Part shown: piece by piece, positions 1 to 64,000 of the stretch
Layout: every line of letters starts with the position of its first letter
Position numbering within the stretch: position 1 is the stretch's first letter
The notes under the pieces: generated by a model
Told to the model about the DNA's origin: nothing
Database searches by the model: none
The model's input: the letters and a program-made list of their open reading frames with translations, nothing else
Assembly (NCBI RefSeq): GCF_018140925.1
Contig: NZ_CP073315.1
Location: 868,001-932,000 of the forward strand
Length of the DNA stretch: 64,000 bases
Origin: Psychrobacillus sp. INOP01
GTDB lineage: Bacteria > Bacillota > Bacilli > Bacillales_A > Planococcaceae
Direction: 5' to 3'
Position numbers and translations under genes: made by a program

Positions 1-40
1 ATGCTATGAACACTCGATTCGTAGCATGATAATCCACATA

Positions 41-80
41 TAAAAAAATGCAGCAAGGCGAATTGTACACCTTGCTGCAT
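41..80 (-). terminator. Terminator of the suf operon
   Basis: An 11-bp perfect inverted repeat (ATGCAGCAAGG at 48-58, CCTTGCTGCAT at 70-80) lies just past the sufB stop codon. Read on the minus strand it is followed by a T run at 42-47. This is a standard intrinsic terminator. Confidence 0.9.
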
Positions 81-93
81 TTATATAATTGGA

Positions 94-1491
94 TTAACCT
101 ATAGAGCCTTCCATCTCGAACTTGATAAGACGGTTCATTTCTACGGCATATTCCATTGGAAGTTCTTTAGTAAATGGTTCGATGAAGCCCATTACGATCA
201 TTTCTGTTGCTTCTTCTTCACTTAGACCACGACTCATCAAGTAGAATAATTGTTCTTCAGATACTTTTGAAACTTTCGCTTCATGCTCTAAAGAAATATT
301 ATCATTCAAGATTTCGTTGTAAGGAATTGTATCAGAAGTAGACTGATTATCCATGATCAATGTATCACATTCGATATTTGCACGGGCACCTGTAGCTTTA
401 CGTCCAAAATGAACGATACCACGATATGTTACTTTACCACCTTGTTTCGAAATAGATTTAGAAACAATAGTAGAAGAAGTATTTGGAGCTAAATGCATCA
501 TTTTCGCACCAGCATCTTGGTGTTGGCCTTTACCAGCAATTGCGATAGAAAGCGTCATACCACGAGCGCCTTCACCTTTTAAGATAACAGCTGGATATTT
601 CATCGTTAATTTTGATCCGATATTTCCGTCAATCCATTCCATCGTTGCATTCGCATCACAAACTGCACGTTTTGTAACTAAGTTATAAACGTTATTTGCC
701 CAGTTTTGGATTGTTGTATAACGGCAATAAGCATCTTTTTTAATGATAATTTCAACAACTGCACTATGAAGTGAGTTTGTTGTGTAAACAGGAGCAGTAC
801 ATCCTTCAACATAATGTACAGAAGCGCCTTCGTCTACAATAATTAGCGTACGTTCGAATTGACCCATGTTTTCAGAGTTAATACGGAAGTATGCTTGTAG
901 TGGAGTTTCCACTTTAACACCAGGTGGTACATAGATAAATGATCCACCTGACCATACTGCTGAGTTTAGTGCAGAAAACTTATTGTCTGATGATGGTATT
1001 ACTGTACCCCAGTGTTTTTTGAAAATATCTTCATTTTCACGAAGAGCGGAATCAGTATCCTTAAATACAATCCCTAAATCTTGAAGCTCTTGCTTCATGT
1101 TATGGTATACAACCTCTGATTCATACTGTGCAGAAACACCTGCAAGATATTTTTGCTCTGCTTCTGGGATACCTAATTTATCAAATGTAGCTTTGATTTC
1201 ATCTGGTACTTCATCCCATGAAGTTTCTGTTTGCTCAGAAGGCTTCACGTAATAAGTAATCTCATCGAAATTTAATGACCCTAAATCTCCGCCCCATTGT
1301 GGCATTGGTTTTGAGTAAAAAATTTCTAATGCTTTTAAACGATAATCTAACATCCATTGTGGTTCTGATTTCATTCGTGATATTTCTTCTACGATTTCTT
1401 TCGTTAATCCACGTTTAGAACGGAAAATGGATACGTCTTTATCGTGGAAACCATATTTGTAATCACCAATTTCAGGCATTTTTTTTGCCAT
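94..1491 (-). CDS. sufB: Fe-S cluster scaffold protein SufB
   Basis: SufB is the scaffold subunit of the cytosolic SufBCD complex, on which Fe-S clusters are built before transfer to apoproteins. The 465-residue product has the family length. It carries the conserved C-terminal core with the cysteine in ANIECDTL, the SLEHEAK histidine motif and the RGLSEEEA segment. It is the last gene of a five-gene operon, sufC-sufD-sufS-sufU-sufB, 21 bp after sufU, and is followed by a terminator. Known of the family: SufB and SufD form a heterodimer bound by the SufC ATPase. The paralogous sufD lies two genes upstream and shares the RGLS/RGIS helix near its C terminus. Confidence 0.97.
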
Positions 1492-1512
1492 CGTATTTCC
1501 TCCGTTCGTGTG

Positions 1513-4476
<2,964 letters not shown>

Positions 4477-4494
4477 GCTGATTCGTCCCCTTTC

Positions 4495-5274
4495 TTATGC
4501 TTCTTGTCCAACTGTTTCGTCTTCAATTCCTAGCTCTTCTTTAACCCATTCATAGCCTTCTGCTTCTAGTCTTTGAGCAAGCTCAGGTCCGCCAGATTTA
4601 ACTACGCGTCCTTGCATCATTACATGCACATGATCAGGAGTGATATAGTTAAGAAGTCGTTGGTAGTGAGTGATTACTAAGCTTCCGAATCCTTCTCCAC
4701 GCATTTGGTTGATCCCTTTAGAAACAACTTTTAATGCATCGATATCAAGACCAGAGTCAATTTCATCTAAAATAGCGAATTTTGGTTGTAACATCATTAA
4801 TTGAAGAATTTCATTACGTTTTTTCTCTCCGCCTGAGAATCCTTCATTTAAATAACGTTGTGCCATGTCTAAATCCATTTCTAAAAATTCCATTTTGCTA
4901 TCAAGCTCACGGATGAATTTCATTAATGAGATTTCATCGCCTTCCTCACGGCGTGCATTGATCGCTGAGCGAAGGAAATCTGCATTTGTAACTCCAGTGA
5001 TTTCACTTGGATACTGCATTGCTAGGAAAAGACCAGCTTGTGCACGTTCGTCTACTTCCATTGCTAAAACATCTTCTCCGTCCAATTCAATTGAACCAGA
5101 TGTAACTTCATATTTTGGATGACCCATAATAGCAGAAGCTAAAGTAGATTTACCTGTACCATTAGGACCCATTACAGCGTGAATTTCGTTCGTATTAATC
5201 GTTAAATTAACACCTTTTAAAATCTCTTTACCGTCTATTTCAACGTGTAAATCTTTAATAACTAAAGTCGACAT
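4495..5274 (-). CDS. sufC: Fe-S assembly ATPase SufC
   Basis: SufC is the ABC-type ATPase that drives conformational change in SufBCD. The 259-residue product has Walker [10 protein letters not shown] (about residues 36-44), the signature [12 protein letters not shown] and Walker [13 protein letters not shown], with no membrane segment. It is the first gene of the operon. The ATG at 5274 follows a clear GGAGG site on the minus strand. A candidate sigma-A promoter with a direct repeat lies about 45-70 bp upstream. Confidence 0.97.
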
Positions 5275-5308
5275 TTAATAACCTCCATTAAGTAAATACG
5301 AATGTATA

Positions 5309-5345
5309 ATCATTCTAATTTATTATCATTCTAATCTTAACTCAA
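5309..5345 (-). promoter_or_regulatory. Candidate suf promoter with an 11-bp direct repeat
   Basis: On the minus strand TTGAGT (5340-5345) and TAAATT (5317-5322) are separated by 17 bp, a plausible sigma-A promoter for sufC. An 11-bp direct repeat, ATCATTCTAAT on the plus strand, occurs at 5309-5319 and 5325-5335 with a 16-bp period and overlaps the -10 element. The regulator is unknown. One half resembles a Fur half-site, but no full 7-1-7 Fur box is present. Confidence 0.4.
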
Positions 5346-5521
5346 ACTAAGGTACCTTGCAAATCTTTTGGAGCATATTCTATTTAATATTGTAGAATAT
5401 ACAGATTTCCTGTTTTCTCTTGACTTTTCACTAAACTATTAGGTAAATAGTATTCTTTCTTTATTTTCAATAAGAATAATCTAAATGAGAATCGATTTCA
5501 CTATCAAGCTAGTGAAAACAA

Positions 5522-5553
5522 AAGAATCCACGGAGAATATCTCCATGGATTCT
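5522..5553 (-). terminator. Terminator after the small ORF
   Basis: The arms AGAATCCA and TGGATTCT, with an inner GGAGA/CTCC pairing, form a hairpin. On the minus strand it is followed by a T-rich run. It would end transcription of the small ORF at 5560-5751 before the suf promoter. Confidence 0.65.
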
Positions 5554-5559
5554 AGTATA

Positions 5560-5751
5560 TTATCCCCTAAATGCCTGGGCATCAATTTTCGCAGCTAGTT
5601 GCATACATTTTTCATGATCTTCCTGTCGCTTATTTTCGACCTGTAATCGTAATTCCTGACTTTGTCTCAATTCATCATATCCAAAACCATGTACTCCTCT
5701 AAATGCGTGGTCCATCTGTTCTGTATAAGGTAAATCATCCGAACTGATAAT
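5560..5751 (-). CDS. Small hypothetical protein, start codon uncertain
   Basis: This minus-strand frame encodes 63 residues if it starts at an ATT codon (5749-5751) that sits 8 nt after an AGAGG ribosome site. If it starts at the first ATG (5713-5715) it encodes 51 residues and has no ribosome site. The product is hydrophilic, rich in Gln, Glu and Arg, with a VHGFGYDELRQSQELRLQ segment and probably helical. An ATG placed right after the AGAGG leads into a different frame that stops after seven codons, so a frameshift is the alternative to a rare start. I do not recognise the family. A terminator follows, which supports a real transcription unit. Confidence 0.45.
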   Translation of the reverse strand: MISSDDLPYTEQMDHAFRGVHGFGYDELRQSQELRLQVENKRQEDHEKCMQLAAKIDAQAFRG

Positions 5752-5830
5752 GAATCATTCCTCTCTTTTTTTAGGTTCATCACTTATATACCCACTTATT
5801 AGAGAGCTAAACATTTATTTTTAAAAAAAC

Positions 5831-6988
5831 TTACTTTGTTTTAGAAAATTTGTCTACGATGATCGCAAGTGCTCCGTCTCCAGTAACATTTGTCGCCGTT
5901 CCAAAACTGTCCTGTGCAATGTAAAGAGCAATCATCAATCCTATCATTGCCCCGTTAAATCCAAGCATTGTTTCCAATAATCCAAGCGCTGCCATAACCG
6001 CTCCACCAGGAACCCCAGGAGCGGCAATCATCGTTACACCAAGCATAAATATAAACGGTATGAATGTAGATAACATAATATCTTGTCCGTTTATTAGCAA
6101 TACCCCGATTGAACAAGAGACAAGTGTAATCGTACTCCCTGATAAGTGAATTGTTGCGAATAAGGGAATCGTAAAGTTTGTAACTTTATCGGAAGCACCA
6201 GTCTTTTGTGCCTGTTTTAGCGTAACAGGAATAGTCGCTGCCGAGGACTGTGTACCTAAAGCTGTAAAGTAAGCTGGGGACATTGTTTTTAATAGCTTCA
6301 ACGGATTTTTCCCTGTTACCGTACCAGCTGCTGTATATTGTAATAGAAGCATTACAAGATGCAACGCAATAATCATGATAAATACAACACCAAAAACAGA
6401 TAATACCTTTGCGACCTGTCCACCGTACGCCATATTCATAAAAATCCCAAAAATATGTATAGGTAATAATGGAATAATAATATTAGAAATTACCTTCTCT
6501 ATAATCTCACTAAACTCTTCAAATGCATTTTGTAGCGTGTTTCCCTTCAGTCTAGAAATCCCAATTCCCATAATGAATGAGAAAACTAATGCTGTCATTA
6601 TATCCATCATCGGAGGTATCGGCATTTCAAATAAGCCCCCGATTAAAAATTCCTCTGGATTTTCTAACTCTACACTCTCCTTACCACCGATAAGCTTTGG
6701 TAGTAAATTTGAAGCTATAAAAAATGCGATAAAACCAGCAACTAAAGTAGATAAATAAGCAACACCAGTAGAAATTCCGAGTAATCTCCCTGAACCCTTA
6801 CCTAGCTTAGCTATACCCGGAACGATAAATCCAATAATAATAAAAGGAACAATAAATCCTAAAAACGCACTAAAAATACTATTAAAAGTAGCCATAATCT
6901 CAACCACTATTTTAGGGACTACTAATCCCAATAAAACACCAGCCACAATAGCTACCACTATTCGCGGCAATAACCCAAACCTCTTCAC
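5831..6988 (-). CDS. Dicarboxylate/amino acid:cation symporter (DAACS family)
   Basis: A secondary transporter of the DAACS family, which couples uptake of glutamate, serine/threonine or dicarboxylates to sodium or protons. The 385-residue protein is almost entirely hydrophobic. It contains the family signature TQSSAATIPVTLKQAQ (about residues 245-260) and the later PGVPGG turn and NVTGDGA motif of the transport core. It is a little shorter than DctA/GltP (about 420), closer to SstT-like members. The start is a GTG preceded by GAGGAGG at 7-nt spacing. The gene is monocistronic. The substrate cannot be read from the sequence. Confidence 0.85.
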   Translation of the reverse strand: MKRFGLLPRIVVAIVAGVLLGLVVPKIVVEIMATFNSIFSAFLGFIVPFIIIGFIVPGIAKLGKGSGRLLGISTGVAYLSTLVAGFIAFFIASNLLPKLIGGKESVELENPEEFLIGGLFEMPIPPMMDIMTALVFSFIMGIGISRLKGNTLQNAFEEFSEIIEKVISNIIIPLLPIHIFGIFMNMAYGGQVAKVLSVFGVVFIMIIALHLVMLLLQYTAAGTVTGKNPLKLLKTMSPAYFTALGTQSSAATIPVTLKQAQKTGASDKVTNFTIPLFATIHLSGSTITLVSCSIGVLLINGQDIMLSTFIPFIFMLGVTMIAAPGVPGGAVMAALGLLETMLGFNGAMIGLMIALYIAQDSFGTATNVTGDGALAIIVDKFSKTK

Positions 6989-7015
6989 AAAATGTCCTCC
7001 TCATACGTACAATTG

Positions 7016-7029
7016 TGTTATTAATAACA
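7016..7029. promoter_or_regulatory. 14-bp palindrome upstream of the symporter
   Basis: TGTTATTAATAACA is a perfect palindrome 28 bp before the GTG start of the symporter gene. It may be an operator, but no regulator is encoded nearby. Confidence 0.25.
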
Positions 7030-7139
7030 TTTATACACTTTAGCACACTCACTTATTAAAGTGAATAGGTACAGCAATATACATAATATTCTATTAACAA
7101 ATGGTGGTTTAAACTGTTTATGGGCTAGCCAATCCCACA

Positions 7140-7170
7140 ACAAAAAAAACAGACATCCCAGGATGCCTGC
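7140..7170 (-). terminator. Terminator of the metNPQ operon
   Basis: The stem CAGaCATCC (7150-7158) / GGATGcCTG (7161-7169) is followed on the minus strand by a run of eight Ts. It sits 15 bp after the metQ stop. Confidence 0.85.
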
Positions 7171-7184
7171 TTTCTCAAATAATA

Positions 7185-7991
7185 TTATTTTACTGGTACT
7201 ACAGATCCGCCCCACTCGCTTAGGATGAAGTCTTGGATTTCTTCAGATTTTAATGCTTCTACTAAGGCTTTAATCTCTTTACTATCTTCATCACCAGAGT
7301 TTACAGCGATGATATTTACATATGGAGATTCATCAGATTCTTCAATTGCGATAGAGTCTTCTAATGGGTTAATGCCAGCGTCTATTGCATAGTTGGAGTT
7401 GATCAATACTGCATCACCTTCTTCATTTTCATATAACTGAACCATTAGCGCTGATTCATAGTTAGCGTCAAATTCAAGGTTTTTAGGATTTTCAACGATG
7501 TCTTTAACTTCTGCTTTTGTTTTGTCTACATCTTCTGCTAATTTAATAAGACCTTTAGCTTCTAACATAGCAAGGATACGTCCGTGATCTGCAACGGAGT
7601 TACTCATTAAGATAGTCGCACCTTCTGGAAGCTCTTCAATAGAACCATATTTTTTAGAGTATAAACCGATTGGCTCGATATGAATTTCGCCTGCGTTAGC
7701 GAAGTCATACCCAAAATCAGCTTTTTGTGCTTCAAAGTAAGGAATATGTTGGAAAAAGTTAGCGTCCAAATCACCTGAATCTAAATCTTTGTTTGGTAAT
7801 ACATAATCTTGATATGATTCTACAACAAGTTCAATTCCTTGTTCTTCAAGAATAGGTTTAACTTCTTCTAATATTACTGCATGAGGTACGTTAGATGCAC
7901 CAACTACAAGCTGACTACCTTCTTCTTCTCCACATGCTGCAAGTGTTAATGCACTTACTGACAATAAAGCTCCAGCTAATAACTTCTTCAT
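7185..7991 (-). CDS. metQ: Methionine ABC transporter substrate-binding lipoprotein MetQ
   Basis: A NlpA-family lipoprotein that binds methionine outside the membrane and hands it to MetNP. The 268-residue precursor has a lipoprotein signal peptide ending in LAAC, with the lipidated cysteine at residue 20. The mature part contains the LDANFFQHIPYFEA and EDKTK-like regions of the family. It is the third gene of the metN-metP-metQ operon and ends before a terminator. The SAM riboswitch upstream of metN supports methionine as the substrate. Confidence 0.95.
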   Translation of the reverse strand: MKKLLAGALLSVSALTLAACGEEEGSQLVVGASNVPHAVILEEVKPILEEQGIELVVESYQDYVLPNKDLDSGDLDANFFQHIPYFEAQKADFGYDFANAGEIHIEPIGLYSKKYGSIEELPEGATILMSNSVADHGRILAMLEAKGLIKLAEDVDKTKAEVKDIVENPKNLEFDANYESALMVQLYENEEGDAVLINSNYAIDAGINPLEDSIAIEESDESPYVNIIAVNSGDEDSKEIKALVEALKSEEIQDFILSEWGGSVVPVK

Positions 7992-8053
7992 TCAAAATCT
8001 CTCCCTTTTTATCCTTTGATTTCTATGTGATCGAGTTCTCTCGTTAACACCTA

Positions 8054-8722
8054 TTATCGTTTATCTATTTTTGTAGTAATTACATCACCTATCCACTGAA
8101 TGATAAATACCATTATTAATATTAGTATCGTGGCAACAAGTGTTACGTCTGTTCTACCTCTTTGGAATCCATCCAAGAAGGCTAAAGTCCCTAGTCCACC
8201 CGCTCCAATGATACCTGCCATCGCAGTATAACCTACAAGTGAAATGGCTGTGACTGTAATTCCAGATACTAAAGCAGGCATAGATTCTGGCAATAAAACC
8301 TTCCATATAATAGTAGTAGTTTTAGCTCCCATCGATTTTGCTGCTTCTAGCACACCTTTATCAATTTCTCGAAGAGCTATCAATACCATACGTGCGTAAA
8401 ATGGAGCAGCTCCAATTACTAAAGCTGGAAATGCCGCGTTAGGGCCACGCATTGTACCGACCAAAAACTTCGTTAATGGTATTAATAAAATGATCAAAAT
8501 AATAAACGGAATAGAACGGAATATATTAACGAAAGCCCCAGTTAACCAGTTAGCTAATTTGTTCGCCCACGCCTGATGAGGACTAGTTAAGAAAAGTAGA
8601 AGACCGAGAACTAGTCCAATAATTGCTGTCAAAATAGTGGATACCGCAGTCATATAAAGAGTTTCAAGTGTTGCTTCCCACATTTTTGGCCAATCAACAT
8701 TAGGAAATAAATCATTAATCAT
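8054..8722 (-). CDS. metP: Methionine ABC transporter permease MetP
   Basis: The integral membrane subunit of the D/L-methionine importer. The 222-residue product has about five hydrophobic segments and the coupling-helix motif EAAKSMGAKTTTIIWKVLLPE (in part) that contacts MetN. The first codons overlap the 3' end of metN by 8 bp, so translation is probably coupled. Confidence 0.95.
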   Translation of the reverse strand: MINDLFPNVDWPKMWEATLETLYMTAVSTILTAIIGLVLGLLLFLTSPHQAWANKLANWLTGAFVNIFRSIPFIILIILLIPLTKFLVGTMRGPNAAFPALVIGAAPFYARMVLIALREIDKGVLEAAKSMGAKTTTIIWKVLLPESMPALVSGITVTAISLVGYTAMAGIIGAGGLGTLAFLDGFQRGRTDVTLVATILILIMVFIIQWIGDVITTKIDKR

Positions 8723-9740
8723 TGTTGATCACCTCTGTATTTACTTTTTGTTCATGTATATAGCGAATGGCCTCATCCACTAGTAATGCATCTCCTTCTA
8801 ATTGAAGGATTAGTGTACCGAATGCACCATTTTGGGTGTGCGAAATATTCCCTTGAACAATATTCACTTCTAAATCAAATTGCTTGATAAGCCTAGACAA
8901 TATTGGTTGCTCTGTTTGCTCCCCAACAAATACTAGCTTGATCAGTTTGCCATTTGGATATAGTTCTTTTAAATGCTGTATTGTTTGTAAGGCTTTATTT
9001 GAATCACTGACTTGCGAAACAAAACGCTTCGTAATAGGTTGTTGTGGATTTTGAAATACGTCTAGCACTTTTCCTTCTTCAACAACATGACCTTTTTCCA
9101 TTACTGCAACTCGACCGCATATCTTTTGAATGACCTGCATCTCGTGAGTAATCAATACAATTGTCAGACCTAATTTTTCATTGATACTAACTAATAAGTC
9201 TAAAATTGAGTCCGTAGTTTCTGGATCTAACGCAGAGGTTGCTTCATCACAAAGAAGTACTTCTGGTCGATTGGCTAATGCGCGTGCAATTCCGACACGT
9301 TGCTTTTGACCGCCTGATAGTTGAGATGGATAATAATGTCCTCGTCCTTCCAGACCAACTAAATCAATAAGTTCTTTTACTCTTTGAGAACGTTGTGCTT
9401 GCGGAACTCCAGCTATTTCTAATGGGAATGCAATATTCTCTTCAACCGTTCTTGACCATAACAGATTAAAATGCTGGAAAATCATACTTACCTTTTGTCT
9501 TACTTGTCGAAGCTTCACATCATTTATCTTTGTGATATCTTGATCATTCACGATAATTTGTCCAGAGGTTGGTTTTTCTAATCCATTTAATAAGCGAATA
9601 AGTGTACTTTTACCTGCGCCACTGTAACCGATGATGCCAAAGATTTCACCTTTCTTTATGTCAAGATTCACCTCTTCAACTGCAACGATCGTACCTTGTT
9701 TCGTGCTAAACTTTTTCGAAACATTATTTAAACTAATCAT
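8715..9740 (-). CDS. metN: Methionine ABC transporter ATPase MetN
   Basis: The cytoplasmic ATPase of the methionine importer. The 341-residue protein has Walker A GYSGAGKST (about 38-46), signature LSGGQKQRVG and Walker B VLLCDEATSALD. A C-terminal NIL domain (about 265-341) in this family binds methionine and inhibits transport. It is the first gene of the operon, directly behind a SAM-I riboswitch. Confidence 0.96.
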   Translation of the reverse strand: MISLNNVSKKFSTKQGTIVAVEEVNLDIKKGEIFGIIGYSGAGKSTLIRLLNGLEKPTSGQIIVNDQDITKINDVKLRQVRQKVSMIFQHFNLLWSRTVEENIAFPLEIAGVPQAQRSQRVKELIDLVGLEGRGHYYPSQLSGGQKQRVGIARALANRPEVLLCDEATSALDPETTDSILDLLVSINEKLGLTIVLITHEMQVIQKICGRVAVMEKGHVVEEGKVLDVFQNPQQPITKRFVSQVSDSNKALQTIQHLKELYPNGKLIKLVFVGEQTEQPILSRLIKQFDLEVNIVQGNISHTQNGAFGTLILQLEGDALLVDEAIRYIHEQKVNTEVINND

Positions 9741-9764
9741 GGGAACCTTGCCACCTTTCTATCT

Positions 9765-9936
9765 AAAAAAACCCTCCTGCAAAAGAGCAGAAGGGTTTTA
9801 AGTTATCCATTTTAATAACATTCATCCATTCTCTCATTTCCCAAAGCATTTGCTTTGCGTGATTTGGCACCATTTCATTTACATGACGGTTGCCGGGCTT
9901 CAAAGGGCACTTCCCTCCACCTCTCTTAATAAGAGT
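9765..9936 (-). promoter_or_regulatory. SAM-I riboswitch (S-box) controlling metNPQ
   Basis: On the minus strand the leader contains the S-box core: AAGAGAGGTGGAGGGA, then GCCC, TTTGAA and CCCGGCAACC, then GGTGCCAA. P1 can form between about 9928-9936 and 9831-9838. An expression-platform terminator (9765-9800) follows, with a stem of AAACCC..CTGC pairing GCAG..GGGTTT and a T run. High SAM is known to favour the terminator, which shuts off methionine uptake. The start codon of metN lies 25 bp further on. Confidence 0.95.
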
Positions 9937-9969
9937 GACACTATTTAATTCTTGGTATATCGTATATTA

Positions 9970-10290
9970 TCACACGACTACTTGTTCGTCAATACTTTTT
10001 ATAGCGTCTAATATAAATGGAACAGATTGAAAGGCATATATTTTTTTATATACAGTGCCACCTTTAGCTATTAACAGACATGGCACACTTTCAATATGAT
10101 AATCCATTGCAAAGTTCTCTAAATAATTAATATTTGCTTGCCCAATCGAAAAAGGCTTCATCTCTTGTACAACTTGCATCATTTTACTAGCAACTTGGCA
10201 TGTTCCACATAAAGGTGTATAAATATAAAATATCGCAAGCTGACCACTATTCTTATGGCTATTCCACTGTTCCAGTGTCCATTCTTTCAC
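9970..10290 (-). CDS. yusE: Thioredoxin-fold protein, YusE-like
   Basis: A small cytoplasmic thioredoxin-fold protein of 106 residues with a CGTC active-site motif (Cys28, Cys31) and the cis-proline region VESVPCLLI. The family probably acts in thiol-disulfide exchange, but the partner is unknown. It is 11 bp after the Toprim gene and its order matches B. subtilis yusE-yusF. The symbol rests on this synteny. Confidence 0.8.
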   Translation of the reverse strand: MKEWTLEQWNSHKNSGQLAIFYIYTPLCGTCQVASKMMQVVQEMKPFSIGQANINYLENFAMDYHIESVPCLLIAKGGTVYKKIYAFQSVPFILDAIKSIDEQVVV

Positions 10291-10301
10291 ATTACATCAT
10301 C

Positions 10302-10652
10302 CTAAAGTAAATATTCTTTCTTCACTTTTATATTAACACTTTTTAAAATGGAAGCCAAAACTTTGAACGGTGTAGTCGCTACTTCGCAATACATGGGGTT
10401 GGTGTAAAGATGAATCGCCTCTGGATATTCCTTCCTCACAACTGACCGAATTTGCTCGCCCGATTTATCTGCATCTAAAAATGCATATATAGGAATACCA
10501 TCATAAGGACTTAAAATTTCTTCTAGCTTTACATTCGATATCGTTCCGTTTGTACAAATAATTTCTGTTGATTCATCAAGAAGTTTTAAAAGCTTTAGTT
10601 TATCTGATCTTCCCTCAACGAGAATTAATTTTTCACTAAAGACAATAGCCAT
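10302..10652 (-). CDS. yusF: Toprim-domain protein, YusF-like
   Basis: A stand-alone Toprim domain of 116 residues. The conserved glutamate is in LVEGRSDK (about residue 14) and the DxD pair in FLDADKSGEQ (about 70-76), the acidic triad that binds magnesium in primases, topoisomerases and OLD nucleases. Small Toprim proteins of this kind include RNase M5-like enzymes, but this one lacks the rest of RnmV. The order with yusE and gcvH is as in B. subtilis. The function is not established. Confidence 0.8.
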   Translation of the reverse strand: MAIVFSEKLILVEGRSDKLKLLKLLDESTEIICTNGTISNVKLEEILSPYDGIPIYAFLDADKSGEQIRSVVRKEYPEAIHLYTNPMYCEVATTPFKVLASILKSVNIKVKKEYLL

Positions 10653-10691
10653 TCAGCTTCTCTCCTAACTATGCCCTTTCCAATATTATAT

Positions 10692-10721
10692 GAAAAAAAC
10701 GCCGATAATAATCGGCGTTTG
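10692..10721 (-). terminator. Terminator after gcvH
   Basis: AACGCCGA and TCGGCGTT form an 8-bp stem with a short loop. A run of seven Ts follows on the minus strand, 6 bp after the gcvH stop. Confidence 0.9.
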
Positions 10722-10726
10722 CATAA

Positions 10727-11107
10727 TTATTCTGAAATTAATTCTTCGTATTTTTCTGGAGAAAGTAAACCATCCACTTCCGTTAAATCAGCTGGTTCGA
10801 TAACAATCATCCATGCATTTTCATAAGGGGACTCGTTTACATATTCAGGGCTATCTTCTAGTTCTGTATTGACCTCTAAGACTTTACCACTGATCGGTGC
10901 GTACAATTCAGATACGGTTTTTACAGACTCTACACTACCGAAAGGATCTCCTGCTTTGATCTCATCTCCGACTTGTGGAAGCTCGACAAACACGATATCT
11001 CCAAGTTCAGATTGTGCAAATTCAGTAATACCGATACGGACATTTCCGCCTTCAGTCTTTACCCATTCATGTTCTGCTGAGTATTTTAAATCTTTAGGTG
11101 CGTTCAT
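10727..11107 (-). CDS. gcvH: Glycine cleavage system H protein
   Basis: GcvH carries the methylamine group on a lipoyl arm between the P and T proteins of the glycine cleavage system. In Bacillales it also relays lipoyl groups to other enzymes. The 126-residue product has the lipoylation site at Lys63 in [13 protein letters not shown]. The frame extends ten codons further up, but the ATG at 11107 follows a GGAGAGGGG site and gives the conserved N terminus [10 protein letters not shown], so I start there. No other gcv gene is in the window. Confidence 0.96.
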
Positions 11108-11181
11108 ATAATAATCCCCTCTCCATTTTTCATACATTCATCTATAATATTCACATATTTTTATAGTAAAAACAAGTGACT

Positions 11182-11544
11182 TTAAGAAGTCTTCCACACA
11201 TCCTCAAACTGTTGTTCCTTGAAGCCTAGCGTTAATTTTTTTCCATCAAAAACAACTGGTCGTTTAATAAGCATCCCATCAGAAGAAAGTAAGGATAATT
11301 GTTCGTCTTCTGACATAGTATCAAGTTTGTCTTTCAAACCAAGCTCTCTATATTTAATACCAGAAGTATTAAAGAATTTTTTTAGTTCCAATCCACTGAC
11401 TTCGAGCATTTTTTGAAGTAAATCTTTTGATGGAGGATTTTCAGCTATATGGTTGTCTATGTATTCTAAATCATTGTCCTTTAACCATTTACTCGCTTTT
11501 CTACAAGTTGTACATTTAGGATATCCGTAATATTGAATAGTCAT
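11182..11544 (-). CDS. yusI: ArsC/Spx-family protein, YusI-like
   Basis: A 120-residue member of the ArsC/Spx family, with a thioredoxin-like fold and an N-terminal CTTC motif (Cys11, Cys14). The C-terminal IKRPVVFDGKKLTLGF matches the family. It resembles B. subtilis YusI more than the transcription regulator Spx, which has an RPI motif and a C-terminal tail. Its position next to gcvH fits. Arsenate reduction is not implied, and the role is unknown. Confidence 0.85.
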   Translation of the reverse strand: MTIQYYGYPKCTTCRKASKWLKDNDLEYIDNHIAENPPSKDLLQKMLEVSGLELKKFFNTSGIKYRELGLKDKLDTMSEDEQLSLLSSDGMLIKRPVVFDGKKLTLGFKEQQFEDVWKTS

Positions 11545-11683
11545 ATGATCTCACCTTTTTTCTTTTATCATACATAATAGTGTAAACGATGAGCAATCAT
11601 TTTGAACAATGAAATGTTTATACAATGTGAATTAAATTTGAAAAAAATATGAAATAGAGAAATCCGAACAACGTTTTTTCCTC

Positions 11684-11785
11684 TCGGACGCTTTCCGCGG
11701 GCACGGCTTCAATCTCCTCGTCACTGCGTTCCTGCGGGGCTTTCAGCTCGTGCTGTTCCCGCTGGAGTCGCCGCCTTCCGCTCCA
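11684..11785 (-). repeat. GC-rich intergenic repeat, inverted copy
   Basis: Read on the minus strand this block begins GGCGGCGACTCC and ends GCGGAAAGCGTCCG. The same ends occur in the GC-rich module at 12440-12552 (plus strand) and in part at 47312-47489. The centre differs: here a CACG...CGTG-based hairpin with AGCTGAAAGCCCCGC. It is far more GC-rich than the surrounding DNA. From memory, similar blocks are scattered in Bacillales intergenic regions, but I could not check this. Confidence 0.7.
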
Positions 11786-11955
11786 ATCAGCAAAATCGAC
11801 TATTTTTAAAAATAATGTGATATCACGTAATCGTCCTGTTATTAATGGTAGAAACACCCAATCATACAAATCCTGGGGCACCCTACCTTCTCATTAATAC
11901 ATAGTCGTATTCTATAGGCGATTAAAAGTAAAAAAAACTAGAAGACATGCACGAT

Positions 11956-12552
11956 CCTTTAAGGTCAAAACCTATTTCTAACGTTTTCGAAGGGCTTTGG
12001 AGAGACATTTTGCTATATGATTACCGAGTGATTTTTTTAGGGATGCTGGTTGGTTATGACTGAAGTCACAACCAACCAGCATCTTTTTTTTCGGCAATCT
12101 TATGGCGTTTGCTTCACCTTCGCCCTTCTGCATCTCTTAGAAACAGGTAAGTGCGTTTTTGGATAACGAAAGAATATATTCTTTCCTATTCATAGAGGAA
12201 GCTCTCGAAGATACAATTTCGTTCGCTATTCCACTTCTATTTTGTAAACACTTACTATTCCTCTTTATTTCCACTAGGATAAAAGAAAATCTACTTTCTT
12301 CATCCCTCATTACAGAATGGTATCCCTAATTCAACAGACGATTTTATCACTATATCAACTTTGACTACTATGATCATCTAAGCGATAGGCTATGCTATAT
12401 CTTATGTTGAGTACTACACATAAGATTGATTGAAGTGAAAGGTGGCGACTCCGGCGGGATTAGGGAGACAGATGAGATATCACAACGACGCGTTAGCGAC
12501 GGTGATATCTCATCGCTCACCCCGCGGAAAGCGTCCGCCTGAAACGGAAATC
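11956..12552 (+). repeat. Composite intergenic repeat, copy A
   Basis: About 600 bp between yusI and fadE matches 46984-47489 in the same order. The shared blocks are: CTTTAAGGTCAAAACCT; a strong hairpin with T run; TTAGAAACAGGT followed by GTGC and GGATAAC; CTTTATTTCCAC; AAAGAAAATCTACTTTCTTC; ATGG/TAGTATCCCT; and the GC-rich module GGTGGCGACTCCGGC...CTGAAACGGAAATC. No convincing coding frame crosses it. Reading frames through the GC-rich part are artefacts of its composition. Confidence 0.8.
12042..12090 (+). terminator. Strong hairpin with T run inside repeat copy A
   Basis: Two 20-nt arms (12042-12061 and 12064-12083) pair with one mismatch, separated by only two bases, and eight Ts follow. 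The sequence has terminator form, but no plus-strand gene lies upstream. The equivalent hairpin in copy B is at 47042-47067. Confidence 0.6.
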
Positions 12553-12626
12553 GGCAGCTATGGTTTATTCTTCAAAATACTATTAAGACTTTGTTCGCAG
12601 CATGATAATTCATATACCTATAATAG

Positions 12627-12657
12627 AAAAAACCGATCCATTAAGAATCGGCTTTTT
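12627..12657 (-). terminator. Terminator of the fad operon
   Basis: CCGATc and gATCGG arms form a stem 12 bp after the fadE stop, with a T run on the minus strand. Confidence 0.8.
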
Positions 12658-12668
12658 CATGTATTTGA

Positions 12669-14450
12669 TTAAAGAACGTATTTTTCTGCTTCGATTAATT
12701 TAACCGATGCTTCACGTTTTTTCTCGATCACATTGTATGGTGTGTAGCGAGTCAATTTACGTAGTGCTGAGATCATCATACGTTGATTATCTCCATCTAC
12801 AGATGCAATAATTGTTTCTTTTGCTGCTTGTTCAATTTCAATAAATGCTTCTTGTGTGAAGATTTGAGTATAAAGAAGTTTTTGCGCTGCTTTTTCTTCT
12901 CCATCACGTCCGATTGCTTTTTCTGTACGTAGAACTGCTGATTCCATTGCAAATAGGTTATTAGCAATATTAGCGATGTTTACTAGTACTTCTTGTTCTG
13001 CCTCTAGTTTTGTACCAAAACGTTGTGCAGCAAGTCCGGCAACTAGAATGCCAATTTTCTTCGCATTAGCTACTAATACTTTTTCTTGTGCAAGTGCTTC
13101 CGTACCAACCTCTTCTGGCATCATCATTAATAATTCTTCTTGTAAACCTTGTGCTTTTTGAAGAAGTGGTAATTCACCTTTCATCGCTTTTTTCAGGAAT
13201 GTTCCTGGAACGATTAAGCGGTTGATTTCATTTGTTCCTTCGAAAATACGGTTAATACGAGAGTCACGGTAAATACGTTCTACTTCATATTCTTGCATGA
13301 ATCCATATCCACCATGTAATTGAACTGCTTCGTCAACGATGTAGTCTAAAACCTCAGAACCTACAACTTTGTTAATAGAACATTCAATTGCATATTCAGC
13401 GATTGAAGCAGCAATTGCTTTTCCGTCTTTTTGCTCTTCTGCACTTAATTGACTCATACGTTCTTCAAAATATCCAACAGTACGGTAGATTAAGCTTTCA
13501 GTTGCATACAATTTAGAAGCCATAGTAGCTAGTTTGTTTTTTGTTAAATTAAAAGAAGAAATCGGTGTTTTAAATTGTTGGCGTTGGTTTGTATAAGAAA
13601 TCGCTAATTCTAACGCACGTTTAGATCCACCAATTGTACCTACGCCTAATTTATAACGCCCAATGTTTAAAATATTAAATGCGATAACATGGCCGCGGCC
13701 AATTTCTCCAAGCAGGTTTTCTGCAGGCACTTGAGCGTCCTCAAGGATTAGTGTACGAGTAGAAGAAGATTTAATACCCATTTTCTTCTCTTCTGCTCCA
13801 ACAGATACTCCTGGGAATGTTTTTTCTACAATAAATGCAGAGAATTTGTCTCCATCTACTTTAGCGTAAACTACGAATACATCAGCAAATCCTGCATTTG
13901 TAATCCATTGTTTTTCACCATTTAAGACATAATGTGTACCTTCTGCGTTTAACTTCGCAGTAGTTTTTGCTCCTAATGCATCTGATCCTGAACCTGGCTC
14001 TGTTAATGCATAAGCAAATATTTTTTCTCCTGAAGCTGAATTAGGTAGGTATTTTTGTTTTTGTTCTTCATTACCAAATAGAACGATTGGTAATGTACCA
14101 ATTCCAACATGTGCACCGTGGGTAATAGAGAATCCACCGGCTACAGACATTTTTTCTGCAATAAGTGCAGATGAAATTTTATCTAAGCCAATTCCGCCAT
14201 ATTCTTCTGGAATGTCAGCTGCAAGCAAACCAAGATCTCCTGCTTCTTTTAATAAACGTACAGAGTGTTCAAATTCGTGATGCTCCAAGTTTTCTACAAC
14301 TGGTAGCACAGAATTTTTTACATACTCCTCTGTCGTTTTCGCTATCATCTTTTGTTCATCATTAAAATCCTCTGGTGTAAATACGCGACTTGCATCTAAG
14401 TCTTCTACTAAAAACGCTCCGCCTTTAATTGCATCTTTTAATTCATTCAT
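12669..14450 (-). CDS. fadE: Acyl-CoA dehydrogenase FadE
   Basis: The FAD enzyme of the first beta-oxidation step, acyl-CoA to trans-2-enoyl-CoA. The 593-residue length matches B. subtilis FadE (YusJ), longer than the 380-residue short-chain enzymes because of a C-terminal extension from about residue 430. Visible motifs are ALTEPGSGSDALGAKT in the substrate/FAD region and RIFEGTNEINRL with the catalytic-region glutamate. It is the last gene of fadN-fadA-fadE, 25 bp after fadA. Confidence 0.95.
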   Translation of the reverse strand: MNELKDAIKGGAFLVEDLDASRVFTPEDFNDEQKMIAKTTEEYVKNSVLPVVENLEHHEFEHSVRLLKEAGDLGLLAADIPEEYGGIGLDKISSALIAEKMSVAGGFSITHGAHVGIGTLPIVLFGNEEQKQKYLPNSASGEKIFAYALTEPGSGSDALGAKTTAKLNAEGTHYVLNGEKQWITNAGFADVFVVYAKVDGDKFSAFIVEKTFPGVSVGAEEKKMGIKSSSTRTLILEDAQVPAENLLGEIGRGHVIAFNILNIGRYKLGVGTIGGSKRALELAISYTNQRQQFKTPISSFNLTKNKLATMASKLYATESLIYRTVGYFEERMSQLSAEEQKDGKAIAASIAEYAIECSINKVVGSEVLDYIVDEAVQLHGGYGFMQEYEVERIYRDSRINRIFEGTNEINRLIVPGTFLKKAMKGELPLLQKAQGLQEELLMMMPEEVGTEALAQEKVLVANAKKIGILVAGLAAQRFGTKLEAEQEVLVNIANIANNLFAMESAVLRTEKAIGRDGEEKAAQKLLYTQIFTQEAFIEIEQAAKETIIASVDGDNQRMMISALRKLTRYTPYNVIEKKREASVKLIEAEKYVL

Positions 14451-14475
14451 GTATATTTCCCCCTATTTTTTAATT

Positions 14476-15651
14476 TTAAAGTAATTCGAACACTCCAGCA
14501 GCTCCCATTCCGCCTCCGATACACATCGTTACAACTCCGAATTGTTTCCCTTGACGTCTAAGCTCACTCATCAATTTCAAAGATAGAATAGTTCCTGTTG
14601 CACCTAGTGGATGACCTAGAGCAATTGCCCCACCGTTTACATTCACTTTATCTATATCTAGACCTAAGTGACGAACAACTTGAATAGATTGAGAAGCGAA
14701 TGCTTCATTGATTTCCCAAAGATCGATATCCTCGATAGATAAACCAGCAAGCTTTAATGCTTTTGGTACAGCTACAATCGGTCCTATTCCCATTACTTCA
14801 GGAGGTACTCCACCAACTGCAAAAGAACGGAATTTCGCAAGCGGCTTTAACCCTTGTGCTTCTGCAACTTCGCGGTCCATGATTAGAACCGCACCTGCTC
14901 CATCTGAAGTTTGTGAAGCATTACCTGCAGTAACAGATCCGCGAACATTGAATGCAGGGCGTAATTTAGCAAGAGTTTCTAATGAAGTTCCTACACGTAC
15001 GCCTTCATCCATTTCGAACATGAATTTTTTCTGCTGGGCTTTATTATTTTCATCTACAAAATGCTTAATAACTTCAACTGGTACAATGTCATCATTGAAC
15101 TTTCCTGCTGCAATCGCTGCTGCCGCTAGTTCATGTGATCTTACTGCAAATGCATCCTGATCTTCACGACTAATACCATACTTAGTTGCTACTTGTTCAG
15201 CTGTGTGACCCATTCCCATGTAGTATTGTGGAGCTGTTTGTGCAAGATGCGCATTCGGACGAATCGTATTTCCCATCATCGGCACCATACTCATAGACTC
15301 CACTCCACCAGCGATAATCACTTCGGCGTGACCTAACATAATACGCTCTGCACCATATGCAATTGACTGTAAACCAGATGAACAGAAACGGTTTACTGTA
15401 ATTGCTGGTGTTGTATCCGGCAGTCCCGCTAATGCACCAATATTACGAGCAACGTTCATGCCCTGTTCTGCTTCTGGCATCGCACAACCTAATATAAAAT
15501 CATCTATCGGGCCATCATAACCGCCCGCTCTTAGTAATGTTTCTTTAACTACTAGCGCTCCAAAATCATCTGGACGAACTGTCGCTAAAGAACCTTTTTT
15601 TGCTTTACCCACTGGTGTTCTTGCCCCAGCTACTATTACTGCTTCACGCAT
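14476..15651 (-). CDS. fadA: Acetyl-CoA C-acyltransferase (thiolase) FadA
   Basis: The thiolase of beta-oxidation, which cleaves 3-ketoacyl-CoA with CoA. The 391-residue product has the acyl-accepting cysteine in NRFCSSGLQS (about residue 90), the NEAFASQ motif, GGAIALGHPLGATG and the C-terminal cysteine in CIGGGMGAAG. The frame opens at 15681, but the ATG at 15651 follows AAAGGAGG at 6 nt and gives the usual MREAVIVAG start. Confidence 0.96.
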   Translation of the reverse strand: MREAVIVAGARTPVGKAKKGSLATVRPDDFGALVVKETLLRAGGYDGPIDDFILGCAMPEAEQGMNVARNIGALAGLPDTTPAITVNRFCSSGLQSIAYGAERIMLGHAEVIIAGGVESMSMVPMMGNTIRPNAHLAQTAPQYYMGMGHTAEQVATKYGISREDQDAFAVRSHELAAAAIAAGKFNDDIVPVEVIKHFVDENNKAQQKKFMFEMDEGVRVGTSLETLAKLRPAFNVRGSVTAGNASQTSDGAGAVLIMDREVAEAQGLKPLAKFRSFAVGGVPPEVMGIGPIVAVPKALKLAGLSIEDIDLWEINEAFASQSIQVVRHLGLDIDKVNVNGGAIALGHPLGATGTILSLKLMSELRRQGKQFGVVTMCIGGGMGAAGVFELL

Positions 15652-15680
15652 GAGCTCTCCTCCTTTACCTTTATGCAACA

Positions 15681-18065
15681 TTAGTTGCGTAATGGTTTAC
15701 CCTTCACTAGCATGTGTTGCATTCTTGCTTGAGATTTTGGATCTGCAACTAAACTTAAGAAAGCTTCTCGCTCTAGGTTAAGTAAATATTGCTCATCCAC
15801 TAATGTACCGTATGGAACTTCTCCACCTGCAATAACATAAGCAAGCTTTTTCGCGATTTTGAGATCATGCTCACTGATAAATCCTGAAAGGAGCATTCCT
15901 TCAGCACCTAAAATAAGTGCAGCGTATCCTGGTGACCCTGAAACAGGAACTTTTTCACGAATCGGTGCTTTGTATCCCGCTTCTGCAAGAGCTAAAACAA
16001 CTTGCTTCGCATCGTAAATTAAATGATCTGGGTTCACGCTAATACCATCTGCAAAATTCAAGAAGTTGTTTTCACGAGCTTCTTCACCTGATGTTGAAAC
16101 TTTTGCCATTGCAATCGTTTCAAATACTTTTCCTGCAACAGTGAGATAATCAATCTCTACTCCGTTTGGAAGTCCTTTTAAGTGCTTAATATAAAGCTCT
16201 TTGTTACCTCCACCACCTGGGATAAGACCGACTCCAGCCTCTACTAAGCCCATATATGTTTCAGAAGACGCTTGGATATGAGCAGCCGGTAAGCATGTTT
16301 CTGCCCCTCCACCTAATGTCATACCAAATGGAGCAACTACTACAGGTTTTGACGAGTACTTAATTTTCATCATTGCATTTTGGAATTGACGAACAACAAA
16401 ATCTAATTCAAAAATATTATCGTCCTGTGCTTCCATTAAAATCATTCCAAGGTTTGCTCCCACACTGAAGTTTTTACCTTGGTTACCTATAACAAGTCCC
16501 TTGAAGTTCTTTTCTACTTCATCAACAGCAAAGCTAATCATTTGAAGGATATCTAGCCCAATTGAGTTAGATTTCGAATGGAATTCAAGCAATGCAACTC
16601 CATCACCCAAATCGATTAAACTTGAACCAGAATTAGATTTAATCACACCATGTTTTTTCTTATATCTTTTTAGGTCAATTACCTTTTCACTTACAGAAAC
16701 TAGTGAATAATCAGTTCCATTGAAGTAGTATTGATCTCCATTTTCTTCTTTATAGAAAGATTGGAACCCTTTATCAAGCAATGATTGGACAAACTTTGGA
16801 ATTTCAAGACCTTCAGCCGCCATCTTTTCAACTGATTCCTTCACTCCGATTGCATCCCATATTTCAAATGGACCTTGTTGCCAGCCGAAGCCCCACTTCA
16901 TCCCTTGGTCAATAGCAACAATATCATCCGCAATTTCCCCATGAAGCTTTGCAGAATAGATTAATGTTGGACTTAAAATGCTCCAAAGTAATTCACCAGT
17001 TCTATCTTTTGCATAAGTTAATGTTTTCACTTTTGCAGTAAGGCCTTTTTGTTGCTTAGCCATTTCCATTGAAGGCGTTTTCAATTTTTTCATTGTTTCA
17101 TATTCAAGGGTTTCAGGATTTAATTCTTTAATTTCTTTTCCTTCTTTTAAGAAGAACCCTTGCCCTGTTTTAGCTCCAAGCCATTTGCTTTCCAGCATTT
17201 TTTGCAAAAATGCAGGTATTTCAAATACTTTTTGTTCCTCACCAGTTGTTTGGTCAAATACGTTTTTTGCAACATGTGCGAATGTATCCAAACCAACTAC
17301 GTCCAATGTACGGAATGTCGCTGACTTGGGACGACCGATTAGTGGTCCAGTAACAGAATCTACCTCTCCAACCGAATACCCTCTTGCTTGCATTTCACGT
17401 AATGTTACAAGCAATCCGTATGTCCCGATGCGGTTTGCTATGAAATTTGGAGTATCTTTTGCAAGTACCACACCTTTTCCTAACACATCTTCCCCAAATT
17501 GCTTCATGAATTCTACAACTTCTGTATCCGTGGTTTTAGCTGGGATTACTTCTAATAGCTTCAAATAACGTGGAGGATTGAAAAAATGCGTTCCTAAGAA
17601 ATGCTTTCCAAAGTCCTCCGAACGTCCTTCCACCATTGCATTAATACTAATTCCAGATGTATTAGAGCTAATGATTGTTCCTGCCTTACGGACTGAATCT
17701 ATTTTTTCATATAAGCTTTTTTTAACTTCTAAGTTTTCAACTACTACTTCGATAATCCAGTCTACGTCCTTCAGTTTTTCAAGATCGTCCTCTAAGTTTC
17801 CAGCAGTTATTAGCTGCAGGTTTTTCTTAGCAGTAAGTGGCGCTGGTTTTTGCTTCAACAATTTTTGAATAGCTGTCCCCGCAAATTTACTTCTAACTGC
17901 TGGATGTTCTATTGTTAACCCCTTTGCTTCCTCATCTTTACTAACTTCTTTAGGTACGATATCTAATAATAATGTTGGAATACCAATATTCGCTAAGTGA
18001 GCAGCAATTCCTGAACCCATTACTCCAGAACCCAAAACAGCTGCCTTTTTAATTTGATACGTCAC
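15681..18065 (-). CDS. fadN: 3-hydroxyacyl-CoA dehydrogenase / enoyl-CoA hydratase FadN
   Basis: A bifunctional beta-oxidation enzyme. The N-terminal half is a NAD-binding hydroxyacyl-CoA dehydrogenase with LGSGVMGSGIAAHLA near residue 12. The C-terminal half from about residue 490 is a crotonase-fold hydratase with GMTLGGGAE and the glycine-rich LIPGGGGNKEL. I choose the GTG at 18065 because it is 8 nt after GGGGAGG. The GTG at 18071 is only 2 nt from the site. A FadR operator is just upstream. It is the first gene of the operon. Confidence 0.95.
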   Translation of the reverse strand: MTYQIKKAAVLGSGVMGSGIAAHLANIGIPTLLLDIVPKEVSKDEEAKGLTIEHPAVRSKFAGTAIQKLLKQKPAPLTAKKNLQLITAGNLEDDLEKLKDVDWIIEVVVENLEVKKSLYEKIDSVRKAGTIISSNTSGISINAMVEGRSEDFGKHFLGTHFFNPPRYLKLLEVIPAKTTDTEVVEFMKQFGEDVLGKGVVLAKDTPNFIANRIGTYGLLVTLREMQARGYSVGEVDSVTGPLIGRPKSATFRTLDVVGLDTFAHVAKNVFDQTTGEEQKVFEIPAFLQKMLESKWLGAKTGQGFFLKEGKEIKELNPETLEYETMKKLKTPSMEMAKQQKGLTAKVKTLTYAKDRTGELLWSILSPTLIYSAKLHGEIADDIVAIDQGMKWGFGWQQGPFEIWDAIGVKESVEKMAAEGLEIPKFVQSLLDKGFQSFYKEENGDQYYFNGTDYSLVSVSEKVIDLKRYKKKHGVIKSNSGSSLIDLGDGVALLEFHSKSNSIGLDILQMISFAVDEVEKNFKGLVIGNQGKNFSVGANLGMILMEAQDDNIFELDFVVRQFQNAMMKIKYSSKPVVVAPFGMTLGGGAETCLPAAHIQASSETYMGLVEAGVGLIPGGGGNKELYIKHLKGLPNGVEIDYLTVAGKVFETIAMAKVSTSGEEARENNFLNFADGISVNPDHLIYDAKQVVLALAEAGYKAPIREKVPVSGSPGYAALILGAEGMLLSGFISEHDLKIAKKLAYVIAGGEVPYGTLVDEQYLLNLEREAFLSLVADPKSQARMQHMLVKGKPLRN

Positions 18066-18087
18066 GTGCACTGCCTCCCCTTTATCT

Positions 18088-18105
18088 TGAATGAATACTC
18101 ATTCA
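18088..18105. promoter_or_regulatory. FadR operator upstream of fadN
   Basis: TGAATGAATACTCATTCA is a perfect 18-bp match to the B. subtilis FadR (YsiA) consensus TGAATGAATANTCATTCA. It lies 23 bp before the fadN start. FadR is known to repress fad genes and to be released by long-chain acyl-CoA. Confidence 0.92.
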
Positions 18106-18263
18106 TTTTAATTGCAAAAAAAATAGAAGCAACCTCTATGTCTATTAGTTTAGAACAATATTTAAATTTTCGCAATAATAAAATGAATAAATAATTCTTT
18201 TTTCTTTCTCCAAAATAAGAAACAGTGTAAACTGTAAACAAAGTCATAGGAGGTAAATAAAAC

Positions 18264-18584
18264 ATGCAAAAAATTACAACTACTGAACAATTCAATGAGA
18301 TTATTTCTAAAGACAAAGAGGTATTAGTGAAATTTGAAGCTGGCTGGTGTCCTGATTGCCGTCGTATGGAAATGTTCATTGATCCAATAATTGAAAAGTA
18401 TAACCAGTATACTTGGTATGAAGTCAATCGGGACGAGCTGCCTGAAGTTGCCGAAAAATATGAAGTAATGGGTATCCCAAGTCTTCTTATTTACCAAAAC
18501 GGCGAGAAAAAAGCTCATCTTCATAGTGCAAATGCAAAATCTCCTGAGCAGGTAACAGAATTTTTAGATGCCCAAGATAAGTAA
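18264..18584 (+). CDS. Thioredoxin-fold protein, YtpP-like
   Basis: A 106-residue thioredoxin-fold protein with the CPDC motif (Cys29, Cys32) and cis-proline in MGIPSLLIY. The proximal CPDC motif resembles B. subtilis YtpP, which is linked to bacillithiol disulfide reduction. I infer that role only weakly. The ATG follows AGGAGG at about 9 nt. The gene is divergent from the fad operon. The last 40 bp have a diverged copy about 95 bp downstream. Confidence 0.85.
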   Translation: MQKITTTEQFNEIISKDKEVLVKFEAGWCPDCRRMEMFIDPIIEKYNQYTWYEVNRDELPEVAEKYEVMGIPSLLIYQNGEKKAHLHSANAKSPEQVTEFLDAQDK

Positions 18585-18640
18585 GAAAGAATCAATAACA
18601 TATTGTATCTCTACGTTATACTGCGACGAGCTTCGCGAAG

Positions 18641-18682
18641 GAGCAGGGTTACTGAATTCTTAGATGCAAAGAACAAGAAAGG
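18641..18682 (+). pseudogene. Diverged duplicate of the 3' end of the thioredoxin-like gene
   Basis: This stretch aligns with 18545-18589, the end of the upstream gene. Both begin GAGCAGG, share GAATT and TTAGATGC, and end in AAG..AAAG. One added G shifts the frame. It looks like the tail of a lost or recombined second copy. A terminator begins at its end. Confidence 0.5.
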
Positions 18683-18712
18683 CTGTTTCTTATAGAAGCA
18701 GCCTTTCATTTT
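18677..18712 (+). terminator. Terminator downstream of the thioredoxin-like gene
   Basis: GAAAGGCTG (18677-18685) pairs with CAGCCTTTC (18699-18707), with further TTC/GAA pairing inside, followed by ATTTT. Confidence 0.8.
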
Positions 18713-18772
18713 AGTATCGCAGTCAAATAGTTGTATACGGTATAATAAGAAAAAACAGAGGTGCTGATTTTT

Positions 18773-19231
18773 ATGTCACAAGAACAAGAAATAATTGAAC
18801 TAAAAGAAAAACTCGCTTATTACGAAAGAATTATTAAAACAGTTTCTACTCCAATTATTCCATCTATCGTTCCTAAGACCATTTTAATCCCTATTGCTGG
18901 CTATATGTTTAGAGAGCGCTTTGAAAATATTCAAACTAAAACACTCCACTATATCGGAGAGCACAAAGAAATCGAACATGCGGTATTTGACTTTACTGGG
19001 GTTAATGTAGAAGACGTAGAAGCATTCGACTACAATGAACTCGCCATGTCTATTACCAGTTTGAATAGCTCTCTTAAATTAATGGGAATTCGTCCAATTT
19101 ATGTTGGGTTCAATCCTCGATTTATCCGCGAAATTGTTCATGCTAGTATACAAGTGGATATTGAGACATATAAAAGCTTCCGTGAGGCATTGAATATGCT
19201 TTTAGTTAAATCGGATCAAAATATTAAATAA
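18773..19231 (+). CDS. STAS-domain protein, RsbS/RsbR C-terminal type
   Basis: A 152-residue protein with a short N-terminal coiled-coil-like segment (EIIELKEKLAYYERIIK) and a STAS domain from about residue 35. The motif VFDFTGVNVEDVEAFDYNEL fits the region around the phosphorylatable position of RsbR/RsbS-like proteins, but a clear Ser/Thr at the usual place is not obvious. A role in stress signalling is inference. I start at the ATG at 18773, 11 nt after AGAGG. A GTG 12 bp earlier overlaps the ribosome site. Confidence 0.75.
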   Translation: MSQEQEIIELKEKLAYYERIIKTVSTPIIPSIVPKTILIPIAGYMFRERFENIQTKTLHYIGEHKEIEHAVFDFTGVNVEDVEAFDYNELAMSITSLNSSLKLMGIRPIYVGFNPRFIREIVHASIQVDIETYKSFREALNMLLVKSDQNIK

Positions 19232-19312
19232 AATTAAGAAAATGCAATATTAGAATTTCATGTAAATACATCCATTACCTATATGCGACTCGTTGGACAG
19301 TGGCATTGGAGG

Positions 19313-19345
19313 CTGGTCATGACCAAAGTTGCGACCAGTTTTTCA
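19313..19345 (+). terminator. Terminator after the STAS gene, related to the repeat hairpins
   Basis: CTGGTC (19313-19318) pairs with GACCAG (19333-19338), followed by TTTTTCAGTTTTT. The arm resembles the CTGGTCGTGAC hairpin of the composite repeat at 47042-47067. Confidence 0.65.
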
Positions 19346-19435
19346 GTTTTTAGCCCACTATACACTTCACATTTCCTAAAGTGCACTGCATTTGAAGCAT
19401 TATAATTCAAAAGTGTTATTAAACAAGACTATGGA

Positions 19436-20695
19436 TTAAAAAGATGTAAAGCAAATTGGTCCACTTTTAGGCTTAAACCACTCATCTAATAACTTTGGTT
19501 CAATATTAGAGACATTCGCTTGCCCAGTATTATGCAAAGATTCTAGCGATACACAGCCCATCCACCAAGAGCTCAAATAATGAATTCCAATTGTTAAGTT
19601 CACCGGTTCTTCAGCCTTTTCTAGTTTTTGAATTTTCCACAGTTCCCCTTCGTACTGTAATTCATATATCCCCGACTGCTCCTGTAAAAATGTATCCACT
19701 AATTCGATTAATATCCTTGTATCTTTTTCAGGTCTGCCAAGTCCAGTAAAATTAGTACTTGTAACGAATGTTTCCACTTTTGTAATTCGATACATCATAC
19801 CAGTTCCTGTGGTCGCCACTTCATGATAAACACTAGGAATTAAATGATTGGAATCATTTAACGGGTTAGAAAGATTGTACATAAATGATTGATCATTTGT
19901 ACGGAAAATAATTCGGTCCACCTGGTCTTGCTGTGAGCTTAGCCAAGCAGTAAGTTGTTTATATGCAGTTGGTGTGCTCCATATCCATTCATGTACTTCC
20001 AAATGTTGATGTAAAAAATGGCTATCCTTCACCGGTTCTAACGTGAAAGCTAATGCACCTATCAGATTATTTTCATCCTCTACTCCAACATAATACGTTT
20101 TTTTCGTTTTAATATATTGCTTTTCCTTCCATGTTCTTTTCATCATTCCATGATTGTTTTGGGCATATTCATTATATAGAGAAACAATTGCGTCTTCATC
20201 CGCTGGAGCTAAAAATTTCACTTTGCTTTTATCTCCATCCGTCAGTAATGTTCCCGGCTTAAATTTAAATTCATATCGAAGTGGTCCGTTCCCATAGCCC
20301 ATTTTACGATAAAAACTGGGATTGAATGGATGCAAAGCTACAAGCGCAGCATTTTCCTGCCTTGCATATGCATGAAAATAAGATAGTATTTGAAATGCCA
20401 CTTTTTCTTTTTTATGTAATAGGTGGACAGCTACTAGTCCAATACCAAGAATACGTTGAAATTTCCCGTTAATATTGCACTCAAAATCATTTATTCTAAA
20501 TATTCCTACAAGATCCTCTTGCTCATTAAAGCAACCAAAAAATTGTAATCCATTGTCTTCTTTTTGTTCTATTATAAGACGTTCCGCGAACTCCTTTGTC
20601 TTTTCAACTGATTGGATAAGCATACCTGGGTATGCCATTGCCGCTATATTAGCCGCTTGCTCCATATCTTCTTTCTGTAGTAACCGAATAATCAT
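19436..20695 (-). CDS. GNAT N-acetyltransferase, Eis-like
   Basis: A 419-residue protein whose N-terminal 150 residues form a GNAT domain (LVAVHLLHKKEKVAFQILSY as acetyl-CoA region, MGYGNGPLRYEFKF following). The middle and C-terminal parts match the layout of Eis-type acetyltransferases: a second GNAT-like domain and a sterol-carrier-like C terminus ending in a carboxylate. In the family the C terminus helps catalysis. The acceptor is unknown and may be an aminoglycoside, lysine or polyamine. It is a single gene. Confidence 0.8.
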   Translation of the reverse strand: MIIRLLQKEDMEQAANIAAMAYPGMLIQSVEKTKEFAERLIIEQKEDNGLQFFGCFNEQEDLVGIFRINDFECNINGKFQRILGIGLVAVHLLHKKEKVAFQILSYFHAYARQENAALVALHPFNPSFYRKMGYGNGPLRYEFKFKPGTLLTDGDKSKVKFLAPADEDAIVSLYNEYAQNNHGMMKRTWKEKQYIKTKKTYYVGVEDENNLIGALAFTLEPVKDSHFLHQHLEVHEWIWSTPTAYKQLTAWLSSQQDQVDRIIFRTNDQSFMYNLSNPLNDSNHLIPSVYHEVATTGTGMMYRITKVETFVTSTNFTGLGRPEKDTRILIELVDTFLQEQSGIYELQYEGELWKIQKLEKAEEPVNLTIGIHYLSSWWMGCVSLESLHNTGQANVSNIEPKLLDEWFKPKSGPICFTSF

Positions 20696-20841
20696 ACTAA
20701 TTCCCCCTTATTATATGATTGTGTTAAATTGTATTATAGAATAGTTAAACTATTTTGAGAATAATAATATTCTTCACGGAAAATAAAAAATTTTTTCCCG
20801 TAGCTAACAGGAAAAAATCTCTATACCTCGGAGGTCAAATT

Positions 20842-21357
20842 ATGAAAGTCCAATTACCAATTAAAGGTCATTCTCAATATGATTCTTCAATTCAGGCAAG
20901 CTATCAAGCATCTGCTTGTGGACCAGTTACAGCTTTTGTCTTGTTAAATTATTTGTTACCTAATGCAAGTCCATTTCATCCTAATGATTTATATAAAAAA
21001 TTAGGTGGAACTCGCATTGGGTTATTTACCTATCGATTTATTCGAAACTTGCGTAAGTTGCTAGGACCAAATTGGGAAGTAAACAAATGTACATTGCAAA
21101 TAGCATTAAAAGAATTGAATAATGGAAGACCTGTCGCATTAAAGTTTGATAAATACTTTTCGCTACAGTGGAATAAAAAATGTAATTTTTCCTATCATTG
21201 GGTTCCACTTATTGGCTATGAATTAGTTGATGGTGAAGTGGTGTTAATCATCCATGACAATGGAGGTAGAAATCGTCCCAGTCAAATTAGAAAAGTTCGC
21301 TATTCAGATAATGCATCCATTCTCACTTTCGTTCAAATTACTCCTATAGACAAATAA
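20842..21357 (+). CDS. C39-like cysteine peptidase family protein
   Basis: A 171-residue papain-fold protein of the C39_2 group. The catalytic set is visible: Cys26 in QASACGPVT, a histidine in FSYHWVPLIGY (about 116) and an aspartate in IIHDNGG (about 135). There is no signal peptide, so a cytoplasmic role or unusual export is possible. I use the ATG at 20842, which follows CGGAGG at 6 nt. The frame opens at 20755, but that part has no ribosome site. The stop codon directly abuts the stop of the convergent ypcP. Confidence 0.75.
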   Translation: MKVQLPIKGHSQYDSSIQASYQASACGPVTAFVLLNYLLPNASPFHPNDLYKKLGGTRIGLFTYRFIRNLRKLLGPNWEVNKCTLQIALKELNNGRPVALKFDKYFSLQWNKKCNFSYHWVPLIGYELVDGEVVLIIHDNGGRNRPSQIRKVRYSDNASILTFVQITPIDK

Positions 21358-22233
21358 CTATTTTTGAAGCTGTCTAGCCAAAATAGTATAACCGTGCTCA
21401 TGTAAAAAATCATGTTTCGTCGACGGGATATCTTTTATTTGTAAATGATCCAGCTCTGCTCCTATCGGGACATCTCTTCGAATCGTAGCTAACTCTTTGG
21501 AAAGTTTCAGCATCTCCATATCCGTCTCGATTTTTGTTCGTTGACCTGCCTTCAAAAGTGGCAATGCCTCTAAGACTTTATCGACTGTTCCATAGGTTTG
21601 GACAAGTTGTAGCGCTGTTTTCGGACCGATTCCCTTCACTCCTGCATAGCCATCACTAGAATCTCCCATAAATGCCTTCACATCTGGGAAAAGCAAAGGA
21701 GAAATGCCGTATTCTTCAAGGAAACGAGCTTCATTGTATACATCATAAATGGTAAAACCTTTTTTCGTGAACGCAATTTCTGTGGATGGCTCGAGTAATT
21801 GCAGAAGATCCTTATCTCCACTAACTATAGTAAACCTCGCGTCCTCCTTCCATTTATGTGTAATTGAAGCAATTGTATCATCCGCTTCCATTCCGGCTAT
21901 TCCAAAGTTCATCCACCCCAAGTGCTCAGATAACTCCTGAGCCATATCAAACTGGGGGATAAGCTCTTCGGCTGGCTTAGGGCGATTTGCTTTATAACCA
22001 TCGTAAAGCTCATTTCTAAATGTAAGCATACCTTTATCCCAGCAAATAGCCATGTGAGTAGGCTGCATCAAATTTTGTGCCGCCAATACATGCCGAGCAA
22101 AACCTTGCACCGCATTTGTCGGAATTCCTTTGTCATTTTTAAAATAATTCCCGGACATTGCAGTTGCAAAAAACGATCTAAATAATAATGCCATTCCATC
22201 TATTACTAATACATGTGGTTTTTCCTGAGTCAT
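21358..22233 (-). CDS. ypcP: 5'-3' exonuclease, YpcP-like
   Basis: A 291-residue FEN/PIN-fold nuclease like the N-terminal domain of DNA polymerase I. Acidic motifs are GMEADDTIAS, VSGDKDLLQL and GDSSDGYAGVKGIGPKTA with its helix-hairpin-helix. It lacks the polymerase domain, as does B. subtilis YpcP, which processes Okazaki flaps and RNA-DNA hybrids. I start at the ATG at 22233, 9 nt after AAGG. A GTG three codons earlier overlaps that site. Confidence 0.92.
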   Translation of the reverse strand: MTQEKPHVLVIDGMALLFRSFFATAMSGNYFKNDKGIPTNAVQGFARHVLAAQNLMQPTHMAICWDKGMLTFRNELYDGYKANRPKPAEELIPQFDMAQELSEHLGWMNFGIAGMEADDTIASITHKWKEDARFTIVSGDKDLLQLLEPSTEIAFTKKGFTIYDVYNEARFLEEYGISPLLFPDVKAFMGDSSDGYAGVKGIGPKTALQLVQTYGTVDKVLEALPLLKAGQRTKIETDMEMLKLSKELATIRRDVPIGAELDHLQIKDIPSTKHDFLHEHGYTILARQLQK

Positions 22234-22336
22234 TTTAAACACCCTTTTTTTAAAGTTTACTTATTATAACACGAGTAGATTCAATCTATTAAACAGTGGG
22301 TATATATATTGAAACTAATAGAATGGAGTATGAAAG

Positions 22337-23551
22337 ATGAAAATACATAATGGATCCCTTTATTGGCCTACTACTACAAAGCCATTCATACCAAAAACTA
22401 CTTATGAAAAACTAGATATATATGATGTTGTAATAGTTGGCTCTGGAATGTCTGGATCACTTACTGCACTTGCATTAGCAGAAAGTGGTCTTAAGATAGC
22501 AATATTAGACAAGCGTGAGATGGCAACAGGGAGCTCCAGCGCAAATACTGGCCTTTTACAATACTCTAATGATATTATGCTGCACCAACTAATCGGCCAA
22601 ATCGGGGAAAAAGATGCTGTTCGCTTTTACCAGCTCTGTTATGAAGCAATGGATGATCTAGAGAATATAGCAAAGAGCCTACCAATAGAAGTAGACTTCA
22701 TTAGAAGACCAAGTATATGTTATGCGAGCGACGAAAACGACGTAGAAATGATAAAAGCTGAATATGATACATTAAAAAAATATGGGTTTCCTTGTGACTA
22801 TTGGGGACGAAATGAGATGGCTGAAAAAATGCCTTTTTCCAAGCATGGTGCCTTAGTGACATTTGGTGATGCGGAGATTAATCCATTGAAGTTTGTGCAT
22901 GGAGTCCTAACTAAACTAGAAGAGTTAGGTGTACATTTATTTCCTTATACGGAAGTATTGGATGTATTTGAGGATAACGATTCTTTAAATATACGTACCT
23001 CCGGTCAATCTTTTTACGCCAAACATATCGTCTACACAACTGGCTATGAAACTACTCCTGTAGGTAGGAGAATTGGAGCCGATATTAATCGTTCCTATGC
23101 ATTTGTTAGCAATCCAATCCCAGAATTTAGTGATTGGTATGAACAAGCATTAATTTGGGAAACAAAGCGACCTTATTTATACATTCGCTCAACAGTTGAA
23201 GGAAGAATAGTTGTTGGTGGATTAGACGAGGATAAACCAGAAGCACCCGACTCTGACGAAATCATTCAGAAACGAGCGGAAAATTTATTACACCAGTCTA
23301 GAGAACTATTTCCTAATTATGATATTCAAATAGATTATGCATATGCTGCTAGTTTTGGAGAGTCGGTAGATAATATACCATTTATAGGGCAACATCCTAG
23401 TAAACAAAACCAATTCTATTTACTTGGTTATGGGGGCAATGGAACTGTATATAGTATGATAGGCTCTCATATTTTAAAAGATTTAATAGTAGGAAATCGA
23501 AACGAAGATGCCGAGCTTGTGCAACTTGATCGGAAATATGGTATAGCATAA
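22337..23551 (+). CDS. FAD-dependent oxidoreductase (DAO family)
   Basis: A 404-residue flavoprotein of the DAO/glycine-oxidase superfamily. A dinucleotide-binding VGSGMSGSLTALALAESG lies at about residues 33-50, and the C-terminal QFYLLGYGGNGTVYSMIG completes FAD binding. The closest named type may be gamma-glutamylputrescine oxidase. The substrate is not evident. It is monocistronic with a TATGAAAG leader and no partner genes. Confidence 0.8.
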   Translation: MKIHNGSLYWPTTTKPFIPKTTYEKLDIYDVVIVGSGMSGSLTALALAESGLKIAILDKREMATGSSSANTGLLQYSNDIMLHQLIGQIGEKDAVRFYQLCYEAMDDLENIAKSLPIEVDFIRRPSICYASDENDVEMIKAEYDTLKKYGFPCDYWGRNEMAEKMPFSKHGALVTFGDAEINPLKFVHGVLTKLEELGVHLFPYTEVLDVFEDNDSLNIRTSGQSFYAKHIVYTTGYETTPVGRRIGADINRSYAFVSNPIPEFSDWYEQALIWETKRPYLYIRSTVEGRIVVGGLDEDKPEAPDSDEIIQKRAENLLHQSRELFPNYDIQIDYAYAASFGESVDNIPFIGQHPSKQNQFYLLGYGGNGTVYSMIGSHILKDLIVGNRNEDAELVQLDRKYGIA

Positions 23552-23656
23552 CAATAAAAGTGCTTGAAAGATAAGCTAGATTGTATTTATTAGACAGAGC
23601 TTAGGATAGATTTTTTAATAATATTACCAGTAATAAGCATCAAGTAGGAAAGTTTG

Positions 23657-23690
23657 TAGAGGATCATTTCTTATGTATGACCCTCTATTC
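23657..23690 (+). terminator. Possible terminator after the FAD oxidoreductase
   Basis: TAGAGG-a-TCAT pairs with ATGA-c-CCTCTA around a nine-base loop, followed by the T-rich ATTCTTCTTG. The T run is interrupted, so this is only moderately convincing. Confidence 0.5.
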
Positions 23691-23756
23691 TTCTTGATTG
23701 TCTGTCTACTTGGGAATTTAAAAAGTGTTAGAACTTGAACATTCCGGTTATAGACA

Positions 23757-24764
23757 TTAGAAAATCACAATAAACGGGAAATAGTAACTATTCGTTACTA
23801 TTTTTGACGTAATAATTTTTAAAACGTCGGTAACATCTCGCATATGCATACTTTGAAAGTTATACTTGTTCTTTAGATAGTCGACATGCTTTAAGATTTC
23901 TTCTAAAAATTGGAGGTTTTCCTTTGTATCTCTCCCAAAATTATGCGGATGCCACCATAAATGATAGAGTTCATTTTTCTTTGCGGCCCTAGTTAATCCC
24001 TTTTTAATTCGGCGGAGACGAAGCTGTTCTAACATGGACAATCTACTATTATAAGGTCTCAAAAAGCGACTAGAAGGTATATTGACAATGGGTTCTGCTT
24101 CGATATTCTTTAAACAATACGTGTGATTGCCAGATATATTTACATACGCATCTATTAGACGACACAATCGTTTCAGCCATGAATTTTTTTCACTTGTATG
24201 AGCTTTATACATCCAGGTTTTTTCATTTCCTCGGTACGCCTTTACTCCAAGCTCTTTACATAGATGTAAATAATCTGGATTTACTTGGTTCCTTGGAAAA
24301 ACCAAAGATGCCGTTTTTCCCAACGAAGAAACAGCCTTCAAATCCTTCTTAAAATGCTCCTTATCTTGCCCATTTTCTAAGCAATAAAAATGAGAAAAGG
24401 TATGTGTTCCAATCTCTTGATTGGATGTTTCTCGTATCATTTCGATTAGTGACATTCCGAAATGATAAGGATCCACCGTTTCATTCGCCCCTACTTTGGA
24501 AAGATTCATTATTGGACTAAATGCAGTATTTTCATAAGGTATATCCATCGTGTTAAAATATGATAATAGCTCCTGTTTATCCTTGCAATACAGCATACCA
24601 ACAATTGCCCATGTCGCATGAATATCATATTTTAAAAACAATTGGAGTATTTGAGGAATAGCTACTCGAGCACCGAGAATATTGGCTCCATATTCTTCTA
24701 TTGTATAAACATCATGTACTCCCCAATTAAGCTCAAAGTCTAATGATATAATAAGAGCCCCCAA
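23757..24764 (-). CDS. Polysaccharide deacetylase family protein
   Basis: A NodB-fold protein of 335 residues. The metal aspartate is in SLDFELNWG (about residue 9), the histidine motif is GTHTFSHF (about 138-145), and the later motifs are FPRNQ and WWHPHNF. No signal peptide or membrane anchor is seen, so it probably acts on a cytoplasmic nucleotide- or lipid-linked substrate. It is the last gene of the polysaccharide locus, 4 bp after a FemAB-like gene. Its final codons run through an inverted repeat at 23780-23802. Confidence 0.85.
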   Translation of the reverse strand: MGALIISLDFELNWGVHDVYTIEEYGANILGARVAIPQILQLFLKYDIHATWAIVGMLYCKDKQELLSYFNTMDIPYENTAFSPIMNLSKVGANETVDPYHFGMSLIEMIRETSNQEIGTHTFSHFYCLENGQDKEHFKKDLKAVSSLGKTASLVFPRNQVNPDYLHLCKELGVKAYRGNEKTWMYKAHTSEKNSWLKRLCRLIDAYVNISGNHTYCLKNIEAEPIVNIPSSRFLRPYNSRLSMLEQLRLRRIKKGLTRAAKKNELYHLWWHPHNFGRDTKENLQFLEEILKHVDYLKNKYNFQSMHMRDVTDVLKIITSKIVTNSYYFPFIVIF

Positions 24765-24768
24765 CTCC

Positions 24769-25491
24769 TCATCCTTTCCTCAGTTTAATCGTTCTCCCCC
24801 AAAGAACTAATTTCCCTATTAGGGAGCTTGCTTCATAACCTGAATAGACTTCAGTAATTTCACCGCCGAACTCCATTTTGAAACTGCTAATATTATCATT
24901 TGATGTTAAACCACCCATGTCGTATACCAAATTCCTTCTACCCTTAAAATACAGAATATTTTTCCAAAGTAAATAACGGCTAGCGATACTTAACATTCTT
25001 TTATCCGTTGAGTCATTCTTTAATCTAAAGTGAGATGCAGAGTACAAAGAAAAGGCAGTCTCCTTATCTGTAATATAAACTTGATAGCCAAGGATTTCAT
25101 TACTACTCCCATTTACTATTCTGGTAATTATCAAATTATTCGATTCAATTAATAACTCCATTGTTTTTACGTGGAATGCACCACATTTAAACGTATTGGT
25201 GTATTTCGCAAATTCATTGTAAAAGTTTTGAAATTCTCTTATATTAGCAATGGTCGGCTGGTCTATTACTTCTATTTGAAAATCAAACTTAGTTGCCTGT
25301 CGAATTTGTTTTCTAGTTGTACGATGAAGGTCTTTTAATAATTGTTCTTCGCTTTTAGTTAAATCAATAAGTAGCGTAGTTTGTTTTATCAATTGGTTAA
25401 CTGGTCGATAGGCATGAGAAAAACCAATAAGGTGCGCAGATGGTAATGGTGTTTCCCCAGTTTTTAAAAAGTAGCAATTTACTAATGTCAA
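24769..25491 (-). CDS. FemAB/GNAT-like aminoacyl or acyl transferase
   Basis: A 240-residue protein related to the FemAB/peptidoglycan-bridge group of the GNAT fold. Supporting segments are LHRTTRKQIRQATK near residue 55, the YSASHFRLKND region, the YDMGGL motif and FKMEFGGEITEV at the C terminus, as in Lipid II:glycine glycyltransferase relatives. Members use aminoacyl-tRNA or acyl-CoA. It lies between the two-domain GNAT protein and the deacetylase, so a polymer-tailoring role is likely. The donor is unknown. Confidence 0.7.
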   Translation of the reverse strand: MTLVNCYFLKTGETPLPSAHLIGFSHAYRPVNQLIKQTTLLIDLTKSEEQLLKDLHRTTRKQIRQATKFDFQIEVIDQPTIANIREFQNFYNEFAKYTNTFKCGAFHVKTMELLIESNNLIITRIVNGSSNEILGYQVYITDKETAFSLYSASHFRLKNDSTDKRMLSIASRYLLWKNILYFKGRRNLVYDMGGLTSNDNISSFKMEFGGEITEVYSGYEASSLIGKLVLWGRTIKLRKG

Positions 25492-25540
25492 ATTTAATAG
25501 TTTTCGCTTTACTAGGATTATTGTGGCACCTTCTTTTCTT

Positions 25541-27175
25541 TTAATATTCTTCTCTACTAATTTTTGATTTTCCGAGGACTCTAGTAAAAGTTACTTTATC
25601 AGTCCATTGAAACCCAAGTTGGGTTAGTAAATTAACACTTTCCTTATCCTTTATATGAACACTTACAAATATATCTTTCCCTTTATAACGATGCTTCACA
25701 AACCCTAGAATTTGTATAATATTTTCATTCTTCCAATCATTTATATAAATGCTTCTTTTTTTCAGATTAAGGACTACCCCAACACTATCTAATCGAATGA
25801 CATTTTCATTTACCCAAAATGCTTTTAATAGGTCTTCTGAATAGAATCCAGCATATCCATTATAAATTCTCTGTAAAATATCTTTTCGTTCATGTTCAGA
25901 AGAGAGAGCTGCATTTGGAGAGAGTTCCGTAAAGCTAGTCTCCGTGTCCTCTATCTCTTCAAAGTTTGAAATTTTCCCAATAACATAAGATCTCTTATCA
26001 TAGATAAAGGGAAATAACTTCGTATTAATAACCCTTCCCCTATAGCTAAAACTTCCTTTTTGACGTAGAAAGTATCTAACTTTCCCTATCGTATTTCTTC
26101 GAAACAACACAACAGCTCTGTATTTTTTCACTTTAGAAATAAGTATATTCTTGATCCATAGTGTATTTCTAATAGTCTTTGCCCGTACGTTATTTGTAGA
26201 AAATATAGATTTTCTTGTATAGTCTACATCCGTATTCCATTCCATCTTATAAGGTTCATACCCAATACTCATATCCAATTTTTGAAAACCGTCGGATATT
26301 AATTGGCTAACTTTTTCTTTTATCAATAATCTGCCTGGCCCATAACAATCAAAATCTGAATCATGTCCTAATACATATCCTAAATAACGTGTACGACAAG
26401 TAAATCCATACGTAAAAGCAACCTTTTCTTCTTGTACTTGAAGTGTTGTTAAACGAACTGAAAACTTTCCTTTGGGTAACTCAGCTAAATATCTAAAGAA
26501 CTCCTGCTTACTTTCTGAAGAAAAACCGCTTGTGTCATTTTTCTTCTCCCATCTTCGCTTGTGCAACCTTACAATTTCATCCATTTCATTCGCTTCTAGT
26601 ACTTTCAACGAAACGTCGCCTAATGCCCTCAACCTCTTGTCTCGTCGATCCATACCGTGTAGTTTTTTTCGGGTTTTCATATACTCGTCAAAATTAATCT
26701 GCTCCAGATTAATATATGGAGTAATGATTGAGAAATGACGTTCCTTCATATTCCTAGCATTTAAATACTGAGTTATCGCAAAAGGTGTGACTGTACTTTC
26801 CAACAGCCCATGAAGAGAAAATACAATACTTTTCTTCATTTTTATCAATTCATCTAATGCAAACATAATTGAGCGACTTGCATCTGATTTCCTCACAATA
26901 ATATCCATATAATTTGCTATACCAAGTGCTAAAAAATTTGCCATATAGCCATACCATGTTTTTTTAAATTGAAAGGGGAAAAAAGCTATCATCCTGTTGT
27001 GTTCTTGTATCGCTATTATTTCAACATTTTCTTGATAGCCTAGAATTCTCCACCAGTTATATACAAACTCATATTCTATGAAAGGATTAGTATTTTCGTT
27101 ATCTTCCATAATTTTATTCCAGTCTTGTTTGTAAACTTCTAAATGACTATAAGATTTAATACTTATAAGTTTCAA
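25541..27175 (-). CDS. Two-domain GNAT protein, CelD/BcsL-like plus C-terminal GNAT
   Basis: A 544-residue protein. The first about 350 residues match the CelD/BcsL acyltransferase group: RRWEKKNDTSGFSS, YGFTCRTRYLGYVLGHD and a GPGRLLIKE helix. A basic linker follows, then a small C-terminal domain (about 430-544) with a GNAT-like ending LLTQLGFQWTDKVTFTRV. Family members sit in exopolysaccharide loci and probably acylate sugars. The second domain could be a separate acyl acceptor site. The gene lies 15 bp after the epimerase. Confidence 0.7.
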   Translation of the reverse strand: MKLISIKSYSHLEVYKQDWNKIMEDNENTNPFIEYEFVYNWWRILGYQENVEIIAIQEHNRMIAFFPFQFKKTWYGYMANFLALGIANYMDIIVRKSDASRSIMFALDELIKMKKSIVFSLHGLLESTVTPFAITQYLNARNMKERHFSIITPYINLEQINFDEYMKTRKKLHGMDRRDKRLRALGDVSLKVLEANEMDEIVRLHKRRWEKKNDTSGFSSESKQEFFRYLAELPKGKFSVRLTTLQVQEEKVAFTYGFTCRTRYLGYVLGHDSDFDCYGPGRLLIKEKVSQLISDGFQKLDMSIGYEPYKMEWNTDVDYTRKSIFSTNNVRAKTIRNTLWIKNILISKVKKYRAVVLFRRNTIGKVRYFLRQKGSFSYRGRVINTKLFPFIYDKRSYVIGKISNFEEIEDTETSFTELSPNAALSSEHERKDILQRIYNGYAGFYSEDLLKAFWVNENVIRLDSVGVVLNLKKRSIYINDWKNENIIQILGFVKHRYKGKDIFVSVHIKDKESVNLLTQLGFQWTDKVTFTRVLGKSKISREEY

Positions 27176-27190
27176 ATAATTCTCCTTCGT

Positions 27191-28099
27191 TTACAATTTA
27201 TTATCTATATTAAAAGACTGAATAATTTCTTCCAATCCCTCCTCTAATGAGTAAAATGGTTCCCACTGAAGAAGTCTTTTAGCTTTTTCATTTGACAGTA
27301 CACTTCGTTTAATCTCCGCCGCATCCAACTCTTTTACAATTGGCTCTATTTCTATATTAGTAAAGTGTGAGATTAACTTAGATACTTCGTTAATCGTTCT
27401 TTCTATTCCTGAACTAATATGGAACACACCGGTTTCATGACTTACCAGTGCAGTAAGGCAAGCAGCGGCTACATCTTTTACATATATGAAGTCCCTTGTT
27501 TGACTTCCATTATGAATAATTGGCGCTTCTTTTTTATAAATTCGATGAAGAAAGCTCGAGATGACGCCACTCTCCTGATTTGGCCCATAAACATTCGAAA
27601 ACCTTAAAATACAGCTTTTAAGGCCGAACATTTTTTCATACAAGCGCACATAATTCTCAGCAGAAACTTTTGATAATCCATAAAAGGAAAGTGGAGATAA
27701 TTTAGAATCTTCCTCTACGGGTAGAGCACTCGGATTTCCATAAACAGCGGCCGAGGAAGCAAAAACACATTTTTTTATGTTAAATTGGTTGGCGTATTTA
27801 AGTGTATTGAGTGTTCCTAATACATTCGCTTGACAATCTGCTATTGGGTTCTCCATAGAATCCAGTACCGAAGTTTGTGCAGCTAGATGAATAACATAAT
27901 CCGGCTTTTCTAGTTCAAAAATGCGTTCAGTTTCAGAATTTGTAATATCAGCTTCATAGAATGTTGCATTTCTAGGTACTCTGCTTTTTTTTCCATTTGA
28001 AAGATTATCTAAAGCAACGACTGAAAATTGATGATCTAATAGCTCCTGGACTACAAATGATCCTATAAAACCTGCTGCTCCCGTTACTAGTACTTTCAA
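27191..28099 (-). CDS. NAD-dependent sugar epimerase/dehydratase
   Basis: An extended short-chain dehydrogenase of 302 residues with the Rossmann motif TGAAGFIGSFV (residues 6-16) and the catalytic YGLSKVSAE (YxxxK, about 145). It resembles GalE-like UDP-sugar epimerases but lacks features that fix the substrate. Its start overlaps the upstream glycosyltransferase by 4 bp (ATGA), so the two are coupled. It probably supplies a nucleotide sugar for the polymer. Confidence 0.85.
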   Translation of the reverse strand: MKVLVTGAAGFIGSFVVQELLDHQFSVVALDNLSNGKKSRVPRNATFYEADITNSETERIFELEKPDYVIHLAAQTSVLDSMENPIADCQANVLGTLNTLKYANQFNIKKCVFASSAAVYGNPSALPVEEDSKLSPLSFYGLSKVSAENYVRLYEKMFGLKSCILRFSNVYGPNQESGVISSFLHRIYKKEAPIIHNGSQTRDFIYVKDVAAACLTALVSHETGVFHISSGIERTINEVSKLISHFTNIEIEPIVKELDAAEIKRSVLSNEKAKRLLQWEPFYSLEEGLEEIIQSFNIDNKL

Positions 28100-29196
28100 T
28101 CTTTTTCCTCCAATTTTATTAGGTTTTTATACGTTTGAAAGGTTTGACTGTACATCCGCTCAAAGGTAAAACTAGCTTCATATATTTCGCGACTTTTTTT
28201 CCCCATACTTTTTCGTAGTGAAGGATTTTCGATTAATGTAGTAAGTAACTCGGGCAGATTATGGTGAATTAAAAACCCATTTTCAGAATTCCTCACAGCC
28301 TCTTTCACTCCCCCTACATTAGACGCAATAATTGGAAGTCCATGCGCCATTGCTTCTAATATGGATAGAGGCAACCCCTCCCATGAAGAAGTGAGTACAA
28401 AAATATCCGCATCCATCAATAGCTCGGAGACGTTGGAATGATTGCCTAAAAATGTTACTTTATTCCCCAAATGATGCTCCTGTACATATTGAGCCGACTG
28501 CTCTTTTAGCCTACCGTCACCAGCAAAAATCATATACCAATTTAATTCTCTTATTTGGAAAAGTGCATGTAATAGCTCCAATTGTTTTTTAGGTTTGTCA
28601 AAACGAGCCACCATTAATATTTTTACCATGTCATTAGGTACTAGTTGAACGTTACCGCGGCTTTGATCCATTACACCATTGTGAATTGTTATTAATTTGG
28701 AAGGGCTTAACACCTGATGTTGCAACGCAAGAATTCTGTCATAATCACATACGGTAATTACTTTTTTCGATATTTTACCAATCCACTTTTCTACTCTACG
28801 ATATAAAACCTGTTTGTTTTTCGCCACACCATCAGTGAAAGCCCATCCATGTGCTGTGAATACAAAAGGAATTCGAAGCGTCCAACAGGCGATTCTTCCA
28901 AGAATCCCAGCTTTAGAGGAATGAATAGCTACAATATCAGGATCCAATTGTTTTAAGGCTTTTCTAATTTCAAAAAAAGCGAGTAAATCCTTGACCAAGT
29001 TCATATTTCTTATTAAATGCTTCAGTGGAATGTATTCAATCTCTTTTACATAAAGCTCATCTGCTAGTTGTTTTTTGGTTCCATAAAGGATTGAGACTCG
29101 ATTACCGTCCGCTACCAGTCTTTTCGAAAGGTAAAGAACATGTACTTGAGCTCCCCCTACCTCATACATATGTGTAATCAGCTGAACAATTTTCAT
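28096..29196 (-). CDS. Glycosyltransferase, GT4 family
   Basis: A retaining GT-B glycosyltransferase of 366 residues. The N-terminal VGGAQVHVLYLSK is a typical acceptor-side start. The C-terminal donor site shows SSWEGLPLSILEAMAHGLPI with the EX7E motif and ASNVGGVKE. It is cytoplasmic or peripheral and probably adds one sugar to the undecaprenyl-linked repeat unit. It overlaps the epimerase gene by 4 bp. Confidence 0.9.
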   Translation of the reverse strand: MKIVQLITHMYEVGGAQVHVLYLSKRLVADGNRVSILYGTKKQLADELYVKEIEYIPLKHLIRNMNLVKDLLAFFEIRKALKQLDPDIVAIHSSKAGILGRIACWTLRIPFVFTAHGWAFTDGVAKNKQVLYRRVEKWIGKISKKVITVCDYDRILALQHQVLSPSKLITIHNGVMDQSRGNVQLVPNDMVKILMVARFDKPKKQLELLHALFQIRELNWYMIFAGDGRLKEQSAQYVQEHHLGNKVTFLGNHSNVSELLMDADIFVLTSSWEGLPLSILEAMAHGLPIIASNVGGVKEAVRNSENGFLIHHNLPELLTTLIENPSLRKSMGKKSREIYEASFTFERMYSQTFQTYKNLIKLEEKD

Positions 29197-29280
29197 CTAT
29201 TATCCCTCATTTTATTTTGTAGAAACCAATTGAGAGTAAGCGCTATTCAATATAGAGTTTGTAATCCGTGAAGTTACATA

Positions 29281-30567
29281 TTAGAAGACATAGACATTAC
29301 TACTGATGAAATCATCTAATTCCTCTCTCTTCCTAACTACCATAAATTGATTATCTATTTTTGCGATAATTGGGGGTCTCTCTTTGATGAAAGGAGGATT
29401 AAGTACTATAGTGTAAGCACCCATGTTGTGGAATACTAGAAAATCTCCTGCTTTTGGAATTTCTCCAACATGGTCAATCATTAAATAATCTTTCTCCATG
29501 CATGTATAACCAACAACATTAAACCTATCTGTTTGATAGTCAGCTACATTTGTTTTGACAAGTTCCATCGAGGTATTTTTTTTACTAATACTAGGTTTAA
29601 TATTATGAACACTACCATTAACTAGAACAAAATATTCATTACCATTTCTCTTCACATCGACTACTTTACAAAAGAATTTAAATGTATCAACTACTAAAGA
29701 TAAACCTGGCTCGACTATTAAAAATGGTTCGTTTTTAAAATGTATTTTTTCTTTATTCATAATGGAACAGATCGCCATTGCATAATCATCATATGAAGGG
29801 ACGTTATTTATTTTCATTGTTTCGGGTACATGACCATAAAATCCGCCTCCAATATCCAGATACTCTAACGTGTTTGAAATATATATTTTTGAAAGATCGC
29901 ATAATTTCTGGGTTATTTTCTCATAAACTTCTAAACTTCTTAATTGGGTAGAAAAATGACCATGCAGACCAACCACATCTAAGTTTTCTATTTGCTTTAA
30001 ATCGTTTAAAGCTTTTTCTAAATTTCCATTTTCAACACAAAAGCCAAATCTACTTTGCTTAAATCCATCCTGAAGAGGGCTTTCCCCATCAATTGATATA
30101 TCAAAATTTACTCTTAATCCTACTTTATAATGATTGCTTTTATTCTTCCGAATATATTCTTTTACTATCTCAACTTCACTAAACGAATCTAGGTTAATAA
30201 TGCTGCCTTCTTTCAGCGCTAAAGCGATATCATCCGGAGACTTCAACGGGCCATTAAAAATAATATTCTTTGGATTCATTCCGATTTTTAGTGCTAAATC
30301 ATATTCAATCCTAGAAACAACTTCTGCGTATCCTCCTAATTTAGATATTTCTTTTAATAAAATTGGTAAATAATTTGTTTTATATGAATATCCAATAATA
30401 AATTTACTGTACCTACTACTAAATGCTGAGAACATCTTCAAATAGTTTGTGCTTAATTTTTCCAAGTCAAATAAATAAAAGGAGTCTCCAAATCGCTTTT
30501 TTAATAAATTCACTTTCTCTAAATAATCAACCTGGTCACTATTCTCTATTCCCTTAATATTGTGCAC
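29281..30567 (-). CDS. Fold-III PLP decarboxylase/racemase-like protein
   Basis: A 428-residue member of the alanine-racemase-fold decarboxylases (diaminopimelate/ornithine decarboxylase type). The PLP lysine is in IGYSYKTNYLP (about residue 61). A histidine is in LHGHFSTQ, the phosphate loop is YLDIGGGFYG, an EPG is in LIVEPGLSL, and the partner-site motif is TCMEKDYL, corresponding to CxxxD. It probably acts on an amino acid destined for the polymer. Housekeeping LysA is unlikely because of the locus. Substrate and reaction are unknown. Confidence 0.8.
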   Translation of the reverse strand: MHNIKGIENSDQVDYLEKVNLLKKRFGDSFYLFDLEKLSTNYLKMFSAFSSRYSKFIIGYSYKTNYLPILLKEISKLGGYAEVVSRIEYDLALKIGMNPKNIIFNGPLKSPDDIALALKEGSIINLDSFSEVEIVKEYIRKNKSNHYKVGLRVNFDISIDGESPLQDGFKQSRFGFCVENGNLEKALNDLKQIENLDVVGLHGHFSTQLRSLEVYEKITQKLCDLSKIYISNTLEYLDIGGGFYGHVPETMKINNVPSYDDYAMAICSIMNKEKIHFKNEPFLIVEPGLSLVVDTFKFFCKVVDVKRNGNEYFVLVNGSVHNIKPSISKKNTSMELVKTNVADYQTDRFNVVGYTCMEKDYLMIDHVGEIPKAGDFLVFHNMGAYTIVLNPPFIKERPPIIAKIDNQFMVVRKREELDDFISSNVYVF

Positions 30568-30626
30568 CGATTAATTAGCCCCTTTTTTATCTCATAATTG
30601 GTTGAATACTGAAATTAAATAAATTT

Positions 30627-31826
30627 TTAGCTAATCAATTGAATATCAATGTATTGTTTCATGTTCTTCATTTTGAATTTCAACTCTTCTGAGGAACTAA
30701 ACTTTAGGAAAACAATTCCCACTATTTTATCTAAGCCTTTAAATATTTCTATTTGATCTTCATATTTTTTATTTATTACTTTTTGAATAATATTTTCTTT
30801 TATTTCATCAGAAAATACTATCTCTTTTAGCTTTCCTTTTTCAAATGAATGCAAGTAATAAGTGGCATAGTAATTCTGTACCTGCCTGTCATTAATTTCT
30901 ATCTTGTTGTTATTTAAAGCTGCTTCAACGGTTGCTTTTACAAAGTCTACACCCGTTGCCATTTCTAATAGTTGAGATATCATATGCCCACCATTCCTAG
31001 CAGCCATTTCAATAATATATGGTTCTCCATTTCTATCAAACAGAACTTCAATATTAAAGACTCCCCTACTTATGTTCAATAAATTTATTACTTCTTGCAG
31101 TTCCTTGCGTACTAGTATTAGCCTTTCTTCCTCTATAAAAACTGGATAACTGTTACCTGTTGGAATAAATACATTTTTCTCTATATCTCTATATCCATTT
31201 AAAAATCCAAAACATTCAATAACTCCATCTACTACGATTATGTCTCCACCAATCATGCACTCATGTGTCATATCAATATACTCTTCGAGAATGACTAGTT
31301 TTTGTTTTGAATTTAAAAGAGCTTTATCAAACGCCCTATCAAACTCTTCCAGAGAAAATATCCGTGTAACTCCTCTACTTCCTGAAGAATCTACAGGTTT
31401 TACCATTATCGGAAATTCAAAATCTGTAAGGCAATCCTTTGCTTCACTTTTTGAATGGTTGCTTCTCACTTTAGGACAATTAAAGCCGTTATTCATTAAA
31501 AAATCTCTGAATAGGTTTTTATTCGATAAAATTAATACGGATTCATATGGATTTGATGGTAAGTTTAATTTGTTTGCTACATAAGCTGCCGTAGCTGTTG
31601 CTACTTCTGATGAATAAGCAACAATTCCATCGATATTCTTTTGCTTTGCAATTTCTAGTACCGCTTCCTTATCCGTTGTGCTTACACAATAATATTCATC
31701 AGAATGATATTGTCCTGGATTATCTATTAAATAATCACATAAAATAGTGTAATATCCTTGTTCTTTTGCACATTTAATCGCAATAACTTGCTGAGCAGAT
31801 CCACCAAGTAACATGATTTTCTTCAT
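30627..31826 (-). CDS. ATP-grasp carboxylate-amine ligase, paralog 1
   Basis: A 399-residue ATP-grasp protein. An N-terminal pre-ATP-grasp Rossmann-like domain begins MLLGGSAQQ. The ATP-grasp core has MVKPVDSSGSRGV (about 138-150) and the metal-binding FNIEVLFDRNGEPYIIEM with the downstream RNGG (about 253-277). Such enzymes form an acyl phosphate and then an amide bond. It is clearly related to the protein at 34917-36128 over its full length. The position among amino-sugar genes suggests amide coupling to the sugar or to an amino acid. Confidence 0.85.
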   Translation of the reverse strand: MKKIMLLGGSAQQVIAIKCAKEQGYYTILCDYLIDNPGQYHSDEYYCVSTTDKEAVLEIAKQKNIDGIVAYSSEVATATAAYVANKLNLPSNPYESVLILSNKNLFRDFLMNNGFNCPKVRSNHSKSEAKDCLTDFEFPIMVKPVDSSGSRGVTRIFSLEEFDRAFDKALLNSKQKLVILEEYIDMTHECMIGGDIIVVDGVIECFGFLNGYRDIEKNVFIPTGNSYPVFIEEERLILVRKELQEVINLLNISRGVFNIEVLFDRNGEPYIIEMAARNGGHMISQLLEMATGVDFVKATVEAALNNNKIEINDRQVQNYYATYYLHSFEKGKLKEIVFSDEIKENIIQKVINKKYEDQIEIFKGLDKIVGIVFLKFSSSEELKFKMKNMKQYIDIQLIS

Positions 31827-31844
31827 ACATACACCCCAATAATC

Positions 31845-32879
31845 TTAATGTTTTTTTGAAGTCTTGTTAGCATTAGAAATATGAGACATTGTCCATTTTC
31901 TATTTTCTAAATACCATTGTATTGTTTTTGAAAGACCGTCATTGAATGTATTAGAAGGAACCCATCCCAACTCTTCACTAATCTTAGTATTAGCAATCGC
32001 ATATCTTCTATCATGCCCCAAACGATCCTCAACAAATTCGATTAAATCCTCACTTTTGTTTAAATAATTTAAAATGAATTTAATAGTTTCTATATTTTCT
32101 TTTTCATTATTTCCACCGATGTTGTATACCTCTCCAATTCTTCCGTTATGGAAAACTGAATCGATTGCCGAGCAGTGGTCCTCCACATACAGCCAATCTC
32201 TTACTTGTTTTCCATCTCCATAGACTGGTATTGGAAGATTATTTAAAGCCTGTGAAATAACCAAAGGGATTAACTTTTCAGGATATTGATATGGACCATA
32301 ATTATTTGAGCATCTAGTAATAACAGCAGGTAATTTGTACGTTTCATAATAAGCTCTCACCATTAAATCTGCAGATGCTTTGGAGGCAGAATAAGGACTA
32401 TTCGGTGAGAGATTTGTCTTTTCAGTAAAATATCCTTCTTTACCTAAAGCACCGTAAACTTCGTCCGTAGAAATTTGGATAAATTTAACGTCGTCTTTAT
32501 ATTCAGTGCAATATTTATCTAATTTATGGACCTTCCAATAATGTTTGGCTGTATCTAATAATGCCTGTGTACCAAACACATTTGTTTTTAAGAAAACTTC
32601 TGGTTCATCAATACTTCTGTCTACATGAGATTCAGCTGCGAAGTGGATAACAGCTTGAATATCATATTGGTGAAACAGTTTAGATAGTAGATCACGATCA
32701 CAAATATCTCCTTTTACAAAGTGATATCTTTCTTCGTGCTCGATATCCTTTAAATTTTGCAGATTACCAGCATACGTTAATAAATCCAGATTAACTATTG
32801 TGTAATCATATTTTGATAGCATATATTTTATAAAATTTGATCCGATGAATCCTGCGCCACCTGTAACTAAGATATTCAT
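31845..32879 (-). CDS. rfbB: dTDP-glucose 4,6-dehydratase RfbB
   Basis: Converts dTDP-glucose to dTDP-4-keto-6-deoxyglucose with bound NAD. The 344-residue protein has TGGAGFIGSNF (residues 6-16), the active-site STDEVYGALG, and the catalytic YSASKAS (YxxxK). It lies 11 bp after rfbA. No rfbC (3,5-epimerase) or rfbD (reductase) follows, so rhamnose is not the evident product. Confidence 0.96.
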   Translation of the reverse strand: MNILVTGGAGFIGSNFIKYMLSKYDYTIVNLDLLTYAGNLQNLKDIEHEERYHFVKGDICDRDLLSKLFHQYDIQAVIHFAAESHVDRSIDEPEVFLKTNVFGTQALLDTAKHYWKVHKLDKYCTEYKDDVKFIQISTDEVYGALGKEGYFTEKTNLSPNSPYSASKASADLMVRAYYETYKLPAVITRCSNNYGPYQYPEKLIPLVISQALNNLPIPVYGDGKQVRDWLYVEDHCSAIDSVFHNGRIGEVYNIGGNNEKENIETIKFILNYLNKSEDLIEFVEDRLGHDRRYAIANTKISEELGWVPSNTFNDGLSKTIQWYLENRKWTMSHISNANKTSKKH

Positions 32880-32890
32880 CCTAATCTCCT

Positions 32891-33769
32891 TTATGCTCTA
32901 TTAGAATTTGCAACATCTACTAAATACTTGCCGTAGTTTGTCTTCATTAACGGTTCCGCGAGCTTTAGTAATTGTTCTTTCGATATATAGTTTCTGCGAA
33001 AGGCTATTTCCTCAATACATGAAACATATAATCCCTGTCGGTTTTGGATAGCTTCTACAAAATTAGATGCCTCTAAAAGAGACTCATGGGTTCCAGTATC
33101 TAACCAAGCTAATCCTCTTCCCATTATTTTTACCTTCAATTCTCCCAATTGAAGGTACTCATTAATAATAGAAGTAATTTCTATTTCTCCTCGATCAGAA
33201 GGTTTAACCTCTTTAGCTATTTTTGTTACTTGATTATCAAAAAAATAGAGACCTGGTATCGCGTAAAAGGATTTTGGATTCTCGGGTTTTTCTTCTATTG
33301 AAATAGCATTTTCTTCTTCATCTACCTCTACTACACCATATGCTCTAGGGTCCCTCACATAACACCCGAATATAAGGGCACCTTTTGATAAGTTAGTTGC
33401 TGCTTCCTGTACTTTATGCCCAAAATTAGAGCCATAAAAAATATTGTCACCGAGCACTAAAGCAACTGAAGAGTCGCCTATAAATTCCTCACCAATAATA
33501 AAGGCATCTGCAAGACCTGTTGGATTTTCTTGTATGGCATATGTTAAATCCACCCCTATTTTAGTACCATCTTCCAATAATTCTTGAAATCCCTCTATAT
33601 CTCTTGGAGTAGAAATAATTAGTATGTCTCTTATTCCCGCAAGCATTAAAACTGATAGAGGATAATAAATCATTGGTTTATCGTAAACTGGTAGCATTTG
33701 CTTAGAGATAGCCTTTGTTAGCGGATATAAACGAGTACCAGATCCACCAGCTAAAATAATTCCTTTCAT
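32891..33769 (-). CDS. rfbA: Glucose-1-phosphate thymidylyltransferase RfbA
   Basis: Makes dTDP-glucose from glucose 1-phosphate and dTTP. The 292-residue product has the nucleotide-binding [17 protein letters not shown] (residues 8-24), the VLGDNIFYG motif and [10 protein letters not shown]. The start overlaps the aminotransferase stop by 4 bp, tying amino-sugar synthesis to dTDP-glucose supply. Confidence 0.97.
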
Positions 33770-34884
33770 ATAGAATCACGGATCACTTTACAAATTTTCT
33801 CAACCGATTCAAGTTGCAATTCACCGTAATATGGCATAGCAAGTACTTGTGTCACAGCTTTATTGGCAATCGGAAGATTTTCTTTACGAGCAGATTCTAA
33901 ATGCTGATACCATTCAAAGTCGCTACATAAAGGATAAAAATACTTTCGTGTAAATACGTTGTACTCTTTTAGTTTCTCGTGTAGCCAATCTCTTGATCTT
34001 CCATACAACTCTTCATCTATTTGAATGACAAAATACTGATAACTGCTGCATTCATCTTCTAATTTCGTCAACACGTTAATACCAGGTACGTCGGTCAAGT
34101 ACAATTCATACGCTCTTTTTATTTCATGTCTTTTCTTGCGTTCGGTTTCCACAAGCTTTAATACTTCAAGTCCAACTACCGCCTGAATTTCGTTTAACTT
34201 TGCATTTAGACCTGAAAGAACCACCTCCTCTGGGTTTGCTATTCCAAAATTTTTTAGGAGGCTCAGTTTTTCAACTAAACTATTGTCTCTAAAAGTTAAT
34301 GCTCCGCCTTCTACAGTATTAAAGAGTTTTGTTGCATGGAAACTGAACATCGTCATATCACCGTAATTGCCAATAGCTTTATTATTTAGATTTGTTCCAA
34401 ATGTATGGGCACCATCATAAATTACCTTCAAATTATATTTGTTTGCGATTGATTGAATTTGTTCTACATCACATGGGTTTCCAAATGTGTGAACACCAAG
34501 AATAGCAGAAGTTTTTTCCGTAATGAGGGGTTCGATTTTTGCAGCGTCTAGGGTAAGTGTTGTGGGATCTATATCACAAAAAACAGGAGTTAAATTATTC
34601 CAATCTAATGCTTGAACTGTTGCGGGAAAAGTAAATGGAGTTGTAATAACTTCTCCGGTTAAATTTAAAGCTCTTAAACCTAAGAGTAATGCGAATGTCC
34701 CATTATTAAATAGGGATAAATTTTCTACTTGCAAATATTGTTTTAGTTCTTCTTTCAAATAGTCTTCCTGAGGGCCATTATTTGTAAGCCATTTACTATC
34801 CCAAACATCTTTTAGCTTAGCGTATACATCATTTAGATCAGGAAGTAATGGTCTTGTAATGTATATAGATTCATCTTTTATCAT
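33766..34884 (-). CDS. DegT/DnrJ/EryC1-family sugar aminotransferase, VioA-like
   Basis: A 372-residue PLP aminotransferase of nucleotide keto-sugars. The PLP lysine is in [16 protein letters not shown] (about residue 182), with the preceding DGAHTFGT motif holding the PLP-binding aspartate. The N-terminal [11 protein letters not shown] and SLFNNGT blocks resemble VioA-type enzymes that make dTDP-4-amino-4,6-dideoxyglucose. Coupling to rfbA and rfbB supports a dTDP-4-keto substrate. Position 3 versus 4 of amination cannot be decided by eye. Confidence 0.85.
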
Positions 34885-34916
34885 CTAAAACTCCCTTTTA
34901 ATCTCATTTGGATTGA

Positions 34917-36128
34917 TTACTCCATATCGTCTAATTGAATTTCAATGAACTTATTCATATTTTTCATTTTGAAATTTAATTCTTCTAAACTTCTATATTT
35001 CAAAAAAATAATTCCCATTGCTTTACTAGAGTTGTCAAATATTTCAACTTCTTCATTTACCTCTTTAAAGATAATTTTGTCAATTATATTCTCTTGTATG
35101 TCCTTGGAGAATATAATGTTTTTTAATCTACCTGCTTTAGAAGAATGGATGATATAAGTTGAAAAATAAGAATCTAATGGTAAAGAACAGCCAACTTTTA
35201 GTTCATCGATTTTTCCTAAAGCTGCTTCAACGGTAGCTTCAACTAAATCTACCCCTGTTATTATTTGGAGTAGTTGTGGTATCATATTCCCACCGTTTCT
35301 TGGTCCCATTTCTATAATGTATGGACCTCTATCTTTACTGAACATTACTTCAATATTAAATGCTCCCATTCTTATGTCCAGAAGGGTTATTACTTTTTGT
35401 AACTCATCATGTATTAAATGTATTTTTTCTTCCTCGATTAATAATGGATAGCTCTTACCTATTGGTACCAAGGAATTGATTTCTTTACTTCTATGACAAT
35501 TTAATAACCCAAAGAAGTCTATTTTTCCATTAACAACAAAAATATCACCCCCAACCATATACTCATGTGACATCTCAATAAACTCTTCAATAATCACCTG
35601 ATTATTCTTGGAGTAAGAAATTGCCGTATTAAATGCATCATTTAATTCTTCTTGTTTATCAATTTTGGAAACACCTTTACTACCTGAGGAGTCAGTTGGC
35701 TTAACTATTAATGGAAACTGAAATTCACTTAAACTATTAATTGCTTCTTCAACGTTTTTGAAGCTTTTTGCTTTAGGACAATTAAAATTATTTTTGAATA
35801 GAAATTCTCTAAATAAGTATTTATTTGACAGCACTAGTACTGACTCGTAGGAATTCGAAGGCAAATTTAATCTATTACTAACAAATGCTGCAGTTGCTGC
35901 AGCTGGATCGGATGCATATGCCACAATTCCATCAATCTTTTTTTGCATCGCGATTATGCAAATTGCCTCTTTATCAGTTGTGCTCTCACAATAAAATTCA
36001 TCTGAATAATATTGACCTGGATTGTCTTGTAAGAAATCACATAATATCGTATGATAACCCTGTTTTTGGGCATATTGTATTGCTGGTAACTGTTGTATTG
36101 AGCCTCCAAGGAACATGACTTTTCTCAT
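34917..36128 (-). CDS. ATP-grasp carboxylate-amine ligase, paralog 2
   Basis: A 403-residue ATP-grasp protein parallel to the one at 30627-31826. Shared blocks include ILCD, DNPGQY, STTDKEA, IDGIVAY, LNLPSN, FNCPK, KPxDSSGSxGV, GGDI and FNIEV. The metal-binding region ends in IIEMGPRNGG. It starts by a one-base overlap with the wzx stop (TAATG). Two non-identical copies suggest two different carboxylate or amine substrates, perhaps sequential couplings. Confidence 0.85.
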   Translation of the reverse strand: MRKVMFLGGSIQQLPAIQYAQKQGYHTILCDFLQDNPGQYYSDEFYCESTTDKEAICIIAMQKKIDGIVAYASDPAAATAAFVSNRLNLPSNSYESVLVLSNKYLFREFLFKNNFNCPKAKSFKNVEEAINSLSEFQFPLIVKPTDSSGSKGVSKIDKQEELNDAFNTAISYSKNNQVIIEEFIEMSHEYMVGGDIFVVNGKIDFFGLLNCHRSKEINSLVPIGKSYPLLIEEEKIHLIHDELQKVITLLDIRMGAFNIEVMFSKDRGPYIIEMGPRNGGNMIPQLLQIITGVDLVEATVEAALGKIDELKVGCSLPLDSYFSTYIIHSSKAGRLKNIIFSKDIQENIIDKIIFKEVNEEVEIFDNSSKAMGIIFLKYRSLEELNFKMKNMNKFIEIQLDDME

Positions 36129-37612
36129 TAATTCCCCTCACTTTTTCTTGATTTCTGACCAGATAAGAAAGACCTTAATAGTTCTATTAAAAGAAGCAAC
36201 TCACGAATATTACAGATTTTACTTAATCCTATATAAGCTCCAATACCTATACTAATTTGTAAAATAAGAGTGGAAATACTCCCGAGTGTTATTATCTTAC
36301 CAATCATAACTACAATAGCTCCCATTACAATGGAAACCCCCAAAATCGGTAGTAGGTCTTTTACCTGTTCTTTAGTCGAATATGAAATCTCTCTTGCTGA
36401 ATAATGCATATTAATAAGTAATGAAAGATAAGAATTTATGACTGCCGCGCAAATTAATCCAATGATTCCTAGCTTAAATAAGAAAGAAAGTACAATAAGT
36501 ATGGTGAGAAGGCCTTTTTTAATAATTTCTAATCGCAAAAACAAATCAGATCTACCTTTGACTTGTAAAATATTTAAGTTTAAAGCGTGAAGTGGATATA
36601 ACATTCCTGCAAAGCACAGCAATTGAAAATATATGACTGAAGGCATCCACTTCTCTCCAAAAAGAATTAGGAATATTGGGTTCCCTATTGCTGCCAAGCC
36701 AATTAACAATGGAAAGTTAATAAATGCAGAAAGTTTAATTATTTTCTTGAATCCTAGTTCAAGACGATTCTCATCCTCTTGGATACTACTAAGCACTGGA
36801 TACGTTACTCGTTGTACTGTCGAAGCTAAGGATTGCGATGCAAGGTCCCTAACTTTTACCGCATTTGTATAATATCCAAGCTGTGTAATTGAAAAAAACT
36901 TACCTATTATTAAAAAATAGAGATTGTTATAGAAAGTATCTATGAGACCAGAAAGAAGTAATTTTGAACCAAAACTAAAAAAACGTTTAAAGGATTGGTA
37001 ATTAAAAACAAAACTTGGTAGCCATCTATTATAAATAATGAGCAACAAAGCCTGAATTAGCTGAAGTAAAATCATATTAACTACCAGACTCCAGACTCCA
37101 AATCCTAAAACTGCTACAATTATTGTAATTGTTCCTGAAGTTACGGATGATATGACACTGATTTTTGTAATTGTACGAAAGTCAATCCTCTTCATAAGCA
37201 TAACTCTTTGAATAATTGCAAAGGCATTAATGATAATGACAATAGAAAGCACTCGAATAATCTCTAGTAATTGAGGTTCTTCAAAAAAAACACTAATTCC
37301 TTTAGAGCTGATAAAGAGTATTCCATATAATACAAAGGAGATTCCTAGATTAAAAAAGAACACAGTTGAATAATCTTCCTGAGTTGTGTGCTGATCTCTT
37401 ATGAGGGCCTGGGTAAATCCACTGTCCACAATAGAGTAAGAAATAGCGATAAATACTAAAATCATTCCAAACACACCAAAATGCTCTGGCACTAATAACC
37501 TAGCTAAAATTATTTGTATAATAAACTGAATCCCGTAATTTGCCATCAATTCAGTAAAACTCCAAACAATCGCTCGTGTCGTCTTATTCGTTAAAGAGGC
37601 TGTACCTTTCAT
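36128..37612 (-). CDS. Wzx-type polysaccharide flippase
   Basis: A 494-residue MOP-superfamily protein with about 12-14 hydrophobic segments, resembling WzxC/TuaB-type exporters. The N-terminal ILARLLVPEHFGVFG and the internal GFGVWSLVVN motifs are typical. It flips the undecaprenyl-PP-linked repeat across the membrane. It lies 10 bp after the GT2 gene and overlaps the downstream ATP-grasp by one base. Confidence 0.9.
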   Translation of the reverse strand: MKGTASLTNKTTRAIVWSFTELMANYGIQFIIQIILARLLVPEHFGVFGMILVFIAISYSIVDSGFTQALIRDQHTTQEDYSTVFFFNLGISFVLYGILFISSKGISVFFEEPQLLEIIRVLSIVIIINAFAIIQRVMLMKRIDFRTITKISVISSVTSGTITIIVAVLGFGVWSLVVNMILLQLIQALLLIIYNRWLPSFVFNYQSFKRFFSFGSKLLLSGLIDTFYNNLYFLIIGKFFSITQLGYYTNAVKVRDLASQSLASTVQRVTYPVLSSIQEDENRLELGFKKIIKLSAFINFPLLIGLAAIGNPIFLILFGEKWMPSVIYFQLLCFAGMLYPLHALNLNILQVKGRSDLFLRLEIIKKGLLTILIVLSFLFKLGIIGLICAAVINSYLSLLINMHYSAREISYSTKEQVKDLLPILGVSIVMGAIVVMIGKIITLGSISTLILQISIGIGAYIGLSKICNIRELLLLIELLRSFLSGQKSRKSEGN

Positions 37613-37621
37613 ATGATGTCC

Positions 37622-38617
37622 TTAATCATTTGGTTTTTTCATATATTTAGTAGTTTTTAAGCTGGATAATTTCATAAACAACTGCGGATAATTACAGCGT
37701 AGAAATACTTTAAGATGTACACTTACTTTGTACATTAAAGAATAGTTAGGTATTGTTTTATTCTTTATCCTTTTCTTTTGGAGGATTAATAATTCATATT
37801 CTAAGCCTTCCTGAACCTTTGCTATTTCATTTTTATACCTATATTCCGAGTATTCATTAAAGCCGTTTAACAGGTTAATAATTCCACTATTTATTTGAGT
37901 AACCTTTTCTCTATTATTACTGCTAAGAATCATGCGATTTGTCCATGATCCCTCTACACCACTTCGATATGCGCACATGCATTTATCCATATAATACGCA
38001 TACCCGTGACTTGCGAGTAACATCTGCATTGGATAATCACCTATTGGTGCTGTTTCATAAAAGTGAGGTGGATTTTCCATTAAGTTTTTAGGATAAAATA
38101 ACGATGGTGTTGGACAAAACCCTCCACCTCCAGTAATAATATCCTCCATTGGGCTAACTTGATCAGTAACATAAGGTCTAATAAATCTATCAGTTCTTTT
38201 ACTCGGTGCCTGAATTATTTCAGCAGAATGAAAGCATAAAGTACAATCTGGATGATTCTCCATATAGTCTACTTGCCGCTGCAGTTTATTAGGATCTGTC
38301 CAATAATCATCCCCTTCGCATTCAGCAATATACTTTCCTTTACTGTTTTGAATAAGTCGTTGCGAATTTTTTCTTGCACCTATATTAGTTGGAGATGTTA
38401 TTATTCTAATTTTATCTGGATACAAATTTGCATAGTGATCTACTATTTTTCTAGTATTATCAGTGCTACAATCTTCCCCAATTAGAATTTCATATTTAAA
38501 GTCTGTTATTTGATTTACAAAACTTTCAATTGCCTCAGCTATAAAATTCTCATGATTGTAAGTAGTACAGTTGACACTGACTAAGATATTCAATCTACCA
38601 CTCATTTCTTCGTTCAT
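37622..38617 (-). CDS. Glycosyltransferase, GT2 family
   Basis: A 331-residue GT-A fold enzyme. Nucleotide-sugar binding motifs are VSVNCTTYNHENFI near the N terminus, EDCSTDNT, and the DxD-like ECEGDDYW near residue 105. The start overlaps wzy by 23 bp. An alternative ATG five codons later (MSGRLN) is possible, because neither has a strong ribosome site. It probably adds an inner sugar of the repeat unit. Confidence 0.88.
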   Translation of the reverse strand: MNEEMSGRLNILVSVNCTTYNHENFIAEAIESFVNQITDFKYEILIGEDCSTDNTRKIVDHYANLYPDKIRIITSPTNIGARKNSQRLIQNSKGKYIAECEGDDYWTDPNKLQRQVDYMENHPDCTLCFHSAEIIQAPSKRTDRFIRPYVTDQVSPMEDIITGGGGFCPTPSLFYPKNLMENPPHFYETAPIGDYPMQMLLASHGYAYYMDKCMCAYRSGVEGSWTNRMILSSNNREKVTQINSGIINLLNGFNEYSEYRYKNEIAKVQEGLEYELLILQKKRIKNKTIPNYSLMYKVSVHLKVFLRCNYPQLFMKLSSLKTTKYMKKPND

Positions 38618-39758
38618 TTAATGGAATCCATGCTAAAGCTAGTAGCAGCCAAAAATGTCTCCAATGTAATGTATCAACAAAAAAACTATTAAATGCTAAA
38701 CCTATTAGACTTGCAAAAATGACGACATAAAAAACGCCATCCTCCCGCTTCGAACTCCAGTAACTGGAAAGTGCTTTAAACGTACTTACAATGAGAAAAA
38801 AACTGAAAGATAAAATACCGATTACACCGTTCTCTGTAAAAACCCGGGCGTAAAGGCTATGTGGAGAATATTTAAAGGTATTCTCAGACTGACCTGACCC
38901 AATTCCGAGTGGGTTAGAAATTCCACTTTCAAATGCCGCAAGCTGCGTTCCAAATCGCTCATTATCATAATTTTGAAAGCTTAATCGAGATACGAGTAAA
39001 TCTTCGATTAAAGGAGTTTGAATTATAAATAAAATAATCGGAATCCCGGCAATTACGATAAATAATACAGTATGAATTCTTCTTTTAAATAGATTTACTT
39101 TGAACAGAAATAGATAGATAAATAGAGAGATAAACAAGTTGCCCCATGCTGCTCTAGAAAAACTAATAATTACTGCAGCAATTAATATTAGAAAGGTAAG
39201 ATAGTAGAACATTTTTTTCTTTAATGGCATGTCCTTGCGCTCTGTCATACTTAACGAAAACAAGGCTGGCATAACTAAAAATGGACCAAAAACATTAGGA
39301 TCTTTGAAAAGTGCTTTGGCTCTTCCATACATTAAAAATAAATCACTAAAAGGTATGAGATTTAAAAAAGCTAAAATACCAATAATTGCTGAAAGACATG
39401 CAGATATTAAATAACCATGTAATATAAATTGCAAACGTATTCGAGTTATCCTTTTACTCAGCCCAATTATTCCAATCCACGTTAGTGCTAAGTAAAATGT
39501 AATTGCTGTAAAGAAAATAGAAGGTCCAATAGTTTTAATAAAAAATAAAGATAATATATTGCTTATTAAAAATATAGAGAGAATTATTATTGGAAAAACC
39601 ATTTCCTTTGAAAAGCTGTAGATAGAGAAAGTAAAACCTATTATTAAAAGTAGAATAATAAGTAGATCATAAGGAGATGGTTCGATGACAACGAAGGAGC
39701 TAACTGCCAATGTAAAAAATAAAAAATACGATATCCAATTATTACTTCTCTCAGCCAT
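38595..39758 (-). CDS. O-antigen ligase/polymerase family protein (Wzy)
   Basis: A 387-residue membrane protein with about ten hydrophobic segments and a large extracytoplasmic loop (about 255-305) containing GIGSGQSENTFKYSPHSLYAR. The histidine-bearing PHSLY is typical of the Wzy_C/O-antigen ligase family. It polymerises repeat units on the outer face of the membrane. Position between phosphatase and GT2 fits the Wzy role. Confidence 0.88.
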   Translation of the reverse strand: MAERSNNWISYFLFFTLAVSSFVVIEPSPYDLLIILLLIIGFTFSIYSFSKEMVFPIIILSIFLISNILSLFFIKTIGPSIFFTAITFYLALTWIGIIGLSKRITRIRLQFILHGYLISACLSAIIGILAFLNLIPFSDLFLMYGRAKALFKDPNVFGPFLVMPALFSLSMTERKDMPLKKKMFYYLTFLILIAAVIISFSRAAWGNLFISLFIYLFLFKVNLFKRRIHTVLFIVIAGIPIILFIIQTPLIEDLLVSRLSFQNYDNERFGTQLAAFESGISNPLGIGSGQSENTFKYSPHSLYARVFTENGVIGILSFSFFLIVSTFKALSSYWSSKREDGVFYVVIFASLIGLAFNSFFVDTLHWRHFWLLLALAWIPLNERRNEW

Positions 39759-39788
39759 TGTCTTCTCCTCATGTATAATATTTCCCTA

Positions 39789-40514
39789 CTATCTCTTTGT
39801 ATCCAATACGTAAAACTCGCTACCTTTTAAAACATGCTTTGCATTTTCTTTGAAATATTCTACTAAGTCAGTACTATATTTACTTTCAATATATTCATAT
39901 GCTTTGTTCAATAGAAAAGGTCGATGCCTTAAACTGTGCGCATCTGATGCAATAAAGTGAACAAGTTGTTCTTTTAGAAGCTGGTTCGAAAATGCCTTAA
40001 TTTTCCTTCCATTCTTTCCAAGTACACTTCCAGCTGTAATTTGTAAAAGTGCTCCTCTTGCTACAATTTCTAATACTTTATCTTTGTTCTGCAAGAGAAA
40101 TGCGTTCTTTTCTGGATGAGCAATGATTGGTATTAAGCCCTTTAATTGAAGTTTATATAATACATCGAATAGATAAGGAGGAAAGTGATTATTAGGTAAT
40201 TCAATTAGTAGATATTTCCCACTATTCGCTAGGGTTAATAAGTTATTATCTAATATACTTTCATTCAATAATATTTCCATTCCAGCATATAACGTAACGG
40301 GAATATTTTTTTCTAGTAATAGTGCATTCATTTCCCTTACCTTCGTGTATACAATCAATGATTTATTTTTATACGTTTCGTCTTGGTGCGGAGTTGCTAC
40401 AATATGTTTTATTCCGTTAGCTGCCGCATTCGCTATAAGCATCAATGATTGTTCTACTGTTGCAGCACCATCATCTAACCCTGGTAAAATATGATTATGA
40501 ATATCTACTAGCAA
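39789..40514 (-). CDS. Tyrosine-protein phosphatase, CpsB/YwqE type
   Basis: A 241-residue PHP-fold, metal-dependent phosphatase. Metal ligands appear in DIHNHILPGLDDGA (residues 4-17), HPEKN (about 139) and SDAHS (about 200). In Firmicutes it dephosphorylates the tyrosine kinase of the same locus and so controls chain length and output. It starts 14 bp after that kinase. Confidence 0.92.
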   Translation of the reverse strand: MLVDIHNHILPGLDDGAATVEQSLMLIANAAANGIKHIVATPHQDETYKNKSLIVYTKVREMNALLLEKNIPVTLYAGMEILLNESILDNNLLTLANSGKYLLIELPNNHFPPYLFDVLYKLQLKGLIPIIAHPEKNAFLLQNKDKVLEIVARGALLQITAGSVLGKNGRKIKAFSNQLLKEQLVHFIASDAHSLRHRPFLLNKAYEYIESKYSTDLVEYFKENAKHVLKGSEFYVLDTKR

Positions 40515-40528
40515 TTGTCTCCGCTCCT

Positions 40529-41833
40529 TTAGTAATAATCAGTTGATCGATCTTGTTGAAATTTATTTCGATTTAAAATTGTTCCTAATACATTAGCTTG
40601 CACTTTATGAAGCTTCTCTAAGCTTTTCTTTGCAATATCCTTTTTTGTTTTACTACCATTGATAACGAGCAGACAGCCATCCGCTATATCTACTAAACTA
40701 AGCACATCAGCAACCAATAATGGTGGACTATCAATAATAATGACATCAAACTGCTTCTCTAACTGGTTGAGCAATATTTTCATCTCATTGGATGAAGAAA
40801 TTTCAGCTGGATTCGGAGGATAAGGACCTGCCCCAATGAATGACAGGTTTTCAAATTCTGTAAGTTGGATAATATCTGCAAGCTTTGCCTGCCCAGCTAC
40901 AAAGGAAGTAATCCCTGCTTGTTTTTTCATATTAAATATTTTTCTACCTACAGGTCGACGTAAGTCTGCGTCAACATAGACAACTTTTTTATTATCCATC
41001 GCAAACGTTTTCGCTAAACTTGCACTGATGAATGATTTTCCTTCCCCCGCAACTGAGCTTGTAATTACAACCGATTTAATTGTTTGTTCATTTAATTGGA
41101 ATTGTATATTTGCTCGTATGTTTCGAAAGGACTCAATCGAATTTTCAAACCTGTTCAATTGGTCTTTTATAACAGGAATTGAACCCATGCTAGGTAAACT
41201 AAGATGCTTTTCTGTTAATTCCTCAAGATTTAAAATAGTAAAATATGTTTCTTTTATTATTAAGAAAACGAAACAAATAAATGTTCCTAAGAAAAAAGAA
41301 ATAACGAAATAAAACGCAGAATGCGGATTAACCACTTTTGTATTATTTTTAATTGAAGCTTCCCCGAGGATAATTAAATTTTCCATCTTCATCAAAGTCT
41401 TAATTTCTTCTTGAAATACATTCGCAACCATATTTACTAAATCAACTGCACCCTTCGCTGTTCCATCCTGTACTTGAATCGTCATGATTTGTGACTGGTT
41501 ATTCGATATTATTGTTATTTTATTTTTTAATTCATTTATACTTACTTTGTTATCCATGGAATCACTTACTTTTTCTAATACTTGGTTTGTAGTTAATAAA
41601 TATTTATATGTTTCAATTAAACGTAAATTCGCATCGATCTCATTGATGGAGACCCCTGTGTTTGGAGTAGTTGAGTAATTAACAAGAATATCCATTTCTG
41701 CTTCATAAACTTTTGGAATTGTTAGTCCAATGGCTCCTCCAGTGCAAGTTATGAACAATATAATCACTACTATTCGGATCCAATAACTTTTTATTACTCC
41801 AAATATTTGCTTAATATTGATACTATAATTCAT
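40529..41833 (-). CDS. Fused Wzz chain-length modulator and tyrosine autokinase
   Basis: A 434-residue protein joining two parts. Residues 1-190 form a Wzz domain with two membrane segments (about 16-36 and 170-190). From about 215 there is a BY-kinase: Walker A SSVAGEGKSFIS, the VVYVDADLRRP Walker A' motif, a FDVIIIDSPP Walker B, and a tyrosine-ending tail DRSTDYY. In B. subtilis and streptococci the two parts are separate proteins. The ATG has only a weak upstream ribosome site. Confidence 0.9.
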   Translation of the reverse strand: MNYSINIKQIFGVIKSYWIRIVVIILFITCTGGAIGLTIPKVYEAEMDILVNYSTTPNTGVSINEIDANLRLIETYKYLLTTNQVLEKVSDSMDNKVSINELKNKITIISNNQSQIMTIQVQDGTAKGAVDLVNMVANVFQEEIKTLMKMENLIILGEASIKNNTKVVNPHSAFYFVISFFLGTFICFVFLIIKETYFTILNLEELTEKHLSLPSMGSIPVIKDQLNRFENSIESFRNIRANIQFQLNEQTIKSVVITSSVAGEGKSFISASLAKTFAMDNKKVVYVDADLRRPVGRKIFNMKKQAGITSFVAGQAKLADIIQLTEFENLSFIGAGPYPPNPAEISSSNEMKILLNQLEKQFDVIIIDSPPLLVADVLSLVDIADGCLLVINGSKTKKDIAKKSLEKLHKVQANVLGTILNRNKFQQDRSTDYY

Positions 41834-42079
41834 GTTAACTTCATCGTGTCCAAATTAGCAGACTCCTCCCTTAAAATTTCCAGATAGAATTATATTCAAC
41901 CGTTTATCCCATAAACTTGTACATTTCTCTACCACGTCACCTTTATGTTAGAAATTAAGAGGGGCTGCAAGCTTGCAAATGCAAATTGAAGTTTCTTATA
42001 TGGTGTCACAACCACCACATGTAGTCCTAAGAATATGCCTTCATGGTAGAGCCCTCTCCCTTTCTGATTTAAGTTACTC

Positions 42080-42733
42080 TTACCAAGCCCCTTTTCCTGT
42101 AATCACTATATAAACTGTCTGAAGTACGATTTTCAGGTCTAGTAAAAAGGAGCAATGCTTTACATAATATAAATCGTATGCGATTTTTTCTCCGTGAGTA
42201 ATTGCGGAACGGCCATTTACTTGGGCATACCCTGTTATTCCTGGTTTTACTTTTAAACGGTTTTTTTGAGTAGAGGAATAATGTTTGGTTATTTCAATCA
42301 TTTCTGGCCTTGGTCCTACTATACTCATCTCCCCCTTCAAAACATTCCAAAGCTGGGGAATTTCATCTATACTATACTTTCTATATATTCTTCCAAGTTT
42401 CGTGATATATAGAGTTTGTGGTGTTGTAAATTCAAAATCTTGTGGCACCTCATCTTTCCATTCATATTTGTGAGAGCTAGATTCAATATCTTCCGCTTGC
42501 ATGGTTCGAAACTTCCAAATAATAAATGGTTGGTCATACAAGCCTGCCCTTAGTTGTTTGTAAAAAAGTGGACGTCCCGAGAAAATCAGTAGAATAACTG
42601 AAAACAGTATTATAAAAGGAAATAACAAAATAAGTAACAAGCTGCTACCTAATATATCTACTGTTCGTTTAACAAAACTACGATAAAAATAAATTGGCGC
42701 CTGTTCATAAGGCGGTTGATCTAATTTTTCCAC
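42080..42733 (-). CDS. Undecaprenyl-phosphate sugar phosphotransferase
   Basis: A 217-residue polyprenol phosphoglycosyltransferase that starts the repeat unit by moving a sugar phosphate to undecaprenyl phosphate. One N-terminal membrane hairpin (about 27-52) is followed by KFRTM, RKYSIDEIPQLWNVLKGEMS, VGPRPE and the KPGITGYAQVNGR motif. It is the first gene of the locus. The start is a GTG 8 nt after AAGGAG. A 246-bp gap separates it from the kinase gene. Confidence 0.95.
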   Translation of the reverse strand: MEKLDQPPYEQAPIYFYRSFVKRTVDILGSSLLLILLFPFIILFSVILLIFSGRPLFYKQLRAGLYDQPFIIWKFRTMQAEDIESSSHKYEWKDEVPQDFEFTTPQTLYITKLGRIYRKYSIDEIPQLWNVLKGEMSIVGPRPEMIEITKHYSSTQKNRLKVKPGITGYAQVNGRSAITHGEKIAYDLYYVKHCSFLLDLKIVLQTVYIVITGKGAW

Positions 42734-42736
42734 GAT

Positions 42737-43030
42737 TTGTTCTCCTTAACATAAAATATTAGAAAACAACCTCGTACATAAAAGAATATTCAATGCTCCT
42801 ATTAAAAAGAAGTATTCTTATATGATTATGAAAATGTTTTCCATCCTTATTAGCTTATGAGCTTATATACCTTATGTATGGGGACATTCTATCCATTCCT
42901 TAATAATAAAAGTTTTTATGTCTTGTTTTTATTGGAACGTAGAACAATAGATGTATTCGAGGTAATTGAGAGTATAGTAGGATTTTATTTTATTATTCCA
43001 TGAGGTTTTAGTATATTCTTTGGAATTTTC
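42737..43030. other. Intergenic region upstream of the polysaccharide locus
   Basis: About 300 bp of AT-rich DNA between the exonuclease terminator and the first polysaccharide gene. It must hold the locus promoter, but no -35/-10 pair stands out. I see no JUMPStart-like element or convincing small ORF. Confidence 0.5.
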
Positions 43031-43032
43031 AT

Positions 43033-43070
43033 AAAAAAAGCACTACAGGAAAAGTTTCTCCTGTAGTGTT
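43033..43070 (-). terminator. Terminator of the nucleotidyltransferase-exonuclease operon
   Basis: CACTACAGGA (43041-43050) pairs perfectly with TCCTGTAGTG (43059-43068). A run of seven Ts follows on the minus strand. Confidence 0.9.
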
Positions 43071-43071
43071 T

Positions 43072-43794
43072 TTAGATTCTTGCAAACTGATCATATACAT
43101 CCTGTAACGTTTCACAGCCAAGCATTTTAACTTTTTCCACATAGATGCTCCAAAGTTTTGCGGTCATTTTGGCGTCCTCTAATGCATGATGGCGCCTTAC
43201 AATTGGGATATCGTTATGCTTACACAAATCTTCTAACGAACTTAGTTGTATATTTGGCTCAGCAATTTTGTATAGAAAGGACGTATCGACGATGCGATGC
43301 TTAAATGGTGTACGAAATAGCTTTGTACTTGCATGTTGCATAAAATTTCTTTCGTGATTTGCATGATGCGCAACAAGTGTACAGTCTTTTGCAAATTGAA
43401 GAAATTCAATTAGTACATCCCCGATAAATCTTGCATCCTTCAACTGTTCATTTGTAATACCAGTTAGTCCGACAATATCCATTGGAATTTCTTTTTCAGA
43501 GTATATAAGCGAGTAGAAAATCTCGTCCTCTTGAATGGATGAACCAATCATTTTTATTGCACCAATGGAGATAATGTCATCCCCTTGCTCTGGGTTAAAG
43601 CCAGTCGTTTCAATGTCGAAAACTACAAATTTTAGCTCATCCAAGAGAATTTTTAAAGTATCCTCTTTTTTCATGTCTTTTTGCAGGTTTCTTAAAAAAG
43701 CCATTTGTTGTGCGCTTTGAACATCGCCTATGCCAACATTCGTGCGTTTTCCTTGAATACCTCTTAGTATTTGCATGAAAGGTTCAAACGCCAT
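43072..43794 (-). CDS. 3'-5' exonuclease, DnaQ/PolC epsilon type
   Basis: A 240-residue DEDDh exonuclease. Exo I is in VVFDIETTGFNPEQGD (about residue 56), Exo II near HHANHERNFM and Exo III in RRHHALEDA, where the histidine and aspartate complete the set. An N-terminal extension of about 50 residues precedes the domain. I use the ATG at 43794, 6 nt after AAGGTG. It overlaps the DUF294 gene by 11 bp, so the two are made together. It resembles polymerase III proofreading subunits, but the partner is unknown. Confidence 0.88.
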   Translation of the reverse strand: MAFEPFMQILRGIQGKRTNVGIGDVQSAQQMAFLRNLQKDMKKEDTLKILLDELKFVVFDIETTGFNPEQGDDIISIGAIKMIGSSIQEDEIFYSLIYSEKEIPMDIVGLTGITNEQLKDARFIGDVLIEFLQFAKDCTLVAHHANHERNFMQHASTKLFRTPFKHRIVDTSFLYKIAEPNIQLSSLEDLCKHNDIPIVRRHHALEDAKMTAKLWSIYVEKVKMLGCETLQDVYDQFARI

Positions 43795-44758
43795 TGTGCA
43801 CACCTTTTTTCATCAAAGCAATCACTTCGCGATGTAACTTTATGCCACCTTTAATAATCCGTTTAATATCTTTCTGTTCAGCCTTGGTCAGTTTTTCAAC
43901 CTGCAAATAGTGCGTATCTAAATAGCTCTCAACCTTAGATAACGACAGACGATACTTTAATAAATCCGAAAAATTTCTTTCGGTATTTTTTAGTAAGACT
44001 GCATATTCCCGAATTTGAATTAGATGACTCATTCGAACTAAAGTTGAAGTTTCCAATATTCCCTCTCTTATCGAAAGGAGTCGAATGGCATTTACATATG
44101 GTAGAAATCCAGAATATTTTAAGTTCACGGATCCTTGATATAAGCCATGTCTTTCCACTAACAGCTGACCAAGTGGACCAATTACATTTTTGACATGCTC
44201 TACATTAGCAGTAAACAGGTTTAGTAAATTCGGATGTTGTAATTGGTATGCATGAATGTATGATTTCAACTGATGGATGAATCCCACCTTTCCATGAAGC
44301 ACCCTAGCATCATAAAAGATTTGAAGGTAACGAATCGACTCCCAGCTTTCATCATCCACCCAGTCTTGGAGTTGTAGGTTCCATCCATCATAGGATTTAC
44401 ACCACCTAGAATTAGAGCTCATCACTTTACCTTCGCAATACGGATACCCTACCTTATGTAGCCCGTAAGAAATTTCCTTTCCAAACACCTCAAAATACAG
44501 ATCATTTTCATCATTCGATATTTCATAAGCAATTCCATGATCTTGATCACTGATCATTCCTTGTTCTAATCGCCCTCCACTACCTGTTATGAACCAAGAA
44601 AAATCACATGGAGCTGGAACTCTTTTCATCTTTTTAGTTGCTACTTCCAATACTTTAAGCATTACCTGATCGTGAAAATCATTGAGCGAAACGATGTCAT
44701 CTAGGAAGTTTGTAATATATAATTCCTTCCATTCTCGAATAGATTCATACGTTTCCAC
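43784..44758 (-). CDS. DUF294-type putative nucleotidyltransferase
   Basis: A 324-residue protein with a nucleotidyltransferase-like motif GSGGRLEQGMISDQDHGIAYE at about 59-79 (GSG and a DxD-like QDHD-type acid pair), followed by a helical region of the DUF294/GlnD-like group. Unlike many relatives it has no CBS or cNMP-binding domain. Known relatives are linked to signalling or protein modification. Overlap with the exonuclease suggests a joint function that I cannot name. Confidence 0.75.
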   Translation of the reverse strand: METYESIREWKELYITNFLDDIVSLNDFHDQVMLKVLEVATKKMKRVPAPCDFSWFITGSGGRLEQGMISDQDHGIAYEISNDENDLYFEVFGKEISYGLHKVGYPYCEGKVMSSNSRWCKSYDGWNLQLQDWVDDESWESIRYLQIFYDARVLHGKVGFIHQLKSYIHAYQLQHPNLLNLFTANVEHVKNVIGPLGQLLVERHGLYQGSVNLKYSGFLPYVNAIRLLSIREGILETSTLVRMSHLIQIREYAVLLKNTERNFSDLLKYRLSLSKVESYLDTHYLQVEKLTKAEQKDIKRIIKGGIKLHREVIALMKKGVHNGV

Positions 44759-44778
44759 TAGTACACGCCCTTTTATAT

Positions 44779-44808
44779 AAAAAGCCTCTAAATAATAGAG
44801 GCTTTTTT
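44779..44808 (-). terminator. Terminator of amtB
   Basis: AAAAGCCTCTA and TAGAGGCTTTT form an 11-bp stem with T runs on both strands. It therefore may also end read-through from the other side. Four TTTGA repeats (44806-44825) lie next to it. Confidence 0.85.
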
Positions 44809-44831
44809 GATTTGATTTGATTTGAATTAAT

Positions 44832-46100
44832 TTAATTTAGAGATTTCGATTCTTCTAAAATCATTTGTTCAGGATAACCATAGTTGCCGTGTTCGCTCAT
44901 ATCTAGACCCATTAGTTCCTCTTCTTCCGATACACGAATACCACCCATTACTTTTTTCATTATAAAAAGGATAGCATAGGAAACTACGAATGCAAATAAA
45001 CCACAGGACACAACTCCCATTAGTTGAACACCTAATTGATCCAATCCACCCCCGTAAAATAATCCAGCTTTACCAACGGATGCAAGTTCCGGTGTTGCGA
45101 AGAAACCAGTAGATAATGTTCCCCATACTCCAGCAGCTCCATGTACAGATAGCGCATAAATTGGATCATCCACTTTTCTCTTTTCAAAAAATCTAGCGCT
45201 ATAGAATACTAATACTCCAGCGATTAAACCAATGACAACAGATGCCCATACATCTACGAATGCACAAGAAGCAGTAATAGCAACCAATCCAGCTAAAGCA
45301 CCGTTTAAAATCGTTGGAATATCTGATTTACCTAGTACTACCCATGATATTAACGTGGCCGCAACAGCTCCCGCTCCAGCAGCAAGCGTTGTGTTTAAAG
45401 CAACATATCCAAAGAATGCTGCATCTACAGATACCGTACTACCAGCGTTAAATCCGAACCAACCAACCCAAAGGATTAGTACACCTAAAGCTGTATATAC
45501 CTGGTTATGTCCGGCAAGGTTGTTTGCTGAGCCGTCCTTATTGAATTTCCCAATTCTTGGTTTAAGAATCATTGTTGCTGCAAGAGCGGCCATTGCACCA
45601 GTTAAATGAACAACAGTTGAGCCTGCAAAATCCTGTTTGCCATGTTCAGCCAACCAACCTCCACCCCACACCCAGTGAGCAATTACTGGGTACACAATTA
45701 TTCCAAAAAGAATAGTGAAAATAACATACGCGGATAATTTTGCACGTTCTGCAAAACCACCAAGTGCTATGGTTACTGCGATACCGGCAAATGCTAATTG
45801 GAAAACAAAGAATACGGTTGTAGCAAGACCTGCTCCCTCTAGAATTTCTCCACTATAGAAAAAGTCTGTCATTCCTACGAAGAAATTTGCATCTCCCCCG
45901 AAGATAAACCCATAGCCTACTGCCCAGAACACCATTGACGCTAGACCAAATGTGAATATTGTTTTACCAGCAACGTGACCAGCATTTTTCATTCTTGTAG
46001 AACCAGCTTCTAATAATATAAATCCACCGATCATAAATATGACTAAAATTGCAGCTATCATCGTCCACAAGCTGTTCATCAAATACATTACATCTTCCAT
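44832..46100 (-). CDS. amtB: Ammonium transporter
   Basis: A 422-residue Amt/Mep channel with about 11 membrane segments. Visible signature blocks are GAFAERAKLSAY, STVVHLTGAMAALAA with a pore histidine and SVHGAAGVWGTLS with the second. The start is the ATG at 46100, 6 nt after GGGGAGAG. An ATG two codons earlier touches the site. No glnK is adjacent on either side, unlike B. subtilis nrgAB. A TnrA-type box lies upstream. Confidence 0.95.
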   Translation of the reverse strand: MEDVMYLMNSLWTMIAAILVIFMIGGFILLEAGSTRMKNAGHVAGKTIFTFGLASMVFWAVGYGFIFGGDANFFVGMTDFFYSGEILEGAGLATTVFFVFQLAFAGIAVTIALGGFAERAKLSAYVIFTILFGIIVYPVIAHWVWGGGWLAEHGKQDFAGSTVVHLTGAMAALAATMILKPRIGKFNKDGSANNLAGHNQVYTALGVLILWVGWFGFNAGSTVSVDAAFFGYVALNTTLAAGAGAVAATLISWVVLGKSDIPTILNGALAGLVAITASCAFVDVWASVVIGLIAGVLVFYSARFFEKRKVDDPIYALSVHGAAGVWGTLSTGFFATPELASVGKAGLFYGGGLDQLGVQLMGVVSCGLFAFVVSYAILFIMKKVMGGIRVSEEEELMGLDMSEHGNYGYPEQMILEESKSLN

Positions 46101-46146
46101 TGTCATCTCTCCCCTTTTTCTATATGTTAGGTTTTCTATCCTTTCA

Positions 46147-46163
46147 TGTAAGAAAACATAACA
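46147..46163. promoter_or_regulatory. TnrA/GlnR-type operator upstream of amtB
   Basis: Read on the minus strand, TGTTATGTTTTCTTACA fits the consensus TGTNANAWWWTMTNACA at all but one position. It is 47 bp before the amtB start. TnrA activates ammonium transport under nitrogen limitation in B. subtilis. The gene for the regulator is not in the window. Confidence 0.75.
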
Positions 46164-46297
46164 TTGTTTATATTATTTATTCTATTCATTTTTACATAGA
46201 TGTCAACACAATTTTCTGAATATATTTTATTTTTAAATATGTTAGTTTAACAAACCCTTCTTAAACCTTATTTTCAACAAGATTAAATTTTTACAAA

Positions 46298-46320
46298 TAA
46301 AAAAACCGCCTACACCGTTT
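46298..46320 (-). terminator. Weak terminator after mgtC
   Basis: AAAAAC and GTTTTT arms with one internal mismatch and a T run on the minus strand lie between mgtC and amtB. The stem is short, so this is tentative. Confidence 0.4.
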
Positions 46321-46356
46321 TTAACAGTGATGACAGTTTATCTACCATACATTTAT

Positions 46357-46839
46357 TTAATTCCACTCGCCGTCGCTATCCTCTTCTTCCTTCCCTCGAG
46401 CAGGAAGTATACCCATTTTAACCGCTAATTTTGGTAAGTTCATTGCGATGAACATTAGTACGACCGTTATAATTGCAAGATCATACGCACCATATCCAAT
46501 AGTTAACCCCACACATGCAGTGATCCAAAGGTTTGCTGCCGTTGTAAGTCCTCGTTTTACATTATCCTTGTCTACCCAGATTACCCCCGCCCCAAGGAAC
46601 CCAATACCACTTATTACTTGAGCTGCCAAACGCATGGGATCCATATACGCTCCTTGGTTTAGAGATGATAGTGCCATAGCTAAAGTTGATCCTAAACATA
46701 CTAAAATATGTGTTCTGATACCTGCTGGTTTATTTTTTATCGCTCGCTCTAGACCAATAAAAAATCCTATTAAAGTTGCTACACCTAACCGGATGTACAA
46801 GTCATAATGCGAATTAAATAATGTAGTAATGAAGTCCAT
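46357..46839 (-). CDS. MgtC/SapB family membrane protein
   Basis: A 160-residue membrane protein with about four or five hydrophobic segments. The family motifs are RLGVATLIGFFIGLERA near the N terminus, AGIRTHILVCLGS and ISGIGFLGAGVIW. It lacks the C-terminal ACT-like domain of Salmonella MgtC, as in many Bacillus relatives. Members are linked to survival in low magnesium or acid. The role here is not clear. Confidence 0.88.
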   Translation of the reverse strand: MDFITTLFNSHYDLYIRLGVATLIGFFIGLERAIKNKPAGIRTHILVCLGSTLAMALSSLNQGAYMDPMRLAAQVISGIGFLGAGVIWVDKDNVKRGLTTAANLWITACVGLTIGYGAYDLAIITVVLMFIAMNLPKLAVKMGILPARGKEEEDSDGEWN

Positions 46840-46983
46840 ATTTTAAATCCTCCTAAAAGTTCTGTTCGGATAACATTCTATAAATCTTCTCAAAATCCTT
46901 CAAAGGTAAATACTATCACAAATTGGATACCTAATAATAAATCACGATCCATAAGAAAAACCAGGCAAAAAAAAATGCCCGGT

Positions 46984-47489
46984 TCTTTAAGGTCAAAACC
47001 TGTTTCTATCGTTTTATTACCGATTGTTTTTTTAGGAAATACTGGTCGTGACTAACGTCACGACCAGCATCTTTTTTTGGTAATTTTATAGCGTTCGTCT
47101 GTTCGCCGCCATCCCACAACTTTTAGAAACAGGTTAGTGCCTTTATGGATAACTAGAGAAATGACACTTTCCCATTCATAGATGGGATGACACTCTTAAT
47201 ATTTCTCTTTATTTCCACAAGTAAAAAAGAAAATCTACTTTCTTCATCCTTCATTCCAGAATAGTATCCCTATTTAGACAGTCGATTTACCCTATATTAA
47301 TTGTAGTGGAAGGTGGCGACTCCGGCAGGATGAGCGAGACAGATGAACTATCACAGGCGAACGCGGAGCGTCGGTGATGGTTCATCGCTCACCCTGCGGA
47401 GGCCAACAGGATGTTGGTCACGAAGGCGTTGCGCTCGCGTGGTGGCGTTCTTAGCCATCGTTCCTTTGTCTCCACCTGAAACGGAAATC
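46984..47489 (+). repeat. Composite intergenic repeat, copy B
   Basis: About 500 bp between mgtC and bglA repeats the blocks of 11956-12552 in the same order and orientation. It begins CTTTAAGGTCAAAACCT and ends CTGAAACGGAAATC. Differences from copy A are a shorter middle and an extra GC-rich segment at about 47400-47466, where GGCCAAC and GTTGGTC form a further hairpin. No plausible gene lies inside. Confidence 0.8.
47042..47076 (+). terminator. Hairpin with T run inside repeat copy B
   Basis: CTGGTCGTGAC (47042-47052) pairs perfectly with GTCACGACCAG (47057-47067), followed by CATCTTTTTTT. It corresponds to the hairpin at 12042-12083 in copy A, although the arms differ in sequence. Confidence 0.6.
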
Positions 47490-47562
47490 AGTCATATTAT
47501 TCATTTTTTAAAGTGCCATAAACCCAGTGTTCACAGGACACCTTTATATACTTTCCTATCTA

Positions 47563-47604
47563 AATAAAAAGGAGAACACTAAATTACAAAGTGCTCACCT
47601 CTCC
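47563..47604 (-). terminator. Terminator of the beta-glucoside operon
   Basis: GGAGA..CACT (47571-47580) pairs with AGTG..TCTCC (about 47590-47604), with T-rich CTTTTTATTT following on the minus strand, 9 bp after the bglA stop. Confidence 0.75.
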
Positions 47605-47613
47605 ATTATAGAA

Positions 47614-48957
47614 TTATAATTTAAATTCACCATTTTTAATTGTTTCACGGAACCAATGGTAGCTATCCTTTTTAGTTCTTACCAATGTCTCATAATCCAC
47701 ATGCACAATTCCAAAACGCATACTATACCCCAAAGCCCATTCAAAATTATCAAGTAGCGACCAGTATAAGAACCCTTTTACATTAACACCAGAATCCATA
47801 CTTCGCTTTAAAGCCGTCAAGTGAGTTTTTAAGTAATCAATTCTTTTATGATCAGCAACTTCACCATTAACTGGTTCATCATTATAGCAGGCACCATTTT
47901 CTGTAATATAAATTGGCACACTGCCGTAAAGGTCTTTAATTTTGACAAGAACTTTATAAAAACCTTCCGGATAGATAAACCAGTCTATATCTGTTTTGTC
48001 ATATCCCATATCGATACTCTCTAAATCGAATAACTCTTCATTTTCTTTATAGCGTCCTACATTACCCGTGTAATAATTTAACCCGAGAAAATCGATTGGT
48101 TGCGAAATTATTTCCAGATCCCCCTCTAAAATGGTTGGAGTAGCACCTTTTCCTTTAAACCATTCCAACATGAAATCAGGATAGCTCCCTTTAAAAACTG
48201 GATCAAAAAACCATTCTAAATTCCAAGCGTTTCCTCGATTGCACGCTTCAATATCCTGCTCTTTCGTACTGTATGGTTCAAACCAAGTAACATTAGGAGC
48301 ATATCCAATTTCACCCTCCACGTCACTTTCTCTAAAACATTTCACCGCACGACCATGTGCTACCAATAAATGATGCCCTACATCAGTCGCAAGTTGGAGA
48401 TTCTGATTTCCCGGTGCATGCTCCCCAATATAATTAGATAGGAAAGATGAGCACCAAGGCTCGTTAATAGTTATCCACTTTTTAATCTTTCCGTTGAATT
48501 CCTTAAACATAAAGTCCGCATATTGAACGAACGCTTCAATTGTTTCCCGATTATCCCAGCCACCTTTGTCCTGTAACGCCTGCGGGAGATCCCAATGATA
48601 CAACGTACAAATTGGTTCGATGCCTTTTCCTAGCATTAAGTCTACTAATTTATGATAATAGTCGACTCCTTTTTGGTTCACTTCTCCTGTACCATTTGGG
48701 AAAATCCTTGGCCATGCAACAGAAAAGCGATATACACTAGCTCCTAAGTCATGTATTAGCTCTACATCCTCTCCATACCGGTGGTAGCTATCGCAAGCTA
48801 CGTCGCCGGTATCTCCATTATGTACCTTCCCTGGAGTTTTAGAAAAGGTATCCCATATTGAGACCCCTCTGCCATCTTCGTTTGTTGCACCTTCAATTTG
48901 ATAGGATGCAGTTGCTGCTCCCCATCTAAAATCCTTTGGAAACTGTATAATCGCCAT
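47614..48957 (-). CDS. Beta-glucosidase, glycoside hydrolase family 1
   Basis: A 447-residue GH1 enzyme, complete by length. The N-terminal FRWGAATASYQIEGA, acid/base glutamate in TINEPW (about residue 166) and nucleophile in YITENGA (about 353) are all present. No signal peptide is seen, so it acts on imported sugars. There is no sign of phospho-sugar specificity, and uptake here is by ABC transport, so an unphosphorylated beta-glucoside such as cellobiose is likely. It is the last gene of the operon. Confidence 0.93.
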   Translation of the reverse strand: MAIIQFPKDFRWGAATASYQIEGATNEDGRGVSIWDTFSKTPGKVHNGDTGDVACDSYHRYGEDVELIHDLGASVYRFSVAWPRIFPNGTGEVNQKGVDYYHKLVDLMLGKGIEPICTLYHWDLPQALQDKGGWDNRETIEAFVQYADFMFKEFNGKIKKWITINEPWCSSFLSNYIGEHAPGNQNLQLATDVGHHLLVAHGRAVKCFRESDVEGEIGYAPNVTWFEPYSTKEQDIEACNRGNAWNLEWFFDPVFKGSYPDFMLEWFKGKGATPTILEGDLEIISQPIDFLGLNYYTGNVGRYKENEELFDLESIDMGYDKTDIDWFIYPEGFYKVLVKIKDLYGSVPIYITENGACYNDEPVNGEVADHKRIDYLKTHLTALKRSMDSGVNVKGFLYWSLLDNFEWALGYSMRFGIVHVDYETLVRTKKDSYHWFRETIKNGEFKL

Positions 48958-48975
48958 TTATTGCCCACCTTTCAT

Positions 48976-50010
48976 TTATCGTTTCTTGGTCGTTTCCTCT
49001 ACAACACCCGAAGAATTCCTTACTACCAACTCTGGATCTACGAGTGACGGTCTTAAACCAGTTACTCCATTTATCAAATCGTTTAGCTTTATGGCTGCCA
49101 ATCTTCCAATTTTCTGCTTATCTTGTTTAATAGTAGTGAGAGCAGGCTCCATATAACGACAAGCCTCTACATCATCACAGCCTATCACTTGAATATCTTG
49201 CGGAATTCGAAGTCCATAGTCCTTTATAGCCCTCATAGCACCTAGCGCCATCATATCGGAAGCAGCTATTACTGCTTTTGGCAAAGAATCTCCCTGAAGA
49301 ATTTCTTCCATAGCTTCGTATCCACTAGATTCAAAAAAGTTTCCATGTTTTATCCATCGCGTTTGTGCGGCAATACCAAATTGACTCATCGTCTGCAGAA
49401 ATCCCTCTAGTCGTTGGTTCGATATATCAGAACTTTTCTTCCCTGCAATATATCCAACATCTCTGATAGAGTTTAAATACAAGTATTCCACAGCAAGCTG
49501 CGATACTTTATAGTTATCCGTCATAACGTAGCTAGAATTCTGTCCAGTCAGCTCAATGTCAATCCCAAGGCAAGGGATGTCACTCTTATCCAACTCCGAC
49601 ACGGCTTCTTCTACTTCTTCCCCAGCAATTATTAAGCAACCATCTAAACGAAAATGTCTTGACCTTGCAAGATAGTCTACATTTTCCTTATCAAACATCT
49701 CATTGGAGAAAATGATAATATCATACCCCATGGCACCAAGTGTTTTTTGGAACGATGAAATAACTTCATTGAAAAAGGGATGGTTAAACTCTACATTTAT
49801 CTTCCCTGCATAAATGAGTCCGATTAGACTGGATTTCTTCGTCGCAAGTGACTTAGCGGAAAAAGTAGGTTGATACCCAGTTTTTTTGATAACTTCTAGT
49901 ACTTTACGCTTTGTTTCTTCACTTACACCATTATAGTTGTTGATCACCTTAGAGACAGTGCCTCTTGAGACACCCGCCATTTGAGCAATATCTCGTATAG
50001 TTAAAGTCAT
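48976..50010 (-). CDS. LacI-family transcriptional regulator
   Basis: A 344-residue repressor with an N-terminal helix-turn-helix TIRDIAQMAGVSRGTVSKVI and a periplasmic-binding-like sugar domain. I start at the ATG at 50010 after GAGGGATG. The open frame extends seven codons further. It is encoded inside the uptake operon and probably binds the two ACCGGT-centred operators in front of the binding-protein gene. The ligand is presumably the imported sugar. Confidence 0.92.
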   Translation of the reverse strand: MTLTIRDIAQMAGVSRGTVSKVINNYNGVSEETKRKVLEVIKKTGYQPTFSAKSLATKKSSLIGLIYAGKINVEFNHPFFNEVISSFQKTLGAMGYDIIIFSNEMFDKENVDYLARSRHFRLDGCLIIAGEEVEEAVSELDKSDIPCLGIDIELTGQNSSYVMTDNYKVSQLAVEYLYLNSIRDVGYIAGKKSSDISNQRLEGFLQTMSQFGIAAQTRWIKHGNFFESSGYEAMEEILQGDSLPKAVIAASDMMALGAMRAIKDYGLRIPQDIQVIGCDDVEACRYMEPALTTIKQDKQKIGRLAAIKLNDLINGVTGLRPSLVDPELVVRNSSGVVEETTKKR

Positions 50011-50044
50011 TTTACATCCCTCATATTCCATGTACTGATCGTAA

Positions 50045-50887
50045 TTATTTTACCGATCCCTCGGCAATACTCGATATAAAAAGTTTATTGAACAACAAGA
50101 ACACTATAAGCAATGGAATCGTCGCCCAGAATACACCTGATAACAACATACCGAAATCCACTTTAAATGTATTGTTCAATGATGCTAAAGCAACTTGAAT
50201 TGTATAGGATTCAGGATCTCGAAGCACCGTAAACTGCCATAAGAATTCTCCCCAAACGGAAGTGAACACAATAATACCTAGTGTAGCAAAAGCCGGTAAA
50301 ATGATAGGAAGTACAATGCTACGATATATCCTAAAAATTGAACAACCATCCAATCTTGCCGCTTCTATCAATTCATCTGGTACCGATTCACTCACATATT
50401 GCCTCATCAAAAATATCCCTAAAGGATTTAGGAAAAACAAGATCATCGCTGCAAACAAATGGTCCAATATTCCAGCTTTCGCAACCAACAAATACTGCGG
50501 AATTAATCCAAGTTGAGGCGGAATAATAATAGTAAATAGTATTGCGAAGAAAAGAATATTCTTCCCAGGAAATTTTAGCTTAGAAAATGCAAATCCAGCT
50601 AATGAACTTATAAATAATACGACAATCGTTACCGTAAGACAGACGATTAATGTATTAAACATCGATTGGAAAAATGGAATCATATCCAATACTTTTCGAA
50701 AATTCTCCTGCAACTGATCACCTGGAACCATCGCTGGAGGTATCGAATTATATGCAGAACTATGACTCGTTGACATAACAAACATCCAGTAAAAAGGGAA
50801 TAACGAAAAGAGCGATATTACTGTTAAAAACAAGTACATTCCAATACGACCAATGCCCCACTTTTTAGTACCAACATCACTTTTCAT
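50045..50887 (-). CDS. Sugar ABC transporter permease, MalG type
   Basis: A 280-residue permease with six predicted membrane segments and the coupling motif EAARLDGCSIFRIYRSIVLP (about 185-204). It is the second permease of a CUT1-type importer. Its start overlaps the MalF-type gene by 4 bp. No ATPase gene is in the operon, so it probably relies on a shared MsmX-like ATPase encoded elsewhere. Confidence 0.92.
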   Translation of the reverse strand: MKSDVGTKKWGIGRIGMYLFLTVISLFSLFPFYWMFVMSTSHSSAYNSIPPAMVPGDQLQENFRKVLDMIPFFQSMFNTLIVCLTVTIVVLFISSLAGFAFSKLKFPGKNILFFAILFTIIIPPQLGLIPQYLLVAKAGILDHLFAAMILFFLNPLGIFLMRQYVSESVPDELIEAARLDGCSIFRIYRSIVLPIILPAFATLGIIVFTSVWGEFLWQFTVLRDPESYTIQVALASLNNTFKVDFGMLLSGVFWATIPLLIVFLLFNKLFISSIAEGSVK

Positions 50888-51831
50888 ACACGTTTCCCCC
50901 CATCCTTACCGAGGCTTTTAGTGAGCATCATATTAAAAGCTGAGGCAACTACTATGAATAACAACAGAACTATAGCAGATGCAGATGCTGTCCCGAAGGA
51001 AGATAACCTAAACGCATCACGATATAAATACATAACAACGGTCATCGCTTCATCCCTTGCAAAAGCAGTATTACCTAGAAATACAGTCGGCTCCGTAAAC
51101 AATTGCATCGCTCCAACTGTCGAAAAGAATACTGTCAATAAAATAAATGGCTTCAATAATGGAATCGTGATATATCGAAGTTGCTGGAATATGCTAGCTC
51201 CATCTATTCTAGATGCTTCATACAATTCGTTTGGAATGCTTTGCATGCCTGCTAAATAAATGATCGTATTATAGCCAAGCCAGCGCCAAAAAACCATTGT
51301 AGAAATTGCAATCTTCGCTCCCCATTCAGAGGTCTTCCAGCTCACTGGATCAAAGCCAAACAATCCAATAATATAATTCACTAATGCTGTTTCATTGTTA
51401 CTAAAAAATACGCTAAATACTAAAGCAACAGCTACCATTGACGTAATATAGGGCATAAAAATAGTTATCCGGAAAAAAGCTTTAAAACGTAAATAAGACA
51501 AATTCAATAAAAACGCGAGAACTAACCCAATAACAAGCTGAGGTGCAGTACCCATCAGTCCAAGAATGATTGTATTATAAACAGATTTCCAAAATAACGG
51601 ATCACTTAGTATTACTTGAAAATTATTTAACCCGACAAACTCCATTTCACCCATACCATTCCATTTTTGAAAAGCTAGGATTAAACTAAAAATAGCCGGA
51701 TAGAGGCCAATAATCGCAAATATGATAAAAAAAGGTGATATATATAAATACCCCGAAAGCATCTCCTTCATCTCTTGGGATGAAAAACCTTTTCTTCGAC
51801 CCTTTTGTTGTTTTTCATCTAAAGAAACCAT
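50884..51831 (-). CDS. Sugar ABC transporter permease, MalF type
   Basis: A 315-residue permease with about six membrane segments and the motif EASRIDGASIFQQLRYITIP. I choose the ATG at 51831, 6 nt after a GGGGGAC site. The longer frame up to 51897 would run through the 28-bp palindrome at 51861-51888 and is probably not translated. It pairs with the MalG-type subunit. Confidence 0.92.
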   Translation of the reverse strand: MVSLDEKQQKGRRKGFSSQEMKEMLSGYLYISPFFIIFAIIGLYPAIFSLILAFQKWNGMGEMEFVGLNNFQVILSDPLFWKSVYNTIILGLMGTAPQLVIGLVLAFLLNLSYLRFKAFFRITIFMPYITSMVAVALVFSVFFSNNETALVNYIIGLFGFDPVSWKTSEWGAKIAISTMVFWRWLGYNTIIYLAGMQSIPNELYEASRIDGASIFQQLRYITIPLLKPFILLTVFFSTVGAMQLFTEPTVFLGNTAFARDEAMTVVMYLYRDAFRLSSFGTASASAIVLLLFIVVASAFNMMLTKSLGKDGGKRV

Positions 51832-51860
51832 ACACTCGTCCCCCCACCTACATACAGAGT

Positions 51861-51888
51861 ATATTCGGCGGATATATCCGCCGAATAT
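51861..51888. repeat. Perfect 28-bp palindrome between binding protein and permease
   Basis: Each half is ATATTCGGCGGATA or its complement, so the transcript can form a 12-13 bp GC-rich stem. No T run follows, so it is not a terminator. Such hairpins after the binding-protein gene often raise its mRNA level over that of the permeases. Confidence 0.75.
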
Positions 51889-51907
51889 GTTAATCACTTT
51901 CCTGACT

Positions 51908-53200
51908 TTAGCGATTTAGCTTTGTTTTAATACGTTTGATAGCTTCGGTCCATTCTTTCTCTGCATCTGCTCCAGCTTGTGAGTTAACTAAAGCAGCAAG
52001 AATTTCATCGTGAACGCTTGTATAATCCTTTCCTTTATATACCTTTCCGATTTTTTGTGCAGATTGAGCAAATACTGTTTGTGTTGACTGCCCACCAAAA
52101 TACTCATCGCTTGCTTCTTTAAACTCAGCCATATCATATACAGCAGGGGCTGAAGGGAAAAGACCATTGCTCTTAAATGATTCCAATTGATTTTCAGCTG
52201 AAACCAACCATTTTACAAACTCATACGCTTCTTCTGCATGTTCTGTTTCTTTAGGGATAGAAATGTAGGAACCACCCCAGTTTCCGCTATACTCCGTAGG
52301 TAATGTAGCTATACTAAACTCTCCGGCAGCTTCGGGTGCATTTGACTCCATCCATCCTTTGAACCAAGCAGCACCTAATTCAACAGCAAAGTCGCCATTA
52401 TCAACTCCATTTGCCCATTCAGCAGACCACATTGCATAATTTCCGACTAAACCAAGTTCGTTCATATCTATCGCTAGATCATACGCTTCTTTAACGCCGT
52501 TACCACTTTCTTCTATCAATAAATTGCCTTCTTTATCAAAATAACTTTCCTCTAACGCATCTAATTGTGCACGGTACATCATTTCCATGCTCGCAACCAT
52601 TGGTTTGCCGGTTTTTTCTTTTATTTGTAAAGCAGCTTCCTTGAAGTCTTCCGGAGTTGCGATTAAAGCTGAAACTTCTTCAGGTGTTGTTGGTAAGCCA
52701 GCTTCTTCAAATATATCTAATCTGTAGTAAAGTCCCTTTGGACCAATATCAGTTGGAAGACCCATCAAGAACTCGCCGTCATCATTCTCTGCAATTTCCC
52801 ATTTCCAGTCTAAGTATTCACCTTTCACTTCATCCGCACCCATATCATATAGATTGACAAAACGATCTTGTGCATCACGGAAACGATCGAGTTGGTCAAG
52901 CTCAAGTGCCGCTATATCCGGTGCCCCACTGCCGGCGGAAAGGGCTGTAAATAAATTATTGTGATGATCAGCCGTTTCTGAAGTCTTTATTTTTATTTTT
53001 ATATTTTCATTCTGTTTTTCATACTCTTTTGCAAGCTCTTCATACCCCGTAGCACCAAACAACCAAAAGTTTAAAGTGATTTTTTCTCCATCGTCTCCAG
53101 TTTCACCTGAATCATCAGATGACGTATCAGAAGAGCAAGCTGCAATGATGAACACGAACAAAATGGACAGTGAAGCTATTAGCAGTTTTTTCAATTTCAT
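51908..53200 (-). CDS. Sugar ABC transporter substrate-binding lipoprotein
   Basis: A 430-residue extracellular lipoprotein. The signal peptide ends in the lipobox IIAAC with Cys22, followed by a Ser/Asp-rich tether. The mature protein has the family-1 solute-binding pattern (LNFWLFGATGYEELAKEYEK, GAPDIAALELDQ, AAWFKGWMES). It is the first gene of the operon with two permeases, a LacI regulator and a GH1 enzyme. The substrate is probably a beta-linked gluco-oligosaccharide, by context only. Confidence 0.93.
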   Translation of the reverse strand: MKLKKLLIASLSILFVFIIAACSSDTSSDDSGETGDDGEKITLNFWLFGATGYEELAKEYEKQNENIKIKIKTSETADHHNNLFTALSAGSGAPDIAALELDQLDRFRDAQDRFVNLYDMGADEVKGEYLDWKWEIAENDDGEFLMGLPTDIGPKGLYYRLDIFEEAGLPTTPEEVSALIATPEDFKEAALQIKEKTGKPMVASMEMMYRAQLDALEESYFDKEGNLLIEESGNGVKEAYDLAIDMNELGLVGNYAMWSAEWANGVDNGDFAVELGAAWFKGWMESNAPEAAGEFSIATLPTEYSGNWGGSYISIPKETEHAEEAYEFVKWLVSAENQLESFKSNGLFPSAPAVYDMAEFKEASDEYFGGQSTQTVFAQSAQKIGKVYKGKDYTSVHDEILAALVNSQAGADAEKEWTEAIKRIKTKLNR

Positions 53201-53342
53201 TATGATTTCCCCCTGAAATTTAATAGATTAATAGTTTTCATACAGTAAAACCACCTTACTACCTCCAAACTGCCCTCCAATCCATCATTTAATCCATCAA
53301 GCATCTGCATCTTCGGTGTCTTATAGTCACTTTAATTTCATA

Positions 53343-53355
53343 GAAACCGGTTTCC
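53343..53355. promoter_or_regulatory. LacI-type operator 1
   Basis: GAAACCGGTTTCC contains the 12-bp palindrome GAAACCGGTTTC, the CG-centred form of LacI/GalR-family sites. It lies downstream of the promoter at 53418-53445 on the minus strand and matches operator 2. Confidence 0.8.
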
Positions 53356-53397
53356 TTAATGGGTAAAAAAATAAGTAATAAACCAGTTATTTTAAAA

Positions 53398-53412
53398 ATA
53401 AAGCGCTTTCAT
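53398..53412. promoter_or_regulatory. CcpA cre site
   Basis: On the minus strand ATGAAAGCGCTTTAT is close to the ideal cre TGAAAGCGCTTTCA. It begins just downstream of the -10 element, where CcpA binding represses. This fits glucose repression of a sugar operon. Confidence 0.8.
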
Positions 53413-53417
53413 TTATT

Positions 53418-53445
53418 ATTATAATCCATTTCAAAATAAAATCAA
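53418..53445 (-). promoter_or_regulatory. Sigma-A promoter of the beta-glucoside operon
   Basis: TTGATT (53440-53445) and a perfect TATAAT (53418-53423) are 16 bp apart on the minus strand. The LacI-type operators flank it and the cre site follows it. Confidence 0.75.
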
Positions 53446-53466
53446 TGAATTTTCAGAAAATTATTA

Positions 53467-53479
53467 TAAACCGGTTTCC
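53467..53479. promoter_or_regulatory. LacI-type operator 2
   Basis: TAAACCGGTTTCC shares the AACCGGTTTCC core with operator 1, about 125 bp away on the other side of the promoter. Two sites at this distance allow looping by a tetramer or independent block. Confidence 0.75.
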
Positions 53480-53765
53480 ATAACATTATATTCTATGGAA
53501 TGTGGAGTTCTAAAAGACCGATTACGTTAATTTATTTTCCAACAGCTCGTTACCGATTTGCTTATGACTTTCTACTTCTCTAGCCCTAGCAATATATAAA
53601 TCTAAGGCTCAATGTAGATCTCCACTCCCTTTTATACAATGAAATGGTAGCAAAACCATTCTTAGGAAGGAGCACCGTAAATTATCTGTTTTATAAATTG
53701 CTATATAGCCTTTGATTTAAGCATTTATTTTAATTTCTATACTTACTATTAGGGGGAAGATTTCT
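53480..53765. other. Intergenic region before the RND pump
   Basis: About 285 bp between operator 2 and the RND gene. It must contain the pump promoter. I find no strong -35/-10 pair, no regulator gene and no convincing small ORF. Confidence 0.4.
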
Positions 53766-56700
53766 ATGTCTTTATTTACAAAGTGGGCTTTTGGAAACAG
53801 GGCAGCTGTAGCTGTTTTAACTGTTTTAATACTAGTTATAGGGGTGGTCAGTTATTTTAGACTACCTATGGAATTTCTACCGACTGCGGATAATCCGCAA
53901 GTCACTATTATTTCCATGGGTCAGGGTATTGACTCTAAAACGATGGAAACAGAAGTAACCCTTCCTATCGAAAGAGCAGTCACTGGGCTGAATGGGAAAA
54001 CAACCCTGTATTCTACAACGGGAGATGGGTTTTCGAAAGTAGATCTGTTCTACGAGGCAGGATATGATATGAAACAGGCAAAACAGGACGTACAAGATGC
54101 TTTAAGCAGTATATCTTTGCCTACCTATATATCCAAGCCAACTATTTCTCAGTTAAATACATCTATGATTCCAATTGTCAATATTGCGGTCACCTTCGAT
54201 GAGGGGTTAACGGAGGAAAATAAAGAATTTGCACGTAATGAACTGCAATCAATGTACCAAGAAGTAAAAGGGGTTTCTAAAGTAGATGTCTATGGTATAA
54301 CAAACTCCATCATTTCTATTAGTATAGATGATGAAAAGTTAGAAGAGAATCAAATTTCTCTTCAATCAATTTTAGGTATTCTTCAAGGTCAAAATACTTC
54401 TGTAACAGTCGGAGAAAAGATCATCGATGGGAAAACAAGTAACATTAAAGTAATCGGCAATATTAATAGTCTAGATAAGCTAAAAGACATATCAGTTACC
54501 TCCGATGTAACACTAGGTGATATTGCAACTATTGAAGAAACTAAGGATTCCAACTTCATAAGCCGTTTTAATGGCATGGATAGCTTGGATATTAGCATTA
54601 CAAAAGATAGTCATTCTAATGCAGTGTCTATTAGCAAGGAGATTGAAAAAGTAACAAACGAAATCAACGAAAAGTATGACCACCAGGAGTCTGTAATTTA
54701 TATTTCCTCTACCGATTTGGTGGAAAATTCTGTTCATACGATGATAAAAGAAGTTCTTCTTGGTGCATTATTTGCAACGATCGTTATTATGCTATTTTTA
54801 CGAAATATACGCTCTACTTTTATAACAATCATTTCAATCCCTCTATCACTTTGCTTTACATTATTTTTGCTTTCATGGTCCGGTGTAACATTAAATATTT
54901 TAACACTAGGTGGCGTAGCCGTTGCAGTTGGGCGACTTGTGGATGACAGTATTGTAGTAATTGAAAATATTTTCCGCAAGATGCAATCAGAAAAATTCTC
55001 TATCCAAATGATTATTGACGCAACTAAGCAAGTGGGAGTTGCCATAACTGCTTCTACATTAACAACAGTAGCCGTTTTCTTACCAATGAGTTTATTGAAT
55101 GGGGGACTTCAGGAATTCCTTTTACCATTTGCATTAACGGTTACCTATTCTTTACTAGCTTCATTAATCGTTGCTTTAACGGTTGTCCCACTGATGAGTG
55201 CGGGATTATTGAAGAATGCTAAAATTCCTGAGCATAAACCAGCCGTTCGTTTCCCTAAAATGGTTACTTGGTCTTTAAACCATAAATGGATCATATTCTT
55301 AGTTTCTATCCTTCTCTTCGTCGGTTCTATAGGAGCTTACTTCATCATCCCTAAAGGGGCGGTTGATAGTTCGTCTGCTGACTATGTCAGTGTCACACTT
55401 AGTTATCCAAGTGATACACCAATTGAAAGAGTGAAGGAAAAAACAATTGAGTTAGAATCATCGATATTAGATATGGAAGAGGTTCAACACGTATTTGCTC
55501 AAGTTGGTTCTCCTCCTGAAGCAGCACAGTATGGGTGGGTGGGTTCCTCCACAGAAGCATCTTTTAGTATTTTGCTAGAGGACAAAAAAGATACGAACTT
55601 TATAGCCAAGGAAATGGAAAAGCAAAAAGACCAATATCCTGGTGCACTATTCGAAGTAAGTACAGCTTCTTTTATGATGGGAGGAGCTAGTACAAATATT
55701 ACAATTGATGTTGTCGGAGAAGATATATCTGAACTAGAGGGTGTAGCGACAGCTATTAAGGAAAAGGTACAAAACTTGGACGGTGTAGAGGAAGTCACTA
55801 CCAACCAGGATGAAAAGAAAACTGTACATTCACTAATTGTGGACCCTTCCAAAGGAAATACAGAACAAATTGCACAACAGTTAGCTGTCCTTTTAAACAA
55901 AACACCAATCGGAACAATTAGTGTAAACGACAAGCAAAAAACTGTTTTCCTTGAACCTCTTCTAGATACGGTAACACCAGAAGAACTTAAAGATATCCCT
56001 GTCATGACAAATGAAGGGATGGTCCCTATCTCCTCCGTTGCAACATTGCAAAGCGAAGAGAGATCAACTAACCAGGTCCATAAAGATGGAGATGCCTACC
56101 TTCGAGTAACAGCATCTGTTGATCCTTCCAAACTTTCAGAAATCGCTAGTGCAGTTAACTTAGAGATATTCGGAGATCAAAAGGATAAAGAAGGAATGGA
56201 TATTCCTGAAAATGTCGAGGTTTTAATAGGTGGTTCGAGTAGTCAACAAGCTGAAGATTTTGCAGATTTATTCTTAATAATGCTTGTTTCCATTGGAATT
56301 GTATTCTTAATAATGGTCATTACTTTTAAGTCAATCAGAGCACCAATTGCCATTCTTTGCTCTCTACCATTAGCAGCAATCGGCGCCGTATTAGGAATTC
56401 TTATTAGTCGAATTCCAGTGGATATTACAGCACTCCTTGGTGCATTAATGCTCATTGGTATCGTCGTAACAAATGCAATTGTACTGTTAGACCGAGTAAA
56501 ACAAAACGAACAAAAAATGATACTTCGCGATGCGCTTGTGGAGGCAGCTGCAACAAGAATGAGACCAATCTTCATGACGGCAATCGCAACCATCTGTGCA
56601 ATGCTTCCTCTATTGCTGAAAAAAGCCGAAACAGGAAGCCTAGTATCACAAAGTCTTGCTATCGTTGTTATTGGTGGATTAGCTATGGCAACCCTCCTGA

Positions 56701-56798
56701 CGTTAATAGTAATTCCATGTATTTATGAATTGCTTTATTTTAGAAAATCTAAGAAACAGCGAGTGGCTCAAGCAGCTGATCAAGAGGCTTCTTCTTAA
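53766..56798 (+). CDS. RND-family efflux transporter, SwrC/YerP-like
   Basis: A 1010-residue inner-membrane RND transporter with the usual two-fold layout: one N-terminal membrane helix, a large extracytoplasmic loop, six helices, then the same again. The helix-4 motif GGVAVAVGRLVDDSIVVIENI has the proton-relay aspartates, and the second half has a matching LMLIGIVVTNAIVLLDRV. In B. subtilis SwrC exports surfactin and other amphiphiles. The pump stands alone, with no membrane-fusion protein or regulator next to it. The start follows AGGGGGAAG. Confidence 0.93.
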   Translation: MSLFTKWAFGNRAAVAVLTVLILVIGVVSYFRLPMEFLPTADNPQVTIISMGQGIDSKTMETEVTLPIERAVTGLNGKTTLYSTTGDGFSKVDLFYEAGYDMKQAKQDVQDALSSISLPTYISKPTISQLNTSMIPIVNIAVTFDEGLTEENKEFARNELQSMYQEVKGVSKVDVYGITNSIISISIDDEKLEENQISLQSILGILQGQNTSVTVGEKIIDGKTSNIKVIGNINSLDKLKDISVTSDVTLGDIATIEETKDSNFISRFNGMDSLDISITKDSHSNAVSISKEIEKVTNEINEKYDHQESVIYISSTDLVENSVHTMIKEVLLGALFATIVIMLFLRNIRSTFITIISIPLSLCFTLFLLSWSGVTLNILTLGGVAVAVGRLVDDSIVVIENIFRKMQSEKFSIQMIIDATKQVGVAITASTLTTVAVFLPMSLLNGGLQEFLLPFALTVTYSLLASLIVALTVVPLMSAGLLKNAKIPEHKPAVRFPKMVTWSLNHKWIIFLVSILLFVGSIGAYFIIPKGAVDSSSADYVSVTLSYPSDTPIERVKEKTIELESSILDMEEVQHVFAQVGSPPEAAQYGWVGSSTEASFSILLEDKKDTNFIAKEMEKQKDQYPGALFEVSTASFMMGGASTNITIDVVGEDISELEGVATAIKEKVQNLDGVEEVTTNQDEKKTVHSLIVDPSKGNTEQIAQQLAVLLNKTPIGTISVNDKQKTVFLEPLLDTVTPEELKDIPVMTNEGMVPISSVATLQSEERSTNQVHKDGDAYLRVTASVDPSKLSEIASAVNLEIFGDQKDKEGMDIPENVEVLIGGSSSQQAEDFADLFLIMLVSIGIVFLIMVITFKSIRAPIAILCSLPLAAIGAVLGILISRIPVDITALLGALMLIGIVVTNAIVLLDRVKQNEQKMILRDALVEAAATRMRPIFMTAIATICAMLPLLLKKAETGSLVSQSLAIVVIGGLAMATLLTLIVIPCIYELLYFRKSKKQRVAQAADQEASS

Positions 56799-56810
56799 CA
56801 GCAACATAAT

Positions 56811-56852
56811 AAAACCCAGACCATTGCTATCAAGCTGTGGTCTGGGTTTTTT
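56811..56852 (+). terminator. Terminator of the RND pump gene, bidirectional
   Basis: AAAACCCAGACCA (56811-56823) pairs perfectly with TGGTCTGGGTTTT (56838-56850), with T runs on both strands. It also ends the small minus-strand zinc-ribbon ORF. Confidence 0.92.
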
Positions 56853-56864
56853 ATGTGTTTCTTG

Positions 56865-57074
56865 TTAACGCGAGGGTCTAGCTTCTTGACAATTAGAGCA
56901 TTTTTTCTGATTGCTCCCTTTAAACTTCGTGAATGTTTTTTCAAAATTTGTACCACATGAACATTTAAATAGTAGTTTTTGTGAGTATCCTACATATTCT
57001 TTTGAAAGCAATGCACATTCTGAATTCTTACTAACATAATTTCTTATTTCATCTATCGTCCATTTTTTATTCAT
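56865..57074 (-). CDS. Small zinc-ribbon protein
   Basis: A 69-residue protein. The second half has a CxC...CxxC pattern in FKCSCGTNFE and KKCSNCQEA, a likely zinc ribbon. The first half, with WTIDEIRNYV and LLSKEYVGYSQKLLFKC, resembles short DNA-binding modules that accompany homing endonucleases and phage proteins. It may be a free-standing module or the remnant of a larger one. It is preceded by an AGGTGT-like ribosome site. Confidence 0.6.
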   Translation of the reverse strand: MNKKWTIDEIRNYVSKNSECALLSKEYVGYSQKLLFKCSCGTNFEKTFTKFKGSNQKKCSNCQEARPSR

Positions 57075-57222
57075 ATCGACACCTCCGATGATGTGTATTA
57101 TTTAAGTACAGGAAGAAACACTAAATGCCTTCCAATCAATTAGATTCTAGAATTCCAAATCTACCTCAGTGTGTTATTATACCACCACTTTATGAATTCT
57201 TGTACAATTATTAAAAGAAATG

Positions 57223-57251
57223 TTGTTTTTATCCTTGATACGTGCTATAAT
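57223..57251 (+). promoter_or_regulatory. Strong sigma-A promoter of a candidate small RNA
   Basis: TTGTTT (57223-57228) and a perfect TATAAT (57246-57251) are separated by 17 bp. A second possible promoter begins with a perfect TTGACA at 57275-57280. No plus-strand gene follows. Confidence 0.7.
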
Positions 57252-57257
57252 AGATTA

Positions 57258-57400
57258 CTAACAACAAATATGTTTTGACATCCATACTATCGATTATAAT
57301 ATTAGTCGACATTAATGGGTGCCAAACCCGCAAGAGTTCTTTAGGAACAAAGAATTCTTTAGAAAAAAAGCATTATCTCTTTGGAGATAGTGCTTTTTTT
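57258..57400 (+). ncRNA. Candidate small RNA of about 140 nt
   Basis: The unit runs from the promoter to a T-run terminator and has no convincing frame. Three structures can form: GGGT-gccaa-ACCC (57317-57329), AAGAGTTCTTT pairing with AAAGAATTCTT through one G-U pair (57332-57359), and the terminator. The only open frame has a TTG start and no ribosome site, and runs past the terminator. I do not recognise a known family. Confidence 0.5.
57361..57400. terminator. Bidirectional terminator
   Basis: GCATTATCTC (57370-57379) pairs with GAGATAGTGC (57384-57393) through one G-U pair, with A and T runs on both sides. It can end the plus-strand candidate RNA and the minus-strand DUF3169 gene. Confidence 0.85.
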
Positions 57401-57443
57401 ATTTTCTATATTAAAGTTCTTGGTTGTTGCATTGGCATTACAA

Positions 57444-58121
57444 TCATTTATTCCTAACAGAAAAACAATACTTCCCATTTACAATTATTAATACAAAACT
57501 CATTACAATAATAGAGAATAACTGAGAATGATTCGTAGTTACTGAATACAAAGTAGATAGTACAATGGCAATGAATAACGCAACATTCATTAAATTATAA
57601 GATTTATAGAATCCAATAAACATTACATGTTTTTCACCTTCATCTGCAATTTCTAAAATTTTTTCTTCATACTTGGAATCTGATATGTTTGGGATATTGC
57701 GTTCAGGATATATTAATCGGATTAAGTTTGTCATGTATATCGTAAACAAATAACTAAGTATCATAGTAACTATGGCAATAATCGTCAAGTATACACTTTG
57801 TGATGTAATAAGTGTTGTACATAAAACCAGCACCGATAATACAATACTAGAATGAATAAAAAATGAGTGATCAGCAAATTTTTTATATATTAATAAATCC
57901 ACTTCATCTTCTTCATCCCCGTCAGCTTCAGTGTTATGCAGTTTTTTCACTTGCCAATATATTTTAAAGCTAACTCCTAGCAATATGACAATGATAAATA
58001 AAATAATTACAACAATCGCATCCGCATATTTGAAAAGGTCTAGCGTGAAATTATTTAACATAAGTGTTGCCACAATAAATCCAATTACAGCAGAGATTAA
58101 AATTTGTATCACCGTTTTCAT
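57444..58121 (-). CDS. DUF3169-like membrane protein
   Basis: A 225-residue membrane protein with about six hydrophobic segments: two at the N terminus, two in the middle (about 88-132) and two at the end. An acidic cytoplasmic stretch (ADGDEEDEVD) lies at about 64-73. The pattern and the adjacent XRE regulator match the DUF3169 family of Firmicutes. The function is unknown. Its start immediately follows the regulator stop, so the two form an operon. Confidence 0.75.
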   Translation of the reverse strand: MKTVIQILISAVIGFIVATLMLNNFTLDLFKYADAIVVIILFIIVILLGVSFKIYWQVKKLHNTEADGDEEDEVDLLIYKKFADHSFFIHSSIVLSVLVLCTTLITSQSVYLTIIAIVTMILSYLFTIYMTNLIRLIYPERNIPNISDSKYEEKILEIADEGEKHVMFIGFYKSYNLMNVALFIAIVLSTLYSVTTNHSQLFSIIVMSFVLIIVNGKYCFSVRNK

Positions 58122-58325
58122 TTATAATTCATCCTCCTCAATCAAAAATATACTTTCCACAGGTTCATTAAAAACACGTGCAATTCGAGCAGCGATTAAT
58201 AAGGAAGGAATAAATTCTTCCCGTTCAATTAAACTAATCGTTTGCCTTGAAACTTTAGTAAGCTTGGCAAGCTGCGTTTGGTTCAACCCATCACGTGCCC
58301 TTAGTTCTTTCAGTCGAGTTTTCAT
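58122..58325 (-). CDS. XRE-family helix-turn-helix regulator
   Basis: A 67-residue regulator made of little more than an XRE helix-turn-helix: LNQTQLAKLTKVSRQTISLIE, then PSLLIAARIARVF. I use the ATG at 58325 after GAGAGGGG. The frame extends 11 codons further up. The YozG/DUF3169 partners are usually found as such pairs. It probably binds the 28-bp palindrome upstream and controls its own operon. Confidence 0.88.
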   Translation of the reverse strand: MKTRLKELRARDGLNQTQLAKLTKVSRQTISLIEREEFIPSLLIAARIARVFNEPVESIFLIEEDEL

Positions 58326-58366
58326 ATAGTATCCCCTCTCATAAATAAAGTGTAACAAAAACTAGT

Positions 58367-58394
58367 CAACTTGACAAGTATACTTGTCAAGTTG
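58367..58394. promoter_or_regulatory. 28-bp perfect palindrome upstream of the XRE regulator
   Basis: The halves are CAACTTGACAAGTA and its exact complement. On the minus strand a TTGACT immediately after it may be a -35 element. This is the likely autoregulatory operator of the XRE protein. Confidence 0.75.
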
Positions 58395-58423
58395 AACAAG
58401 CGTAATATCTGAGTAAAATAAAA

Positions 58424-58455
58424 TGACCAATTGATGTTTGCGCATCAATCGGTCA
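58424..58455 (-). terminator. Hairpin between the XRE promoter and ahpF
   Basis: TGACCaATTGATG pairs with CATCAATcGGTCA around a six-base loop. A T-rich run follows on the minus strand. It may be a second terminator after ahpCF. Confidence 0.5.
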
Positions 58456-58501
58456 AATATAGAGTAGTTTCACGTTTCTAGAAATTACTCATAATCAATA
58501 T

Positions 58502-58546
58502 AAATAAAAATCACTACCCTTTCCATTAGGAAAGAATAGTGATTTA
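58502..58546 (-). terminator. Terminator of ahpCF
   Basis: AATCACTA..CTTTCC pairs with GGAAAG..TAGTGATT, with TTTTTATTT following on the minus strand. Confidence 0.8.
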
Positions 58547-58634
58547 TTAAATGTGGGAATTGCTTATATTACAAATGGATGTATTTCATTCTATAAAACC
58601 ACTAAACTAAAGCTCTGTTTCTACTGTTGAATAA

Positions 58635-60167
58635 CTAATTTCGAATTAGATAATCAAATGAGCCTAACGCTGCAGTTGCACCAGATCCCATAGAAATAAT
58701 GATTTGCTTATGAATACTGTCTGTACAATCACCAGCAGCAAATACTCCAGGAATTGTAGTAGCTCCACTCTTATCAACGATGATTTCACCAATTCGATTT
58801 CTTTCAAGTGTTCCTTCTAACCAATCAGTGTTAGGAACTAGACCGATTTGAACAAATACACCAGCTAATTCAATGTGACTTTCTTCGCCTGTCTCTAGAT
58901 TTACATAAGTAATACCATTTACTTTGTCGGTACCAGTAATTTCTTTTGTTTGAGAGTTTGTTAAGACTGTGACATTTGGAAGGGTGTGTAAACGTTTTTG
59001 TAGAACATCATCAGCTTTTAATTCTGAGTTATATTCAAGAACTGTTACATGTTTCACAATCCCTGCAAGATCAATTGCTGCCTCTATACCGGAGTTACCT
59101 CCACCGATTACCGCAACTTCTTTACCTTCAAATAACGGGCCATCACAGTGAGGACAATAAGCGACACCTTTATTTTTGAACTCTTGCTCACCAGGAACAT
59201 TAATATTGCGCCAACGAGCACCAGTTGAAATGATTACGGATTTACTCTTAAGAATAGCACCATTTTCTAATTCAACCTCGACTAGGTCTTTCTTTTCTAA
59301 ACGTTTTGCACGCTGTAGGTTCATAACGTCAATGTTGTATTCTTTCACATGCTCTTCAAGAGCTTGTGCAAGTTTAGGACCTTCTGTAGTTTTCACACTG
59401 ATAAAATTTTCAATAGTAAGTGTGTCTAAGATTTGGCCACCAAAGCGTTCGGCTACAATTCCTGTGCGAATACCTTTACGTGCTGAATAGATTGCTGCAC
59501 TTGAACCAGCTGGACCACCACCAATAACAAGCACATCGTAAGGCTCTTTTCCGGAAAATTCTTCAACGTCAGGTCCAATACCTAATTTAGATATAATCTC
59601 CTCAATTGTCATTCGGCCATTTCCAAAAGACTCGCCATTCATATACACTGCTGGTACTGCCAATATATCTTTGCTCTCTACTTCTTCTTTGAATGCTGCA
59701 CCATCAATCATTGTATGTGTAATATTAGGGTTAAGAACACTCATGATATTAAGAGCTTGGACAACATCAGGGCAGTTGTGGCAAGTTAAGCTTACATAAG
59801 TCTCAAAGTGATATTCACCAGTAATCTTTTTAATTTGATCGATTACACTTTGATCTACTTTTGGCGCTCGTCCACTCACTTGAAGTAAAGCTAAAACTAA
59901 AGAAGTAAATTCATGTCCTAATGGAATACCAGCAAAAGTAACTGCCGTATGTTCTTCTCCAACACGGTTGATACTAAAGCTTGGTGTTCTGGTTAGTTCT
60001 ACTTTTTCTACTGTAATTTTAGATGAAAGGGAAGCTAGCTCCTCTACTAGGGCTAGCATTTCATCTGAAACTTTGTCCGAACCTACACTTACTTTAAGAA
60101 CGATATCGTTTTCAAGCAGTTCAAGGTACTGACTTAATTGAGATTTAATTTCTGTATCAAGTGCCAT
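58635..60167 (-). CDS. ahpF: Alkyl hydroperoxide reductase subunit F
   Basis: The 510-residue flavoprotein passes electrons from NADH to AhpC. An N-terminal tandem thioredoxin-fold domain holds the TCHNCPD redox pair (about residue 129). A thioredoxin-reductase-like part follows with [17 protein letters not shown] (FAD), CPHCDGP (active-site pair, about 343) and [10 protein letters not shown] (NADH). It is 15 bp after ahpC. Confidence 0.96.
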
Positions 60168-60182
60168 TTAGTTTCGCTCTCC

Positions 60183-60746
60183 TTAAATTTTACCTACAAG
60201 GTCAAGGCTTGGCTTAAGTGTTTCGCTACCTTCTTGCCATTTAGCTGGGCAAACTTCACCTGGATTGTTGCGAACATATTGTGCTGCTTTAATTTTGTTA
60301 ATAAGAATACTAGCATCACGACCAATACCATCTGCATTAATTTCGATTGCTTGGATCACACCATCAGGGTCAATGATGAAAGTACCGCGATCAGCAGCAC
60401 CCTCTTCTTCGATAAACACCTCAAAGTTGCGTGAAAGAACGTGTGCAGGGTCACCAATCATTGTATAGGTAATTTTGCCAATAGCGTCTGATGTATCGTG
60501 CCATGCTTTATGTGTAAAATGAGAATCTCTTGAAGCTGAGAAAACTTCAACACCTAAAGCTTGTAGTGCAGGATATTGATCTTGAAGATCTTCAAGCTCA
60601 GTTGGACAAACAAAAGTAAAATCTGCTGGATAGAAGCAAAGAACACTCCATTGACCTTTGAAATCTTGATCTGATACTTCAATAAAATCACCGTTTTTGT
60701 ATGCTTGTGCTGTAAATGGTAGTACTTCTTTTCCGATTAATGACAT
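60183..60746 (-). CDS. ahpC: Peroxiredoxin AhpC
   Basis: A 187-residue 2-Cys peroxiredoxin that reduces hydrogen peroxide and organic peroxides. The peroxidatic cysteine is Cys47 in [10 protein letters not shown] and the resolving cysteine is in GEVCPAKW near the C terminus. It is reduced by AhpF, encoded next. The start follows TGGAGGAA. A PerR-like box and a weak sigma-A promoter lie upstream. Confidence 0.97.
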
Positions 60747-60773
60747 AGTTAAATTCCTCCAAAAAATTAGTAA

Positions 60774-60788
60774 TTATAATAATAATCA
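60774..60788. promoter_or_regulatory. PerR-like box upstream of ahpC
   Basis: TTATAATAATAATCA matches the consensus TTATAATNATTATAA at 12 of its 14 fixed positions. It lies 28 bp before the start codon. PerR represses ahpC in B. subtilis until oxidised. Confidence 0.65.
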
Positions 60789-60798
60789 ACAAGTATTA

Positions 60799-60827
60799 AT
60801 TGTTACGTAGGCGTCGAATTTTGTCAA
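60799..60827 (-). promoter_or_regulatory. Possible ahpC promoter
   Basis: TTGACA (60822-60827) and a weak AACAAT (60799-60804) are 17 bp apart on the minus strand, with the PerR-like box just downstream. Confidence 0.5.
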
Positions 60828-60829
60828 CC

Positions 60830-61316
60830 AAAACACATCTGTATTTTGTGTATAAACTTTTAAAATATACTATACTAGAAAAATTTCCTTTTGATTTCAT
60901 AGGATAAAAAAAGAGTTCGAAGTATTTAAGTATCGAAAAAGTGTTACATAATACCAATTGCATAATAATAATTTAGGGTATAAGTTAGTATTATAGTTCA
61001 TCGAAAACCACATAATATTTTATAAGCCCGACTTCTGAAGCATGGTCAATACATTGGAATATTACTTTTAGTGAAGTTTTAAAAAAATTCACTGTTATTT
61101 ACACTTTTTTAATACTGCAAATTACTTTCATTAAAGTCATATTTATAAAAATAGAAGTAAATCTTTTTTATTTTGTTCCCTGTGTCAGAAAAAAACATGA
61201 AAATCATACCATTCACATTGGCGTTTATAGCATAGTGTAGCTGCCTGACCCGTATCGTACAGGCCTTCGAAGATACAACTTCGGTCGTTCCCAGGCGTAC
61301 AAAAATTTTTCATTTC
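60830..61316. other. Intergenic region between ahpC and nupC
   Basis: AT-rich DNA without a convincing gene. At about 61230-61305 it holds a GC-rich patch with GCCTG/CAGGC pairing and the string CGAAGATACAACTTCGGTCG, which resembles part of composite repeat copy A (about 12206-12228). Confidence 0.5.
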
Positions 61317-61354
61317 TAAAAAAAACATCTCACCTTAAGTTAAAAAGTGAGATG
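61317..61354 (-). terminator. Terminator of nupC
   Basis: CATCTCAC (61326-61333) pairs perfectly with GTGAGATG (61347-61354), and a T run follows on the minus strand. Confidence 0.88.
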
Positions 61355-61446
61355 ATTTATTGTCTTGTATTCTAAATTAGTAACTCGATTCAACTTGTTC
61401 AAAATTAGAAAGATAGAACTCCAAAAACCCAAGATAATTACAGCTA

Positions 61447-62625
61447 TTATAAGATAAAACTCACAATAATTGCTGTTAATACACTCACTAATGTTGCTCC
61501 GTATAAAAGTTTCAAGCCCATTCGCGCTACAACATTACCTTGTTTTTCGTTAAGACCTTTTACAGCACCTGAAATAATCCCGATAGAAGAGAAATTTGCA
61601 AATGATACAAGGAAAACAGATATGATCCCAATCGATCGTTCACTTAGATTTGATGCTAAATCATTTAAAGAGAGCATCGCTACAAATTCGTTTGTAACTA
61701 GTTTAGTAGCCATAATACCACCAGCTGTTACTGATTCGGAAACAGGAATACCCATTAAAATCGCGAATGGAGCAAAGACATATCCAATAATTTCTTGGAA
61801 TGAGATTCCTAATACCATATCAAATATGGTATTTACTCCTGCCATAAGTGCAACGAATCCGATTAACATCGCCGCAACTACGATTGCAACTTTAAATCCA
61901 TCCATAATATACTCGCCCAGCATTTCAAAGAAGCTCTGTTTTTCTTCTTGAACAACGAGGATATCTTCTTCTTCACTGACCGTGTATGGATTAATAATAG
62001 AAGCAATGATGAATCCACCAAATAGATTAACCACGATAGCCGTAACGACATATCTCGGTTCCACCATTGTCATATAAGCCCCAACAATAGACATCGAAAC
62101 TGTAGACATCGCTGATGCACATAGTGTATACAGACGTTGAGACGATAATTGTCCAAGCTGCTTTTTCACCGTGATAAATACTTCCGATTGGCCAACAATA
62201 GCAGATGCTACCCCGTTATAAGATTCCAATTTACCCATACCGTTTACTTTACTGATTCCCCAACCCAACCACTTCATAATGAAAGGAAGAACTTTAATAT
62301 ACTGTAGAATTCCAATTAGCGCTGATATGAAGACGATTGGAAGTAAAACAGTTAAGAAGAAAGGAGCCTGTCCTTCGTTCGTAATGCCACCAAATACAAA
62401 ATTGATTCCTTCAGCAGCGAAATCTAATAATTTTGTAAATACGGCAGCAATTCCCTCAATAATAATTAACCCAAATTTGGTGTTCAGTAATATAAAAGTT
62501 AAAACTAATTGCAAAACGATCATCTGGATAATTGGTCTGATTTTTATTTCTTTACGATTGCTACTTGCAATCCAAGCAAGACCCAGAACAACAATTAAGC
62601 CAAGGATTGAGATAATATAATTCAT
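61447..62625 (-). CDS. nupC: Concentrative nucleoside transporter
   Basis: A 392-residue CNT-family transporter that takes up nucleosides with protons or sodium. Family blocks visible are [38 protein letters not shown] and the late [16 protein letters not shown] start at the ATG at 62625 after TGGAGG. The frame extends 16 codons further. It is monocistronic with its own promoter and terminator. Confidence 0.93.
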
Positions 62626-62692
62626 TGAATGCCTCCACAAAGATGTATTGTTTAAAGGTTGAACGTCTGACAACTATTCAACTCACATAATA

Positions 62693-62721
62693 AGTATACC
62701 TGCATTACTCATTATGTCCAA
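62693..62721 (-). promoter_or_regulatory. Sigma-A promoter of nupC
   Basis: TTGGAC (62716-62721) and TATACT (62693-62698) are 17 bp apart on the minus strand. A GTTGAA...TTCAAC inverted repeat lies between it and the gene and may be an operator. Confidence 0.75.
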
Positions 62722-63030
62722 ATACAATGTTTACATGTTGATGAAGGAAAAGTATATTTTTTGTAAGCGGTTCACCATTTTGTAACACCATAACCGGCAT
62801 TCATTTGAAATTAACCATGATAGACTATTTTTTTATGACCTGAACTAAAAGTAAGTGATATTTTATTTGCGTTAAAGGAATAAAAATATTTGGAAAATCC
62901 GTTTTGATAGGTATTGTACCATCATTGTTCATAGTAGGTGTAACATGGATAGGAAATGCAAATTAGTTCTTGTTTCAAGTGTATGTAATCAACCATCTAA
63001 GCCAAGTAAACAGTAACAAGTAGACAAAGA
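62722..63030. other. Intergenic region upstream of nupC
   Basis: About 310 bp. A plus-strand frame at 62859-62966 encodes a short hydrophobic stretch (VLIGIVPSLFIVGVTWIGN) without a good start. It may be a gene remnant. Otherwise nothing is recognised. Confidence 0.4.
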
Positions 63031-63032
63031 AA

Positions 63033-63070
63033 TAGGCAACTTCTTGTTCAAGTTGAACAGAAGTTGCCTA
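63033..63070 (-). terminator. Long hairpin terminator after the ECF S component gene
   Basis: TAGGCAACTTC (63033-63043) and GAAGTTGCCTA (63060-63070) pair perfectly, with GTTCAA/TTGAAC pairing inside. A T-rich stretch follows on the minus strand. Confidence 0.8.
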
Positions 63071-63073
63071 ATT

Positions 63074-63616
63074 TCATGTAACATAGCTGGAATACGCTAA
63101 TAAATTTAATTTTTTTAGTGCAAATACAATCGATGGAATAATCATTATTTGTATTATAAGTCCTGGTAGGGCTGTCACAAAAGCACCCGCAATAAATGCT
63201 TCAAAACCAAAAGGCATGTTTGCTAGTCCCATAAAGAATGTACTTGAAATACCCATGATGATTCTTCCGCCAAGCATTGCTAATAAAAGGGAAGGAAGAA
63301 CTTTTCCCTTCGTCACTTCATATAATATACCCGTTAATAGTCCATAGGTTGCTAGCTCAGCCATCATCGATACCCCGATTGGAAATAGAGGAGGCATCCC
63401 AGTTAAGATGGATGATAAAAACGGTAGAACAATACCACAAATTGCTCCATATTTATAACCACAAATAAAGCCGCAAATTAGTACCGGAATATGCATTGGC
63501 AATAATACCGATCCTACATTTGAAATAGGTAATAGATGAAAAGCTTGTGGTAAAATGATTCCAATGGCAATACAAACGGCTGTATAAATTAATTTCTTTG
63601 TTGTATTATTGTTCAA
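63074..63616 (-). CDS. ECF transporter S component
   Basis: A 180-residue membrane protein with about five or six hydrophobic segments, like substrate-specific S components of energy-coupling factor importers. The N-terminal KKLIYTAVCIAIGIILPQAFH and the loop GMPPLFPIGV are typical of the group. The ECF ATPases and T protein are not in the window. The start overlaps the kinase gene by 4 bp (ATGA). The substrate is unknown. A nucleoside-like or vitamin compound is suggested by the kinase. Confidence 0.82.
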   Translation of the reverse strand: MNNNTTKKLIYTAVCIAIGIILPQAFHLLPISNVGSVLLPMHIPVLICGFICGYKYGAICGIVLPFLSSILTGMPPLFPIGVSMMAELATYGLLTGILYEVTKGKVLPSLLLAMLGGRIIMGISSTFFMGLANMPFGFEAFIAGAFVTALPGLIIQIMIIPSIVFALKKLNLLAYSSYVT

Positions 63617-64000
63617 ATTATCTTACTCCCTTTCCTAAAAATGCCCTCTCCATTTGTCGTATCAATTGTTACATCACAATGATTCTCAATAGAGTATTCA
63701 GAAAAATATTTTTCTTCTAAGGGGATCCATTTCTGTTGAAATATCCCTAAACTTTCTATCCCATTTCTTTCTTTTATACGCGTTACCTGTATAGAAGAAT
63801 CTACAGTCATAAATATTTTCACATCATAAATATCTCTTATCTTTTGATACAAGCTATACGTTCCTTCTATTATAAATAAAAATTTTTTTGGTAATTTCTG
63901 AAGTTCTTTAAAAGAATCCGTTGTACAATCATAGGACTGTAAGGCAATATCTTCTCCACGAGTAATAGGGATAATAACTTCTTCATTAAATCTTTCATAG
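63613..64000 (-). CDS. Uridine-kinase-like P-loop protein, 5' end beyond the window
   Basis: The frame is open to the window edge, giving at least the last 128 residues. The visible part has IPITRGEDIALQSYDC, the LFIIEGTYSLY motif with the catalytic-region glutamate and a C-terminal QKWIPLEEKYFSEY, as in uridine kinase/NadR-like phosphotransferases. The P loop would lie outside. It is coupled to the ECF S component by a 4-bp overlap. Confidence 0.75.
   Translation of the reverse strand, partial: YERFNEEVIIPITRGEDIALQSYDCTTDSFKELQKLPKKFLFIIEGTYSLYQKIRDIYDVKIFMTVDSSIQVTRIKERNGIESLGIFQQKWIPLEEKYFSEYSIENHCDVTIDTTNGEGIFRKGSKII

Follow-up and report, generated by a model that had tools for sequence, protein, structure and literature searches.

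Amino acids are known to decorate amino sugars of bacterial polysaccharides, and the accessible parts of the literature found name no ligase for their attachment. Polymers carrying N-acetylglycyl, N-[(R)-3-hydroxybutyryl]-L-alanyl or N-acetyl-D-alanyl groups on 4-amino-4,6-dideoxyglucose (Qui4N) have been described (PMC3210612). They belong to the product class predicted here, in which N4 of Qui4N carries an amino acid, but come from Gram-negative marine bacteria, and the accessible sections of that article name neither a ligase nor a decarboxylated amino acid. In another setting, FslC/FigC and SbnH decarboxylate an amino acid already joined to another group, as stated in the accessible sections of PMC7857480. 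They resemble the LYSA protein of the present locus in the Met that follows Cys in FigC/FslC (M355 in FigC; section 8) and in a Lys at the position of SbnH K347, but their partner is an NIS siderophore synthetase and their tether is citrate. The butirosin antibiotic cluster likewise combines an ATP-grasp protein, BtrJ, with BtrK, a LysA-like decarboxylase that probably belongs to the same branch as LYSA. That system uses the carrier BtrI, whereas no carrier-protein domain was found when the 17 genes of the present operon were scanned against Pfam, and the setting here is a sugar operon whose relatives include direct ligase-decarboxylase fusions. The decarboxylase of the Campylobacter uronamide system is Cj1436. 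Its Cj1438/Cj1435 proteins resemble the present case in combining, within a capsule locus, an ATP-grasp amide ligase with a small amine group, but the amide lies on a uronic acid carboxylate, the ligase is TupA-like and the repeat unit described in the accessible part of PMC11800379 has no 4-amino sugar.

Aminoacyl-Qui4N polymers are therefore known chemistry, while the enzymatic route proposed below appears undescribed in the literature searched: no description of an ATP-grasp/decarboxylase route to aminoacyl-Qui4N and no polymer structure for such an operon were found, and the accessible part of a Mariniflexile paper gives no O-antigen structure. On balance, the operon of Psychrobacillus sp. 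INOP01 probably makes a Wzx/Wzy-type surface polysaccharide with aminoacyl groups on N4 of Qui4N, in which the residue handled by AGB and LYSA would end as a free amine.

A Wzx/Wzy-type operon with a likely dTDP-Qui4N pathway

The window is the whole stretch of 64,000 nucleotides that was analysed. The six genes of the original prediction (LYSA, AGB, RfbB, RfbA, AT and AGA) were all confirmed on the minus strand at 29281-36128, inside a 17-gene Wzx/Wzy-type operon (Table 1). The intergenic gaps of the gene run from 42733 to 23757 measure -23 to 84 bp, with one of 246 bp between genes 1 and 2, and the run therefore reads as a single operon. Initiating transferase, Wzz/kinase, CapC phosphatase, Wzy-like, GT2 and Wzx genes lie upstream of the six-gene set, so that all parts of a Wzx/Wzy operon are present, Wzy falling slightly below its Pfam cut-off. 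GT4, SDR, GNAT_6, FemAB-like and deacetylase-like genes lie downstream.

Table 1. Genes of the operon in order of transcription (window positions)
Feature	Position	Strand	Evidence
PgtT, initiating bacterial sugar transferase (Bac_transf), first operon gene	42080..42733	-	Pfam PF02397 203.6 bits
WzzK, Wzz chain-length domain joined to BY-kinase-like ATPase domain	40529..41833	-	PF02706 + PF13614
CapC/CpsB-type phosphatase	39789..40514	-	PF19567 196.6 bits
Wzy-like polymerase / O-antigen ligase fold	38595..39758	-	PF04932 29.8 bits (cut-off 31.7)
GT2 glycosyltransferase	37622..38617	-	PF00535
Wzx flippase	36128..37612	-	PF13440 292 bits
AGA, ATP-grasp ligase between wzx and AT	34917..36128	-	ATP-grasp Pfams; PDB 4dim, 3vot
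AT, predicted DesI-type dTDP-4-keto-6-deoxyglucose 4-aminotransferase	33766..34884	-	PF01041 318 bits
RfbA glucose-1-phosphate thymidylyltransferase	32891..33769	-	TIGR01207 461.8 bits (cut-off 360.65)
RfbB dTDP-glucose 4,6-dehydratase	31845..32879	-	TIGR01181 496.5 bits (cut-off 365.1)
AGB, second ATP-grasp ligase, LYSA partner, putative cassette gene 1	30627..31826	-	ATP-grasp Pfams
LYSA, predicted fold-III PLP decarboxylase (DAPDC/FslC/BtrK kind), putative cassette gene 2	29281..30567	-	PF02784 105 bits; model m064a45315d69 + Foldseek
GT4 glycosyltransferase	28096..29196	-	PF00534
SDR nucleotide-sugar epimerase-like	27191..28099	-	PF01370; GalE model 188 bits (below cut-off 262.3)
Acetyltransf_6 (GNAT/Fem-like), 544 aa	25541..27175	-	PF13480 90.8 bits
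Short FemAB-like protein	24769..25491	-	PF02388 25.6 bits (cut-off 24)
Polysaccharide deacetylase-like, last operon gene	23757..24764	-	PF01522 24.8 bits (cut-off 23.1)

RfbA and RfbB both exceed their NCBIfam equivalog thresholds. AT belongs to the DegT/DnrJ/EryC1 family. Its top PDB match is 2po3 (221.5 bits), labelled '4-dehydrase', which we take to be DesI, and its top NCBIfam model is DesI (TIGR04427); both score above the QdtB and WecE types, although the DesI score of 307.7 bits is under the cut-off of 650. RmlC/RfbC (PF00908) had no match in the operon or in the whole 4.30-Mb genome, 11 of 14 control genomes being positive, and FdtA (PF05523) had none in the genome, with a weak control (1 of 14 genomes positive). 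Because RmlC is without a match in the genome, dTDP-Qui4N is the likely product; homology and the absence of RmlC and FdtA together suggest that RfbA, RfbB and AT make it. Both the missing rfbC and the Qui4N pathway had been put forward in the original prediction; the former holds and the latter is supported, with a predicted DesI-type AT.

ATP-grasp ligases and the slot upstream of the aminotransferase

AGA and AGB are both ATP-grasp proteins and share 57% identity. AGA matches 4dim (134 bits) and the L-amino acid ligase 3vot (65 bits) in the PDB, and its residues K103, K143, E181 and R277 are conserved in 46/46 aligned rows. With these best matches, AGA and AGB belong to a group other than the PylC-like/PRK12767 ATP-grasps, which occupy the AT slot in some other Psychrobacillus. 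PylC itself makes pyrrolysine.

AGA-type ligases are present in 28 of 261 genomes of the family, 16 of which have a DesI-type AT within 5 kb of the ligase. Forty regions were compared, 23 chosen by an AGA-type match and 17 by an AT match, and the shares are not frequencies. A DesI-type AT was seen in 28 of them, preceded by AGA-type ligases (11), a PylC-like ATP-grasp (4), small genes without ATP-grasp (5), Wzx alone (4) or other genes (4). Among the five with small genes, GNAT was found in L215 and L219, the two whose GNAT-sized slot gene was scanned. The wzx-AT interval is a variable slot: it may be empty or hold one to three AGA-type ligases, PylC-like ATP-grasps or GNAT acetyltransferases. 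Formyltransferase genes were rejected as a replacement of the ligase: they stand beside AGA-type ligases in L184 (judged there from gene start and length), L189 and L195, and since they occur only in such company, the case for replacement in the slot comes from GNAT genes and from slots that are empty. In L186, an EctB above its cut-off immediately precedes three tandem ATP-grasps, and L187 carries a class-III aminotransferase resembling it; the Psychrobacillus genome has no close EctB (top match 31% identity). Ectoine synthase gave no match in the two genomes searched (G156 and G157), and the control likewise matched no genome.

The double ATP-grasp of the original prediction was rejected as a hallmark, relatives carrying one, two or three. 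The idea that AGA and AGB arose in Psychrobacillus by recent tandem duplication was also rejected, AGB grouping with Sporosarcina LYSA-neighbours. AGA and AGB are not equivalent: AGA adjoins AT, and AGB is of the LYSA-linked lineage. With this refinement, gene context supports the predicted N-acylation of the 4-amino sugar by ATP-grasp ligases. Two counts run against such an amide: among 30 AT loci, a subset of the 56 AT matches, an ATP-grasp lies directly upstream of AT in nine and Wzx in 16, and the examined flanks of 37 of 79 LYSA loci, some ending at contig ends, contain no DegT-type AT.

The amide might instead be placed on a uronic acid carboxylate, to which AGA/AGB would attach an amine made by LYSA, as with Campylobacter Cj1438. 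ATP-grasp amidation of GlcA is reported in the accessible part of PMC11800379, and UDP-sugar dehydrogenase-like genes exist elsewhere in the genome and near LYSA in L200/L201. This arrangement is nonetheless improbable here: the operon has no dehydrogenase Pfam and no match to the TupA Pfam, the type of Cj1438C, the ligases are tied to AT, and dehydrogenase-like genes occur in only 5 of 79 LYSA loci (L053, L080, L088, L090, L107).

LYSA and its residues

LYSA belongs to the Orn/DAP/Arg decarboxylases of fold III. It scores 195.6 bits against the lysA equivalog model (cut-off 297.9) and 163.1 bits against the FslC model (cut-off 500), falling short of both families, and no siderophore synthetase Pfam is found in the operon. 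Its top PDB and Foldseek matches are DAPDC, 7kh2 and BtrK (TM 0.81 with BtrK for the predicted structure). In an alignment limited to rows of 380-480 aa, K63, H204, E286, C356, D360 and Y385 are kept in 77/77 LYSA-family rows; they cover the PLP lysine, His, EPG Glu, catalytic Cys, Asp and Tyr of clade 2 in PMC7857480. By these residues LYSA would be a decarboxylase and not a racemase, so that the decarboxylase half of the original assignment stands and the racemase half does not. The residue after the catalytic Cys is acidic in DAPDC but M/L/I in 77/77 rows (Met in LYSA), and position 324, corresponding to DAPDC R343, is Lys in 70 of the 77. As judged from the alignment, LYSA keeps catalytic but not diaminopimelate-specificity residues.

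Many relatives are publicly named diaminopimelate decarboxylase, which would suit a spare enzyme for lysine synthesis. Such a role is scarcely credible given the score below cut-off, the family-wide change of specificity residues and a separate LysA (genome position 3909072-3910283) that carries the DAPDC-type Arg and acidic residue at the corresponding sites. LYSA was rejected as the housekeeping LysA on account of that separate LysA and the changed residues.

By analogy with N-citrylornithine decarboxylase, the substrate of LYSA may be an amino acid in tethered form. The identical product would be reached in the other order if LYSA converted free Glu, Asp or aminoadipate to a beta-, gamma- or delta-amino acid that AGB then coupled to N4 of Qui4N. 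DAPDC and the D-ornithine/D-lysine decarboxylases, of the same fold and kin to LYSA, use free amino acids, and ligase-decarboxylase fusions are compatible with either order. In DAPDC, however, an acidic residue beside Cys contacts the free side-chain amine, whereas LYSA, like the adduct-acting FslC, has Met at this site; decarboxylation before ligation is accordingly considered unlikely, though worth keeping in mind.

The AGB/LYSA pair and the predicted polymer

Of 74 LYSA loci, 70 have an ATP-grasp gene in the interval from -7 to +5 genes around LYSA, and in 65 of the 74 the partner is PylC-like (PF21360 in the scanned representative). The exceptions are L096, on a short contig, L099, L107 and L108, the last two carrying class IV aminotransferase- or HpcH/HpaI-type genes. 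The AGB clade adjoins LYSA in 5/5 rows (support 100/99). Both genes are absent from L206, a syntenic relative in which 108 bp separate RfbB from GT4. AGB and LYSA thus seem to be a separate, movable two-gene cassette, gained or lost together. GNAT_6, FemAB-like and deacetylase genes were rejected as cassette parts, being retained in L206 without AGB/LYSA. GC content was rejected as a mark of the cassette, AGB (31.2%) and LYSA (30.6%), like AGA (31.0%), lying within the operon range of 30.6-37.2%. The original prediction knew of no named Bacillales system with this gene set and the literature search agrees, yet the set is not unique: taken there as conserved, it recurs in the same order in Psychrobacillus antarcticus, while the LYSA/ATP-grasp pair is widespread and the ATP-grasp number varies.

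Alternatively, the pair might be only parked in the operon and produce a free small molecule that has nothing to do with the sugar, as the siderophore decarboxylases related to LYSA and a pair outside any visible sugar locus (L091) could suggest. In several phyla, however, many pairs have glycosyltransferase, flippase and initiating-transferase genes around them, and P0141 is a Bac_transf-LYSA fusion, which leaves a parked pair with a very slim chance.

In the preferred reading of an aminoacylated Qui4N polymer, RfbA, RfbB and AT would supply dTDP-Qui4N, and AGA would activate an amino acid with ATP and couple it to N4; gene context points to a nucleotide sugar or a lipid-linked unit as acceptor. 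AGB would couple a further or alternative amino acid, which LYSA would decarboxylate, most likely in a tethered state, following the pattern of FslC, SbnH and BtrK. Once the alpha-carboxylate is lost, the amide requires another carboxylate on the residue, so the donor is probably a dicarboxylic amino acid linked through its side chain. Gamma-Glu could give a GABA amide and beta-Asp a beta-alanyl amide, and either would place a free primary amine at the side-chain tip; we infer both the donor and the order of ligation and decarboxylation. A broader proposal, possible but doubtful, is carrier-free peptide assembly on the sugar, each ATP-grasp adding one residue to the 4-amino group. One to three tandem ATP-grasps of position-specific lineages would act in turn with a swappable ligase-decarboxylase cassette, fused in some bacteria, that would load an acidic amino acid and strip its alpha-carboxylate on the sugar. 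The primary-amine end would yield a cationic or zwitterionic surface polymer, and the cassette would be common to Qui4N and other 4-amino sugars in Firmicutes, Cyanobacteria, Proteobacteria and Bacteroidota.

If the preferred reading is correct, the ATP-grasp and LysA-like pair would explain one amino acid attachment in several phyla, make amine-ended surface sugars predictable from sequence, correct public 'diaminopimelate decarboxylase' annotations and add the sugar to the citrate, microcin and carrier-protein tethers of this decarboxylase branch. P0127 was rejected as an ATP-grasp joined to a DegT sugar aminotransferase, its class I/II aminotransferase match (228 bits) exceeding DegT (38 bits), and is therefore left out of the support for a link to the sugar. 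Pfam confirmed fusions of ATP-grasp-LYSA (P0121), LYSA-PylC-like (P0131, P0134 and P0145) and ATPgrasp_Ter-LYSA (P0201) order, and such natural ligase-decarboxylase fusions allow a direct one-protein test.

Operon layout and likely sugar pathway

The original prediction placed six genes of an amino-sugar and double ATP-grasp module in the window, and all six are there as described: rfbA, rfbB, a sugar 4-aminotransferase (AT), two ATP-grasp ligases (AGA and AGB) and a LysA-like fold-III PLP decarboxylase (LYSA). They belong to a 17-gene run within this 64-kb section of a 4.30-Mb single-contig genome, in the order Bac_transf, Wzz-kinase, CapC, Wzy-like, GT2, Wzx, AGA, AT, RfbA, RfbB, AGB, LYSA, GT4, SDR, GNAT_6, FemAB-like and deacetylase-like. 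Genes 1 and 2 are separated by 246 bp and the remaining gaps range from -23 to 84 bp. The nearest named relative, Psychrobacillus antarcticus (L030; L-numbers designate loci or regions fetched from other genomes), shares 15 of the 17 genes, collinear and with 79-97% protein identity, the first two falling outside the fetched locus. The host is probably a Psychrobacillus or a very close relative. The Wzz and BY-kinase-like domains, united here in one protein, are encoded by two separate genes in several relatives.

Coordinates of the features discussed
Feature	Source	Position	Strand
17-gene run	window	42733 to 23757	minus
Six-gene module	window	29281-36128	minus
Wzz/BY-kinase-like protein	window	40529-41833	minus
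GNAT_6, FemAB-like and deacetylase genes	window	23757-27175	minus
EctB diaminobutyrate transaminase	L186	5748-7028	
Class-III aminotransferase	L187	6422-7735	
WbqC-family protein, downstream of AT	L215	10251-10952	
WbqC-family protein	L195	11693-12184	
320-aa protein	L217	7610-8569	
LYSA relative without ATP-grasp	L107	9989-12967	
LYSA relative without ATP-grasp	L108	8435-12036	

RfbA and RfbB score above curated cut-offs. For AT, the best model and the best PDB match (2po3, presumably DesI) are both DesI-type C4 aminotransferases, with a score under the DesI cut-off. No RmlC match was obtained anywhere in the genome (11 of 14 control genomes positive), nor any match to FdtA, which is required for 3-amino sugars and whose controls were weak (1/14 positive). 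Taken together, these results point to dTDP-4-amino-4,6-dideoxyglucose (dTDP-Qui4N) as the likely product. The Qui4N of known polysaccharides bears N-acyl groups including formyl, acetyl, N-acetylglycyl and hydroxybutyryl-alanyl, and one polysaccharide carries it with a free amine (PMC3210612).

The slot between wzx and the aminotransferase

Of 261 family genomes searched, 28 gave an AGA-type ligase at E <= 1e-40, and 56 gave an AT at E <= 1e-60. A DesI-type AT lies at most 5 kb from the AGA-type ligase in 16 of the 28 genomes and LYSA in seven. Forty regions were compared, 23 chosen by AGA-type match and 17 by AT match, so that shares are not frequencies; a DesI-type AT is visible in 28 and none is in view in the other 12. 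Upstream of the AT, these 28 regions hold AGA-type ligases (11 regions, one to three copies), PylC-like ATP-grasp genes (4), small non-ATP-grasp genes (5), other genes (4) or nothing, i.e. Wzx abuts AT (4). One or two extra genes separate the AGA-type ligase from AT in L184, L188, L191 and L192. In 30 loci of the 56 AT matches, the gene immediately upstream is Wzx (16), PylC-like (7), a kinase (3), AGA-type (2) or a gene of ~345 aa (2). Domain scans identified GNAT acetyltransferases without ATP-grasp in L215 and L219 and alongside AGA in L192, and formyltransferases alongside AGA in L189 and L195, the latter with no AT visible.

ATP-grasp genes occupy a slot that elsewhere holds GNAT genes or can be empty. 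Because of this interchange, which is the main evidence, the genomic context suggests that they acylate the 4-amino group (N4) of Qui4N. In L186 and L187, three tandem ATP-grasp genes accompanied by AT, RfbA and RfbB are immediately preceded by an EctB transaminase in L186 (584 bits, cut-off 552.2) and by a similar class-III aminotransferase in L187 (Pfam scan only). This arrangement looks like in-operon synthesis of an amino acid and suggests diaminobutyrate as a building block in these two loci.

Scanned WbqC-family proteins (PF08889) are encoded near AT or RfbA in L215 and L195, and genes of ~235 aa with WbqC-like starts are found in the Qui4N loci L183, L184, L189 and L217. The 320-aa protein adjoining the Qui4N aminotransferase of L217 had no match in a Pfam scan; proteins with similar starts (320-340 aa) are encoded in L188, L191 and L192.

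Pairing, presence and fusion of the AGB/LYSA cassette

A LYSA alignment profile was searched against genome contigs; the best 80 of 150 relatives correspond to 79 distinct loci. In the 74 where the gene caller recognised LYSA, a PylC-like ATP-grasp lies -7 to +5 genes away in 65, an AGA/AGB-type ligase in 8 and either in 70; in 58 the PylC-like gene is the next gene. GNAT_6 clusters occur near LYSA in 27 of the 74 loci and FemAB-like ones in 8 (a few members scanned). In the family search, an ATP-grasp adjoins LYSA in 14 of 20 loci (L009, L011, L012, L015, L017, L020-L024, L026-L029); L013, L014, L016 and L018 carry a PylC-like one elsewhere in their cluster, in the slot beside AT (L162, L170, L034, L178), and L019 and L025 none within ~1.4 kb of flank around LYSA. 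In a 46-row ATP-grasp tree, where the long rows L098, L104, L204, L205 and L199 are placed unsurely, AGB falls in a five-row clade (support 100/99) whose members all stand beside LYSA, and AGA falls elsewhere.

The cassette is absent from L206, a Psychrobacillus locus otherwise close to the window (identity: AT 90%, RfbA 90%, RfbB 81%, GT4 84%, SDR 79%; at the operon end GNAT_6 85%, FemAB-like 82%, deacetylase 94%): its RfbB-GT4 interval measures 108 bp where the window has AGB and LYSA, and its slot is taken by a PylC-like ATP-grasp. AT is present in 8 of 19 genomes of the genus, three of which have both a close LYSA and an AGA/AGB-type ligase and five neither. The three operon-end genes also occur in the LYSA-free Psychrobacillus loci L206 and L209.

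Natural fusions were drawn from the best 120 of 353 proteins (P-numbers) matching the joined AGB/LYSA pair. Pfam confirmed an ATP-grasp-LYSA fusion (P0121, a single cluster of 3 sequences for which a frameshift artefact is conceivable in principle), LYSA-PylC-like fusions (P0131, P0134, P0145, with at least eight more of equal precomputed domains) and an ATPgrasp_Ter-LYSA fusion (P0201), as well as ATP-grasp-GNAT (P0124, P0128), Wzx-ATP-grasp (P0125) and Bac_transf-LYSA (P0141) fusions. Since both domain orders are seen, ligase and decarboxylase appear to have fused more than once.

Proposed LYSA substrate and route

The predicted LYSA structure (mean pLDDT 82) strongly matches diaminopimelate decarboxylase (DAPDC; 1twi, TM 0.83), BtrK (7ru7, 0.81) and FslC (7kh2, 0.79). 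Residues K63, H204, E286, C356, D360 and Y385 are invariant in 77/77 family rows, and with these six LYSA is expected to function as a decarboxylase. At the position of the DAPDC arginine (R343 in PMC7857480), 70 of the 77 rows have Lys and three Arg, and the residue following the Cys is M, L or I in all; the separate LysA of this genome carries Arg at the first position and Glu at the second. PMC7857480 reports that Met replaces the acidic residue adjoining the Cys in FigC/FslC, that SbnH K347 contacts a carboxylate of tethered citrate, and that one clade gathers FslC, SbnH, AcsE, MccE and BtrK, acting on joined substrates, with DAPDC and D-ornithine decarboxylase, acting on free amino acids. 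The K347 position corresponds to K359 in the window LYSA (K in 56/77 rows, H in 10/77). This residue pattern favours the joined-substrate group over the free-amino-acid one, hence the proposal that LYSA may decarboxylate a residue already attached by AGB.

In the proposed route, glucose-1-phosphate would likely be converted to dTDP-Qui4N, and AGA, as its context supports, would couple an amino acid to N4. AGB, as supported by its pairing, would add another residue, or the sole one in the AGB-only relatives L031, L033 and L087. LYSA, a decarboxylase by its residues, would then remove the alpha-carboxylate of this putative substrate before ordinary Wzx/Wzy export. As one ligase and one decarboxylase call for a residue with a second carboxylate, the simplest guess for the donor is Glu or Asp attached via its side chain. 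No description of the ligase/decarboxylase module was found in open-licence literature, including the accessible parts of PMC8503589, PMC2824669, PMC11800379, PMC2922099, PMC4431377, PMC11405602, PMC11278836 and PMC3210612; subscription papers may hold one.

AT-type genes are in view in only 42 of the 79 LYSA loci, and acceptors other than the AT-made sugar are therefore possible. Small clusters of LYSA and a PylC-like ATP-grasp stand outside large sugar loci in the gammaproteobacterial contigs L084, L095 and L097, with Bac_transf in L095 and L097 and GNAT_6 in L084 and L097. The LYSA relatives of L107 and L108, which lack an ATP-grasp partner, neighbour genes of the class IV aminotransferase type (by a scan of L107) and the HpcH/HpaI type (by a scan of L108), and perhaps serve a different pathway; HpcH/HpaI-LYSA proteins are also among the matches listed (P0129, P0130, P0132).
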